Assembly (NCBI GenBank): GCA_963971425.1
Contig: OZ020516.1
Location: 35,762,199 to 35,826,198 of the forward strand
Direction: 5' to 3'
Source: Bryoerythrophyllum caledonicum
Taxonomy: Eukaryota > Streptophyta > Bryopsida > Pottiales > Pottiaceae
DNA length: 64,000 bases
Positions 1 to 64,000 of this stretch are shown one piece after another. The position numbers and the translations under genes were made by a program. The number at the start of each line of letters is the position of its first letter. The first letter of the stretch is position 1. The notes beneath the pieces are model-generated. The model was given only the letters and a program-made list of their open reading frames with translations, had not been told where the DNA came from and did no database searches.

Positions 1-3000
1 ACCAGTTCCTTGAAGAGGTAAAAATGATTCTTGAGTATATTTGATATTTCATTTGAAGTGATACACCTACATAGAGTGATTATTCAAAATAATTTCTCTT
101 CTTATATTTTCAGATTATAAAGCATTGGAGTTCGAATTCAAAGCTTGAGATGACTTTGGATAAGTTACAGTTGATTGCAACTTCCAATGTCCCACCCCAT
201 TTCAAAGTTCGATGGCTTCAGTGGTGGAATTCTAGCAATGCCACTAGGGAAGCTCTCCACTTTCCTCCGAAAGGATTCAGCTATAAGGAGTTAGACTTGT
301 GGTTAAACAAGGCATCCTTTTGGGCCAGAGTAAGTTCTGTTTAGCAAATTTCTTTATTTCTGTGAATTTAGTTCATCATATTTTGGAATCAGTTCGTTCA
401 TAAAATGCTTTCAACCCAGTTGAGCAAGTTAATGTTGCAAAATTTGATCATTGTAGCTTGAAGTCGCCGTCACTGAGGAGTTTGAGAGTGTACTTATAGC
501 CGACAAGCTGCCGCTGAAGTTGGACCTACCGGAGAGACCTCGATCTCCACAAGAGTATGTGGAGGCATCGAGGGTTAAACTTTGGGTGCATGCCTTTCCA
601 ACACTCTTAAGAAGCAAGACCACATTCTCAAGGTCAAAGGAATTTAAGAACCACAAGAATATTGACTTGGCTGTGAAGCGAGTTGTTTGGAGGTGAGAGG
701 GGTATTTTAGTGATATCAATTACAAATCATTGCCTTTAATTTATTTATCTAAATGTGTTATTGCAACTTACACGTATTATATGAAAGAGCTCTTTGTTAA
801 GGGTGCCCTTGAAAGACATCAGCTTCCATTGTTTCTTCAGACATGGATTGATAAAAATTCATCGCATTGTATGTTCACTCCTACTCAGCTTCAATCGTGG
901 TCAACTTTGTATTTAAATGATGGATGTTGGTATCTCGATTGCACGAAGCCTTTTTGTCCATCTGAGGAGGAAGCGGCAAAGGCTTCTCATGACAAATCCG
1001 AGGTATCTGGAGTGGTTGGTGCCACCACTCAAACCACTGTTGACCTCAGTGATGAGGATATGGACACCGCTGGCGGGAGTACATTATCTGGGAAAGAGCA
1101 GTTGAAGGTCCTTTCTAAGCGCGCCAAGGAGGCTGAGAGAGAAGATCAAAGGAAAAAAAAAGAAGTAAGGCGGGCTATGGAGAAAGCTCGAAGGGCTGCC
1201 GAATTGGCTACTGCGAAGGCAAAGGAGGCAGAGGCAAAGGCAGTAGCTCTTGGCTCAGCAAGATCTGGCACTCTAGGAGATAGCCCCTCAACTGTTGGTG
1301 TGAGTCCAACCTCCTCAGATTCTTTACCTTGTCTGCATTTGAAGCGAGATGCTACATTTGCAGGGCTATCAATGTCACGGTTGGTTCAAGGTATTTCCCA
1401 TGCACTTAAAGACATTGTGCAAGATACACAATTTGTTGATGAGTGCATTATTAATGCCTCGCTGATGTCCATTGATGCACACCTTTCCAAGTTCAAGTCT
1501 TTTCCATCGGCATGGACAAACTTGCGGGCCTTCGTCGATAAGGTACTTTATTTTCATTATTTCTGTTATATTTTTGTCCATTCATTAATTGATAGTCAAT
1601 CTAATTACTATTTTTATTCCAGCACAAGCTTGATCGCCCTCGACATTTCTCAGGTCGTCCAGAGAAGACTTTTGGTGTTGATTTGATGGTTGTGGATATT
1701 CCGGAGAACTTGCCAGTTCCAAATATTTCCACGTCTATTCCGGCGTGGAATGTTTTGGATGAGAGCTTTGTGGATTTGATTTTTGACTTTGCCAACAATC
1801 ACATTCATGACGATGGCGGCTTACTTCTCTTTCATGCTGATGATCAAAGTCTGAACTCCAAGTTGAAGGGCTTTATGAGAGCTTATCATTTCAAGATTTT
1901 CAAGGAGTGGATGGGTGTCAATCGGTTGCGTTTGACAAGTGCCAAGGATCCATCAAAAACTGTAAGTATCCTAAATTATATAGTTTTTTAATCCTTCTAT
2001 TTGGATTTTAAATGTTATTAGTCAGTTCGTTTTTTAATGTTTTTTTCTTTGCAGACACTTCGATTTTGCATCAAGTTGTTACTTCAAAATATCCCGAACT
2101 CCGCACCGTCTTTGTTTTCTTTGAAACCAGTTGACGAGTTGGAGGCTGTTGAAATCAACATCGTGGCTGATGATGTGCTGCACAATTTTGTTACAAAAGA
2201 CTCACAGCTTATTCGGGACACTATTCCATAGAGAGGAGCACGGGAGAAGGACCCCATTCTTCTTCAGATGCTTATTGAAGCAAGTACTCATGTTGGAGAC
2301 ATTATGCTGGATTGTACTGCTTCAACTGGTATGTTGTCATTTCGTTACTTATTCTGATATAAACTCTTAGGTGTAGTTGGGATGTTTTCTCTAATTCATC
2401 TAACTGGCATTTTAATTTACAGGTGCCTCCATTCATGCTTGTCGTAAGGCCGGTCGCCATGTTGCGGCGTTAGAGGATGATGGAGAGATTTTTAACTCTA
2501 TTTTGCAGCCGCTTGTTGTCCGAAGGGTGAGCGACGGCTTGAAGAAGCAACGCATTCATGCAGGGCAGACAAGTGCTGATGATGATGAGGAGCTCATAGA
2601 GGACGACGAGCCTATGATCGATATTGTTCCACGAAACCGATTCTGTGCGTAAGTCTTGCATCTTGAATTTTAGTTATTAGACTAACCATTTTTCATGTAA
2701 TTTTTGTATATTTTTCTGATCTTCATTTGGTTTTGTGAATTTTGTTTCAACAGCTCACGTGTGAGGACACCTAGAGATCGACAACGCATCCTTTCTGATC
2801 GTTTTTTTTTTACTCCGGAGAAGCCGTTTCACTTACCAGTGTATGCAGAGGCGCTGGCTCAAGCATCTTTATTCACCTCGCCAACTTTTATCGCTCCTTC
2901 TGGCTTCACTGGAGATCCTAGAGTACTAGAATTTATGGATGTGTCAGCTGTAGAAGATGTTCTGGTTCTACAGCCTTCTATTGTGAGTGGAGATGTGAGT

Positions 3001-3102
3001 TGTGATTACTCTTCGCAGTCTTCTAGTATGAGTTCATTATCTCCTCATGAATCTATTACTACTTTCGTCGACGGCACTTCAACTTCATCTTCTTCTAGGT
3101 AG
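1..3102 (+). pseudogene. N4/N6 DNA methyltransferase-like gene, copy 1 (5' end outside window, one in-frame stop)
   Basis: Eight exons can be followed at 1-17, 114-329, 457-692, 774-1542, 1623-1961, 2055-2328, 2423-2648 and 2754-3102, and phases match at every junction. The encoded order is an N-terminal helical region (M-T-L-D-K-L start near 150), a long Lys/Glu/Ala coiled coil (about 1105-1255), then a region resembling beta-order amino-methyltransferases. There D-I-P-E-N (1692-1706) sits where D-P-P-Y is expected, and G-D-I-M-L-D-C-T-A-S-T-G (2295-2424, split by an intron) sits where the F-x-G-x-G SAM loop is expected, followed by R-K-A-G-R-H-V-A-A-L-E. Both catalytic motifs are degenerate, so methyl transfer is doubtful. 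A TAG at 2229-2231 interrupts exon 6, probably from a Trp codon, and the frame is open on both sides. The intron before exon 4 seems to end in AC instead of AG. The family call is an inference from motif order; a homology search would decide it. Confidence 0.6.
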
Positions 3103-3768
3103 TAATATCAATACACTATTTTGTGCTTGTCTAGTGACTTGACTTTCGCCAGTGACTTTACAGTGATGTACATCATATATATATATATATATTTATAATG
3201 TAGTAGTGAGACTACAAGGGCCACTACTTTGGTTTTACAGTTTCTTCTTGGCATCCTTCCATTCTATTTAATAGGTTTGCAATAGTTGAAATTTATTGAG
3301 TACTACATAAGTTTTTTCGCATGTACTTTGACGATTTGCATGATTTAAGATCAACCGTGAACAGACATCATTTAGTTTACTATTTAAAATAATTTAATTG
3401 TATAGACTATATAGATACATGATTAGAACAAAATTTAGTAAAGTTTAAGCAGAATTGATGGTAGAGGATGGAATTAGAATTTCTCACTTTATCGATGTGT
3501 TTAATTGCATTTATTTATTTTGCCTGAAATATGCATTCATATTTTAGAAACTACACCGTAACTTTATTTTATTTTTGCAATATTCTTTTGTTATTTTCAA
3601 AAAACTCGCCCTAAACCCTAAACCCACTTTCACGGTGATAGGACCTTTATTATCCATTTGGTGTTTACTTCCACCTACTAGAGTTCTTCGGGTTAAAAAA
3701 AAATATGAATCCACACTCCCTGCTCTTCTTTTCCCTGCTCCCCGCTCCCCGCTCTCTGCTCTAGGCTC
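3103..3768. other. AT-rich spacer with a short AT microsatellite and a telo-box
   Basis: There is no gene here that I can support. An (AT)n run lies at about 3175-3192. A C-C-C-T-A-A-A run of two and a half units at 3609-3625 matches the plant telo-box and lies about 150 bases before the possible start codon at 3769. It is too short to be a relic telomere. Confidence 0.5.
3609..3625 (+). promoter_or_regulatory. telo-box (CCCTAAA repeat)
   Basis: Two full CCCTAAA units plus CCC precede the RING-like pseudogene. Telo-boxes are known in plant promoters of translation and cell-cycle genes. Function here is an inference from position only. Confidence 0.3.
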
Positions 3769-4858
3769 ATGCGACAGCTTTCCCCATTGAGCGAGCAGTA
3801 TTATCAATGGAAGGTGGCATGCATCTTGAATGTTGAACGTGCGAGACAAATGGAAGTAGAGTTCAAGAAGATTGACAATGAATACAAGTCGTTCAATACG
3901 TGCCGTGACTTTGGCCTTACATCTTGGGCACACATGACACATTGATGAGATGTTTCCAAGTGATTTGCCAGTGCTTGATGGTAGATCTATTGACTGGGCA
4001 AAGTTGAGGTGGAACCACATCGAGGCTATGTCTGCTCATGTCCTTTGTCCAAGCCAAGACGTGGAGGCACGCAAGTTATGGCCAACTCTAGTGACCTTTA
4101 CGCAAAACGGAGACAATTGCTCACTTTGCTTGAATCCATTTGGGCCAGAAGGTGCAAATGTCGTTGGCACGTACCGATGCTTATACCATCCAATGTGCCT
4201 CCTAGGTAGTCTCTTGACATGCAAAGTGTAGAGCACCATTTCATGAGCCCTTGTATGATTTGTTTGGCCTCACTATCTACATGCCACCTAGTTGGGAGTT
4301 GAGTCTGGAGACTGCACCAGAGACGGTGCATGCTCATAGATGGCCAGAAGATTTGGTGTGGAGTTGTGGTGCATCATTGCACCAGCTAGAGAAGTCCAAT
4401 GTAAGCTTGCAACTTGGTTGAAAAAATGACCACAAAGAAATTGTGCAAGTTTGCAAGAAGCTCATATTGGCAACCACTACGGCAGATGTTGGTAGACGGA
4501 GCTTCTTCTACCAAGTCATGGGCGGATATTGGGATGCTATACGCAAGCAATTCCAATTTGGACAACATCTAGATGGTTTACTCTGGAATAATTTGGGACA
4601 CATGGTGTCAAATTTGAGAGAGGGCACTGATCTTGACCTTCGCAATGCATTGCAATGGAAAGAATCGCAATGGAAGGAGGCCTGGAAGGAGGAAGCAATT
4701 GACTACCTTCTTGAGGAACATAGTCCGGAGACTATAACGACGCTCAAAGCACTTCGAAAATCCAAAATGTTACATGCTCTGATAAGCTCGGATGGGCCTC
4801 ACCAAAGGACGCAAGCCGCACATAGATTGCTTGGTGATGGGGCTGGAATAAGTGTGTA
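3769..4858 (+). pseudogene. RING-like zinc-binding protein, decayed
   Basis: An open stretch from ATG 3769 to about 3941 encodes an alpha-helical segment (L-S-E-Q-Y-Y-Q-W-K). The frame then shifts and continues from 3950. From about 4120 the translation reads C-S-L-C-L-N-P-F-G-P, then C-L-Y-H-P-M-C, and after a stop and frameshift near 4227 it continues as P-F-H-E-P-L-Y-D-L-F-G-L. The Cys/His spacing resembles a RING or PHD-like cross-brace with a conserved tail. A last open segment at 4443-4858 is helical and ends at a TAG. At least three disruptions (3942, about 4230, about 4423) argue that it no longer makes a full protein, unless introns I have not recognised remove them. I do not recognise the family. 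The zinc-binding reading is inferred from the Cys/His pattern. Confidence 0.5.
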
Positions 4859-7800
4859 GAGCCTAAATGTCAATTTTAGTTTTTTTTCTAAAATTTATAG
4901 CTTAAAAGAGTTAAAATAACTAAAAAAGTAGTTAGTTAATAGTAAAAGTTAAGAGAAACTTTTAAAATAAGTGAAAAAACTTAAAATAGCCTAAAGGAAA
5001 TAATGCTAGTATGAAAGGACTTAAAGAAAAGACTAAAAGAATAGTCACACCTTTTAATTAGTTGAAAGGGTTTAAGCAAAACTTGAAGGGGTGGAAGGAA
5101 AAGGAAGAAACCTTTTAAGAAATAGTGTCTCTTCATAGTTTTAGCTTAAGTGGAGTAGGAATTCATTTTGAATTCACCACATTGAAGAAGCAATTGTGAG
5201 TCCTAGCTTGGAGCTAGCAATTCTTGCGATGGTTGTAAGAATTTTTAAGCTAATACATATTGTGTTGTATAAAATTGTATTGATTCTAATTGATTAAGCA
5301 ACTTTGCACATGTGACTTGTGAAAGTGAGTCTTAATAATTAAGAAGTCGAATTTTAATTGATTGTAATATCTTAAATTGATAAACAGTTTAAGAAGATTT
5401 AATGTTGCACTTATTGAATAAGTAACATTGAAAGAAAATAAAACATATTCAAAAAACTAAAAATATTTGTGACTAAGAATTATTATAATAATAATTGAAT
5501 TACAAGATAAGAGTTCTTATATTTGAAGTGCATTAATTAATCTTAAGGAATTAATTGCATTAAAGGGAGTCATGTTGTTTTAGAAGAATGCAATTACTTT
5601 GAGTTTAAGAATAATGTATAGTGGATTAAATCAAAGGAATTAAATTTGATTGAAAGTGAATGTGTTAGAGTATAGATCTAAAAAAGAATCATTCTTAAAC
5701 TTCTAACAAGTGTGATTGTTTAAGTTAATGTGTTTGGATGTGGAATCCACTTGGAGTTTTAAGAGATTAGTAACCGAACAAAGCAATGAGTTAAGCAATG
5801 GATAAATTCCGTTCGCCTAACAAGGCATAGTTAGAGGTTTGGGCACACACACAAGAAAGACAAAGAGCAAGGCTCTTGTCGCAATCATTCTTCTTCTTGG
5901 GTTAATATAAAAATTCCCAATCCTTAAAAAGTGTAGATTTTTTAACCCAAAACCTGTAAAAGAATGCATTATAACTTTAAGTTTTATTATAGAAGACATT
6001 TTTTATGAGATAATTAGATTAAATTACCTAAACACTAGACGCTAGATCATCCCGGGAAGAATTTAGAATCATGTAGAGACTTGTCTGAATCTTGGGTGTT
6101 TTGCGAATGTGAATTTTACGGTTTACAAAGTGCAAGTGGTGATCCAAGTACAAGTACTACCAGTAGAGCCGAAGGAAGTAGTTCTGGCGAGGCGGAAGGT
6201 AGTGCGATTTTAGAATGGAGAGGGGCACGGGGAGCATAGGCAAATAGAGTGAAAGATGAAGGCATAGTGTATGTTGCGGCATCCTCAAAAGCAATACAAG
6301 GACATCTCAAAAGCTTGGAATTCTTTTACTGTAGCTCACTTTGAAACACCGTAAAGTCTTTGTTTATAAAAATCTTTGTTTATTCATTTGTCTTTTAATT
6401 TCCTCAATTTTTGAGAACTCAATATTCCAAATAATTTGAGTTGCCAACATGCAACGCGCAGCCCCCATGAGCGCGCGCATGCAAGCAACTAATGTTGGAT
6501 ATGCCGCGCTCGACCGTGGGGCGCGCACGACCTTCAATGCACGCGCCCAACCAATTGGGGCACGTGCATGGTCCATGTTGGTACGAACCCCGCCTTGATT
6601 TGTACGTGCCCGATGGTCTTGATAGTAAATGTTCACCATATTTATCTAGTAAATGTTGAAATGTCATTGGAGAACGTGAAGAACATATCTAAAGATTGGT
6701 TTGCACGGTTTACAGTAATTATTGGGAAAAAAACATTTATATTTTATATCTATTATCGTGCAGAAAAACATGATTTGTAACCTGACTAGATACTATTGGT
6801 ACGAGATCCTACCCGGACAATATCCTATGTGGATTTGGAAGCACTAGCAGGTGCATACCCTGAAAAGGCATTGCAAATACCTGGAACATCGTCCATAAGC
6901 ATACACGGATCTTGATGTGAAGGAGGGCGTGGGGGTCGCGAAGCAACTTTGGGCGACAACTCAAGTGAAACAAACCCTAGTGCAAATCTAGGTGGAAGTA
7001 GCAAATATTCAAATGATAACTTTCAAGTTTAAAGTAGAAAAAGGTTTTATGTGAACAACAATTGGACATGAATTAGTCGATCATAAGAGATGGGGTGGAC
7101 TAATTGTATCAATGGCGCCATGCACACCATGTAACATATGAGAATCAAGTTGATCAATATTTCCAAACCGAGACATGGCAGTTGGGGTGACGCGGCTCAA
7201 TTAGAGACGCCAGCAAGGGCCACAAGAAGAATTTACGTTTCTTTTTATAGGCCTGCCTACCTTGCAATCAGAGTTCTTGGAGATAGGATCCTGCGGCTGA
7301 TCAAGCACCGCATGTCTTGCTAATACTTATCTCGCCCGGACGTTCTCATAATCGGAGCACGTCTCCAATGTGAACAGCCTCCAGTCGATAGACCACGCCT
7401 TATTTGGCATCCAACTTTAAGATTTTTGATGAAATGAATGTATTGGAGTGTGTGGAGATGGTTCTAACAATTGTTTATCCTAAATTCACCCAACCGTTAG
7501 CCTTTAAAATCAATGCAAGGGAGGTCAATTTTGCATAACCACCCATGCCTTGTAGGCAAGGCCTTCTAAACCGCCTAGATAGATCCTGGTACATTTCTCC
7601 CTCTACGCTTCGTGATATGCTTGAATTAAGCTGCTAGTGACTTATGAATATGCCTCAACTCTACTTGCTTGAAGATTCAATGCCTGCTACTCTCTAAACT
7701 CCTCCCAACAAAGATTAACTAGTTAGGTGTTGTTCCTTGCACGTCCATTTTGATCACTGAAAAGCAATCTAGGTCACCATAGAGGCAACCAAATCCATGC

Positions 7801-8035
7801 ATTTCACTACAAGGAGGTTAAGCGATGAAGGTTTGTAAGGCCTCGTACACGAGGCCTTTTTCAATGACAATGGGTTGCATCATTTGTCGGCTAATTATTG
7901 TGGTTTTGGTAGGTTGAACTTGGCAAAAAAAACGGAGTTGTTTGGGACAACACAACCAAGGAATCACCACCCTTGTCAATGTTTTGAGTGATGAGGTGGG
8001 CAAAAGAGCACCCTAAACCTATTGATTTGATGCCT
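4859..8035. other. gene-poor interval with weak coding traces
   Basis: 4860-6100 is very AT-rich with no support for a gene. 6120-6235 reads as a Ser/Gly/Thr-rich open stretch (A-S-G-D-P-S-T-S-T-T) and might be a further exon of the RING-like pseudogene. 6450-6570 is a small GC-rich island with alternating GCGC and GCAT in an AT-rich surround. 6800-7400 holds short open stretches with no recognisable product. 7839-7860 contains a near-perfect palindrome around AGGCCTCGT, part of which recurs near 8146. 7820-8030 may contain remains of exons upstream of methyltransferase-like copy 2. Confidence 0.4.
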
Positions 8036-8253
8036 CGTAGTGATATGCACTTATCTAGCCTAATTATGGCTCTGGAGTCAAGTTGTTAGATTTTTCCTCT
8101 TATTAGCCATGATGTAGAGCTGTTCTTATCATAATTGAGCTCACCTCGTACACAAGGCCTACTGTGATGCTCTGAAGGATACTGAGATACGAGGCCTACT
8201 GTGATGCCTCATGGTGGTGTCATAATTAGGCTAGATAAGTGCATATCACTACG
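8036..8253. mobile_element. 218-bp foldback/MITE with 33-bp terminal inverted repeats
   Basis: 8036-8068 and 8221-8253 are reverse complements over about 33 bases (start CGTAGTGATATGCACTTATC). The interior contains repeated GAGGCCTACTGTGATGC motifs. No coding capacity is seen and no clear target-site duplication is visible. It lies just before the recognisable exons of methyltransferase-like copy 2. Confidence 0.65.
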
Positions 8254-11200
8254 TTTTGAAAGGGGGCTATATTGATGGAGATCGTGCATTTTACATTTCA
8301 GTCTTTGATGACCGTGAGATGTTGCGTGAGGTTACACCTGAGATAAAGTCTTCTTGGAATTCACATTGAATAACAGCAAAAGAGAAGTTTGAAAAGTTGT
8401 TGAAGGCGACTCCAGAGTTAGCCATCTTTTGTGGCAAAATGTTTTTGTCTAGGACGGAAACCATAGCTTCAATGCATAGTGGCGTTTTATTTCTGAGCAG
8501 CATTTAGATGATCCTGATTTGCATTACGTCGTCCTGAGCATTGTATTAAATCCTACAGGCCGGATTTTGGTATTACTTAATTGTATGCACGATGTCAATT
8601 GGTAATTTTTTTAACTCTTGTTTTTTCTTCTAGTTTTTCTATTAATTTCTCTATATGTGTAATAACTTTGGAATAATCTGACTATATACATATGATCATG
8701 TAAGCTTACATAGAACGATTTTGTGAAGATTAGCCTACTAGAAAAACTACAACGCATTCAATATTATGTTGGGTTGAGATTGGAAGATTTCAAGGACCTG
8801 TTGGCATCCGAAGATTTCAAAACTTGCGCAAAAGTTTGGCAATGACATGCTGCTTGGTTTCTGTTGACGGTTTTTATTTCATTCTTGTATTGGGTATGAT
8901 GTGCAAACTGCTTCTATTTAGTTAATATATATGTACTATGTTGTTTGTAATTTTGTTTTATCTTTTTGCTATTACTAACTTCATTTGTCTGGAAACAAGA
9001 TATTGCTCGCGCTTCAAATGAGGCTGCAATAGAATACAAAAAGAAGACACCCATAGAAGAGAGAAGTGCATCACGCGTGTGGAAGGTCATGAGCGATGTT
9101 GCGGCTAGCACTGTGAAGTCCATTGAAAGCAAGGACTTTCAATAGTACCATTGCTGAAGCAAATCTCAATAATAGCACAGAGTTTTTTGATGAGGTATGT
9201 TTTTTTTTAATTTGTGTCATTGGTTTTAGTTTCATTACAAAATTTGGCCTATATATTTTAAACTCTACTCTCTAATAGTTCAATTCTGAGTTCATATTCT
9301 ACAAATCAATTTTCATTTCAGTCACTTTAAAAAGACTAAAATGACAATTGAGAAGTTAAAGAAAGTGGCAACAGCTGTAGTGGAGCCCTGTTTCAAAGCA
9401 AGGTGGCTACATTTTTGGAAATCGCCATGAGTTGTTCGTTCTGCATTCCGCTTTCTAGCTTCCCAGTTCAGAAATGGCGCTCTTGATTCGTTTCTTAACC
9501 GTGCTACATTTTGGGCACAAGTGATATATCTCACTTCCTACTGATTTCTTGTTCTTTGGTAGAAATTATTATCACATTCAATATATGTATGTCATCTAAC
9601 TTCTTATATGAATGATTTCAGTTGGAAGATAAGTTCATTGCTCATTTCGATGAGATTTTGTGCGACGGGTACAAAATCAATATCAGTCAACTGGGAGGCT
9701 TCCCTTAGTATTGTGATAATGGTTCTGAATATGTGGAAAAATGGCGCATGATTCTCTAGAAGAAGGCATATATGGTTTTTGTACATCCGAGTCTAAAACC
9801 ACTCTTTCATAAGGATTCAAACCTGGATGTGCTGCCAGATGCTGATCTTGCCATAAAACGGCACTCATACAAATAAGTTATCTATATAATCTCAGGTTTT
9901 GTTTACATTCAATAAATTATTGTTTCTTCATGGTTCAAAATATAATTTAAAATGATGTGTATAGGTATATTGTTAGAGAGTTGTTGCCCAAGAATGCTCT
10001 TAAACTATCCATACGCCTTGTTTTTTGTCAATGTAGATTCAACCTTCATCAAACTTGTGCATCTTTACGGAGGTTCAGAAGCAGAGGTAGTCCACACAGC
10101 TATTACATGGTGGTGGATGGTATTTGGAGTATTCTGCCAGTTTCATCCTTGATGCGGAGAAAGACTTTTATAATGGTCTTTTAACCCTTAAAGGACTAAG
10201 AGGACCAAAACGGTTCTTTGGTGAATTTGGGCAGGTACCTATGATTTGAAAAAAAATCCTTTTTAATTGGATTTTTTTTTCAAGATAGGATCTGATAAGA
10301 GCTTCATGGAGATATTTATTTATTTATTTTTGGATTTGTGGTTTGAGAGTTAGTACCACTTAAGCCAAAAGTGGGGACTCCGGGCACCTCCAAAATTTTT
10401 GACAAAAGTTTCTATTGACATTGAGATTTTTCACACATATAAAGAATATTTCCTTCTTTAGAAATTTTCCCAAAAAAATTCTTGTCTTTAGTGTAAAAAG
10501 GCATATTATTCCAAGTCAAACATTTTCACACATTGTCGGGCAACGGGGGAAAAAATTTTCATCTTTTCTACATAAAACCTAGAGATCTTCATATTTTTCA
10601 CTTTTTATTTTTTCAACAGCAATATGTGGTGAAAACCTTCTTATTGACTGTTTGGATTATCATTTAAATACATACGTAGTTCACAAAAAAATAAAACGTG
10701 AAATGGCAATTTTTGAACCTCCACTCCTTGCACACTTGTTTTGAATATGCTACACCCCTTTTTTACCTCTAAAAATTGGTGAGTTGTGAAATAACATCAT
10801 GCTTAAGACAATGGTAAAAGATTTAGACCTTGTACTATGCAAAAATTTGATACAAAATGAAGTCAAAGTCACCTGATCTACTCAACGCAGGGATGAAAAT
10901 GAACCATTGTTTTGACTTTAAACACTAAAATCTATCAATCCGTGCCGTGGATTGCAACCAAAATTTGATGGCATGTTTATATGGAAGTCTATTTTAAGAT
11001 CTTATGGTTGAAAATCCGAAATTCACTTTAAAATGTGATTTTCATATCTCTTTTTGATAGTGGCAGTTTTGGACTGGTTTTAGAGCGAAATAGGTCGTCG
11101 TCCTTTAGGGGTTAAATGTTGCACCCCTTCCCACTGTAGCAGATGTCCACGAGCCAGAAACTGAGGTTGTCCAGCAATTTTCAGTACTGCCACTTGGTTC

Positions 11201-11650
11201 AAGAAGAGACTTTGGCTAAAATAAAGCGGCTTACGAAAGCAGGAAGGTAGAAGCCCATCACAGATGTTGAGGCTGTGAAGAAGGTTGAGATATAAGCAGT
11301 TGTTGAAGCCGCCCGGCAATTGTAAGTCTTTCTACATTGCCTAATCCTACAGAGCAGGAATGAGGTCCTCACACGAAATTCTCCACCAGTGAAGGCGTCC
11401 TCTCAGGCTGCTAGATCGAGCCTAGTTGAATTCACACGGATGGAGGTGCAACAGCGCAAGCAGTGTCAGTTTCAATTTTCCGAAACTTTCATTGCTTAAA
11501 GATCTATTGTCTCATCCAAGTGGAGATTGAAATAGTCCCCTCAATCACCAGCTAGCCTAGCTACAATGATTACTATTGTTGGAAAACATTGACGGCGCAG
11601 TTGAAGATCGAGTCATTCCACTCTGCTCCACATGCATGGCCCAGGAAATA
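8254..11650 (+). pseudogene. ParB-like plus methyltransferase-like gene, copy 2, decayed
   Basis: This is a paralogue of the gene at 1-3102. The segment 9342-9520 encodes M-T-I-E-K-L-K-K-V-A-T and ends F-L-N-R-A-T-F-W-A, matching copy 1 (M-T-L-D-K-L to L-N-K-A-S-F-W-A). The next exon begins L-E-D-K-F where copy 1 has L-E-V-A-V, so intron positions are shared. Upstream exons cover about 8260-8600, 8725-8870 and 8999-9206. The first carries D-G-N-H-S-F-N-A (8453-8476) followed by an S-E-Q-H-L-D-D-P-D segment, which resembles the D-G-x-H-R loop of ParB/sulfiredoxin-fold domains. Damage includes TAG at 8450 and 8477, TGA at 9429, several frameshifts, and insertion of a 927-bp TTAA-flanked element at 10185-11111 within the third-exon equivalent. 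A coiled-coil remnant resumes at about 11130-11320. The methyltransferase part is not recognisable here. Confidence 0.6.
10185..11111. mobile_element. piggyBac-like non-autonomous element P1 (927 bp)
   Basis: TTAA at 10181-10184 and 11112-11115 flank ends reading CCCTTAAAGGAC and, on the other strand, CCCCTAAAGGAC. TTAA target duplication with CCC-starting ends is the hallmark of piggyBac elements. There is no transposase. The interior closely matches P2 (27964-28887) in reverse orientation. It interrupts methyltransferase-like copy 2. Confidence 0.7.
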
Positions 11651-12181
11651 CACAGGGTGAGATTTTTCACCTTGCAAATATTTTTGTTTTTAAGTCTCAC
11701 CCTACTTTTGTGATTAGAAAATGCCATAACATTTCATCCAACTAAAAGTACATATTTTAATGTAGCAGAACTCAATTTGAATGCAAGCGAAGTTGTATTG
11801 AAGTTCAATTGTAACGCAGACATCTCAACCAGAGCAGAGTAGGTTGAGAAACAACCTTTTGTTGGGTGATAAATAGGTGAGTACGGAGCTGGTAGAATGA
11901 GCGACTACGCAGAGAAGTGCTCATGGGCACTTCAAGAAGTAGCTCCATTGGTTTCATCCATGAGGTATGATAACTGGGTGTCAAAAATAACAGCAAAGAA
12001 ACTTTACATAGTGTCAAAAATGATTGCTCGTACATACCGGCCTTTCCACCTTGTATTAGCCCATCGAGATAAGTTCAGCGTTATTGGCTTTCAGCTTACA
12101 AGCTCGATGGTCTTCTACTTCCCGAGAATAATTATCTCAAACCTAACACACTGGATCAGTGGTGATAACTCCGATGCCTAA
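11651..12181 (+). pseudogene. unrecognised coding-like fragment
   Basis: From about 11767 one frame reads E-L-N-L-N-A-S-E-V-V-L-K-F, crosses three stops around 11840-11875, and continues through ATG 11897 as S-D-Y-A-E-K-C-S-W-A-L-Q-E-V to a stop at 12179-12181. The same frame on both sides of the stops and the amphipathic pattern suggest a decayed exon. It follows copy 2 of the methyltransferase-like gene and could be its 3' part, but it does not align to copy 1 by eye. The alternative is a chance open frame. Confidence 0.3.
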
Positions 12182-12599
12182 TACACCATCCTACATGCAG
12201 GCTGGACAACGATATAATTTAAGAGCATGTCCCAGAAACTAAGAACTGTGCCCATATGTATTACACAATGAAGTCCATGATTCAACATGTACACACAAAA
12301 TAGTTGAATCATCATCGTTTGCGTATCACTAGTCACAAAGTTTGCGATATACTACAAACAACGCCTTGCAGAGTCACCAAACGTCCTGCAATAGTCTCGA
12401 CTATACTTAGGCGGTCCTGCAAAATGTTATAAACCAGCCTCCAAGGATGGTGACCCCACAACTGTCCACCCAAAGTCAGTAAGTCGAGCGATTATATAAA
12501 CGCAGGTCCACAACTGAATAGTGCCGGTATTATCGAGCATACTTAGTAGTAGTATCGAGCGTACTTAGTAGCAGTATCATATGAAACCAAAATATAGAG
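12182..12599 (-). other. probable 3' untranslated region of the ARF gene
   Basis: This stretch directly follows the ARF stop codon on the minus strand and has no reading frame of note. I could not find an unambiguous AATAAA signal, so the transcript end is not placed. Confidence 0.35.
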
Positions 12600-15504
12600 C
12601 TATGATCGCAATGCACTTCCATTGCTTGCTTCAGGTAGGATAGTGAGCCGCCTGACTGCTGTGACGAAGCTCCTGCCAATTCAAACTTAAGCGTTAGTAA
12701 ACGACGGGTAGAGCACAAATGAAGCATTGATAGTGTGAAATATTGAATACTAGAATATCAAGTGATTCATCAGATTGTCTGTACAGTACCTCTTCAACAC
12801 ATTTGAACATAGAAAGTAGAGCAGATGTCGTTCAGACATACCTGTACGGCTCTGCACCAACATGCTTAGTGGAGCCCTCAGCATTCTGATATACCAGCCG
12901 ATTCTTGAAATCTGGAATAGGAACACTGAACATGCCTGCCAGGCGGTCATAAACTTCATCGTACGAGTGGAAGTTGGAAAGGTCCAGGGTCCTTCCCACT
13001 TCATCGCCCTCCTTGAACACTTTGCAATGATGAAGTGGTTCATTCAAACCTTTGTCCCTGTCACTCCCTTGGTCTTTGAACCACTTCAAACTACCCACCT
13101 CGCTGCCAATCGAGAGGTCAGACCAGTGGCCACTGTCGTTCTGTCTATACCGCGACATAGCTCCATCTCCCGTCACTCCAGAAACCCCATTGTGGCCGGG
13201 CTGGAACCGCCTCATCCTGTCCTTGTTCTCCAAGGTGTTGTCCGAGGATGAGTTACTGGTGGTCGAAACGCGCAGGCCATCGTGAAGAAAGGGTCCATCT
13301 GAGGAGCTGTTTCCAGACGTGACACACTGCTGCTGCGGCTGCTGCTGCTGCTGCTGCGGTTTCGAGTTGCTGGTGGGATCAATGGACTGGCCGAACAGGA
13401 AAAACGAGGTCGAGGTGGTCTTGGTAGCAGTGTTCTCTCCCTGGGAGTTGCCAGACGGCAGGAAACCCACTGTGTGACTGCTCACCGAATGCTGCGAGCG
13501 GTGCTGCCCGTTGGGCAGCAGTGAGAAGTGGTGGTTGTTACCAGAGGGTGAGTCACTCAAGAGGTTGCGAGCAGGAGGAACCTGCTCGTTGTAATAGTTA
13601 TCGCTAGGATACTCTCGAGGATGTTTGTAATTACTGTTCCGGAAATCCATGGTTAGAAGCCCGTTAAAGCGATCATGCCTGGCTCCCTGCATGCCTGCAG
13701 AGACGTCGTCTAAGAGTGCAGGGCCCCCCCATGGGGCAGGCAACTGTCCCGAAAAGGTGCTGGAGCCTGCCAACGGCAAGCCAAGCAACCCAGGTGCCTG
13801 CAGCTGCAATTCCTGAGGCTGCACAGCACGCAGTTTCTTTTTGGGCAAAGAGAAGGGGGGCAACTGCATTGGCAGGGTGGCAACGAGCTCCACCTGCCAG
13901 GGACTCACACGACTCACACCCTGCAGTAGGTCTGGCTCGTCCCATGTAACCTGCAATTATAACCCTCCCGGTCAGCACATGCGTTCAACGAAGTATGTAG
14001 GATGCAACATCCATACTACATTCAATACACCACTTGCGGTGGAACTCAAACGATGATGAGCATACCTGTAAAACGCGCCATGGAGAATTGGGCCAAAGGA
14101 GGGGATCAGCCGGCTGAACTGCAGCAATTGTTCCCATAAACCAACTGATCCTGGAAGAGTCCTCTGTCTCAAACGCCATCTTGAAACGCATCCCTGCATA
14201 CCATGTGTGATCTAGGGCCTGCTTCACCGAAGCAGCTTTCACACAAAACTCTGCTGTGCTAGCACGTGGGTAATACACAACCTCGAACGGCTTCCCAGCA
14301 ACAGCAAGCGTAGCAGCCTCTAGAACAGATTTTGCAGTGACGCGGGCACGATTACGTGCAAAACTACTCGTTGTTGATGGACCCTGACTGCCAGGCCGAA
14401 CCCCGTTGTTCAATCCGCCATGGCCATTGTCACCAACTCCACCAAAGAAATCTGAAAAACTCTCGGTACCCTTCACCTCCCAGCGTGAGGCCCGCATAGC
14501 TGAAGTTGCGCTTGCTGACGAGTGCCAGGTAGAAGTATCCCCACCACTGGTACCCCGCATTGAACGACGCACGCCTACGCAGAGCTCCCCCGAAGCACTG
14601 CGCAGAAACACAATTGCATCTCCAGCCACTAGCTTCTTCTGATTCACAAAAGTGCTCCATCCGGTCGTCAAAAGATGTCGCCTGGGAGTTCCCCTGCACA
14701 AGCAAAACCAGGAACATATACATGAGAACCTTCTTCATTGTTGTCCAAGTAACAAGATGCATGCAGCAGCAAACAATGTTTGAAGCCTTACCTGTAAATA
14801 TGCCGAAACTTCCAGACATCTCCATGGACATCCTTCGCCAACACAGTTTGCACAGGAGGGTCCGTGGAGTAGTCCAGAGGAGGGAAGATGGTTTCAGCAC
14901 AATAGCGCGGAACAGAAAACCCGCCACCATTGTTTGCATCACTCTGCGTCAGCGTCTTGGCAAAAGAAGCTGGTTTCTCCGGAGGTGGAGAAGGAGGAGA
15001 ATCGTCTAGGAGATCATTCGAGAAAGGGAGACCCTCCGGCTGCAAGCGAATCCGTGCAAACACCTCGTCTGTTTCCGTATCCGCTAGAAAGTTGACTGAA
15101 ACGACCCGGCAAGGTATAGTCCCCAATGGACCCAATGATCCGGGAAAATCAGGAATCGTCGCAGCTTGCTCTGCATGTCCTTGAGGGAAGTAGATAACCT
15201 TGGCACCCACGGGCGGGAGCTGAACCATACCGCCTGCACAGGCATGCCACAGCTGCGCATCCAGACGCCCCATGCTCTCTTCCCCTCCCATGCCTCTATC
15301 CCGTCCTCCAGTATCATCGTGCTTCTCCATTTTGACACTCATCGATAATCGAGGGCCTGGCCCGGGCATTCCAAACCAGGACACGGGGAATTCTGGGGGC
15401 GCAATTGCGACTGGTTTTAAACTTAGTCCAAGCTGTTGATGTGCGTCTCTGTGCTCTGTGCCGGACTCTGCAACAGTCACAGCGGCCGCCGCCCTAGACA
15501 GCAT
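12600..15504 (-). CDS. ARF: auxin response factor, class C (ARF10/16/17 type)
   Basis: The CDS joins 15504-14792, 14693-14066, 13950-12842 and 12672-12600, giving 840 residues. Introns of 98, 115 and 169 bases all have GT-AG ends and keep frame. This is a nuclear transcription factor that binds auxin response elements; class C members act mainly as repressors. Residues 81-110 hold the dimerisation flank (L-W-H-A-C-A-G-G). The B3 DNA-binding domain covers about 180-282, with [10 protein letters not shown] and [14 protein letters not shown]. The ARF ancillary domain runs about 360-470 (W-D-E-P-D-L-L-Q). The middle region is Gln/Ser-rich with F-L-F-G-Q-S-I (631-637) and a poly-Gln tract (646-655). 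A C-terminal PB1 domain lies at 756-831. The start at 15504 is the first in-frame Met; Met55 or Met59 are plausible because class C proteins usually have short N-termini. The miR160 site in exon 3 supports class C. No disruption is seen. Confidence 0.93.
13676..13696 (-). promoter_or_regulatory. miR160 target site in the ARF mRNA
   Basis: The plus strand here reads TGCCTGGCTCCCTGCATGCC plus one base, which matches the conserved plant miR160 at 19 of 21 positions (differences at positions 15 and 21). The ARF mRNA is therefore nearly complementary, with a perfect match across the cleavage position. The site encodes M-Q-G-A-R-H (residues 534-539), the usual location in ARF10/16/17 genes. Post-transcriptional cleavage by miR160 is expected from established knowledge of this family. 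Confidence 0.92.
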
Positions 15505-17600
15505 AGATGTTGAACAGACTTGTCATAATGACATACAGTCGAGTGTGTCAAGTGTCCCCGTCTGACTCCCAAAACGCTCTTCACAGTCGATTACACATGC
15601 AAGATGCAAGATATGGTCTGCCTCGCACCTAGGACAAGAATCAAAGTCATCAGTTCGAGGCTACAACGCAACAGCAAAGACACTCAACCAAACACTCAGA
15701 CCCGTACGGTTCAAATTGCTACATTCAGCTCGACCTACACACATCTCTAGCTGCATACCCCACATCGATCACTACAATTTCTGCAAACAGTAGCGTCACT
15801 CAACACACTCCCATGATCCGTTCTCCTCTAATAACACATTTCATTTTCTAAAAATGACATCAAGGGCTGCTATTTGAACTCCTCAGTCCCAACCCAAGGC
15901 TTCCCTCCTACAGGGAAACAGAATGATCGGATCCTATGTGAGATAGCATCACAATCACGGCCAACATTGAACCGCTTCAAAGGAGACAGACGACAACTCC
16001 GGAAACTGGGACCTGTCCTGTGTCGTGTAAGCAGCCAAATGCAACCCATACAAAACGATAAACCTAGTTAAACGTCCGCCACCACCTGGAACTCCGTCGA
16101 CAAACCGGAAGCCTGACACTCAAACAACTAGACGTTGAAACTAAGCTCAAGTCCAGAAACCACAGACATCGGAATCAAGCCACAAACAAGGAGGCCCGAG
16201 CTAACCACCACCAGACTACGCATCGAACATACTCATGCAGAACATAAAAACAAGAACGACCCAACATACGAACCTCGAAGTAAGCAAACTCAAACACGGT
16301 ACAAACCTCCAACACTCAAATTTCGTATCTAATTGAACCTGATCTGGGAAAAACCTAGCGGACCTTAGGACTCAAGTAACCCAATTCTTTATCACAAACT
16401 CCAGACCTCCCAAAGCGACCACTTCGCAAGAGGATCGGCCAATTAAGCAAACCAAAACGAGAGCTGCAGGATCTCTCTACAGATCGCAAACCTCCGAAAG
16501 ACGCCAACAACCACAACAACAACTACAACAAAAGCGCAAGCACATCTTGACCCAGTCGGTGCGAACAATTGACATGTAAAACAAAGCCAGAAAAGGGGAT
16601 CTTCTCGAAGGAGCGGCTCACCACCGATCAGATGCGCCACGAGATCCGTCCTCCGCCACGCAATTGCGAAACAACCCAACAAACCCACCTCACAACCCTA
16701 GAAACCCAAATGCACACCCGACCTGCCCACCCAAATTACGCATACGAGCCCCCCAACCACGCCTTAGACGCGCACCACTCACCCAATTCCTAAACACTCT
16801 CCCTCCCCAACAACCCACAACAACAACTCCCACCCAAACCCACAACAACACAAACGCCAAGAACGACCGCCGCCCAACTCCTCTCACGTCTAAACTTCCG
16901 CACTCACATCACATGGATCCAAACCCCCCTCATACAGAGACCACAACTGGACTGCGCCTTCACTGCGAGTCTGGCTGCTGCGGGGAGGATGGATGGGAAA
17001 GAAATGGCGGCCATGTGGGGTCCTCCTCCTACAACTCCCTCGTCCTCTTACTCCACCAACGCCACCACCACCCTCGCCCCCGCAAGCTACCTCTTCACAG
17101 AACTCGAGAAAGAGAAGGGGGAAGAGCTCGGTCTAACTCGCTACCAGTGTCCTGGCCTGCTGCTGCTGCTGCTGGTGGCTGGCACACCCTGCTGCGGCTG
17201 CTGCTGCATTCCCCTCTTCCCCCCAACCCCCCGCCCCTACCGGCCCAGTGTGGGAGGAGTACTACTAGTACTACTGCTGCTGCTGATGCTGCTGCTGCGG
17301 CTACTGCTACTACTACTACTATCCCCATCAACGCTGCCTGCCTCGGCGACAGTACACAACAACACCCGCCTCTGGCTCGCTGGATGGGATGGCAGAGGGG
17401 GTTCCCTATGACCGTGGGTGGGGCGGACCGTGGCGGCGGTCGCGGGCGGGCCTGCCTGCGAGGGAGGGCTGCCTCACCTGATCGTTTCACCAACAAGCGT
17501 CGACTTCATCAAGCGGAGTGGGGCTTGTCATAGCCGCCGGTTCGCCAGCAGGTTGTTGGCCGAATTTCCCCCGCGCTTTATGGTCCACCGTGGTGAATTC
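15505..17600 (-). promoter_or_regulatory. ARF 5' leader and promoter region
   Basis: About 2 kb upstream of the ARF start is G/T-rich on the coding strand and contains no convincing protein. It likely holds a long 5' untranslated region, possibly with an intron, plus the core promoter; the start site is not located. A TGTCTC auxin response element lies on the minus strand at 15983-15988. Open frames on the plus strand in this region look like products of low-complexity CCN and CTG sequence. Confidence 0.45.
17158..17325. repeat. CTG/TAC trinucleotide-rich tract
   Basis: Clusters of CTG, CGG and TAC triplets occur at 17158-17215 and 17258-17325, upstream of the ARF start. On the transcript strand these read as CAG and GTA repeats and may lie in the 5' leader. 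No coding claim is made. Confidence 0.6.
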
Positions 17601-20600
17601 TTGTTTTTACCCCCCCCCCCCGACTCCGGTGAGAGTATTTCTTATTGTGGCTTTCATGCTTCCAAGGGATCATTACTCCCTTGTTGGATGAAGGCGGTTT
17701 TAATCACCCCTTGCTTTATGGTCCCCTTTCCTACATTGGTGTTTTTTCATGTGATTTGAATTCGTGATCAACAATTTGTAGAAATCATAATAAATCATCC
17801 CCTTTCCATGCACATATGTGCTATTTCTTTGTGGATTATCAATAGTGGTTTGACAAGTAAATTGTATTAAATTTTCTTGTAAGAGCTCTATAAATTTGAT
17901 AGTTGTAAACAAACTTTCCATGACTCCTATATATTTTTTGGAAAAGAGTTTAATGGATCATCTAATTCAATGAATCAAAATGAATTTCAGTGCTGCTTAA
18001 CAGATATTCATTTACACACTACTACCATGGGAAACTTTATTTAGTTACACAAGAAGAATTTCTTTCCCATTTTGAGATAACTAATGTATATGAGTTAGTC
18101 ATGTAAAACCATGTAAAATAAAGAAAAGACTTGGACGTCCATCAAATTATTTATTATTTCTGAACACAATCAAAACTTTACTTACTCCACCAACCATCCC
18201 TACCTACATAACTACCTACATCAGTTGATTTAACCCATAAAGGCCCAAGTCTTTGATTATAGTTTGCAATGATTAACCTTTTGAGAATGTAACCTTAGGA
18301 TCTTCTTCTAAACTTGTATGAGATGGTGTGGTTTAAAATTTTGTGAGTTTTGACCATATGGATTAATAGATAACCACAATCAAAGTGAAAAAAATTGTAC
18401 TGCATAGGTACTCTTGAGCCTTTAGGGGTTAAAATGCTTTTTTTTTATCAACTTTTTGGAAACTTGAGTACTACGGGGGAGCTTTAGCTTGCATGGGGTA
18501 GCCAAGCATTTCATAGGTGCAGAAAAAGTGAGTATGAGATTTTTGGAAGTCTATTCTGGTGCATTTATTTTTTTGGTCATGTTTGGCACCACTGTCATAC
18601 TAGTTTTGATGTGACGGATGTTTTCAAAGGTGTCAAGGATGTCTACATTTCTTAAAAGCACATGGAACCAAACAAATTTGATGTGTCTCGAGAGAGCATG
18701 GAACCAGGCCCTTAGTAACCCCTATATAACTCACTAAAAATGAAAATCACTACCTCTATATAGGGATTACTAAGGGCTTGGTTACAGGAAGTACTAAGAC
18801 TATTCGAACCACCTCCATATGTAAGTTTGAATAAGCTTGGAAAAATGGATGGATGTATAGAATGTCCACAGAAAAGAAAGAGATTGTGTTTGTAGTCCAA
18901 AATGTGGTAGGATGGTTAGAGATGACCCTAAACTTACACAGGTGAAGATGGGTGATACCTACAGTCTTGTATCTCCAAATGGAGTGGTTGCGGGTTCAAT
19001 TCATTACTCCACTTGCCGGGATTGCCACAAGTTGCCAACATAGCAACTTGGGTGTGCAAAAAAAAATGTAAAAAATGCGGTAGGGTTCATTCCTTTCCCC
19101 TAAGTAAAAAATAGCCATGAGGTAAGAAACTAGACATTGAGCAAAAAGGGGTGGCACAATCAATTTTCACCCCAGAGGCGAATTTACGACGGACTATTAT
19201 TGTACATCTGGAAAGCCCCCATGAAAGATGCGGAACCTTAATAACATGATGATGCTGAGATACTTACCCATAAAGTCAAAGTGGGTAAGAATGTTTTTTC
19301 GTGCAGTCTGTTTTTTAGCCCGTTTTAGGGTTCGAGGTTGATGATAGGTTCTGTCAATTAGTGATCGTGCTATTCTCTACAATCTACCCGTTCTCAAGAT
19401 ATCGCAGTCGACACTATGATCCAAAACAGGAGCGCCAGTTTCAATTACAGGTCATTTTTCCATCTTTGAAAAGGCTCTGGTTATTTTAAGTGTCGAAGTT
19501 GAGTGCTTCTTAGTCTATCATATGCCGAGGTGCTTTTTTTTTCTTTTCATTTTTTAATAGACTCATGGCAGTTTCTTCTCTTCCCACATGCCAGCTTCGT
19601 TCTCATCTCATCACCCAGTTTGAGGCCGTGTTTCCTGCACATTGTTTCTGGACCTATTCACCAATTGCACTCTTATATTCTCCTGTCTATCTTACATGCC
19701 AGACTCACAGGATTATGTCCTGGGCACATCAATGTTTTTTTAATTATTTGAAATCATTTATTTTTATAGGATTTTTTAAGTTTATTTTTATCAAATTATC
19801 TACGAAGTCCATGTCGTAGCAAATACGTAGCGATATTATAATTACATTTTTGCTACATTTATTCCATTGCATGAGATGATATTCTTCTCATTTCATTTTT
19901 GATAATAGAAAAGGGGTATAACTACACCAAAGATGAACATCGGGTAATATAGTCCACTATACCAAAGGAAAGTTCAATTTCTAAAGGATGAAATTGTCTC
20001 AAAATGGGCTTTATGAAGGTTTGGTCAGGTTCACATGGTGTAAATTTATAATATTCATCTTTGAAACTTTTTGTGTCGATGGGCAATACTTATAAAATTG
20101 AGGAAGTACAATTATTCCCAAATCCGATATTTAATGGAAAATTTGTAGAGATCTGAAATTGAAACGGGAAAAGCGAATTGAAGGGTAGAGTACTATAGAA
20201 CTTAATAATACTCTTTTAGAACTTAAAAAATACTATAGTATAGCTGAATAGTGATTTTTTTTTAATGCATGTAGCAATGAAGGAAAATTCTTGGCAACAC
20301 TCACTATTTTTACTTGAAAAAGAGTAGAAATTAAGGACTTTATTTCTTTTGAAATAAATCTCCTTATAGAAAAGGCACAACAATTATGTCCTTTGTTTGG
20401 ATTTTTATCCAACAATTATTTCTTATTGAGGAAAATAAAAATATTTTCCTATGTAAGTGGTAGCTTTCAAACTACTAGTCATTGCAAGTCCATTTATCTT
20501 ATTTTAAACAATTTCATTACTTTTGAATTTTGGCATGCAATAACCTAACACAAGGTAGAACATGAATCCATAAAATGTATGCAATACAGAGTGGAAATAT

Positions 20601-21237
20601 ATGTGTAATTCACGTGTCTTTAATCATTTTAATTAAAATGAATTGTAAGTTATATTGAATATTGAAATATTTGCTTCCAAAATTATAGATTTGGGTGGTT
20701 CTGGAAAGTAGACTTGAGGGAGGTAGGGACTGAGGCAACTCAAGGATAGTGAGGATTGTGGACTTAGGGGAAGAAGGGACTTGAGGTACTTGGTGTTCAA
20801 ATACTTATTTTAAGAGACTTCATGTATTTGGCATTTGAAACTTTTCATTCCAAATTTTCGGCAATACTTCCTTTGAGTTTTTGGCAATTTTGACATGGTT
20901 TACTATGAACTTTTGACAACATAGTGAGACAATAATAGGACCTCAACAATTCAGACTGCAATCAACAAAAAGTTGCACGATTATCTCGAATCCAAATTGG
21001 TATTGTAAAATGTATGTTTAGTGTTGGTATACTATATGATATATAAGTGCTGTAAGTTTTTACTCTTGATGAATATTTATATCAACCATGTTGACAATAA
21101 CCATTCTCTTCAAATAGTATAGATAATTGTACTCTTAGCAAAAATCTTCATCAAAAGTAAACCGTTATAGCTCTTCCAAATCATAAAGTACTACTACACT
21201 AAACATAAAATTTAGTGTAATACCATAGCTGTTGTGA
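17601..21237. other. AT-rich intergenic interval with small repeat fragments
   Basis: There is no gene I can support. It contains the short TTAA-flanked element at 18234-18428. A diverged fragment of the same family lies at about 19965-20185 (shared GGTTTGGTCAGGTTC). The rest is AT-rich with short chance frames. Confidence 0.5.
18234..18428. mobile_element. short piggyBac-like MITE P6 (195 bp)
   Basis: TTAA at 18230-18233 and 18429-18432 flank CCCATAAAGGCCC and, on the other strand, CCCCTAAAGGCTC. It is much shorter than its relatives and probably an internal-deletion derivative. Confidence 0.6.
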
Positions 21238-21471
21238 GCGATGCTATCTTGTGAGCGGTGAACGATGAGCCCTGAGCGGTGAGTAAAAAAAAAGTAGGAG
21301 AAAAATAATTATATTGTACCTTTTTTGAAAAAATGAAAGTGTTAGCTATTACTAAACCATAAAACCTAAAATATAAACCTCAAATCCTAAACCCTTAACC
21401 CTAAATTCTAAATTTGGTTGCTCAATGCTCACCGCTCACCATTTACCGCTCACAAGATAGCAATCCTCTAA
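21238..21471. mobile_element. Mutator-like MITE (234 bp) with 9-bp target duplication
   Basis: CTGTTGTGA occurs directly at 21229-21237 and 21472-21480. Inside, the left end (GATGCTATCTTGTGAGCGGT) is repeated inverted at the right end with one extra base. A 9-bp duplication with such ends is typical of Mutator-type elements. There is no coding capacity. Confidence 0.65.
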
Positions 21472-22384
21472 CTGTTGTGAACCAAAAACCTCGGACCACA
21501 TCTCCACCGCCATTTTGCTTGTCATCTGTCGTCGCCGCTTTTAAATTATAGGCGCTGTGGATTTAAATGCAAACTTTGGCTTTCTTAATAATGATTCTGT
21601 TGATTTTCATCCTACTCAAATTTCTAAGTTTGTTTTTTTTTAAGAAGAAGAAGAATTTGTTATTTTTTTTTGTTCTTGTTTTTTTCCAATTTAAACATCT
21701 TTGCATGTCATTTTTACAAATTTAGAAATTTGTGGATTGATCTTTTAATTTATTTATGAAAATTCTCTTGAATTTTCCCAAAATTTGGGACATTCCTCTT
21801 TGTGAAATGATTATGTACAATAGGGTGACATTCAAATTGGCCGTTTAGTAGTTCCAGGGATAGTGTCCTACACTGCTGCCAACTTTGACACCCTCCCCAA
21901 AGCTGAGAAATTGTTATTTTACCATGAAAATTTGGGGACAACATCATCTTTATGTTGAAAACATGCATACCAAATTTCAAGTCCAGGAGACTCATACAAA
22001 AAAACTTATGCAAGATCTACCAACATGGGATAGCTGTGAGAAAAGTGTCATAGCTGCCAACTTTGACACCCTCCCAAGAATTGAGGAAATTTTTTTTGCC
22101 CATGAAATTTTTGGACCAAAAACATTTTTATGTTGTTTGCATGTGTGGAAAATTTCAAGTCCAAAAGACCCATACAAAAAAATAATATTCCAAATCTACC
22201 AACATGTGTAGTTTTGAGAAACAAAGGGGAAAACCATTTTACTACTTCCAACTTTGACGCCCTCCTTAGGATTGAATTTTTGTTGATACATACTGAAATT
22301 TTTGGCACAAGATCATCTCTACGCTGGTAACATGTGGGATAAATTTCAAAGCCAAAAGATGTACACAAAAAAGTTATTCCATAT

Positions 22385-23395
22385 CTACCAACGTGTATGT
22401 CCTCCATTAGCGTCAATCACTGCTAGTAACCTAGTGGGCATAGAATGACATAGTTGAAGGAGCTTTGTACCATTGACTAACTTCCACTCTCTTTCAAGAA
22501 CTACCTTCAACACATCTAAGCTTCTAGGGCATTGTTTGCCATGTTGCACAACATCTTTTAACATCCTCCAAACATTCTCGATTGGATTGAGATCGGGAGA
22601 GTTTGTAGGCGAGTTGAGCTTTTCGAGAAGGTGGCTTTGTCTCCATTCTTCACATATTTTGCTCCTATGGACGGGTGCCCCATCTTCCATAAGCACTCCT
22701 TGTGGAATTTGATCCATGAAATGAACCAATCTGGCATCGTAAACCACTTCTATAAAATCCTTAGCAGAACGTTGACCTTTAGGCATAAAGACAAGTTCTG
22801 ACTTTTGTCCTCCGGCAAATGCGCCCCAAATCATTAAAGAAGTCCTTCCACTTTTAAAAGTAGGAGCTAGACAACTTGATGAATAACGCTCGTATGCACT
22901 TCTCCAAACATGAATTTGCCGAGAATTTTTTCCAATTTCAAAAGTAGATTCATCTGTCCAAACAACACGCTCCCACTCTTTTGCACTCCATCCACGGTAC
23001 TTCTGAGCAAAAGCTAATCGTTGAGACATGTGACGAGGTGTCAAAAAAGATTTTTTGACTGCAATTCAACTAAAAATGCCATTTTTATGTAAGACCCTTT
23101 TAATAGTATGTCTACACACTTGAGTAGGACATGCATTGGTAATCTCTGAGAGTGAAGAGCAACGATGAATTTTTGAGTAATGGACAATACTACGAACATC
23201 TCTATCACTAAGCTTTTTAGCGTGACTTCCACCGCAAGGTTTGCGCTTGTAGGTTCCATCTTCTCTAAATGTTTTTACTAACCTTGTAACTGTTCTAATA
23301 GGAACTCCAATAGTAGCTGCAATTTGAACTCCTGTAAATCCTCCCTCACTCAAACCTATGATGCGAGCACGAATTTCATTTGAAATTGCCATCAT
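22385..23395 (-). pseudogene. Tc1-type DD34E transposase, one in-frame stop
   Basis: A 337-codon frame runs from ATG 23395 to TAG 22385-22387, broken only by TGA at 23066-23068. The N-terminal third is a paired-like helix-turn-helix (I-R-A-R-I-I-G-L-S-E-G-G), which binds the element ends. The catalytic part shows W-T-D-E-S-T, E-D-G-A-P-V-H and N-S-P-D-L-N-P-I-E-N-V-W. There are 34 residues between the second Asp and the Glu, the Tc1 DD34E signature, so all three catalytic residues are present. The stop codon falls inside the inner edge of the left inverted repeat. The second Tc1 transposase in the window (51824-52837) has Cys where this copy has TGA, so the stop is probably a point mutation. 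It acts in the nucleus on its own element. Confidence 0.85.
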
Positions 23396-23439
23396 AAACT
23401 TATAGAGTGCATGATGCTAGCTACAGCAGTAGAATAGGG

Positions 23440-23610
23440 GTTAGAGCAGAGCAAGGGGGAGAGAAGGGGGCCAAGGGGCTAGAGTAGAGCAAAGGGGGTT
23501 GCAGGATTGACACGTGGCAATTGGCAGGGGAAGGAGAACATGGCTGGAGCAGAGCAAGGGGGAGAGAAGGGAGCCAAGGCGCTGGAGCAGAGAGGAGAGA
23601 GAAGGGTCGC
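23440..23610. repeat. purine-rich direct repeat upstream of the Tc1 transposase
   Basis: AGAGCAAGGGGGAGAGAAGG with a following GCCAAGG..GCT segment occurs at about 23447 and again at about 23551, in the region between the transposase start and the right arm. It may be part of the transposase promoter or a small insertion. Confidence 0.5.
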
Positions 23611-24665
23611 CAAAACACAAGCCCATATGCATACATGAAAAATCGTTTTGCTCTTAATCACTCATCATGTATGCCCAATGTGAATCAACACTCATGCATC
23701 CCACAATACAACACTCTCTGTTTTGAGGATTGTCTCAACATTCAGTCTATCACAAATCACACACACCATTCCCTTTACATAGTGTTCAATAGATATTTAG
23801 AAGAAAATTTTTGTCATGTGTCTAATGCACACTTTATGGCCAAGTGGATTCTTCTGCATGGAACACCTCTTCACTTCTTCATTTAGATGTTATTGATCTT
23901 TTTGAGAAGCATTTATGTTTGGTGGCTTACTGACATGATTGAGTTCAATGAAAAAGCATGAGGTGTCAAAGATATTTTGACATTTTCAATATGACCTTCA
24001 AATTGTTTATCATAGTTACACATGTTGATAGATATGGAATAAATTTTTTTATGTATGTCTTCTGGCTTTGAAATTTATCCCACATGTTACCAGCGTAGAG
24101 ATGATCTTGTGCCAAAAATTTCATTATGTATCAACAAAAATTCAATCCTAAGGAGGGCGTCAAAGTTGGAAGTAGTAAAATGGTTTTCCCCTTTGTTTCA
24201 CAAAACTACACATGTTGGTAGATTTGGAATATTATTTTTTGTATGGGTCTTCTGGACTTGAAATTTTCCACACATGCAAACAACATAAAAATGTTTTTGC
24301 TCCAAAAATTTCATGGGCAAAAAAAATTTCCTCAATTCTTGGGAGGGTGTCAAAGTTGGCAGCTGTGACACTTTTCTCACAGCTATCCCATGTTGGTAGA
24401 TCTTGCATAAGTTTTTTTGTATAAGTCTCCTGAACTTGAAATTTGGTGTGCATGTTTTCAACATAAAGATGATGCTGTCCCCAAATTTTCATGGTAAAAT
24501 AACAATTTCTCAGCTTTGGGGAGGGTGTCAAAGTTGGCAGCAGTGTAGGACGCTATCCCTGGAACTACTAAACGGCCAATTTGAATGTCACGCTATTGTA
24601 CAGTACAAAAGTGATCCGCAAGTAGATGTATATTGCATTAGGTTATGCCTTAGTTATGTGCTATG

Positions 24666-24990
24666 TTTAACCCTTAGACGATAATACAGTCCACTAATAG
24701 TCACAATATTCTACATTTGTAGTGTCGTGTTTGAGGTTCAAATATTGAAATGACCTCCAAATGATAGATGTTAGTTGAAGAATCTTCAATCCAAAGGTGT
24801 AAGTCTTGCTAAACTTTATTACATGTATATACGGTTTCCAATTGAGGTTTAACCCTTAAACGTGAGGAGGTGCCATTGGTGGCTTTAATATTCTACATGT
24901 ATTATGTTGTATTTGAACATGATAAAATTCAAATATTGAAATGACCTCCAAATGCAAGATGTTAGTTGAAAAAATAAATCAAAAAAGGAA
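24666..24990. repeat. tandem duplication of about 183 bp
   Basis: Two units start with TTTAACCCTTA (24666 and 24849) and both continue through ATTCTACAT and TTCAAATATTGAAATGACCT. The copies are diverged. Confidence 0.55.
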
Positions 24991-27124
24991 TGTTGGTCAC
25001 TTCTTTCTTGCTTCATTTGTGTGTACAATGTGCCTCATTTTGTTGAGACTCATTCTTTTTTTGCAAATTATTAAATTCAATAATATTTCACCCAAGATAT
25101 CATCTTTGCAAGATGTAACTTTGCTTTTGTATAAAAAAATTAATTGCATATTTAGAAAGTATTTATAAACTTCTTCATAAACAACTAAGAACGCAATGTT
25201 GACGTCGTCGGAAATGCCCAAATTGACATAAGCACGGGCACGTCAACAAAGCAAAGCAATGGCAGTCGAGCTACTTTTCTTTTTATGCACCATCTTCCCT
25301 TCTTCTTGCAAAATCTCGGTGCATGATCAAAAAACCAATTTTTGAAATAGCAAGAGGGAGATAATATATCCGTCATGTATTATAAATAGCCATCAATAAC
25401 TTTAAATACTTATTATTCACTCTATATATTTGGGGTAGTTACCCCAAGTGTCATCAAAATACTTAAATTTTTGTCCAAAAAAGTTTGTCTAGGTATCACC
25501 TAGTTTAATATTAATGAAACGGCTATCCAAATTTTTATAATAAGGCGCATTTAAATGACCCCTCAAAGGACCCATTTAATTTATAAGGCACAATGTTCAA
25601 AAGACAAAGTGATCCCTCCAAAAGGTTTTGTTTCTAAAGGATGTCACCTTGGAACACTTCAAATGAAAACTCTGTGACTGAAAACCGGCAAATGTTTTGG
25701 ACAGACACGTGACTAATCTATTATATATAGACACGAGTAAAAGCCTCGTTGTTATGAACAGTCATTGGAGAATTGAAGAGTCATAGGAGAATTAAATTGA
25801 AAAAGAAAGTCTATCAATTCTATTTTGCCTCATTTGTATGTACGATGTGCCTCATATTCTTGAAACTCATTCTACTTCTACAAATTATTCAATGCAATAA
25901 TATTTCATACAAAACATCGTCTTTATAGGATATAACTTTGTTTTTTGAATTAAAATTTTAGATGCGTATATAGGAAGTATTTATAAACTTCTTCAAGAAC
26001 AACTAAGAGGTGAATGTTGACGTTGATGGAAATGCCCGAATCAACATAAGCAGAGGCACATCAACAAAGCAAAGCACATGCAATTAAGCTAATACTCTTT
26101 TGTTTTGTGCACCTTCTTTGCTCCTTCCGGTAAAATCTTGGTGTATGATTAGAAAATCAATTTCTGAAATAGTAGAGGGGAGATTATAGAGCCATAATTT
26201 ACTATAAATATCCATAAATCACTTCTAAATACACATTATTTACTCTACATATCCGGGGTAGTATACCCCATAGTATCATCAATTTTTATTTATTTTTGGT
26301 CCAAAAAGTTCATATAGGTTTCATCTAATTGAATATTAATGAAACAACTATCCAAATTTTAATGAAAGGGCACTTTCAAAGGACTCTTCCAAAGGCCACA
26401 TTTGATTCAAAAGACAAAGTGATTCCTCCAAAAGGTTTTGTTCTAAAGGATGCCACTTTGGAACAATGAGGGGCGGTTTACACTACGGACCAAGAACTCA
26501 TCCCATGACCCTCTTAAATCTGTGATTGGCTCCATCAACTCGTCCCGGGATGACTTGGGTTTACACTAGGAGGAAAAAAGAAAAGTGACCAAAGGAGTCG
26601 AGGTCCTCAAAATTCCTAGAAATAGGCCTAATGGATAATGTTGGAGGGTCCTCCGGATTTTGCGGTGAGAGAGGCTAAATGGGTTCTCTCGTTGCTGAAA
26701 CGAGGGGACCATGGGCTTGAAATGCAGTTTTATTATTTTTTCAGTCTTTTTTTTTTTTTTTGGGGGAAGGGGGCCCAACGTTACTGTAGATACAATGGCG
26801 GCCACCCTTTTTGTCTTTTTGGCTTGTTTTATTTTCTTTGTTATTTTAGGAAATACTGCCCTTTTTAGGCATTCATTAAAAAAATCAGCATGCCCACTTT
26901 TTAGTACATGGTCATTCCTCCCAGTCCAAGTTCAGTTTACACTTAGTGAGAGGCCCAAGGGCTTTAAAAATGACATTTTTATGAAGTGTGACCATGGAAG
27001 TGTGACCATGGAATTAATCCATTTTCCTTGGTCACGGCTCTTGGTCTATAGTGTAAACCGCCCCTGAGATGAAACTCTCCTACACATAACCGGTAGATGT
27101 TCCGGACGGACATATGACAAATTG

Positions 27125-27180
<56 letters not shown>
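24985..27180. repeat. diverged tandem duplication of about 0.7 kb, second copy split by a MITE
   Basis: Copy A (about 24985-25740) and copy B (about 25815-26469 plus 27065-27125) share many blocks, for example TTCAATAATATTTCA versus TGCAATAATATTTCA, and CAACAAAGCAAAGCA. Copy B is interrupted exactly by the Harbinger-type MITE at 26470-27064, so copy A preserves the empty site. No protein is evident. Confidence 0.65.
26470..27064. mobile_element. Harbinger-type MITE H2 (595 bp)
   Basis: TGA at 26467-26469 and 27065-27067 is the 3-bp target duplication. The ends read GGGGCGGTTTACACTA and match the ends of the autonomous-like element H1 at 38182-41160. Subterminal sequence (GTGATTGGC and flanks) is also shared, so H2 looks like a deletion derivative that H1-type transposase could move. 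There is no coding capacity. Confidence 0.8.

Positions 27181-27217
<37 letters not shown>
27125..27217. repeat. (AT)n(GT)n microsatellite
   Basis: An uninterrupted AT run from about 27125 to 27200 is followed by GT to 27216. Confidence 0.95.
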
Positions 27218-27963
27218 GTTCGTGATTGACATTTAATCCTAGACTGACCAAGAAGTCCAAAATGTGACTCCGGAGGTGCTAGAACTCAATTTGCATGAAA
27301 TCCATGAGGAAGCAGGCTTTGAGATACAACGTTCAGATTCGCGCACACATTACATGAACACTTTCCAACAATCAGATCATGATTTGGATTTATAGAACTC
27401 TTGGAAAAGCTAGGAATACAACACAAAACACATCAAATACACCAAAATACAACGAATACCATGCCACATACTACGTTGTATTTCACACACATGCACATTG
27501 ATTTTGGTCCTAAATTATGATTGAACTTCGTCTTTAAGACATTCTTCATTGTTGTGTACAAACAAGTAGGAAAAAAAAAAATCACTAATGATTGTGTAAA
27601 ATATTTTCTTTACATATGATATGTGAATGCAAAGCTATCAACTTAGTGCACATGTGAACTGCTATTATTCAAAGTAATTTTTTTTTGCAAGAATATATTG
27701 ATGGATTAAGTAGTATACCCTCCAAAATCCACAGTTTTCACTACCAATATATAGTAACTTTAAACACTATAATCTATTCCATCAACGGTTGGATGTTGTG
27801 CAAAATTTCCCCAAAGTTGAGGTCATGGGTTAAGTTCAATTTTGTAAGGTTAGACATTAATAATAGGAATTATATTTCCATCAAATCCGGTTCAAAGAAA
27901 AAAATTAGCAGAATTCTTTGTTTTCCAGAAACAGGTTCTGGGCGGTAAAGGGTTGGGGGTTAA
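27218..27963. other. AT-rich spacer, nothing recognised
   Basis: No gene or element boundary was found between the microsatellite and element P2. The open frame at 27685-27948 has no recognisable features. Confidence 0.5.
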
Positions 27964-28887
27964 CCCCTAAAGGACCATGACCACTTTCGCTCTAGAACCA
28001 GTCCAAAACTGCCACTGTCAAAAAGAGACATGAAAATCACATTTTAAAGTGAATTTTGGATTTTCAACCGTAAGATCTTAAAAAAGACTTCCATATAAAC
28101 ATGCCATCAAATTTTGGTTGCAATCCACCGCACGGATTGATAGATTTTAGTGTTTAAAGTCAAAACAATGGTTCATTATCTTCCATGCATTGAGTAGGTC
28201 AACAGACTTTGACTTCACTTTGTATCAAATTTTTGCATTGTACAAGGTCTAAATCTTTTACCATTGTCTTAAGCATGATGTTATTTCCCAACACACCAAT
28301 TTTTAGAGGTAAAAAAGGGGTGTAGCATATTCAAAACAAGTGTGCAAGGAGTGGAGGTTCAAAAATTGTCATTTCACGTTTTATTTTTTTGTAAACTACT
28401 TATGTATTCAAATGATAATCCAAACGGTCAATAAGAAGGTTTTCACCACATATTGTTGTTGAACAAAAAAAAAGTGAAAAATATAAAGATCTCTAGGTTT
28501 TATGTAGAAAAGATGAAGTTTTTTCCCCCGTTGCCCGACAATGTGTGAAAATGTTTGACTTGGAATATAATGCCTTTTTACACTAAAGACAAGACTTTTT
28601 TTGAAAATTTTCATAAGAGGAAATATTCTTTATGTGTGTGAAAAATCTCAATGTCAATAGAAACTTTTGTCAAAAATTTTGGAGGTGCCCGGTGTCCCCA
28701 CTTTTGGCTTTAAGTGGTACTAACTTTCAAACCACAAATCCAAAAAATAAAATAAAAATATGTCCACGAAGCTCTTATCAGAGGCAATCTAGAATAAAAA
28801 TTTCAGAGAAAAAGGATTTATTTTCGAATTTTAGGAACCTGCCCAAAAGCAGAAATCCCAGAGAAGGAGACTCTGGTCCTTTAGGGG
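27964..28887. mobile_element. piggyBac-like non-autonomous element P2 (924 bp)
   Basis: TTAA at 27960-27963 and 28888-28891 flank CCCCTAAAGGACC and, on the other strand, CCCCTAAAGGACC. The interior matches P1 in the opposite orientation almost end to end. No transposase is present. Confidence 0.75.
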
Positions 28888-28891
28888 TTAA

Positions 28892-29511
28892 GGCAGTCCT
28901 ACCAAAGTAGAAGATTGTCAAGTCTAGGAGAAGGTTTCTGAAGATCATACAGTAGATTTCAATTTCCAGTGAAGGGCATGATATCTGATAATAGCTCCAG
29001 AATGGGATTGAAGTACATGTACATAATAAATGCATGGAGCACTCTGTTTTGAAAATTCTGGTCATGCCCTCCAAAAAAAGGGAGGTGGTTCCATGTGGCG
29101 CCCTGCGTTTTAGCAGCAGAGTGCAAACAAATTTCCTTTTTAAAAATAATCCATGCGCCACACAAGCACATTGCCACTTCACAAGGAATTGCCTAATCGA
29201 GTTCAAAATACTAATGGACCCATGATCCATCATGTTTTTGATCTGTTGCAGCCCACTTTAAGGATAACAGGACAAGCAAGTGCAATATCAATAACTTGCT
29301 TGTCACTTGCTTCTGATAGAATGCATGATGTTGTTTGTTGTCCCATCACCATTAACACCACAGGTTGGTGTTGGAACAGGCACAGCATGATTTTCTAATG
29401 TCAGCCAATTTCCTATTATGTTCATTTATATACTATTTTTGACACAAATAATGGGTTTCTTTTACTGCAGACACCATCCCCTGTTACGTCTGTCTTTCAT
29501 CATGTCTTTAC
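28892..29511. other. spacer between P2 and P3, nothing recognised
   Basis: Several overlapping open frames on both strands exist, but none shows a domain or codon pattern that I can support. Confidence 0.45.
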
Positions 29512-30462
29512 CCCCTAAAGGACCAAGTGTTATAAAATGACATTTTGAAGGTTTGGTCAGGTTCAAACGGTGTCAATTTCTAATATTCCTCTTTGAAAAT
29601 TTTATTGTAGAAAGGCATTCATAAAACCATAAGAGGGAGGATCTTTTTTTCCCCTACATCCAACATTTAGTGAGAAAGTTATACGGTTTTGAATTTGAAA
29701 TGGGGAGAGCGGGCACGTCGGGCACCTCCAATTTTTTTTGCTATGACACTTTATTGAATGAGAGATTTTCTATTATGGCAGGTTAAATAATTTCCTTTCA
29801 TATCGTCAAAAAAAATCTCTTGTCTTTAGTTAGAAATAGCATATCAACCCAAGTCAAATATTTTCACACATTGTCACACATTGTTGGGCAAGGTACCAAA
29901 AAATCTTCTTCCTCTCCACATAAAACTTAGAGATCTTCATATTTATTACTTTTTATTTTTTCCACAACAATATGTGGTGTAAACCTTCTTATTGACCATT
30001 CCAATTATTAATCTAAAACATATTTAGTTCACCAAAAAAATATAACTTGAATTGGCAATTTTTGAACCTCCACTCATTGCACATTTGTTTTGAATATGAA
30101 GCACTCCTCCCCTACCTCTAAAAATTGTTGTAAAAAGAACTAACATCATGCTTAAGACAATGGTAATGGCTTTAGACCTTGTGTAGTGCAAAAGTGCTTT
30201 TGACACCAAGTGAAGTCAAACCTTGCTCATCCACTCAAGGCAAGGAAGAAAATGAACAACTTGCATGACTTCAATCACTATAAACTTTCAACCCGTGCGG
30301 TCAAAGTTTATGAAATTTTGTGAGGACGTTACTAAATAAGTCTTAGTTGATATCCTACGGGTAGAGGTCAAAATAATGTTTTTGTTTTACTCCTTACTCG
30401 TTGCACTAGAACAAGCAATTTTGAAGGGTTTTTGGTGTGAAAATGCCTTCGGCCTTTAGGGG
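29512..30462. mobile_element. piggyBac-like non-autonomous element P3 (951 bp)
   Basis: The right side has GGCCTTTAGGGG followed by TTAA (30463-30466). The left side has TTAC then CCCCTAAAGGACC, a one-base change from TTAA. The interior is related to P4 and P5 (GGTTTGGTCAGGTTC near the left end). Confidence 0.65.
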
Positions 30463-30466
30463 TTAA

Positions 30467-31148
30467 TTGTCATCTCACATGGTCATTGTGTAAATTTCCT
30501 TTTTACCTCAAATGATACTCCTTATAAGGGATTGTGTACTAGAATGCAAAGCATGTACTTTTGTGATTTATTGAGAAGGTAGGAATGATCTTTAAATTGA
30601 TGCGTGTTTGATTTTGTAGTTGTTCAAATTTTTTAAGGAGTTATTGAAGAATTCTCTTCCTTGTAGATATAAAATGTACTACACAAATTAGCCATGATAC
30701 TGCTACTTACCCAAAATGATTTTAATACATTGTAAGTTTTGATAGAGAGTGAATATTTTCACCAAGTGTGTCAGTAGAAGTCCTCTGCTCTCAGTGAAAA
30801 ATTGTTATTCATAAAAGTTAAAATTTAGTGAAATTGAGTAATAGTTAGTATGGGTGGCGCTACTAGGGATAATATATGGGGTTGAACAAGCGACTTAACC
30901 CTATAACAAAACAAATACACTAAATTTGATATAGTATTAACCATACTAATTTGTATTATTAATGCTGAAAAGTTTAACTCTTAATGAGATTCATTACTAA
31001 AAGCACAATCATTTGTACTCATCCCTCCCCTAGAAGGGTTGGTCCTTTGGAGGGGATTGGTGTGAATATAGTGATTGTTCATTCTCTTTACTAGACCTAT
31101 GGCCATAGCACATAGCTTAGTGTAAGACACTAACTTACTCCCCTCTTA
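30467..31148. other. AT-rich spacer, nothing recognised
   Basis: There is no coding or repeat structure that I can support. Confidence 0.5.
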
Positions 31149-31539
31149 GAGCATCTCCACTGTTGGCGTGGAATTTTCCACGCTAGGTCGGAAAATCTAC
31201 TCCACGCCAGGAGTGATTTAGGGTTTGGCGTCATAAGAGCTCCACCGCAAGTTCCAAAATTTTCAACCCAAAAAAACGCTTTCACCTTTCACCTCCCGCC
31301 ACCAATGACACGGCGCCACGTGTCGCCATCAATGACATGGCGCCACGTGTTGCGAGGGTATGGGTGTGTCGCCAACATAAAAAAATGGCGCACTCCCCCC
31401 ATCCAAGGAGATTTTTGTGTGCCATGCACCAAAACTTCTAAATTTTTATAAAGTTTCCCCGTTTTGAGGTGTCGGGTGCAACTTTTTGACCTCACAAAAC
31501 TCCAAATTGGTGGTTCTTTGTCTCCGGGTGGAGATGCTC
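31149..31539. mobile_element. PIF/Harbinger-type MITE (391 bp), GAGCATCTCCAC ends
   Basis: The left end GAGCATCTCCAC is inverted at the right end (GTGGAGATGCTC). Flanks are TTA and TTG, an imperfect 3-bp duplication. The interior repeats GACA[C/T]GGCGCCACGTGT twice (31306-31350). A second member is at 32433-32787. Confidence 0.65.
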
Positions 31540-32432
31540 TTGTAAGAGTAAATACTTTTTTAAACTAAGAGCCTTAGAGACAACCGACATGTCATCTCCC
31601 AAACCACACCAAGTTATGTTGCTTTTAATCCCTAAAGTTCCACAACATTTTTGCACCCAAACTCACTAAAAACCGCGAGTTTCAATGAATTCAACACAAA
31701 ATGCAAACAAACATAGTTTAACACATCTAACTGCAGGATCTTGTACTGGGATTGTACAAGTGTGTGTGGTAAATTTTTTGTTCACTTGGACCGCACAGAT
31801 TGAAAGATATCAGCCTTTGAATTGAGACATAAACTCTTCTTTTGGTCATACTAAACACCTCCAACAAACTTGAACCATCTTCTATGGCAACTTTTTGCAC
31901 TATGGTTAGTGATTTTCTAATTTTAGATTTAAAAATATAATGTTAGGCACATGTGCACCAAATGTAAAAGTAGTAGTGGGATAAAAGATGTCCTTAAAAA
32001 TCTTGCAATGCAACTATTTGCTGAGAATCAACAATACACTTCAAGATTTGCATATATCATATCCTTCTCATATTTTTGAAACTCAAAAGTCTGTACTATA
32101 GATGCAAAGATTTCCATTTTCTTTTGAAGTGGTATTTTTTGTGTGAAAAAAATGGACAAAAAATCGAATTTCTATTGAATTTAAAATTAATTGAAGTTTT
32201 GCTACACTATTTGTTACATGTCACACTAAACCGCCACACTATTTGTATATGTTACTGAAGAAAAATTGTAACTTTTGAATTGTAAATTGGGTTTCTACAA
32301 AAATGATGTCTACGGGAAGCTAATAAAAAGTTGCCCATTCAATAGAGAATCTCAAAAAATTATGCCTAAATTTGAGATCATGGGACCCTATCCAAACTCA
32401 AAATGTCCCCCCATGGGACTTTTGTGCCTTTA
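31540..32432. other. AT-rich spacer, nothing recognised
   Basis: No gene or complete element is seen. Parts resemble highly diverged piggyBac-like family sequence, but no boundaries can be placed. Confidence 0.4.
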
Positions 32433-32787
32433 GGGCATCTCCACCCCGCCACAGCATCCTGCCAAATTTGCAGGTTAGCCGTGGCGAGGTGGAGGAACCG
32501 CCCAACCGCATGCCCCAGAATGGGGAAGCGGGGCGGGGATTCCCCACGACAGGGCCCCGTCCACGGGGAACTGCGGCAGTTCCCCGGGGCCCCGTTTAAT
32601 TCCGCCTAGTGGCCAGCCACTCACAGCATGCCACGTGGCATGCCGTGAGTGGCTGGCGTTCCCCCACATGCCCTACTACAGGGATGGGTGCGGGGGGGGG
32701 GAGAGGGCAACCCCCCTCCCGTATGCTCGCCCCACTGCATCTCCACCCTTTGCCGTGGGAGTTTCCCTGCTAGGGGTGGAGATGCTC
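32433..32787. mobile_element. PIF/Harbinger-type MITE (355 bp), GGGCATCTCCACC ends
   Basis: TTA at 32430-32432 and 32788-32790 flanks inverted ends GGGCATCTCCACC and GGGTGGAGATGCTC. It is GC-rich inside an AT-rich surround. Its centre contains the palindrome at 32612-32657. Confidence 0.75.
32612..32657. repeat. 46-bp near-perfect palindrome centred on CACGTG
   Basis: The left half GCCAGCCACTCACAGCATGC followed by CAC is mirrored by GTGGCATGCCGTGAGTGGC followed by TGGC, with one mismatch. The centre is a G-box core, CACGTG. Confidence 0.85.
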
Positions 32788-32961
32788 TTAGGGATTAAAT
32801 GGATTTTAGCATTGGGACTTCCTGGGTCCATGAGTTGAGGTCACCCATCCCAGTGCTATTCCGGCCTAAAGGCGCATAACATCATAATTCTGATGGGATC
32901 TGGTGTAGTGGCCTTGGTTATACTACAACTCTCTCCCCCAGAAGATAAAACCTCTGATGAG

Positions 32962-33171
32962 TCATGATGCCACTAACCACAACCATGTCAATCGTGCCTT
33001 TGTGCGATGGCGCCGCTTTGTAAACCTTGGTACATCCTCATCAGGGGTGCCTCCAGAGGACTCATCTGCAGAGGTCAACCTTATCTTTATCACGTTCATG
33101 TGCACATCACCCAAGGCTGCCACCAGCATCCACAAGCTCAGGAGCACGATCAGCCCCACAACCCTCTCCAT
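32962..33171 (-). CDS. candidate small secreted protein (69 aa)
   Basis: The frame starts M-E-R-V-V-G-L-I-V-L-L-S-L-W-M-L-V-A-A-L-G-D, a short basic n-region, a hydrophobic core and a plausible A-x-x-G cleavage site, which is the pattern of a signal peptide. The remainder is about 45 residues, acidic (S-A-D-E-S-S-G-G-T-P-D-E-D) then basic (F-T-K-R-R-H-R-T-K-A). It has no cysteines and does not match a plant peptide hormone family that I recognise. A GTAAGT at 33219 and an acceptor ending TTGGACAG at 33175 could define a 45-base leader intron just before the start codon, though that is shorter than most plant introns. The region is locally GC-richer than its surroundings. The alternative is a chance frame, or the first exon of a longer gene. 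Confidence 0.35.
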   Translation of the reverse strand: MERVVGLIVLLSLWMLVAALGDVHMNVIKIRLTSADESSGGTPDEDVPRFTKRRHRTKARLTWLWLVAS

Positions 33172-33517
33172 CTTCTGTCCAAAAACGAGTCATTAAATCA
33201 CATTGGCTCAACTACTTACCACCAACGCATCCTCATGCTTCAAACCCTAATATTCTCATCTCTCTTGCATAATATATCAGCAACCCAGGTGCTTTCAGAC
33301 TGTTCTTGCGGCCCAAAACATCCTCAGATGAACAGGCCACTTCTTGAACACACCCCCCTCCCCAGCTCTGCTGTACTCCGCCGCTACACTCTCCCCCATT
33401 GCGCTGCAATATTGAACTCCTCTGCTGAACTCTCCCCGTTGTGCTCCTCCATCTTTGCTAAACGGTGCGAGCGGATGGTGGTGTAATCGGGCTCAAGTTA
33501 CCAAGCCCTCTATGGTG

Positions 33518-33793
33518 CCCACGGCAAATTGACCCCCTCGATGGGAGTTACCAGAGGGGACCACGAGGTGGTGGGGCCAAACCTCGCCCCTATTTTGTTT
33601 TAGGATGGGGCCCTAATTGTAGCAAGGGAGGGTCCTCAGGAGTAAACAATAGCCGTAGGTCCCAAATTTGTCAAACAAAAATCCAGAAAAAACCTCTGGA
33701 ACTCCCAAAATAAGAGGGCTAGAAAAATGACCACACAATTGTGACGGGGCCCACCTCAGGTAACTCCTAACGAGGGGGTCAATTTTCCCTGGG
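33518..33793. mobile_element. short inverted-repeat element (276 bp)
   Basis: The left end (CCCACGGCAAATTGACCCCC) and right end are reverse complements with few mismatches over about 45 bases, including a shared GAGTTACC. No target duplication is clear, so the superfamily is not assigned. Confidence 0.55.
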
Positions 33794-34334
33794 TCTCAAT
33801 TGTACCCACTATTAAGTGTTAACCTCTGCTAGGTTTTTACCACCTCCATCCACCACCGTTATATTTGGCTATAACCGGTGGAAGGGATGAATGCATATTA
33901 TTCAAAGTGGGGATCATTGCAATGGGCAATAGTTTTTGGAAATTTCAAGAGATTTGTCTAGATGATACCCATGTAATGCCAAGGTGATATCCATTGATAT
34001 CCATAGTGTCCAAACCACTACAATTTAAAAGAATAATTGATTTCGCAAGTAGTGTCGAATATGACCACTTCTTACATCAACACTAAATACCAATTCTAGT
34101 GTAGTGTTTTTTTTTCTTCTTGTTCCGCTGGATGAAGTTTGTGTATGTAACAAGCTATGTTGGACTAAGTCACTGCAGACCAAGTCATGATTCACAAAAG
34201 AAACGAAGTTTGGGTCCAAGGTCGGTTTTGGATGTTGGAGTGTTACAACATGGAACCAAGGAATGGAGGTTTCAAAATACCATGAAGTCCTGATGTCAAA
34301 AGAAGGCATGACCTGGTAAGCACCTCGTAGGGCG
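33794..34334. other. spacer, nothing recognised
   Basis: Open frames on the minus strand at 34025-34342 show no recognisable domain. Confidence 0.45.
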
Positions 34335-36215
34335 TGGAGCAAGAATTAGGGGGCCTATAAACTGGGAGATGTCTGAAAAGCATCATCAGCCACGACAGCA
34401 GTACTGTACTGCTGTCATCTCATAGTAGTCCGCTGAAACATCCATCAATACCATATAAATTTATGTATCTTTGCCACACTCAAGTGCCCAACACTGTTCA
34501 TTGACAATTCAACTCGAGAGAAATCCTGGATTTTACCCGTTTCCTGCTCCAACACGTTGGCTTTTCAATTCACTGTCTGAAAGCTGATCATGATCAAAAT
34601 AACAAATAATACTCTCTGGATGCTGTACCTGTAAGTGATAAGACAACATGTGCTTTAATTCCTGGATGCAGAGCATGCTGTGCAAGTGTCACAAGCCACA
34701 ACAGATCATCAAAGGAATAAACCGTGAGGTGGACCACATATCTGGAATGTTTGCGCAATTCCGTGTGAGTGTACATTTTGGTGGAAGGTTAGCACCTCAA
34801 TCCCTAGACAACTCTCATGTCAATTTTTTTCACATATTGCTGACTTATTATATTTTATTTTAAAAAAAAACTGGGTGAAGATGCAACATAGTGGTAGCTT
34901 CATGGGAATATAATTCTTTTCCACTTTGACAAACATAATTTTTTTTTAACTATGCAAACTTTGGGTAGGACCAACACTTTGGCTACAAGCTTCTATCAAC
35001 ATTGAGGTTTGTATACAAATGAAAAGCATACCTTTATTTTTTAGATTGACAAAGTATACAAAAGACTAAACTGTTTTTGGTGTCAAAATTTCAATTAAAC
35101 ATGAGTCAAACATTTTCACACTCTAATGAGCAAATTACAAATAAACCTCTTTAACCCCTAAAGGCCCAAGGCAATTTTACACCAAAAGCACTTCAAAACA
35201 ACTCATTCTAGTGCAATGAGAAATGAGGTAATCAAAACCTTTTATTTCTACATTTAATCAAAGGATCTAAATGAAGACTTATTTATTAATGTCCACACAA
35301 AATTTCATAAACTTTGACTGCACGGATTGAAAGATTATAGTGTTTGAAGTAGAGAAAATCGTTCTTTATCTTCCCTGCTTTGAGTGGATCAATAGACTTT
35401 GACTTCACTCGGTGTCAAATTTTGCACTACACAAGGTCTAAAAACTTTTCCATCATGTTAATCATGATGTTATTTCCTTGTACACCAATTTTTAGAGGTA
35501 GAGAAGGGGTGTAGCATATTCAAAAGAAATGTGCAAGGAGTGAAGGTTCAAAAATTGCCAATTCACGTTTTATTTTTTTGTGAATTAAATATATTTTAGA
35601 ATGATAATTCAAATGGTCAATAAGCAGGTTTACACCACATCTTGAAGTAGAAAAAAAATGTAAGAAATATGAAGATCTCCAAGCTTTATAGGGAAAAGAA
35701 GAAGTTTTTTTGGTACCTTGCCCAACAAAGTGTGACAATGTGCTAATATGTTTGACTTAGATTATTATGCTATTTTCCACTTAAGACAAGAGATTGTTTT
35801 TGACAATATGAAAGGAAATAATATTATTTGATAGTATTGAAAATCTCACATTCGATAGATTGTATTAGGAAAAGTTTTTGGAATTGCCCGACCTGCCTGC
35901 TCTCCCCATTTGAAATTCAAAACCCTATAACTTTTTCATAAAATGTTGGATTTAAGAAAAAATTGGACTCACACAAAGCTTTTAGCAATGTCCATTTACA
36001 GTAGAAAATTCATAAAGGAATGTTATAAATTGACACCATAGAACCTACCCAAGCCTTGAAGAGTCTCCAGAGGGGACTCTTGGGCCTTTAAGGGTTAAAC
36101 AATGGAGATTTTGTTTATTTATTTTTAATTACCAATTATCATTGGTACAACCCTCCTTTCCTGATAATGCTTTTCAAACATCTCTCAGTTCATAGGCCCC
36201 CTAATTCTTGCTCCA
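34335..36215. mobile_element. inverted-repeat element (1881 bp) with P4 nested inside
   Basis: The arms 34335-34387 and 36162-36215 are reverse complements (start TGGAGCAAGAATTAGGGGGC) with few mismatches. The piggyBac-like element P4 lies between them, so the original element would be about 0.93 kb. No target duplication or transposase was found. Confidence 0.55.
35155..36094. mobile_element. piggyBac-like non-autonomous element P4 (940 bp)
   Basis: TTAA at 35151-35154 and 36095-36098 flank CCCCTAAAGGCCC and, on the other strand, CCCTTAAAGGCCC. The interior is related in reverse orientation to P3 and P5. There is no transposase. Confidence 0.75.
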
Positions 36216-36316
36216 GGGTCCCCAAGGTTAGATTTTTCATTCTATAACAAATTGAATTCACACAAAATTAAAATGGATATTGAATTCTTTTGAACTTTGG
36301 CCCTTCGTCAAGTTAA

Positions 36317-37378
36317 CCCCTTAAGGACCAAGTGTCAAAAATGGGCTTTTTGAAAGTTCGGTCAGGTTCCTATAGTGTCAATTTTCAACATTCTTCTTTG
36401 AAATTTTTACTATAGAAAGGCATTACCAAGACCTTAGTGGGAAAACAACTTTTTCCTAAATTCAACATATGATGAAAAAATTATAGGGTTTTGAATTTCA
36501 AATGGGGAGAGCGGGCACCTTGGGCACCTCCAAAAACTTTTGCTAGGACACTCTATTGAACGTGAGATTTTCAGTACTCACAAGTAATATTATTTCCCTT
36601 CATATTGCCAAAAAAAAGTTCTTGTCTTTAGTGAAAAATAGCATACCAACCCAAGTCAAACATTTTCACACATTCACTCATTGTCGGGCAAGGTACCATA
36701 AAAATTTCTTCTTTTCCACATTAAACCTAGATATCTTTTTATTTTTCACTTTTTATTTTATCCACGACAATATGTGGTGTAAACCTTCTTCTTGACCATT
36801 CGGATTATCAATCTAAAACATATTAAGTTCACAAAAAATTAAAGTGTGAATTAACAAATTTCAAACCTCCACTCCTTGCACATTTGTTTTGAATATGTTT
36901 CACCCGTCCTCTACCTCTAAAAATTGGTGTATAAGGAACTAAGTTGTTTTGAATATGTTACACTCGTCCTCTACCTCTAAAAATTGGTGTATAAGGAACT
37001 AAGTTGTTTTGAATATGTTACACCCGTCCTCTACCTCTAAAAATTGGTGTAAAAGGAACTAACATCATGCTTAACAAGATGGTAACGGATTTAGACCCTG
37101 TGTAGTGAAAAAAATTGATACCAAGTGAAGTCAAAGTCTGCTGATCCACTACACGCAGGGAAGAAAATGAACCATTTGCTTGACTTCAATCACTATAATC
37201 TTCAATTCGTGCGGTCAAAGTTTATGAAATTTTGCTTGAATGTTACTTAATATGTCTTAATTGAGATCCTACGGTCGAAATTAGAAATCAAAGTTTTCGT
37301 TTCCTTCTTTGTTCATTGCACTAGAAACCAACAATTTTGAAGTGTTTTTGGTGTAAAACTGTCACGGTACCTTAGGGG
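36317..37378. mobile_element. piggyBac-like non-autonomous element P5 (1062 bp)
   Basis: TTAA at 36313-36316 precedes CCCCTTAAGGACC. The right end reads CCTTAGGGG followed by TAAA, so one T of TTAA is missing. It is longer than its relatives because of a triplicated 60-bp block at 36884-37060. Confidence 0.65.
36884..37060. repeat. three tandem 60-bp units inside P5
   Basis: Units starting TTGTTTTGAATATGTT at 36884, 36944 and 37004 are almost identical. Relatives P3 and P4 have one unit. The near identity suggests a recent expansion. Confidence 0.9.
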
Positions 37379-37669
37379 TAAAATAAATATGTTACACCCT
37401 TCTTTTGCCTCTAAAAAAATGGTGAATGTGGAACTATCCTCCTATACACCATGACAAGATAAAACTCCAACTTTATAGAATATTAGACACCAATTGAAGT
37501 CAAAGTTTTTTGCTCCGCATCCTGCACTAAAGAATTTTTATTTTTATTTTTATAATGAAGATGATATTTAGTGTTATTGGACCAATAGTGTAGTTAACCC
37601 TATGGCTTGACTTTCACTAAATGTCAATTTATTGACAATTAGTGTTCAGCCATGTGCCAAGTATTTAGT

Positions 37670-38181
37670 TGCAACTCAACTTCAAGGTGGTGGCCATCGA
37701 CATGGACGTTGGGCTGTGCAACCTGGATCTATTCCTTGGACTGGAGAATTGCATGAATTACACGACAATGGATATTCTGAACGACAATTGCTACTTGGAC
37801 TAGGCTGCTATAAGAGGTAGACAAATTTTGAGCCACTCTGCATTTAATAGCTATGCTACATGATATTGCCAAGATTTGGAGGAAAAGCTTTCACGTGACT
37901 TGTAGACACTCAGAAGAAGCGCCCCGATGATCGACCACATTTAATCTTGATCAATTGTCTTGCAAGGATCGACGTCGGATTCATCACCGCAAATACTCCT
38001 ATGCATGAGGTGATTCACGTCACCACGCCTAATATCACCATCTTACAAGAGGCGGATCGCATCACATGGTTGTTGGAGTGTGATGGCATCAAGGACATCA
38101 AGATGGTGGTGAATATAGTGCGGAGTGGCATGATCTATGGCGAGGACATGATGTCAGTCCTGGTTGTGCATGAGATGCTTA
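37670..38181 (+). pseudogene. minD: MinD (chloroplast division ATPase) pseudogene, 5' part
   Basis: MinD is a membrane-associated ATPase that places the plastid division ring; in plants it is nuclear-encoded. From 37681 one frame reads F-K-V-V-A-I-D-M-D-V-G-L-C-N-L-D-L, then L-G-L-E-N-C-M-N-Y-T, matching the conserved MinD stretch after the P-loop. After a stop near 37802 and a frameshift, 37870-38181 reads F-G-G-K-A-F-T-stop-L-V-D-T, L-I-L-I-N-C-L-A-R-I-D-V-G-F-I-T, then C-D-G-I-K-D-I-K-M-V-V-N and G-E-D-M-M-S-V-L, in family order. The P-loop end (G-K-G-G-V-G-K-T) is missing or unrecognisable, so the copy is truncated as well as mutated. A Harbinger element interrupts it at 38182. Family assignment is by recognised motifs, seen directly. 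Confidence 0.85.
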
Positions 38182-38929
38182 GGGGCGCTTTACACTATGG
38201 ACCATGGAGATTGACCACGGCCCTCTCAAATATGTGATTGGCCAAGAAAGTCGTCCCGGTTTAAGTTTGCTTTACACTACCTTGAAAAGAGGAAATTGAC
38301 CACCGAGTTTGAGGTTACCTTAATTTGCTATTTTTTGCCGAGTGAACAATGTTTTTTGGTTCAACGGGTTTTTCGTAGAGTTGAGGCAAAGAGGTCGACT
38401 CGTCGGAAATCAAGGAGGCCGTTGGGCTGAAAATTGATGATTGGCTGAAAATCAAATTTATTATTATTATTTTATTATTATTTTATAATTTTATTATATT
38501 TTTCGCGTAATTTTTCCATGTTGCTGTAGGATGTTGGGACACTACTTTTTGGCATTGTTTTTGTGAGACCGTTGTAGTGTAAAAGAAGTGAATAAAGGCC
38601 ATATGTCCCGTTTTCCTCCTCCTCTAATTTCTTGTCTATGCACTATTTTGTGTTTTTTTGCATGTTTTTGATGATTTTGCCAAGATTTTTTCCCCTATCT
38701 TTTCTTTTAATGGAGGGATATAGTCTAGACGGAGAGTGTAGAGATTCCAAAGGGCACACATGGTCTCAAAACTACGAATGGATGAAATTTGCAACACCAT
38801 TTTTTTTGCTTCGAAGTGATGCACGATCTAGAATTGCTCAAGTGCAATTTCAGCATCGACCAAATTTTCTTGATTCACATCCTAGTGCATTTTCCCCATA
38901 CTTCTACACCTTTTTTGAGAAGACTCCCT

Positions 38930-40041
38930 CATAGTGAAAGAGAATTAGAAGAGATTGGCACCCAAATCCCACATAGTGACTTCATAAGAGGAAAGGAGAT
39001 TTTGGAGGTGAAACAAGAGGAAGGTGCAAGAAAGGTGTCCAAAGCGTCTCCAAAGAAGAGAGGTCGTCCAAGAAAAAGAAAAGACTGCCGTGAAGGAAAA
39101 GCCGAAGAAAAAGGCGAAGGCAATTGTGATTCAACTTGAAGAATTGGATAAGGAGGACGCAACTCCTACAAAATGGAAGGATTACGTAGTCAAAGCCTTG
39201 ATTGCAGTAAGAGGCGAGATGGACGAGGAATTTGCAAGAACATCAAACAAACAAGGTATGAAAATTTTAATTCTTTTTTGCAAAACGTTGAATTTTTTGT
39301 GGCGAATTCCGGTGTTTGTGGGCTATATGATGAGGCCATAGAAGGCCTTCGCCGCATGCCCATGCCCATGCCCCCCCTCCTTCCAAAACTACGTCAGCTG
39401 CTACCGCGGGGGCTTTGCGAGTTTCGTGGCCCTTCCATTTCTTCGCGCTCGAGGGGATTTGAATCTTGGTCTCTAGAGTGCAAATAGATTCCTCCCATAG
39501 CCATCACTCCACCACAAGCTTTTGGATATTCAAGATGTTTTTGGACTGTTAATTGTACTAAAAATTGTCCTAATTTCTTTGCTGGAATTTTCATTCAAGT
39601 TGCATTTTCACCCATTTTGACTCTTGAGCTTGTTTTTGGCCATAATTCTCCTAGTATTTTCCTTTGTCATGTATTGTAGGAAAGAATGCATCGGTGAAGT
39701 TACAAGTCGGAATGGTTGCCGAAATCCAAGGATTCAATTGGACATGGCTATCTTATAAGAAGAAGTACAAAACTATCTTGACCGAATACCAAAATGATAA
39801 GTGGGCAAATGAAATTTTAGGGACGGATTGGAAACAAGAATGTTGTTGGTATGAGGAGACGGACATATGGAATAGTAAACCTGCAAGTGTTCACAACCAA
39901 ATTCCGGCAAGTGCTATGGAAGGAGACGACACGTTTGGAACGACTTCTTCACCACCTACAACTCCAGAATCGGCAGAATTCAACCCCTTCCATAGCACCA
40001 AATACACAAAAGAAGAAAAAGAAGAGTCAAGACAAAATTGA
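38930..40041 (+). pseudogene. Harbinger Myb/SANT-like DNA-binding protein
   Basis: Two exons are seen: one ending at 39255 (donor GTATGA) and 39680-40041 (acceptor TTGTAG), joined in frame. The first encodes a basic K-K-R-G-R-P-R-K segment, then W-K-D-Y-V-V-K-A-L-I-A-V-R-G-E-M-D. The second encodes W-T-W-L-S-Y-K-K-K-Y-K-T-I and an acidic Ser/Pro/Thr tail ending at TGA 40039. This fits the trihelix/SANT-like partner protein of plant Harbingers, which helps bring the transposase to the element ends. A one-base frameshift near 39080 separates the basic segment from the SANT-like helix. The start codon is uncertain. Confidence 0.65.
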
Positions 40042-40159
40042 AAGGCTTTTGCTGCAAGTGGTAGGCAATTCCACCATTTTTATTTCCACCTTCCAACAGT
40101 CTACAGATTTGTTAAAAATATGAATCGTAATTTTGCAACATTTCTAGAGAGATTTTAGC

Positions 40160-41130
40160 TATTCTTCCATGGAATCAGAACTACTATAAAAGACACTAGA
40201 TTTGACTCCTTCCAAATTTTGTAATGCCATAGACTTTTTGCTAGAACTTCGTACATTGTTGTAGCTTCACAAAGCAAGTCTTTAGCCCTTTCATTCTCCT
40301 TCAATAGAAACGCTTCAATATCTTCATTGTTCACTTCATTTGTTGGCATATAATCATTTCAATTTTTATTCTTCACTTCTTGAAATGGTGCCCTTTCACA
40401 ACGCAATTCTTGAGCTTCTCTTATATCGCCACTACCTATTCTTTTTTGTAGTTGTTCCTCGGCTTTTGTATCCAATCCACGTCGAGTCCATCCTTCATTG
40501 TGATGCACAGATTGTGCATCACAATGCATGTTGAAACACTATCTGGTACCATCCTCAATGGTACATCACACCTCTTCATGATAATTCTCCATCTTCCTTT
40601 TAAAATTCCAAATGCCCTCTCTACACACATTCGGATTGAAGATTGAATGAAATTCCAATTTCCATGGATTTGTGACAACTTGGTTTTCCCTCCCTTGAAT
40701 GGACTGTACATCCATGGTCTAAAGGGATATGTTGCATCCCTTATCAATTTGTACGGATGCAGTTTTCCCTCCATACAACTTACAAGCTCTTCCAATTTTT
40801 GTAACTTGAAAAGCAAACAAATTATGAAGACTATCGGTCCAATCAAACTCGTAATTTCAAAAACTGCATTTGACATCGACGATTCCTTGAAGAATAGCTG
40901 AATGGAACGACTTTTGGCAATAACAATCTTCTCCACCAACAATTGGCGCCAATACTGCAATATGCAACCCATCTATTGCGCCTACAATGTAGAGCTTCAA
41001 ATTCTCTAGCAAAATTCTAAATTGCGATTCACTAGGCATTTGAACAAATATTTGTTGCAAATGTTGTCTAACCGCTTTACAAAATAGACCAAGAGCCATG
41101 ACCATGAAAATAAATGATTTCTCTTGGTCA
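40160..41130 (-). pseudogene. PIF/Harbinger transposase (DDE_Tnp_4 type), frameshifted
   Basis: Going down the minus strand, the translation shows V-G-A-I-D-G-L-H-I-A-V-L (first Asp), then after a frameshift near 40870 L-I-R-D-A-T-Y-P (second Asp) and R-M-C-V-E-R-A-F-G-I-L-K-G-R-W (Glu), then M-K-R-C-D-V-P-L and a C-terminal helical segment in a third frame at 40155-40349. All three catalytic acids are present, but two frameshifts break the reading frame. The enzyme would cut and paste the element at TTA-like sites. Its gene converges with the Myb-like gene, as in known PIF/Harbinger elements. Confidence 0.85.
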
Positions 41131-41163
41131 ATCCTTGTGGTCCATAGTGATAAGCGCCCCTTA

Positions 41164-41336
41164 GCTTGTTGTTGCTTGGGGTCATTCACAAGGATGCCGA
41201 GGCTATTATGAGCATCAACCGGGGTTACCTATTGGTGCTCAAGAATCCGCCTATGCTTGTGGGCCATGGGGATTTCCTACTTGAGCATTATGCAATTATG
41301 ATTTTCTGGTGGAACATTGTTGAAAGATAGGGGGTT
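41164..41336 (+). pseudogene. minD: MinD pseudogene, 3' part
   Basis: Immediately after the right copy of the TTA duplication the frame resumes L-L-L-L-G-V-I-H-K-D-A-E-A-I, then N-R-G-Y-L-L-V-L-K-N-P-P. These follow the 5' fragment in order in MinD (family: L-G-V-I-P-E-D and N-R-G-x-P-L-V-L). Removing H1 with one TTA restores the frame across the junction. The C-terminus diverges after about 41270 and ends at TAG 41334-41336. Confidence 0.8.
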
Positions 41337-41879
41337 TGCCTTCAATATCCAATTTGAGGTGACTTGCGATGAATTGTTTCTTAACCAACACTAAATGTCA
41401 ACACGTTAAAATGTAACAACAACCAAAAATTACAATTATTGATAGTTAGTGTTTAAATTGACATTTAATGTTGTTTAATGACAGTTAGTGTTTGAATTGG
41501 CAATTAGTGTTTGAGTTTGTAATTAGAATTGCAAACACTAAACATCCTTATTAGTATAGCAAATATATATATCACTTTAAAGAAGAAATAAAATATATCA
41601 ATCATGGTGTTTTAGGAAAAAAAAACCAATTTCTTTACTCTAAATACTATAATCTTCCAGTAAATTAATGCTATCCAAAATATTAAGAAATTATTATTCT
41701 TTAAATTATCTAATTGAAGATCCTACTATTGAAAATGGGAAAGAAAACATGTTCTTCTATGAAATGAAAATGGCAGTTAGGTCTAGCAATAGTATTCAAG
41801 TAACATTTTTTTTCATTTTGAATATTTTCGAATGTAGTAATCACATTGCAGGACTTATTCTTATTCTTGAGGTACATAA
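41337..41879. other. AT-rich spacer, nothing recognised
   Basis: There is a short direct repetition of the phrase GACA[G/A]TTAGTGTTTGAATTG near 41480-41520. No gene is seen. Confidence 0.45.
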
Positions 41880-42231
41880 GGGGGGTTTCACACTAGGGGC
41901 CGAGCTCGAGGGGCCGAGCAATTCTAGCAATTTGATTGGCCTGGAGTTGAAAATCGGCCCGTGGGCCTTCACACTAGGGGCCAAGGGCCAAGGGCCGAAG
42001 GGCACCAAAATGCTTACATGGCAACACTTTTTGAGAATTTTGGCGCCAATAGTTCGGCCCCTCGAGGAGAGTTTGGGTCCAACAAGAATAGAAACCCAAA
42101 CTCTTGCCGAGGGGCCGAACATTTTCTCATTAAAATAATTTTAATAATTTTTTACAACTCCAAAACTCGGCCCCTCAGCATAGTTTGGTCTTCAATGGAG
42201 TTCGGCCCTTGGGCTTAGTGTGAAACGCCCC
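41880..42231. mobile_element. Harbinger-type MITE H3 (352 bp)
   Basis: TAA at 41877-41879 and 42232-42234 flanks ends GGGGGGTTTCACACTA and, on the other strand, GGGGCGTTTCACACTA. The interior is GC-rich with many GGGGCCGAG and GGCCAAG repeats on both strands. The ends are related to H1 and H2 but clearly different. Confidence 0.75.
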
Positions 42232-42234
42232 TAA

Positions 42235-45200
42235 TTTTCATTTGAGTGGCAATATATAACCTCAAGTACTAGAAAGGAAATGCATGCTAATTAGCACTTT
42301 TGGTGCAGCTATGAGTTTTCCCCCAGTTAAAGAAGCACCTTGAAAGATAAAAATAAAAATAACTAAAACAAATGATTTTTAATATTAATATTATCACTAG
42401 ATAAAAAATTTGACGCCACTTCATATTAGCTGTTCTACTTTAGTTTCATAGCTTGTAGCCAACCATTGAAGCATGGGCTTGCCTTGGGATTCACAAACTT
42501 TGTCAATATGTCTCATTATTCTAATTATTCTCAGGCGTTACATTTGTGCTAATGACAAAGAGGAAGATAAGTCACTTGCCGATGATGTCAAATTTATAGG
42601 AAAAAAGAACACGAATTATTAGAGTTTTTTTTGTTTTTTGTTTTTCTGTGTTGGTGGAAAGAGGCGACTTTTAAACATTCTTAAAATTCTGTTTTTGGTG
42701 ACTTGTGCATATTGTGCAAAGATATCGCAACTTGCCACCACGTTGAAGATAAGGGTTTGAAAAACCGAAAGGTTATGGTGTTTGTTTATTCCTTGCACTA
42801 TGCCTATGATACTATGAAATATGTTAGTGGAATAGGACTTCTTTCTTGAGAATATATATTTTTAGATGAATTAAATTAGGACCAGCAATAGATATTGATA
42901 ACTTTGTAGATCACATCTCATAAACTTTAATGGCTTGTTAGAGCTGTAGTATTTCTACAAAAGAAGGCATTTTTGAATCCTTTACGTGTATAAAAAACTA
43001 AGGGAAACTAATTTTTGTATACTAAACAAAGTAAGTAATCCCTCTGGTAATCAACCCAAACCCATAACCGACACTTATAAATTGGGGTATTTCCATCCGG
43101 TTACCATCATTCAACTTCATATGGAGATTTGTTATTAGTCACGACTCCTTACTATTGGTCGGTGCTTTTGGAGGGTACCTATTGGCGCTCATTAGCTAAA
43201 CATGGGAGTACACTTTGAAAGTTCATAACTTATTGACATCCCATAAAAAAATATGAAATCACTTGGAATGATATTGTAATTCTATTGACTATTATTGAAG
43301 AATGATTGTATTATCATTATTACTATTATTTCTTTCTATATATGCCCATTGCTGAGCTTGTTGGTTATAAAGGAGTTCACCTTACAAAAAATTCTTTCTC
43401 TACTCCAAACACTATTATCTTCCAATTTATGCAGTCAAAGTTGATGAAATTATGTGAACATGTTATTCAAGAGCTAAAATCAAGATCCTAAGTGAAACAC
43501 TAAAATGAATTTTTGGTTTCTATTTCCACCCTTTTCTAGAACATGTAATTTTAGAGTGTTTTTAATGCAAAATAGTCAAGGAAGTTTAGGGGTTAAGGAT
43601 TAAATTTCCACATTAAAAGTACAAAAGATTAAAAGAAAAAGTTTCAAGTTAAAATATGTGATGAGTATGTAAATAGACATATTTTCCAACATTATGGGTT
43701 CTCTTCAAAACTCTTGTGTCTTATATCAATATGCTTGGAAGATGGACTTTGATTACGATTGAGGTGTTTGGTTGAATACTTCTACAGTTCGTTCAGTCCC
43801 TAAGGGGTCAGAGAGTCACAAGGTGGACTTTTGCAATCTCAAACAGGTTTGCATGATTGTAATTATTATTGCCAAAATTTGGAATTTCATATGAAGATGC
43901 AAGAACACAATGGCTATGTGAGAATAACAATATTATTATTATTGCATCCATAAAAAAGAAGTTGTGCGAACTTTAAAAAAAATGTGGACAGCAATTATGG
44001 AGGACAACTCCAAATTTTTGACACAAGGAAGAAACATTCTTTTCTTTGAGATTGTAAAAGAAATGGAATCCATAGTGTAAAAATTTCACTCCAGAATTAC
44101 TCAAAATTTTATCACCTTCTTTGGACAAGGTGCAAAAAGACATTCAACCCCATAAGTTTCTTGGCAATTTGCTCAAATACTAGTCCAAAACTGCCATTCT
44201 AAAAAAGAGGCACAAAAATCACATCTTTGAGCAAGATTTTGGACTTTTAACCATAAGATCTTAAAATAGTCTCATATCTATATATATGTCATAATTTGTT
44301 GGTTGCAATCCACCGCACTGATATGAAGATTATAGTGTTTAAAGTGCAAGAAATAGTTTTTTTTGCCCCTTGCCTGATAAGGTCAGCCCACTTTGACTTT
44401 GCATATCTTGTAACTTTTACACTAAAGTGTATTTGGAACCAATATGATTCATATGATGTTAGCTAATAGTGTGCAAAATTTTAGGTCTAAACGAGGAGTG
44501 AAGCATGTTGAAATAAATAGTTTGGTGCATGGGGGTACAAAAACGTGACAATGACTTCAAAAATGGAGTAGAAATGTTTGTTGTATACAACCTTACATAT
44601 TTGAGAATCCCAAATGAAACCCTGGATCTTCTCATTTTGTGTCAATACATCAGCTCGAGGAGAGGATGTTGGGAGAGGAATAGCTCCGTAATCCTTCGTT
44701 AAGAGGGTCTCTTGGATGTTAGACAAAATGTTGAAGGCACAAGGCAGTAAGGTGTGTTGGACCTTACTTGCATGTCCCACTTGTGTTTTCCTCTTGTTGA
44801 AAGGTGCTGTGGAATACTAGTTGTGTTGGATAGGGTTCAAGAGAGATGGACTAGATTCAATCTTGCATTGAGAGTCATGGACAATGAGAATATGGACTAG
44901 AAAGGTTGTTATGAAGCACGGCCTTGTGTTGGTCTAGATCCAAAACTCACTTCCACCAATCTCCATTACAAGTTATGGATTTAGATCCAGATCTAGAGAG
45001 TTAAAGAGTTCCCACACACTATACATCCAAACCCTCCGCACCAGGTCACAAGCAATAGAGAGATGAAGTACAAGCACAGTAGAAGGATAGATAACATCCA
45101 CAGACAACAACGCAAACAAGGATAGCAGAACAACTACCAACCATCAAGACATCAACACATTGACCAACCATCAAGACAATCACATAATTCCTCCCTCTCC

Positions 45201-47331
45201 CTCACATGCCTTGTATTTGTTTCCATGTGCCGTTTCCATGCTTTGCATTCTTTTGAAAAGAAGATTTAGGTACTAGAAGTGGATCTCCACATCAAACACG
45301 TGACAGTGCATCCTTGGAACACCAAATCAATAGCACGCCGAGACTACACCGCACGACATAGAAGATAATGCCTGCACGGAAGATACTTTGCACACAAGGG
45401 ACGTACTAGTCCAGCCAAAATGACGCTAAGAGCTGCACTTGCACAAGCGGACATATTCCATCATCAATACAACATGAAGGCCCACAAGAAATTACCGAAA
45501 TTCAACACTGCACTCCACCGAAAGCAAGAAGCAAGGCAGATACGAGCATCGCACATCAACAACATTGAAATAAGATTGACGTGACTCTAGCAGTCACAAC
45601 GACGCACCTCTGTGAGATGCTCCAACCTCACCGAATTTTCCTCAAGATTGTCGTGGAGAGTTCACGAGCACTTAAAAGACACTTCGCGACACAAGCACAC
45701 CAAACCAACATTATAAGCATGTTGCCTAGATCCTGTAGAGCGACACAAGAGTGCCATAGTGTACAAGATCTCAACCAAAAACCATAGTCCCACAATCACC
45801 AAAATCAACACCATGAGGAGCACGATCCAAGACCAAAACGAGTAGACATGTACGTCAAAACTTAGGCAAGTATCCACACCTTTATCTCACTTCCTTCATC
45901 TCCTTTGTGTGTCACGCTCCTCTCGAACAAAAGGAACCTTTCTAGAGCTCATAACAACTACAACAACTCCCAACGGATCAATCACGGAAGGGAGGCGAGG
46001 TTGCAAGCCCCACACCAAAATCCTAGCAGGGGAAAGATTGGCCAAAAGGAGTCATGGAAGAAATTACATCCATACTGCAACCATTGCAGCCATCAAACAA
46101 CATCCGATGGCTCTCAAAACACTTTACAGCTCACAACCCTAACCGCCTTCGCCTTAAGCGACAAATGCCTTTATCATCTATAGTATACCTCATCTCAACA
46201 CAACTCACGACAAACATGTATAAAAGACTAAACCACCTCTCTTAGATACCCTCTCATCCTATTTTGCCACACGCACGTTCTATCTGCCACTGATAGAGGG
46301 AGAACCCAAGGCCGTTTGTTGCCACTAGTGGAGCCTGTATAACTGCGTCCTATAACACGCACTAAAGTGCACCACCCACCCCACTCCGATTGCTTTCGGG
46401 TAGGGCAAATCACTCAACCCCTCTCTTTTGTTTATCACATCATGCTTGCCTCCTAACCTGCTTTCCTCTACTCTCAGATACTAACTCGCTAACTCTATCT
46501 TTTGTTTAGGTACACTCAACCTCAGGTTAACAACTCGAACAAAGACTATCTAGCACTCCATCTTCTGAATCAAGACTATCTAGCGTCCATCCTCTCGAAT
46601 CAAGGCTACCTAGCGCTCGATCTCTTGAACCGAGGCCATTCAACGTCCCATCTCCGGAACCGAGTCTATCTAGCGCCTCAATTCTTGGCAAGGCAGCCAA
46701 CGGTGAAGCAACCAACAAGAGAGACAGTATGAGCCAACCGTGGTAGGCAACGCTGAAGCAGAACGCCGACATCAGTAATACAAAGAATAAGCCTGAAGAC
46801 AAAGACACCTACACAAAGGAGACTCTAGAAGATTCCGCAGTGACGTTGCGCATCCTCAGCCCCCAAGCTGCCCAACTAAGAGCGCCCAGTTGAGGACAAA
46901 GCGACCATGTCCCTAACCAATCCATGTTACGACCCCAACGCTTCCACATCTCAAGTTCTAGTACAAACCTTTCCTGCTCCCCTGATCTGTCATTACATTC
47001 TATTGTATGCTCTTTTAGTTATATGTTATCGAGACAACTCCAACCTCTATGTACAAAATCCTTGCGTAAAAATTCAAATTATTTTCTCTTGAGTCGTGCT
47101 CCCTCATTTTAGGACACAACTCGCATTATTGTCATTGTAATGAGTGCTCTAGAATATAACAATTGTTACTATTTTCAAGTTCATGTTGAAATTAGAAAGC
47201 TCTTCTTGGCAGTTCTTCTCTCAACAAGCCTCTAGCTTCTCCGGGTGGAAGAGAGAAAACCCAAGGTTTTAAGAGATAAAAAGAAAGACACCTCAATACG
47301 CAATAATCCCCTTGTTTATTTTATCTTCAAC
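42235..47331. other. gene-poor interval with element fragments
   Basis: 43400-43592 is a truncated right end of the piggyBac-like family (TTTAGGGG then TTAA at 43593). 44137-44560 is a diverged left part of the P1/P2 subgroup (TAGTCCAAAACTGCCATT). 44820-47240 is A/C-rich on the plus strand with no recognisable protein; it could be a decayed retrotransposon or the leader of the following LINE. The 30-bp tandem array lies at 46535-46690. Confidence 0.45.
46535..46690. repeat. diverged tandem array of about five 30-bp units
   Basis: Units resemble GACTATCTAGCG followed by CTC.ATC and GAATC. Because 30 is a multiple of three, the plus-strand frame shows a 10-residue repeat (D-Y-L-A-L-H-L-L-N-Q and variants). 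No protein is claimed. Confidence 0.6.
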
Positions 47332-48480
47332 ATGTCCCAAACTCAAGCTAGCCCATCTTCCAAGCGTTTTTTCAACAAGGTAGTAAACGGTCTTGAATGC
47401 AATGTTGTTCAGTCTAAAACGAATGCTTTGGTTGTTGCAAACACCTTCCAGAAAAAGATGAAGGCAACTAGTTTGCCTAACACCAAGTACTGGTTAGGAT
47501 TTAACACAATGAATATTCTTGCTAAAAAAAAAGGTAGTCCTAAAGCCCCACTTCTTGCAATAGAAGGATTAATTAAATGTGGACTAAATCTGAAAGAGGC
47601 AGCTGAAAGTTATGAGTCATTACCGTTAAATCCATTTGTAGCCCAGGAAGAATGGCCCTCAGAACAACCGGATGGGAAAGTGGGTAATCACTTTAACATG
47701 TGGACACATGTGTACACATTTTTGAGACGGTCTCATTTTGAAATCACCGTCGTCGAGAAGAAAGGTCTTTCCGATTTTGCCTTTGTTAAAACCACCACTT
47801 CCAAATAAGCGGCAAAAGCCAAAGACTTTAAAATCTCTTTGTACCCACTCTTTCAACCCGCAAGATGGATGAGGATGAAATTGCTAAAAAAAATGCTTGA
47901 TTCTTATTGCCAAAAACCTTAACAAGATTAAGAGTGAAAATGAACTTGTTGATGGTATCAAATCCATAATGGGGGAGGAGAATGTGGTTATTACATTCTT
48001 CAAACTTGAACATGGACAACATGTGGGCACATGCAACATTGAATGCTTGAACGCGGCGGTGTATAAGTAGTTTGTTAAAGAAAGCAAAACTCTTTATGAG
48101 AAGTATATCATGTTCCACCCTTACCCTAAAAGTCTTGATGGTAGTGTCAAACCTAGCATGGATAAACTTGCTACTAGCTAGACTTGGCTTTATCGACATC
48201 AACGACGCAGTAGCTAGTGCGATAACCGCAATGGAGAATGGGCCAAGCAAAGATAATGGAGTTACCTTGCAACAACTTAGAGGGGAGATGAAGGCTATGA
48301 AAACAAAGATTGTAGAGGAGGCCACGAATTATGCTGACATGATACAAGCAAAAACAGATAAGAGCTTCAGGGAAAAGATGCACAAACTTAGGGCATCTAT
48401 TATTAACAACAATTCAAGGAGCGGAGTCAGAAGATTTGGAACAACAATGTTGCAATGTCATGGACTTGTCAAACTAGTTT
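47332..48480 (+). pseudogene. putative LINE ORF1 (nucleic-acid-binding protein), decayed
   Basis: ATG 47332 opens a 158-codon frame (M-S-Q-T-Q-A-S-P-S-S) ending at 47808. After frameshifts it continues as E-E-N-V-V-I-T-F-F-K-L-E-H-G-Q near 47970-48020 and then A-R-L-G-F-I-D-I-N-D-A-V-A-S to about 48450. The helical C-terminal segment and position upstream of an endonuclease/reverse transcriptase suggest an ORF1. An RRM-like fold for the middle segment is only a guess. It may also be a separate element. Confidence 0.4.
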
Positions 48481-49229
48481 GGACCACCACCGTGGCAATT
48501 AGATTGGAATATATAGTATACTCCTATACTATAAAGAAAAAAAGAAAAAACATTAAAGTATATTTTGATACTATAAAGAAAAAAACAAAAACCAAACAAG
48601 TACACTTTAATACTATAATTTTTTATAAAAAAATAGTAGAGTATATTTATATACTGTAGAACAAAAAAACAAACAAAAAAACTAACAACAACAACAACAT
48701 TAAACAAAAAAACAAAAAACCCTAACAAAAACATAAAACAAAAGATAAATTCCATATAATATACAAACAATAAACTAGGAAAAGATATAATTATTCAAAC
48801 CCGACCCAAACCATAGATAACATAACCAAAAATTTTACACACTCAAACAAAAATAAATGGCCAAATAACTATAACATACCTAGACCTATAGAAATACACA
48901 CAAACAGACCACAAGACACAACACACACCCCCTCAAATACTACAACAAAAATACAAAAATGCCAAATTCAACACAAGCATAATACACATAAAATGGGGGA
49001 ATAAATATACTCTACTCAACTAAAATCATCCAATGCAAACTTCTACTCTTACGTAGTGGAGACATTGAAACAAACCCTCGCTCCATGTCAAACTTAGTAA
49101 AAACACACCCAACGAAATTAAAAAAGAGAAAAATGTACTTTATCCCAAGTACTATAAAATTCCACTCTGAATACCAACATATCGCTAACACATTTGCACC
49201 TCTCCTAAATAATACACACACTATACAAC
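48481..49229. other. A/C-rich linker between ORF1-like and ORF2-like regions
   Basis: The plus strand is strongly depleted in G, with runs of AAAAAACAAAC type. No gene is supported. Confidence 0.4.
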
Positions 49230-51798
49230 ATGCATAACACTACATTCCCACACATTGCCCACTTCATCCAACAAAACAACAAACAATCTCCATTGCACAT
49301 AATATATATCTTAATAGTCACTACTCACCCCTCCTTAGAAATATGTAATCGTCTTTTATCACCACAATACCCCAATATAACACAATGGACTAACATTCTT
49401 CTAAATAAATTAGCCGCCCTATCTAATCCACCCGAATGGCACATTAACACAAAACATCCATATACAAAATTCATTGAAGAAAATCAAGACATTATATAAG
49501 ATAAAGAGTTAATACATAAAAAACTATTTAACTTCATCCATAGTCAAAACCCACCTCCAACACAAAATGTAACACAACAACACTTTCCATTCCTCTTCGA
49601 CAAACCAATCAAAGAAACATTAAGATGTTTTGAACCTATTCCAGAATATACACATCCACCTCCACCACCCCCATACATCCTCCCAACAAATCCCAACGCA
49701 AACACATCAAACAACAATACATGTATCTTAACATGGAATGCCCTATCACTTAACGCTACCTACCCATGCATTCAGAACCTAGTTACATATAGAGATACTC
49801 CCCCTACCATAATTACCATCCAAAAAACCAAAATTACACCCACTATGTCCACTGAATACATACAACAATTTTTTTCCTAACTATAAACTTATCTTTAACA
49901 ATACACATGCATTCACACGTTGTATCTAACAACACCGCTCATACACTCCGGGCCATGGTGGCCTCCTCACATTAATACACAAATCCTACGCATTTCTAGG
50001 CAACATCGTCAAAATCCCTACACCTATGCACATATCTCCATACCTACAGATTCTAAAAATGAACAACCAACCCGTTCAGCCATGGATGATACTTTACATG
50101 CCATCACATCAAGAAGACACTAGGCTCATCATAGACATCAAAAATACCATTTCCACCAAAATAAACAACAACCTGAACGACACATTCTTATTATGTGGCA
50201 ATTTTGATAGAGATGTTGTACTAATCGGCAGACATCATAGATACCAATACTCCCCACCCCAATCCATTGACCAGCAATGGCATAACTTCATCAATAAACC
50301 TAAATCTCACATACATCTCTACAAACACAAAATACTCTAGACAAGGAGGATATAACTATGAAGACCTAAGTTTAATAAATGGGTTCTACATACTAAACTC
50401 CAATCATGCGCAATACACCTGCACAACAAAAACAAAGATCATTGTAAACTCGGATCATTCTCCAATGCAACTAAATATACCACAAAATACACTTATTAGA
50501 AGAACACCTATAACAAAATATAGAGAAAGTATTCAAATACTTAATCCCATCCCAAAAACTAATGTACAAGATTTCAATACAATGTTTTTAAAAGAAAGCT
50601 CTATACAAATCGACTCTCTGATTAACTGTTTAAAAAATAATGAACAACTCTCTCAAAATCAATGGCTTGAAGCTTGTAGCACCCTAGATACACTAATGAA
50701 CAATATCTCCAACATCCTAGAGAACACATGTAAAGCCCCACCTATACCCAAACTATCAGACAAAGCATCCAAACAAGGAGGCTATTTACCACGAAAACTC
50801 TCAGAATGGTGGAACAACACTTAGCCACCTACCATACTATTCAAAAAACAATTTGTATCACTAAAAAAAATCCACAATGGTTCAATCACCACATTTGTCA
50901 AGAAGTACAAACCCTCCAACATACCCAAATCCTACCTCCACCACCTCCCCATACATCACCAGATGAATGGCTCCATGATATTGCACTGATTGCAAAAGAA
51001 GCCAACAAACAAGCCAAAAAAATAACTACCAAATATACTAGAGAAAATATCAAAAGCCATTCCTAAATACAAACAACTATATGAAACTATTCCAACGACA
51101 ATTTATAGAAGAGTCTTCAAAAATAATGACTCTCCACCACTAGATTGCATCACCAACCAATATAAGAATATCTTAACTAGCTGTGAAGACATTGCAAATG
51201 AGATATATAACCAACAAACAAAAAACAATAGACCTATTGTACCTACATGCAACTATTTATTAGAACACCCATCTACATGTATAGTACCCTCCAACATGTC
51301 TTGCAACCATTTTGTGAACTCTTGAAATTCTCTCATTCATTTTCAATATGGGAGGATTTTATCAAATTTATCCTATTAAATCTTTTGTGTTACGGACCCT
51401 TCACGTGTTCATAAAATGTCAATGTCAAAAAATGAAATCTCTATTTTTGGTGAATTATTTTATCTTATTCACTTAATTTCAAAAAAAAAATTAACTGAGA
51501 AATATATATGATGATTTATTAAAATTTGATTGCACCAATTTATAGGATATATCATTGTTCACATTCTTGGTATTACAAAGATGCACACTATGTAGGTAAA
51601 ATTCTCCTCTATGTGGCTCTAAAGTATTTTCATAGTTTCCATTCATTCATATTCTAGACTAAGGAAATCAAACTCATATATTAAATCAAAATTTGATCAA
51701 ATAAAGTCAAATAAGGTATCATTACAAAGCTATAGTAGTATAGAAGCCTAATATGATATGAAGTTTACAATATGTCTTACTCACTAACAAATATTCTA

Positions 51799-53308
51799 CA
51801 GTAAAATGGAACACCTACTACCATCAAGTGCTACCACTTTGAGCTGCTATTACAGCTTTCATCCGGTTTGGCATTGTTGAAATCAACTTCTTGATGCTTT
51901 CTTGAGGTATATCCTCCCAAGCCAAATTGACTGATGTCCACATTTCATCTTTGTTTCGTGGTCTATTTCTCTGTTGCACTTGATCTTTAACTTGCTTCCA
52001 GACATTCTGTATAGGATTAAAGTCAGGAGAATTTGGTGGCCATTCAAGCTTTTTCAATCCAAGTTGCTCTCTCCAATCTTTTTGTATATTACAACCATGT
52101 ACTGGAGCACCATCCTCTATTAAAATGAGGTGCTCATAGTGGTCATGGTGCCAATAATAATGCTCTAATGCTCCTTGAGATACTATCTCTACAAAGTGTT
52201 TGGCACTACGTCTATTAGGAGGAATTAACACCAAATAAGACTTAGAAGAGCCAGTGATAGCACCCCATACCATAATCGAAGTCCTTCCGGATTTGAATGT
52301 AGGTGCTAAGCAATTGTAGTTGTAGCGTACATGTGATTTTCGCCAGACACAAATTTGGCGTGATGGTTTTTCAACTTCAAAGGATGACTCATCGGTCTAA
52401 ATCACATTACTCCAATCGTCAATTGTCCAATGCAAGTGCTCCTTTGCAAAAGCCAACCTCTTTGCCTTGTGTATGTCACTCAAAAATGGTTTTTTCAGTG
52501 CAATGCAATTGATAACACCAAGCTCATGAAGCTCTTTACGTAAAGTTGACATGCCCACGGAAGATGTCACATTGCTGCACAATTCTGCAAGAGGAGGACG
52601 ACGATTACTACTAAGATCTCTATGGAGCTTTCTCCTATCTCGATCACTCATGTTTCGCGGCCTACCGGACCTACTTGCTGGCAATACAAGGCCACTAATT
52701 CTAAATCGCTTGAGAATCCTTGAAATAGTCGATTTTGGCCTTCCTACAATGTTTCCAATTTCACTCACTAACATGCCAGCTTTCTGCATACCAACTATCA
52801 TGTGTCGTATATCATTTGATACATAACTCCTTGTCATGGTGCATAATCTTCAAACAACACTTACATCCACAAAAAGTTTGATAAAAAAGGTCCTAACAAC
52901 AACACAGAAACGATATGTTTGTCAAACAAGACTTGTTGCACACAATTTTTCTAAGAAATGTGTACCATCAAGATGACTTGCAAACATGTATGTGTATCTC
53001 TGGACCCTCCCAAGCTCAAACATACTCAAAATCTGATATCCCAGAGAAGAAGTGATCACATTAAGAAGGGTACCCTTTTCCAAGATTTTTAAGCATGATG
53101 GCAATTTTGGTAGACACATGGCAATGGATTCCTCTTTATATTTAGAAAATGCATGGTGTATGAAGGTAACTGGAACACCTTCCATGATTCAAAAAATCTT
53201 ATGGAGATGTGATGATTATCATGCCAACACCATCATTCTAAATCAGGCCATGGAATATGTTTTAAGTGAAAAAACAGAGTGTGTTGCAACACTTGTTACA
53301 GGGTACTG
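51799..53308 (-). mobile_element. Tc1/mariner element, second copy (approximate ends)
   Basis: A TA at 51797-51798 precedes CAGTAAAATGG, and a TA at 53309-53310 follows GGGTACTG. These give weak inverted ends (CAGTA shared, then partial), so the boundaries are tentative. The transposase frame lies inside on the minus strand. LINE coding resumes right after 53310. The AT-rich 51300-51796 stretch may be part of another insertion. Confidence 0.5.
51824..52837 (-). pseudogene. Tc1-type transposase with stop and lost catalytic Glu
   Basis: A 338-codon frame runs from ATG 52837 to 51824, broken only by TAG at 52397-52399, exactly where W-T-D-E-S needs Trp. Helix-turn-helix segments occupy the N-terminal third. 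Catalytic motifs are T-D-E-S-S-F, E-D-G-A-P-V-H and S-P-D-F-N-P-I-Q-N-V-W. The third catalytic residue is Gln in place of Glu, so the protein would be inactive even if the stop were read through. It is about as related to the other Tc1 transposase as different families usually are; both share V-x-W-G-A and A-P-T-F-K-S-G-R-T-S. Confidence 0.85.
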
Positions 53309-53803
53309 TACATATGCGGTAAGACAATATCTATGGCATGACCTTGACGGCTTCACTATAGACAAACGTGATGAACCACAAATCCTGCTACAGGCTTATT
53401 TTAATTGAGCCACATACGACATATGCCACAAAAATCTAGGAAGTAATAAAGCCCGAGAGCTAGACCGCATCTCAAACTTCATATTGAAACTAATGCATGA
53501 ACTTCTCTCACTATTCTTCTCTCATTGCTACAAATAATAAAAAATCCCTGCCTCAAGGAAAACCAGTTCCACAATACTACTATATGAAAAGGCAACCCAT
53601 CAATGCTTCCTAACCACATACCAATTGCCTTAGCCAACACTATCCATAAACTCTTCACAAGCACATTTACATCCATACTATCCTTATACAGAAAAATACC
53701 AAATCTTACATGATAGCTAAGAAGGCTTCCGTGCGGAAAGAAGTACCACTAGGCAAATCCAAACCATAATTGCCGCACTAGAGACGCACAATTCACAAAC
53801 CAA

Positions 53804-53805
<2 letters not shown>

Positions 53806-53850
<45 letters not shown>
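53806..53850. repeat. (AT)n microsatellite inside the LINE reverse transcriptase
   Basis: About 20 AT repeats lie directly before the codons for the reverse transcriptase I-D-F-x-N-T-F-D-S-I motif. Confidence 0.95.
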
Positions 53851-56800
53851 ATTTCATAAATACATTTGACTCAATTGACTACAGAAGGCTATTAGCAATT
53901 ATGTCTGACCTCGGATACCCCAACAACGCTGTTGCATCAGTTGGAAACATCTACTCTTACTCTCTACTTCATACGCTGGAGAATATTTCGGAACAACCCA
54001 CTCCATCCCCATACAACGAGGAACTATACAAAGTGCTATTTTAACCCATTTTTTTCATTATTTCCTTAGAACCACTACAAAGATGGATGCAACGGGGAAA
54101 TAACGGATACACCTTCGGAACAAAGCTTACTTTATCCTTGCCAACTATGGTGGTGCTAAAAACATTCCTCGAATAAACAAAGCCGATTGCTTTAGATCAT
54201 CAATTACCCCTACATTCTTTTTACTAAAAAACAAAGCAAAAGCCTACCTTAAGAGCACATTTACGGACTTTCTCTTAGAACCCTCAGCTTTGGAGAAAAT
54301 ATGGCTACATGAAACCCAAAATGACACAAGAATTAACCAACGTCTTTTCCAAAAACTCCTACAAAAACTCCTCTAGGTAAATATTATTGACTTAAAACAA
54401 ATCACATTACTAAACGGAACACACATCATGAGTCACAATGACTTCAAAACATTTCATGCTACACCATCCAAATTAGTAAAAGTCGCTCTTAACATTGCCC
54501 AACTACTTTTTTGCTACCCCCCATGCACTAACACATGCGCCTCTCTATGCACCATACACCCAAACCCCTACACACTTAGAGACACATACGTCACCACCAA
54601 CAACAACATACATCCCATAAACAACTCGTCACCAACCCACCCCCACTGCATCCACTCCTACCTCTCCCCTACACACATCCTCAAAAACCCATCCCCATAT
54701 TCCATAAATCTCATTCTTGACCATAAACATAGAAAACATATGGACTCAAATACAATTATAAAAAATGACTCCAAATATCTATGCCAATGGCAACACAACA
54801 ACACTACCTACAACAAATGGTTACCCCAACAAAACCTCTTTCCATGGCATGACCAAAACATCTCCACCCATAATTCCACACAATCAAAACAATACTATCT
54901 AAACATTCAAAACAAATACTACTTAGAAATCATCCAAACACACCACCTCCAAGAGCAATCTTGTGATTCAAGATTTGTTATCCCACCCATAGTCATTCCC
55001 TTCCTCAACATATACACAATTGAATGCAACCCCGAAAAAGACATCCTCGCATCAAAAAATACAATTAAAATTAATGAAGACCTCGCACATATATACAAAG
55101 ACAATGGAAGACATCTAATCACTATTTCCGCTGCTAGACTTCAATGACTTTGGAACCAATACCATAACAAATTACAAAGTCCCACAAAAATAGAACCAAC
55201 AATCCAACCATTCAAAACTGAAGTAGCATGGCTATACCAAAGAAACAAATACCACATCCCAAAAAATGACCCCCCTCAAACTTGCACAATACACATGATC
55301 CATGCTTATTTTAGACTCACTAATCTCATCCTTCAACCTCGAACATTCGTACTTCTTAGCTCTTATCACCTGCCCCATCCAACTCAATAAATATCATTCA
55401 CCCTTCAAAAGAGACAAAATCTTTGGCTCACTAGGTAATGCCTTTGACCACAAATGGATTGGAAATGATATTGCACACCTCCACAAAGCAGAAGAAATGC
55501 AACCAGCAATACATTGGGCAAGACTTGTACCCAAAAATGACCCAAAATACACTTCCACCCTTATTATCACACCTGTCACGGGACGTGGCGTCGAGGACCT
55601 CTCCACATCGTAGTGTTTTAGCGTAGATTAGTTTGTTACAAATCCACGGGTTTAGAGACATACGGCGGCGCACCACATTCATCCGTGAATGTTTTCCATC
55701 CACTCAGGGTTGTGTGTGTGTATAGTGCCGCACATGTCCTTGACTTGACATCTTGGTCAAGTCAAGTTTTGTGAGTGAGTTAGAGAGTATTTAATGATTA
55801 CCTTTGCTTGTAAGTGATTGTTTATCATTAGTAAAGGCTCCGCATTTTCTTATACTACTTGCACTAGTTCATTCTTCCTTTGTGGAGTGCAAGACGCTTG
55901 ACACCCTAGTGATTCATTAGTTATTCACTTGACAAAGACGTATTCGAATTTATCTTATTTTTCCACTATTTTTGCATTTGAAGAGTTGTACAAAAATGGA
56001 AAGAGTAGAAGAAGAGTGGGTTGCAAATTAAAGGTTGTGTTAGTACTAGTCTTATAGGTATTTGAAGAGTGAAGTTGGGTTGTTTCAACTTTATGTTTTG
56101 GAGAAAAGTTGTTTTGGAGAAGCAGAGTGCGGAAGTCAGCAAGATAAGCACAATTTTTCATCTCCTACGTTCTCATCCACTGCGACGGAATAGCAAGGCA
56201 ACATACATCCAGGAAGGACTGCTAGGGTGGTTGACTTGAACATGGTGGAGGCCCGTAAGAGGACAATCCATCGGACTACGGAATTATGGGATTGATATAA
56301 TCCAATTTGAGGACAAGACTGTAAGGAGCATGCGGCGGAGCCCACAGGTGGCGCGATTGACTGCCTGACGGGGACAACTGAGGTCAAGTGCTTGTACGCA
56401 CGGGCTTAAGGATTCCTCAAGGGGACGCAACTTCAAGCCGACGGGCAAGAGGTTCCAAACTCAATTTCGATAGATACCTAGAATTTCCACAGGTACCTTA
56501 TCCCATGCCGCAACACCTAGAACCGTGTATTTTGAGCTCCAAATTTCAGGATTCCTTGGAGTTGATGCTTCAAAAGCTCGACTTTTGGAGTTTTAGTCAT
56601 TTTGCAATTCCGACTTCCGATTTGAATTTGTGGAAAAAATCTAAGACTACTAGAGTAAAAATTTGCTAGTTTAAAAAAAAAATATGCTAGTTTTCAAGAT
56701 GTCGGTGAACAATCACATGTTTATGGGACCTTAAATTTTTTTTTTTGAAGTTAGTGCTAAATTTTGGGAATAGATTACAAGGGCATTGTTACCCGGATGT

Positions 56801-57392
56801 GAGTGACATTTATTCTCCTACTTAGGGTTTCCGCCATTTGATCTAATTTGAGTGTTCGTTTGACGTTTGTCGTGATTATCCACCAATGTATGTGATTTCA
56901 TTGGAGGGTTAGTGTATTTGAACACCGAGGTCAATCTCCACTACTTTCTTAGTTTTAGACGTTGGGGGGAAACACTTATTAGTGTTTCTCTTTGTATTGT
57001 TGGTTTGCAACTCGAGCCATTCACTGCACGCGTGTGCCAGTGGCTCTGATCCCTTGTCTTTCCTGTTTTTATATTGTTGGAGGAGAGGATTCGGTTTTGA
57101 TTTTTGGATTCTTGTGCGGTACCTCCTCCGTGTTGCGGGCCTTGCTACCGGAGTTTCTTGGTGGCCCCGTTTTTGTTATATCTAGGTTGTGATAGGATAA
57201 CGTAGGGATAAAGTCGGGTTCATGGCCAGCAAGACCTTTCTATGTGAGGAATTGTCGTTGGACTTGTAGTAGCCGGAGGTGATGGCCGGTGAAACACAAA
57301 GTTTAGTGATTTTGTAGGTACAGGTTGTCCGATCGTACCCTTATCCTTTGAATAGTACCTGTAGATAGATTTCGAGCTGGTTGTTCTATATT

Positions 57393-58600
57393 ATGAATAC
57401 CCGGAGTCGGTATTTCTGCTCCCCTCCACCGGACTACCCCGAGAGAGCTTCCACCGTAGACTTTGGGCCAGGGTCGGATACCGACTTGGCTTTTGAGCCT
57501 ATTTCGGCATTGGATACCAGCCGTAGGCTTTGGATCTGCGGCGTCGGCACGTTTGATGACATGGAGGACAATCTCCATCATGTCGTGGGAGACAGGTTCT
57601 CGAGACGGGATGGGGACATATCCCTGCCTGATTGGCGGCTTTGATTTCAGACCTGGAATAAGGAGAAGCTCTAGCAGATGCTGTCATTGAGGAGTATTGG
57701 CGCTAGCTTGTGGAGTTGGTGATTGCGCTCAAGGAGAATGCGGTTACCCAACTCTCGACTTTCACCGAGGAGGCCAAGGTGGAAGAGAGCTTTCTCAGTG
57801 AGGACTAAAGGGCCGAGGGTGTTGTCGTTGTGGCCGAACGGTATGGCATGGGAGCCATGTCACGTTTAGGTGTTACAACACGTGCGACATTGATGGCGGT
57901 TGCCGATCCGCTAGCCTTTAATCCTTTGGTGCAATTTATGATGCACTTGGAGGTGGAGTACGGAGGGTTCAAGTGTGATCACATGCAGCGCATCCAGGAT
58001 TTTGGCCGAGAGAACAACGATATCCCTCACACTATGTATACTCGGTTGGCACGGTTGTCAACGGAGGATCGTGATGTGTTCACGGAGCGCCAGCTTGTGA
58101 AGATCTTCATTTCAAAGCTGGATAAGCGGATGGTGGATAAGCGGATTAGTTCGCATCTTCTTTTTTGGTATCACGGGTACGTGACTTTGGCAAAGACATT
58201 TGCTGAGGTAGAGGCGCTTAATAGAGAGCTGGGCATCAGAGAGACCACAGATTTGGTCACGGCTCTAATGGACACTTCTAAGCCAAGAATCTTGCTACCG
58301 CGACCGATAGTACGGTGGAAGCACAATCTAAAAAGGTTGTGCATTGTTGGACTTGTGGAGGGCGGGTCACACCAAAGAGGACCCCAATTGCTCTAAGAAG
58401 ATGCGAACTAATCCGCTTTGAAGGCCAAGCCCAAGACAAAGACAACCAAGCTTGTAGAGAAGGCTAAGGGAAAGGGGAAGAAGCCTGTGACATGTTCTCA
58501 TTGTGGCAAGACTAGCCACAATATTGAGAACTATTTTTCTCTTCACCTTGAGAAGCACTCAGGGTTATCGCTTGCTTGATTGGATGTTGTGAAGACACTT
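57393..58600 (+). pseudogene. gag: gag with two CCHC zinc knuckles, decayed
   Basis: ATG 57393 begins M-N-T-R-S-R-Y-F-C-S-P-P-P. Frameshifts and stops occur near 57640-57810, and an open 188-codon stretch at 57830-58396 reads as a helical capsid-like domain (F-N-P-L-V-Q-F-M-M-H). A first knuckle near 58342-58392 reads C-W-T-C-G then, one frame over, G-H-T-K-E-D-P-N-C. A second at 58493-58537 reads C-S-H-C-G-K-T-S-H-N-I-E-N-Y, with the last Cys lost. Gag packages the RNA intermediate. Confidence 0.7.
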
Positions 58601-60065
58601 TAGGCCAAAATGGCGGAGCTGAAGAATCAGATGAGCGCGATGGCTTCTCTGGGACAAGTGGCCGACACACAACCTCCAGTGAGAAGTCAGGGCTCATCTT
58701 CAGCCCTAGATTGCTATTTTTATGGCGCTTCAGGGGACGTGGTGGCAGTAGTTGCCACTCGTGCTCAAACTATTGCACAGGCGGTGACAACATCTCCCTC
58801 TATGCCAGGTGGTAGTGGCCGTCCACGCTACACGGGTTTGCGGGGCGACATTGGTCAGTCCCGGTTACCTCTTTGTATCTGCATCGCGGATGCGGCGACT
58901 TCTACTGCCGCTCAAACTCCGACCTTGGTTCCACCCATTTCATCCACTCGTAGGGATGCCGCACACACATTGGCGTATACGGTGTTGCAGTTGCCGGTGT
59001 TTGTTGGTGTGGACTTTCTGACACCAGATTTTCAACCATCCGGTGTATTCGTCTTGGCGGGTAGTATGTTGGAGGGCAAGGTGCCTATGCCATTGTTGAA
59101 GGTATTGCAAGCACTGAGCAATGACGGCTCCACCCACCAAGGAGGAATTTGGTAGCATTGCGGGCAAAGTTGGCGGCGGAGGCTATTTCCGCATGTGAAG
59201 CTAACGCCACGTTCACACCTATTGAGCAGTCTTCCGAAGACCAGTCATTGATCTCTGGAGTGACTTATCTCTCTGACGTACAACCCAATTGGCACGGGAG
59301 CGACGTAGTGTGCGTCCATGGATGGTACGTTTGGTGAATGACGATGCAGTCATGGTCGTTGGCCGTACGGACGTCAACCCCACTTGTGCTATCTCCCTAT
59401 GTGATATTTTAGACTTTGGAACTGAGCAGCTGAGCTTGTGATGATTGGCAATCAGCTAGCCCAGAATTTGGATCTAGGTGCTTCGGGCCTTGAGCCTTGC
59501 CCGTTTACGATTGTTACATCTGTGGGGGCACGGAGAAGGTCATGGGCTACTCCCGACATCTATTGCAGTTGATGATCGCTCTTGGATCCGGTCCATTGTT
59601 CTTCCATACATCTCTCTAGTATCCTATGAGTGGTGCCACCAGCTACGATATTCAGGTGGGTCAACATGCATCTTATCCTCTCGGTTTTGGGATAGATAGC
59701 TAGACAGAGGAAGCCTTGATTAGGCCTGGGTGGTTTGTCGGTGATGGCAGAAAGGAGCTTATTTCCATTATCTTCACAGCTAGCGCGGCAACTTCTACGG
59801 CGAATGCTATATTGGGATAAAATGCTTTAACATCCAATTTGCCATGTGGCTCTACGTTTTTGGAGGAGACGTATGCTTTTATGTCGAGGATAGCGGAATC
59901 ACCTAAGCATAGACCAGTGGAGATCCCTGCACGTCATTGCATGGATCCACTCCTTGGGGGACTCAGTTGGAACTGACTCGTCGCAGTCGGGAGATTTTGG
60001 ACGCTCTTGATGCTCCACAACTTTAAAAGTGGATACTTCCACTCCGCTGCTGGCTTGCATATTCA
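58601..60065 (+). pseudogene. gag-pol linker with probable protease remains
   Basis: 58610-59155 is open and reads T-L-A-Y-T-V-L-Q-L-P-V-F-V-G-V-D-F near 58970, then several frames broken by stops to 60030. A retroviral aspartic protease is expected here by position. I did not find an unambiguous D-[ST]-G, so the call rests on order alone. Confidence 0.4.
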
Positions 60066-61127
60066 GTGGCAACCACCATTGTAGGTATTATCTTCGTGGA
60101 GCTATTTTTCGGTATTGGTACGGAGCTCGCAGTTGTGTTAGAGGCATGCCTCAAGAAACAACGATTCATCCACGTGGATAGAGACTTTGCAGCCAACCGT
60201 ACCGGTCACCATGATATTCAATGTCTTTTGGAGTTGTATTCGGAACGGTTATCATCTTCAACGATTCGAGGGTGTTTTGGCAAGTTGCTATGTGATGTGA
60301 CGTTGATGAGTGAGGATGATGTGCGCCAGTTTGGTCACGTGGACTTAGTGATTGCCAGATGGCCTTTGCAAGGCCATTCACGAGCGGGCAGTGCACGTGG
60401 CTTGCATGATCCACAGTTGAGGCTCTTTGCGTATTTGCTTAGGCTCATATAGTGGAGGACTACCCACCAATCAACGCCACCGGGGTACATTTTTGAAAAT
60501 GTATCCCTATTGGGAGATACACGGACAAAGGTGCGTGAGGATGGGGCATACATCCATCACCTTCTTGGGCCCCCCACTTTTGTTGATACCGCGGCGTTGG
60601 GCTCTTATGCCCATTGGCCACCTTGGATTCGGACCAACATGGCAACACCGGTGACGCTCACCTCTCCGCTTGTTCAAATGCAACAGCCCGTGCACCGTGA
60701 CGTTGATGACATCTTGGACGAACATTGTGTTTTCACGGAGGTTACCAAGAATGATGAGCCACCATTGGCGGTAGTGAATTGTGTTGGTTTCACTCCGGAG
60801 GCATTTCCCACATTGATATGCTACCCGGGATCTTTTGCCTTTAGGACACGCGGTCCGAGCATGGTTTGGAATTCTACTTCCCGAAGTTACGAGGAGCCTT
60901 CTGCCAATAAGAGGGAGTGGGCCATGGACTTTTTAATTAGCACCACCTCCGCACCGGATCTCTCTAAGGGCCAGCATTGTTATTTGTTGGATCAAGTTAT
61001 TAACCTCAACATCCTCGTTTGGGTTTGTGGCCTCTGTTTCGCTGTCCAGCGTTGTTTGAAAGACCATCCACGCATGTTGGGGGCAAACTCTGATGGTCAG
61101 GGGGCAGCGGTGCCACATCTTACATAG
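60066..61127 (+). pseudogene. C5 cytosine DNA methyltransferase domain in the retrotransposon
   Basis: A single frame of 354 codons, broken only by TAG at 60450-60452, contains the C5-methyltransferase motifs in order. Motif I is F-V-E-L-F-F-G-I-G (60093-60119), the SAM loop. Motif IV region is V-D-L-V-I-A-R-W-P-L-Q-G-H-S-R-A-G (60339-60389), where the family has P-C-Q. Motif VI is F-E-N-V (60492-60503). A G-S-Y-A-H-W-P-P-W-I segment stands where motif VIII is expected, and a C-terminal helix may correspond to motifs IX-X. The enzyme family methylates cytosine in DNA through the motif IV Cys; here that Cys is Leu (TTG at 60366-60368), so this copy cannot be catalytic. The domain is downstream of gag/protease and upstream of RT in the same transcriptional direction, so it was part of the polyprotein region. 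Capture of such enzymes by gypsy elements has, as I recall, been described in charophyte algae; presence in this plant lineage is notable. Confidence 0.88.
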
Positions 61128-61559
61128 ATCAAAAAAGCGGAGCTGCTTTTTCATTCGAAGAGGAATGCAGCTGAGGAGCTTCGTGCTCAACGTGTCTTTG
61201 TAGTCTTGGCCAAGGACCTTGGTCGAGAGGATGCCTGGGATATCTTTTTGGAGCTTTATTATTACGACACGTGATTTTCTATGAATCCAATGAGTGAGGA
61301 GTCTAGGGGCATCAATGCTCTCTGTGCTACCAAGTAGCAACCACCGGCCGTGCCGGTACACGGTGAGTCTTTTATAGACTACGATGGAGAAGAAGACCAC
61401 GGAGTTTTGATAATTGGCCATTGGATTTGGGGCCACATCTTATCGGTGCGGAGGCACAGAGGGTACGAGTGTTCATACATTTGTATCGTAGTTGTTTTGC
61501 CGTTAGTCTCCATGATTTGGAGGGCTAACGAGGCAAATCGATACACATCCAGTGGAAAG

Positions 61560-62403
61560 ACGACCACCCAATCTTTCGACGACCGTACAAGCTCATTCTT
61601 TCAGAGAAAGTTAGGGTCTAGACTCGTTGTCAGGAGCTGTTGGCGGCCAGCTTCATTGAGCTCTCCAATGGCGAGTACGCTTGTGCCACGGTTATGCCAT
61701 CAAAGAAGGATATCTTTGGCAACTAGATGGAGAAGCGGATGTGTTGGGATTATAGATCGGTCAATTGCAAGACCAAGTCAGATCGGTACCCCATGCCTAC
61801 GGTAGAGGAGTTGTTTGATGCGGTGGGCTATTCTAGAGCATTTGATACTCTAGATTTGCGGTGATGTTACCACCGATTACCATTGATGGTGGATGACTGG
61901 GTGAAGACTGCATTCTAGAGAGTTGATCAAGATGGAAGAGATCAATTTTACCATTGGAAATTTCTCCAATCTGGCCTCAACACCACACCTGTTGAGTTTC
62001 GGAGGATCATGGATCAGGTATTGACTCGTTTACCATTAGCTAATGCTACATTGATGATGTTATGATTTTTAGTAGCAGCCTACAAGAGCATGTGAGGCAT
62101 CTTCAGGCGGTGTTCGAGAGGTTACAATAGTTGGGATTACGCTTGCACCATGGCAAATGCAAGTTCTTCCACAATCGGTTGCCATATTTGGAACTTATGA
62201 TTTTTCCAGGAGGTCTTGGCGTGTAGCTAGCCAAGATGGATGTATTGTAGTAGATTTTTGCCCCAACAGACGTGTCACAGCTTTGAGCTTTTTTTGGCTT
62301 GACGAAGTACCATCACTGATATCACTTTAGCTTGATTGCCAAGCCATAAACTATTCTCAGCGGAAAGGATCAACCATGGATTTAGGGACAAGAGCAGCAG
62401 CAG
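61560..62403 (+). pseudogene. pol: Ty3/gypsy reverse transcriptase, decayed
   Basis: The translation reads C-Q-E-L-L-A-A-S-F-I-E-L-S-N-G-E-Y-A, D-Y-R-S-V-N-C-K-T-K-S-D-R-Y-P-M-P, A-F-D-T-L-D-L-R (motif A), Y-H-W-K-F-L and Y-I-D-D-V-M-I-F-S at about 62043-62070 (catalytic Y-x-D-D). It continues into the connection segment with L-H-H-G-K-C-K-F-F. The catalytic Asp residues are retained, but TAG at 61724, 61916, 62128, 62224, 62248, 62251 and 62383, with two TGA codons, interrupt it. It copied RNA into DNA for the element. Confidence 0.85.
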
Positions 62404-62825
62404 GTGTTTGCTACTTTGAAGATGAATCTTGATTCAGCGCCCGTGTTGCGGCATCTTGATGCTACACAATCCTTTTTGTTAAATACAGATTGGGGTGTTG
62501 TGGGATCGGAGGCTGTGTTGACTCAAAAGGATGATGGCGGACGAGAGTACATTGTCGCGTTTGTTTCTAGGAGCAACAACTCAGAGTCCAACTATTTGTC
62601 CTATGAGGAGGAGACTTTGGCTCCGGTTTGTGCCATAGCCCATTTTAGGCCCTACTTGTATAGACAATTTTTTATGTTGGTGATCGACCATCAGTCTTTG
62701 AAGTAGCTCATAGGCCTGGCAAGCTTAGTGGCTAGCTTGCCAAGTGGGCTTTATTGCTTTAGGAGTATGACTTTGAGATTGTACATCGGGCGGGCATCAC
62801 AAACTTAGATGCGGGTGGTCTATTT
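62404..62825 (+). pseudogene. RNase H domain of gypsy pol
   Basis: 62404-62706 is open and reads L-N-T-D-W-G-V-V-G-S-E-A-V-L-T-Q-K-D-D, then V-A-F-V-S-R-S-N-N, N-Y-L-S-Y-E-E-E-T-L-A, F-R-P-Y-L and D-H-Q-S-L-K. These match the gypsy RNase H consensus, including the first Asp (T-D), the Glu (Y-E-x-E) and the D-H. TAG at 62704 ends the frame, and after a short frameshift E-Y-D-F-E-I-V-H-R-A-G follows at about 62763-62795. Confidence 0.85.
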
Positions 62826-63049
62826 GGCAATCCAAGTCCTTTGGAGGAGGATTTGATTGGTGCGACGTGGCATGGCCAGTGTGACAAAGAGCCAGTTCCG
62901 GGGTGGCATGCAGTGGCTTACCTAACGTTGATGTCTGGCTCCTCATTGACATTGTCTGATTTGGCAACAGATGAGGAACCAGATTGGGCCCAAGTTGTTG
63001 GCGATGTGTGGAAAGACGGTCCACTCTTGCACAAGCTACATCATGGGAC

Positions 63050-64000
63050 ACTTCCCCTAGCTCTTTGTGCTATGGAGCGTAATAGAGTTGGGCACCAAAT
63101 AGCAAGGTTCCGTTGGGAGAACAACCTTCTATTTTCGGTGTGGCCAAATGGGACTAGGTGCATAGTTTAAGGCCATATCAGAGGGCTTCATTGGTACGAC
63201 ACACACACGAAGAGCTAGGACATCTTGGTGTGCGACGGGATCAATCAATGTTGCGCAACTAGTACTAGTGGATCAGCAGGTTGCCATGTATGTTTCTCGG
63301 TGTAAAGTATGTGATCAAAAAAGATCTAGCTTCAATACCTTATCATCCAGTTGCAGCCTTTGCTCATTACGGGGCTAGGATACCACCGGTCTTTCGACTT
63401 TGCTCGTCCACTTGTCGCCACTCCACGCGGAGCCAAGAATGTCTTGGTCATGGTCGAGTATTTCAGCAAGTGGATTGAGCTCGTGGCTCTTCCGCAGAAC
63501 TCTTCAGAGTTGGCGGCCATGACATTCCTTGACCGGCTCGTGGCTTGTTTCAGAGCCCCAGGTGAGGTTTTGACGGATCAAGGGCGTGAGTTCCTTGAGG
63601 CTTTCGAAGCTTTGTATACCAAGGATTTGATTGACCATTGTACCACTTCTCGGAATCACCCGAAAGCGGACAATTTGGAGGAGCCTGTGGTTTAGACCGT
63701 GAAGCGGGGCGTACCTTAGTATGGATTATTTTAGGGTGGCCACCATGATTGGGATCTAATGATACCACGGATTGCCCTGGGATATTGGTTTAGCCGGCAC
63801 GCTTCACTTGTTTTTTTCAATCTGTATCAATTGTTGTACATGCGAGAGCAAATTTTACGGAGTTCTGTTCAGGAAAATTGACTTCGGTTGTGGATTTGGA
63901 CGATCGAGAGGTGTCGGCCTAATGTCTGCGAGACCAAGCGTACTTCTTCAAGCGGGTTATGTTCATGGCCATGGAAAACTTGTCCATCGCTCAACACCAT
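63050..64000 (+). pseudogene. integrase of the gypsy element, decayed and cut by the window edge
   Basis: An H-H-C-C-like zinc domain is shattered between about 63170 and 63330. The core at 63351-63695 reads R-S-F-D-F-A-R-P-L (first Asp), V-L-V-M-V-E-Y-F-S-K-W, L-T-D-Q-G-R-E-F (second Asp) and T-S-R-N-H-P-K-A-D-N-L-E-E (catalytic Glu region). TAG at 63693 and further stops break it. A downstream W-D-L-M-I-P-R-I-A-L-G-Y segment continues toward the window end. The enzyme inserted the cDNA into the genome. Confidence 0.85.

What the first reader, a model, noticed from the sequence alone, without database searches (positions are those of the whole stretch)
60066..61127. Gypsy retrotransposon with an embedded C5 cytosine DNA methyltransferase
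Seen directly: motif I (F-F-G-I-G), a motif IV region (R-W-P-L-Q-G-H-S-R-A-G), motif VI (F-E-N-V) and a C-terminal segment lie in one frame between gag/protease and RT on the same strand. Known: C5 methyltransferases captured by Ty3/gypsy elements have been reported, as I recall, in charophyte algae. A land-plant copy next to a miR160-regulated ARF would extend the range of this lineage, or reveal transfer. Inference: such an element could mark its own new copies, changing how the host silences it.
Basis: partly seen in the sequence, partly recalled or inferred. Interest (0 to 1): 0.88.

Follow-up and report, generated by a model that had tools for sequence, protein, structure and literature searches.

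The report
Plant retrotransposon carrying a DNA methyltransferase
The window holds a decayed copy of a jumping gene that carries its own DNA-methylating enzyme; younger copies with an unbroken enzyme gene are spread over the same land-plant genome, although a 2019 paper says such elements are absent from land plants.

Summary
Window 60096-61334 (+) is a Dnmt3-type C5 methyltransferase domain inside a Ty3/Gypsy element running from 55574 to 64879, beyond the window. This copy is dead: three in-frame stops in DNMT, frameshifts in gag/pol, Leu for the catalytic Cys. The 437-Mb host genome has 135 exact places of a family signature (the window's included), plus a second, diverged family. Intact members read gag-PR-DNMT-UAG-RT-RNaseH-integrase, with a PHD finger. 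The UAG is in frame, in a tobamovirus-like context (UAG-CARYYA, recalled), and present in 99 of 100 listed family I places. Repeats are split as in DIRS elements (A1...B1A2B2), yet ends are TG...CA with 4-bp target duplications. DNMT dN/dS is about 0.2; the predicted fold matches DNMT3; A1/A2 repeats of ten copies examined are 98.6-100% identical. MIR160 hairpins, a class-C ARF with a miR160 site and dynein heavy chains indicate a land plant with flagellate sperm, probably a bryophyte. Closest published relative: KnitGypsy-Dnmt3 of Klebsormidium. New: land-plant host, two families with recent insertions, and the stop that puts DNMT in the Gag-PR frame. Readthrough and self-methylation of cDNA are inference.

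The parts
55574..64000 (+). Degenerate Ty3/Gypsy copy with DNMT; 5' end TGTCACGGG at 55574; its 3' end (..TTACACGACA) lies outside the window at coordinate 64879 (L033:3078)
   Evidence: CACC on both sides, read from the flanks; 81.4% identity to L001 over 57846-63998
55574..55917 (+). A1 terminal repeat block (5' end of the element)
   Evidence: 82.9% over 351 columns to A1 of own copy L034; ends defined
57393..59122 (+). gag region, broken by frameshifts
   Evidence: tblastn with the L001 gag-PR-DNMT translation, residues 1-93 and 135-612 in two different frames; start codon placed by eye
59134..59952 (+). protease region (aspartyl protease about 59429-59542), frameshifted
   Evidence: PF13650 in the relative L001, E 7.8e-4, 20.5 bits, under its cut-off of 24.3
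60096..61334 (+). Dnmt3-type C5 methyltransferase domain, broken by in-frame stops at 60450, 61125 and 61272
   Evidence: fold of relative P0002
60366..60368 (+). catalytic Cys position of motif IV (PCQ), here Leu
   Evidence: Cys is one of three invariant columns of the 30-row alignment A2
61335..61343 (+). TAG + CAACCA: presumed readthrough stop between DNMT and RT, kept even in this dead copy
61406..62739 (+). reverse transcriptase / RNase H region (RNase H piece 62404-62703), frameshifted
   Evidence: PF17919 E 9.7e-21
62721..63997 (+). integrase region (rve in 63351-63692), frameshifted; degenerate PHD finger, polypurine tract and repeat B follow outside the window (L033 about 2490-3078; PHD by eye)
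12832..15504 (-). host class-C auxin response factor gene (exon pieces), used to judge the host
   Evidence: B3 and ARF_AD domains; miR160 site at 13676-13696 with 2 mismatches, 0 expected

Best explanation
The window contains an old, dead copy of a Ty3/Gypsy-type retrotransposon lineage that carries a Dnmt3-class cytosine methyltransferase as a regular part, between protease and reverse transcriptase, in a land-plant genome where younger members have moved recently. DNMT would thus be made in Gag-like excess over RT and be packed into the particle, where it most likely methylates the element's own cDNA before or at integration (inferred, about 0.4). Ends are cut by the DDE integrase at the B|A junction, giving A1-genes-B1-A2-B2 with 4-bp duplications; that this form comes through a circular intermediate is inferred.
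For: Shown here: DNMT beside RT in 85 of the 95 RT places scored, plus 8 with the end signature only; same frame on both sides of UAG in L001 and in two family II copies; UAG in 99 of 100 listed family I places, control 0, in 30 of 30 fetched own copies and in 17 of 18 family II stretches, the 18th not alignable; CARYYA follows in those 30 and those 17; DNMT dN/dS 0.20 (253 pairs of 23 stop-free own copies), 0.19 (435 pairs of all 30 fetched), 0.12 against L001; catalytic Cys invariant in a 30-row alignment of divergent relatives; predicted fold with pLDDT 84.3, whose 50 printed PDB rows (of 165 with E <= 0.001) are all DNMT3 structures; split repeats with TG..CA ends, and exact 4-bp duplications read from the flanks in 7 of 8 family I copies and 2 of 2 of family II; A1/A2 identity 98.6-99.7% in those 8 and 100% in those 2.
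Against: The window copy cannot make an active enzyme. Readthrough, packaging and cDNA methylation were not measured. The published yeast test of the KnitGypsy domain showed no activity and was called inconclusive (PMC5890265, section 10). Copies of one young family share a stop by descent, so only the agreement of two diverged families, L001 and the C-termini of metagenomic relatives argues for selection on it; one family II copy (L056) has lost the stop and another (L055) a segment containing it, and one relative, P0037, runs from DNMT into RT without a stop. One of 8 family I copies lacks an exact target duplication. Two of 18 fetched RT neighbours showed no DNMT in the 701 bases examined; near one of them (C6) the end-of-DNMT signature lies about 1.8 kb from the expected place. 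No primer-binding site was identified.
Confidence: 0.82

Rival explanations
1. A host methyltransferase gene or fragment was inserted into, or picked up by, this single Gypsy copy by chance (nested insertion or transduction).
For: Plants have host DNMT genes (recalled), and the window copy alone scores under the Pfam cut-off.
Against: DNMT lies beside RT in 85 of the 95 RT places scored, in the L001 contig, in a second family in the same genome and in metagenomic relatives.
Confidence: 0.01
2. The DNMT domain is kept for a non-DNA role: methylating the genomic RNA or tRNA primer, or acting as a nucleic-acid-binding structural part of the particle.
For: Activity on DNA is not shown for Gypsy-borne domains; the K. 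nitens domain gave no methylation in yeast (PMC5890265 section 10). An RNA role was raised there for the LINE-borne type (section 11).
Against: Canonical motif order with invariant catalytic Cys, and DNMT3, not the tRNA enzyme DNMT2, in the 50 printed fold rows. Cys conservation does not exclude RNA methylation.
Confidence: 0.2
3. ORF2 is made by internal initiation or reinitiation, and the UAG simply separates two proteins.
For: A stop separates two long frames in L001 and in both families. In family II copy L053 a Met stands at residue 24 after the UAG, and 3 of 30 family I copies have one at residue 5 or 13; two family II copies without the stop exist.
Against: ORF2 stays in the same frame directly after UAG in L001, L053 and L054; the first Met comes at residue 117 in L001 and in 24 of 30 family I copies, and at 82 in L054, so a separate start there would cut off conserved residues (the two families align from residue 13-16 on); CARYYA follows in 30 of 30 family I and 17 of 17 alignable family II stretches.
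Confidence: 0.17
4. The element belongs to a contaminant (alga, microbe) assembled with the plant.
For: L001 and P0004 are filed under bacterial MAGs, and one bacterial-looking locus sits inside contig C14.
Against: Most of the listed copies lie on contigs of 20-65 Mb; the window copy is about 40 kb from a class-C ARF; the dead copy shows C-to-T decay with more change at CG and CHG than at CHH sites, as expected from long residence in a methylating plant genome.
Confidence: 0.02

Closest known systems
KnitGypsy-Dnmt3 of Klebsormidium nitens (de Mendoza et al. 2018, PMC5890265; abstract, sections 9-11 and passages read)
   Same: Gypsy domain set; Dnmt3-class domain without DRM rearrangement; purifying selection on DNMT (published Ka/Ks < 0.2; here about 0.2); repeats arranged as in DIRS elements although domains are Gypsy (Fig. 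4 legend)
   Different: Host is a land plant, not a charophyte alga; DNMT lies upstream of an in-frame UAG in a Gag-PR-DNMT frame, whereas the paper says 'Pol polyprotein ORF'; a C-terminal PHD finger is present, on which the sections read are silent.
SymbioDIRS-Dnmt3 of Symbiodinium (same paper)
   Same: Dnmt3-class domain in a retrotransposon; shown there to methylate CG de novo in yeast. DIRS elements have split repeats (Fig. 4 legend; detail recalled)
   Different: DIRS element; the element here has a DDE integrase (rve) and 4-bp target duplications
Chromoviruses (chromodomain Ty3/Gypsy) of mosses and other plants (recalled; search listing and abstract starts only, PMC2864245 and PMC3350952)
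   Same: Ty3/Gypsy RT-RNase H-integrase order, with a chromatin-reader-type domain after the integrase
   Different: A PHD finger instead of a chromodomain, plus a DNMT and split repeats
Tobamovirus-type readthrough stop UAG-CARYYA (recalled)
   Same: UAG followed by CAAUCA, CAACCA or CAACUA; family II also has CAA before the stop
   Different: Here between DNMT and RT of a retrotransposon; activity not measured

Membership tests
Dnmt3-encoding Gypsy element (KnitGypsy-Dnmt3 kind) | Ty3/Gypsy enzymes: PR, RT, RNase H, rve integrase in Gypsy order | tested here: met
   Pfam on L001 frames; RNase H and rve also in the window; the protease hit is under its cut-off
Dnmt3-encoding Gypsy element (KnitGypsy-Dnmt3 kind) | Dnmt3-class methyltransferase with canonical motif order inside the element's coding region | tested here: met
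   order I, IV, VI, then C-terminal motifs
Dnmt3-encoding Gypsy element (KnitGypsy-Dnmt3 kind) | repeat arrangement like DIRS (split direct repeats) | tested here: met
   Searches (family I; two copies of family II): A1 ... B1-A2-B2; the window copy itself keeps only A1 and one B
Dnmt3-encoding Gypsy element (KnitGypsy-Dnmt3 kind) | DNMT under purifying selection | tested here: met
   dN/dS 0.19-0.20 among own family I copies (the 30 best of 101), 0.12 to L001
Dnmt3-encoding Gypsy element (KnitGypsy-Dnmt3 kind) | phylogenetic grouping with the K. nitens sequences | not testable with these tools
   no named K. nitens sequence was available; the tree of 46 rows has own copies, L001 and unnamed database proteins
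DIRS / tyrosine-recombinase retrotransposons | tyrosine recombinase instead of DDE integrase; no target-site duplication (recalled) | tested here: not met
   rve integrase; exact 4-bp duplications in 9 of 10 copies with both ends
Chromovirus (chromodomain Gypsy) | chromodomain after the integrase | tested here: not met
   no chromodomain hit at E <= 0.01 in L001 frame 2; PHD finger PF00628 E 4.3e-10
DRM (plant rearranged Dnmt3) | catalytic motifs in rearranged order | tested here: not met
   motif I (residues 2-8) precedes IV (90-92) and VI (134-136) in P0002 numbering; no DRM among the 50 printed fold rows; DRM2 appears only at E 0.18-0.19 in a sequence search
Readthrough gene (tobamovirus type) | UAG-CARYYA followed by a long frame in the same phase | tested here: met
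Readthrough gene (tobamovirus type) | measurable readthrough | not testable with these tools
   needs a reporter assay or proteomics

The most novel reading that the evidence does not exclude
A Dnmt3-bearing Gypsy lineage has persisted and diversified in land plants, with its methyltransferase placed by programmed UAG readthrough at Gag stoichiometry inside the particle, so that each new copy enters the genome already methylated. With a histone-reader PHD finger after the integrase, the element would control both where it lands and the epigenetic state it lands with. Integration uses a DDE integrase on a circle-derived, split-repeat form.
Probability: 0.3. Interest if true: 0.88.

Novelty: new variant of a known kind. 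Interest (0 to 1): 0.64.

Why it matters
[quoted passage not shown] A land plant with 135 family I places, and a second family whose two examined copies have identical A repeats, contradicts the general form of that statement. It also makes the open question, why a transposon would carry the enzyme used to silence transposons, testable in a plant host rather than in dinoflagellates or an alga.

Tried and rejected
Rejected: chance match (relatives at E down to 8.6e-154); nested host gene; a DRM-type or bacterial enzyme; classic LTRs (the search for one long terminal repeat gave instead a 362-bp A repeat followed by B).

Led nowhere: the one viral-contig scan confirmed no relative. In genome contigs only L001 was a close relative; L002, a 30%-identical enzyme in a Burkholderiales contig, was set aside. 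Host identity: a search for a 437-Mb moss or bryophyte genome had no row with that number; passages of the Ptychostomum knowltonii paper (408.8 Mb, 12 pseudochromosomes) do not fit, and '437' does not occur in a 2026 moss review. A host Dnmt3 gene was not found: the PF00145 search was filled by element copies, and no further search for one was made. Novelty searches: seen as titles and abstract starts; no row printed there announces such elements in a land plant. In the 25 rows printed (of 2,149 papers) the word KnitGypsy occurs only in the 2018 paper. The library lacks most subscription journals. Searches on PHD-finger Gypsy elements, readthrough in retrotransposons and split repeats gave no row that I could use as a closer precedent.

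The number of dynein rows above cut-off was corrected to 9 of 10.

Full report
Observation. Pfam alone is not convincing for this copy (PF00145 16.9 bits, cut-off 22, first piece only), but a protein search with the frame listed 10 relatives at 49-71% identity, 7 of them with PF00145 above cut-off. Aligned with 31 other copies (30 own, and L001) the domain is 60096-61334 with no gap. It has in-frame stops at 60450, 61125 and 61272, and Leu at 60366-60368 where a 30-row alignment of divergent relatives has an invariant Cys.

The element. L001, a 9285-base contig filed in a cyanobacterial MAG, has a 127-base terminal overlap and holds a whole unit. It reads gag, protease and DNMT in one frame, then TAG, then in the same frame RT, RNase H, integrase and a PHD finger. 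The window matches it at 81.4% over 6187 columns, 57846-63998. The window copy begins at 55574 (TGTCACGGG) and ends at coordinate 64879, outside the window, flanked by CACC on both sides. Its gag, protease and pol are frameshifted.

Copies in the genome. The window lies at C3:35762199-35826198 of a 437-Mb assembly of 894 contigs. A search with P0002 scored 101 places out of 2425 candidates; in 61 of these 101 rows the match has no stop (counted by eye). An exact pattern around the end of DNMT occurs 135 times, the window's own place included (control 0); of the 100 places listed, 99 have TAG and one TTG. Of the 95 RT places scored (5677 candidates, so only the nearest relatives), 69 have a scored DNMT match at the expected offset. 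Of the other 26, I fetched 18 and found DNMT in 16; the two without it were read over 701 bases only, and near one of them the end-of-DNMT pattern lies about 1.8 kb away. The remaining 8 were not fetched but have the pattern at the expected place. More distant RT relatives were not surveyed.

A second family. PF00145 scored 123 places out of 1055 candidates. Besides family I places it shows a further group; the copies L053 and L054 have open frames of 1360 and 1371 codons closing with CAA-TAG-CAACCA, followed in frame by 1041 codons. Against L001, L053 frame 2 is 64.7% identical over 1030 columns and frame 1 34.9% over 1125. Of 18 further places fetched around the stop, 17 could be aligned and have CAA-TAG-CAAC(C/T)A. 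L056 has Gln at the stop position and L055 lacks a segment there, so both read from DNMT into RT.

Ends. In family I the repeats are A1 (about 362 bases, TGTCACGGG...), then after a purine-rich tract AGGGGGGGCA the blocks B1 (about 106 bases), A2 and B2 (...ACGACA). Eight of the nine copies fetched have both ends (the stretch taken for the ninth, L038, lacks the 5' end); read from the flanks, 7 of 8 have exact 4-bp duplications and the eighth has GAGA/GCGA. Both family II copies examined have the same plan, A of 367 and 372 bases, and duplications AGGA and CCTC. A1/A2 identity is 98.6-99.7% in 8 family I copies and 100% in 2 of 2 family II copies. The B1-A2 junction reads ACGACA-GC-TGTCA in the two copies printed, one of each family, like a junction of processed ends with two spare bases. 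The form A-genes-B-A-B is what results if a circle with two BA units is opened at a B|A boundary; A-genes-B, the form of the window copy, is what a one-unit circle or later B1-B2 recombination would give. Which applies is not decided, and no primer-binding site was identified.

Selection and class. NG86 dN/dS over DNMT is 0.20 for 253 pairs of 23 stop-free own copies, 0.19 for 435 pairs of all 30 fetched copies with stop columns dropped, and 0.12 against L001. These 30 are the best-scoring of the 101. The model of P0002 has pLDDT 84.3 and pTM 0.76; the 50 PDB rows printed, of 165 with E <= 0.001, are all DNMT3 structures. In sequence searches the best methyltransferase hits are DNMT3A, 3B and 3C, with bacterial HaeIII and HhaI weaker. 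The 46-row DNMT tree places families I and II apart among unnamed relatives, with some long branches. In P0038 and P0040 the DNMT lies between RNase H and integrase, and in P0046 before RT (order read by eye with the DNMT span): either one captured enzyme was moved within pol, or capture happened more than once.

The stop. In L001 and in 24 of 30 family I copies the first Met after the UAG is residue 117; in L054 it is 82, in L053 24, and in 3 of 30 family I copies 5 or 13. Conserved sequence begins at residue 13-16. Readthrough therefore remains the better reading, though separate initiation is not excluded in every copy.

Decay of the window copy. At 908 sites invariant in 31 other copies the window differs at 108; 65 of 108 are C>T or G>A. 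Change of this kind hit 10 of 44 CG, 4 of 17 CHG and 29 of 270 CHH sites; 22 of 127 had an unclear context. This fits long exposure to plant-type methylation; the CHG count is small. On an unrooted tree the 30 young copies form one group (100% support) and the window copy lies outside it, as does L001.

Host. MIR160 hairpins (10 rows on 5 distinct places, 2 rows above the gathering score), a class-C ARF with a miR160 site in the window, and dynein heavy chains (9 of 10 rows above cut-off) point to a land plant with flagellate sperm. That angiosperms, conifers and zygnematophyte algae lack dynein heavy chains is recalled. The miR160-ARF clade C module is described as conserved between bryophytes and angiosperms (PMC10721683, passages read).

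Mechanism. Shown: gene order, same-phase UAG-CARYYA, its conservation, fold class, recent insertions. Inferred: readthrough; DNMT in Gag-like excess in the particle; methylation of cDNA. The 2018 paper suggested self-methylation of retrotranscribed DNA on the basis of yeast activity of the DIRS-borne enzymes; the Klebsormidium enzyme was inactive there and the result was called inconclusive (PMC5890265 sections 10 and 11). Possible benefits raised there are hiding from recognition as foreign DNA, protection from deamination, and a slower, less harmful spread. The PHD finger suggests that integration is steered by histone H3 state, as chromodomains are thought to do in chromoviruses (inferred, recalled).

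Known or new. The nearest published element is KnitGypsy-Dnmt3, which shares Gypsy domains, Dnmt3 class, DIRS-like repeats and purifying selection. New here: the land-plant host, against the 2019 statement of absence; two families with recent insertions; the stop between DNMT and RT in a viral readthrough context. Whether the Klebsormidium element also has that stop or a PHD finger is not stated in the sections read, so the 'variant' label could shrink to 'new member'. [quoted passage not shown]

Noticed in passing
L052 (G000:C14:16015000-16018500): A 370-codon bacterial-looking C5 methyltransferase (PF00145, 218 bits) among bacterial-looking frames inside a 22-Mb contig: misassembly, contamination or transfer (judged by eye).
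   Followed up: no
window 6994-7386 (+): Fragment of eukaryotic large-subunit rRNA, 102.5 bits, the only Rfam match in the window at gathering threshold.
   Followed up: no
window 51824-52273 (-), 52397-52837 (-), 22385-23044 (-): Tc1/mariner-like transposase pieces: DDE_3 in the first and HTH_Tnp_Tc3_2 in the second; the third judged by eye from its translation.
   Followed up: no
L001; protein P0004: Retroelement DNA filed under bacterial MAGs (a Synechococcales cyanobacterium; Candidatus Obscuribacterales): probably misbinned eukaryotic sequence that could mislead searches for bacterial methyltransferases.
   Followed up: partly
P0038, P0040, P0046 (database proteins): Related Gypsy polyproteins carry the DNMT at other places: between RNase H and integrase (P0038, P0040) or before RT (P0046). 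P0038 to P0044 list a PHD finger, P0045 and P0046 do not. P0039, P0040, P0042 and P0044 have PEC, P0041 and P0043 WEC/FEC, instead of PC at the catalytic site.
   Followed up: partly
L033 about 2980-3078; window coordinate 64879: The window copy has a single B and no A2-B2, yet a perfect CACC duplication: either B1-B2 recombination or integration of a one-unit circle.
   Followed up: partly
G000:C9:18349713-18350337: Three MIR160-like hairpins in tandem within about 0.6 kb, two of them above the gathering score.
   Followed up: no
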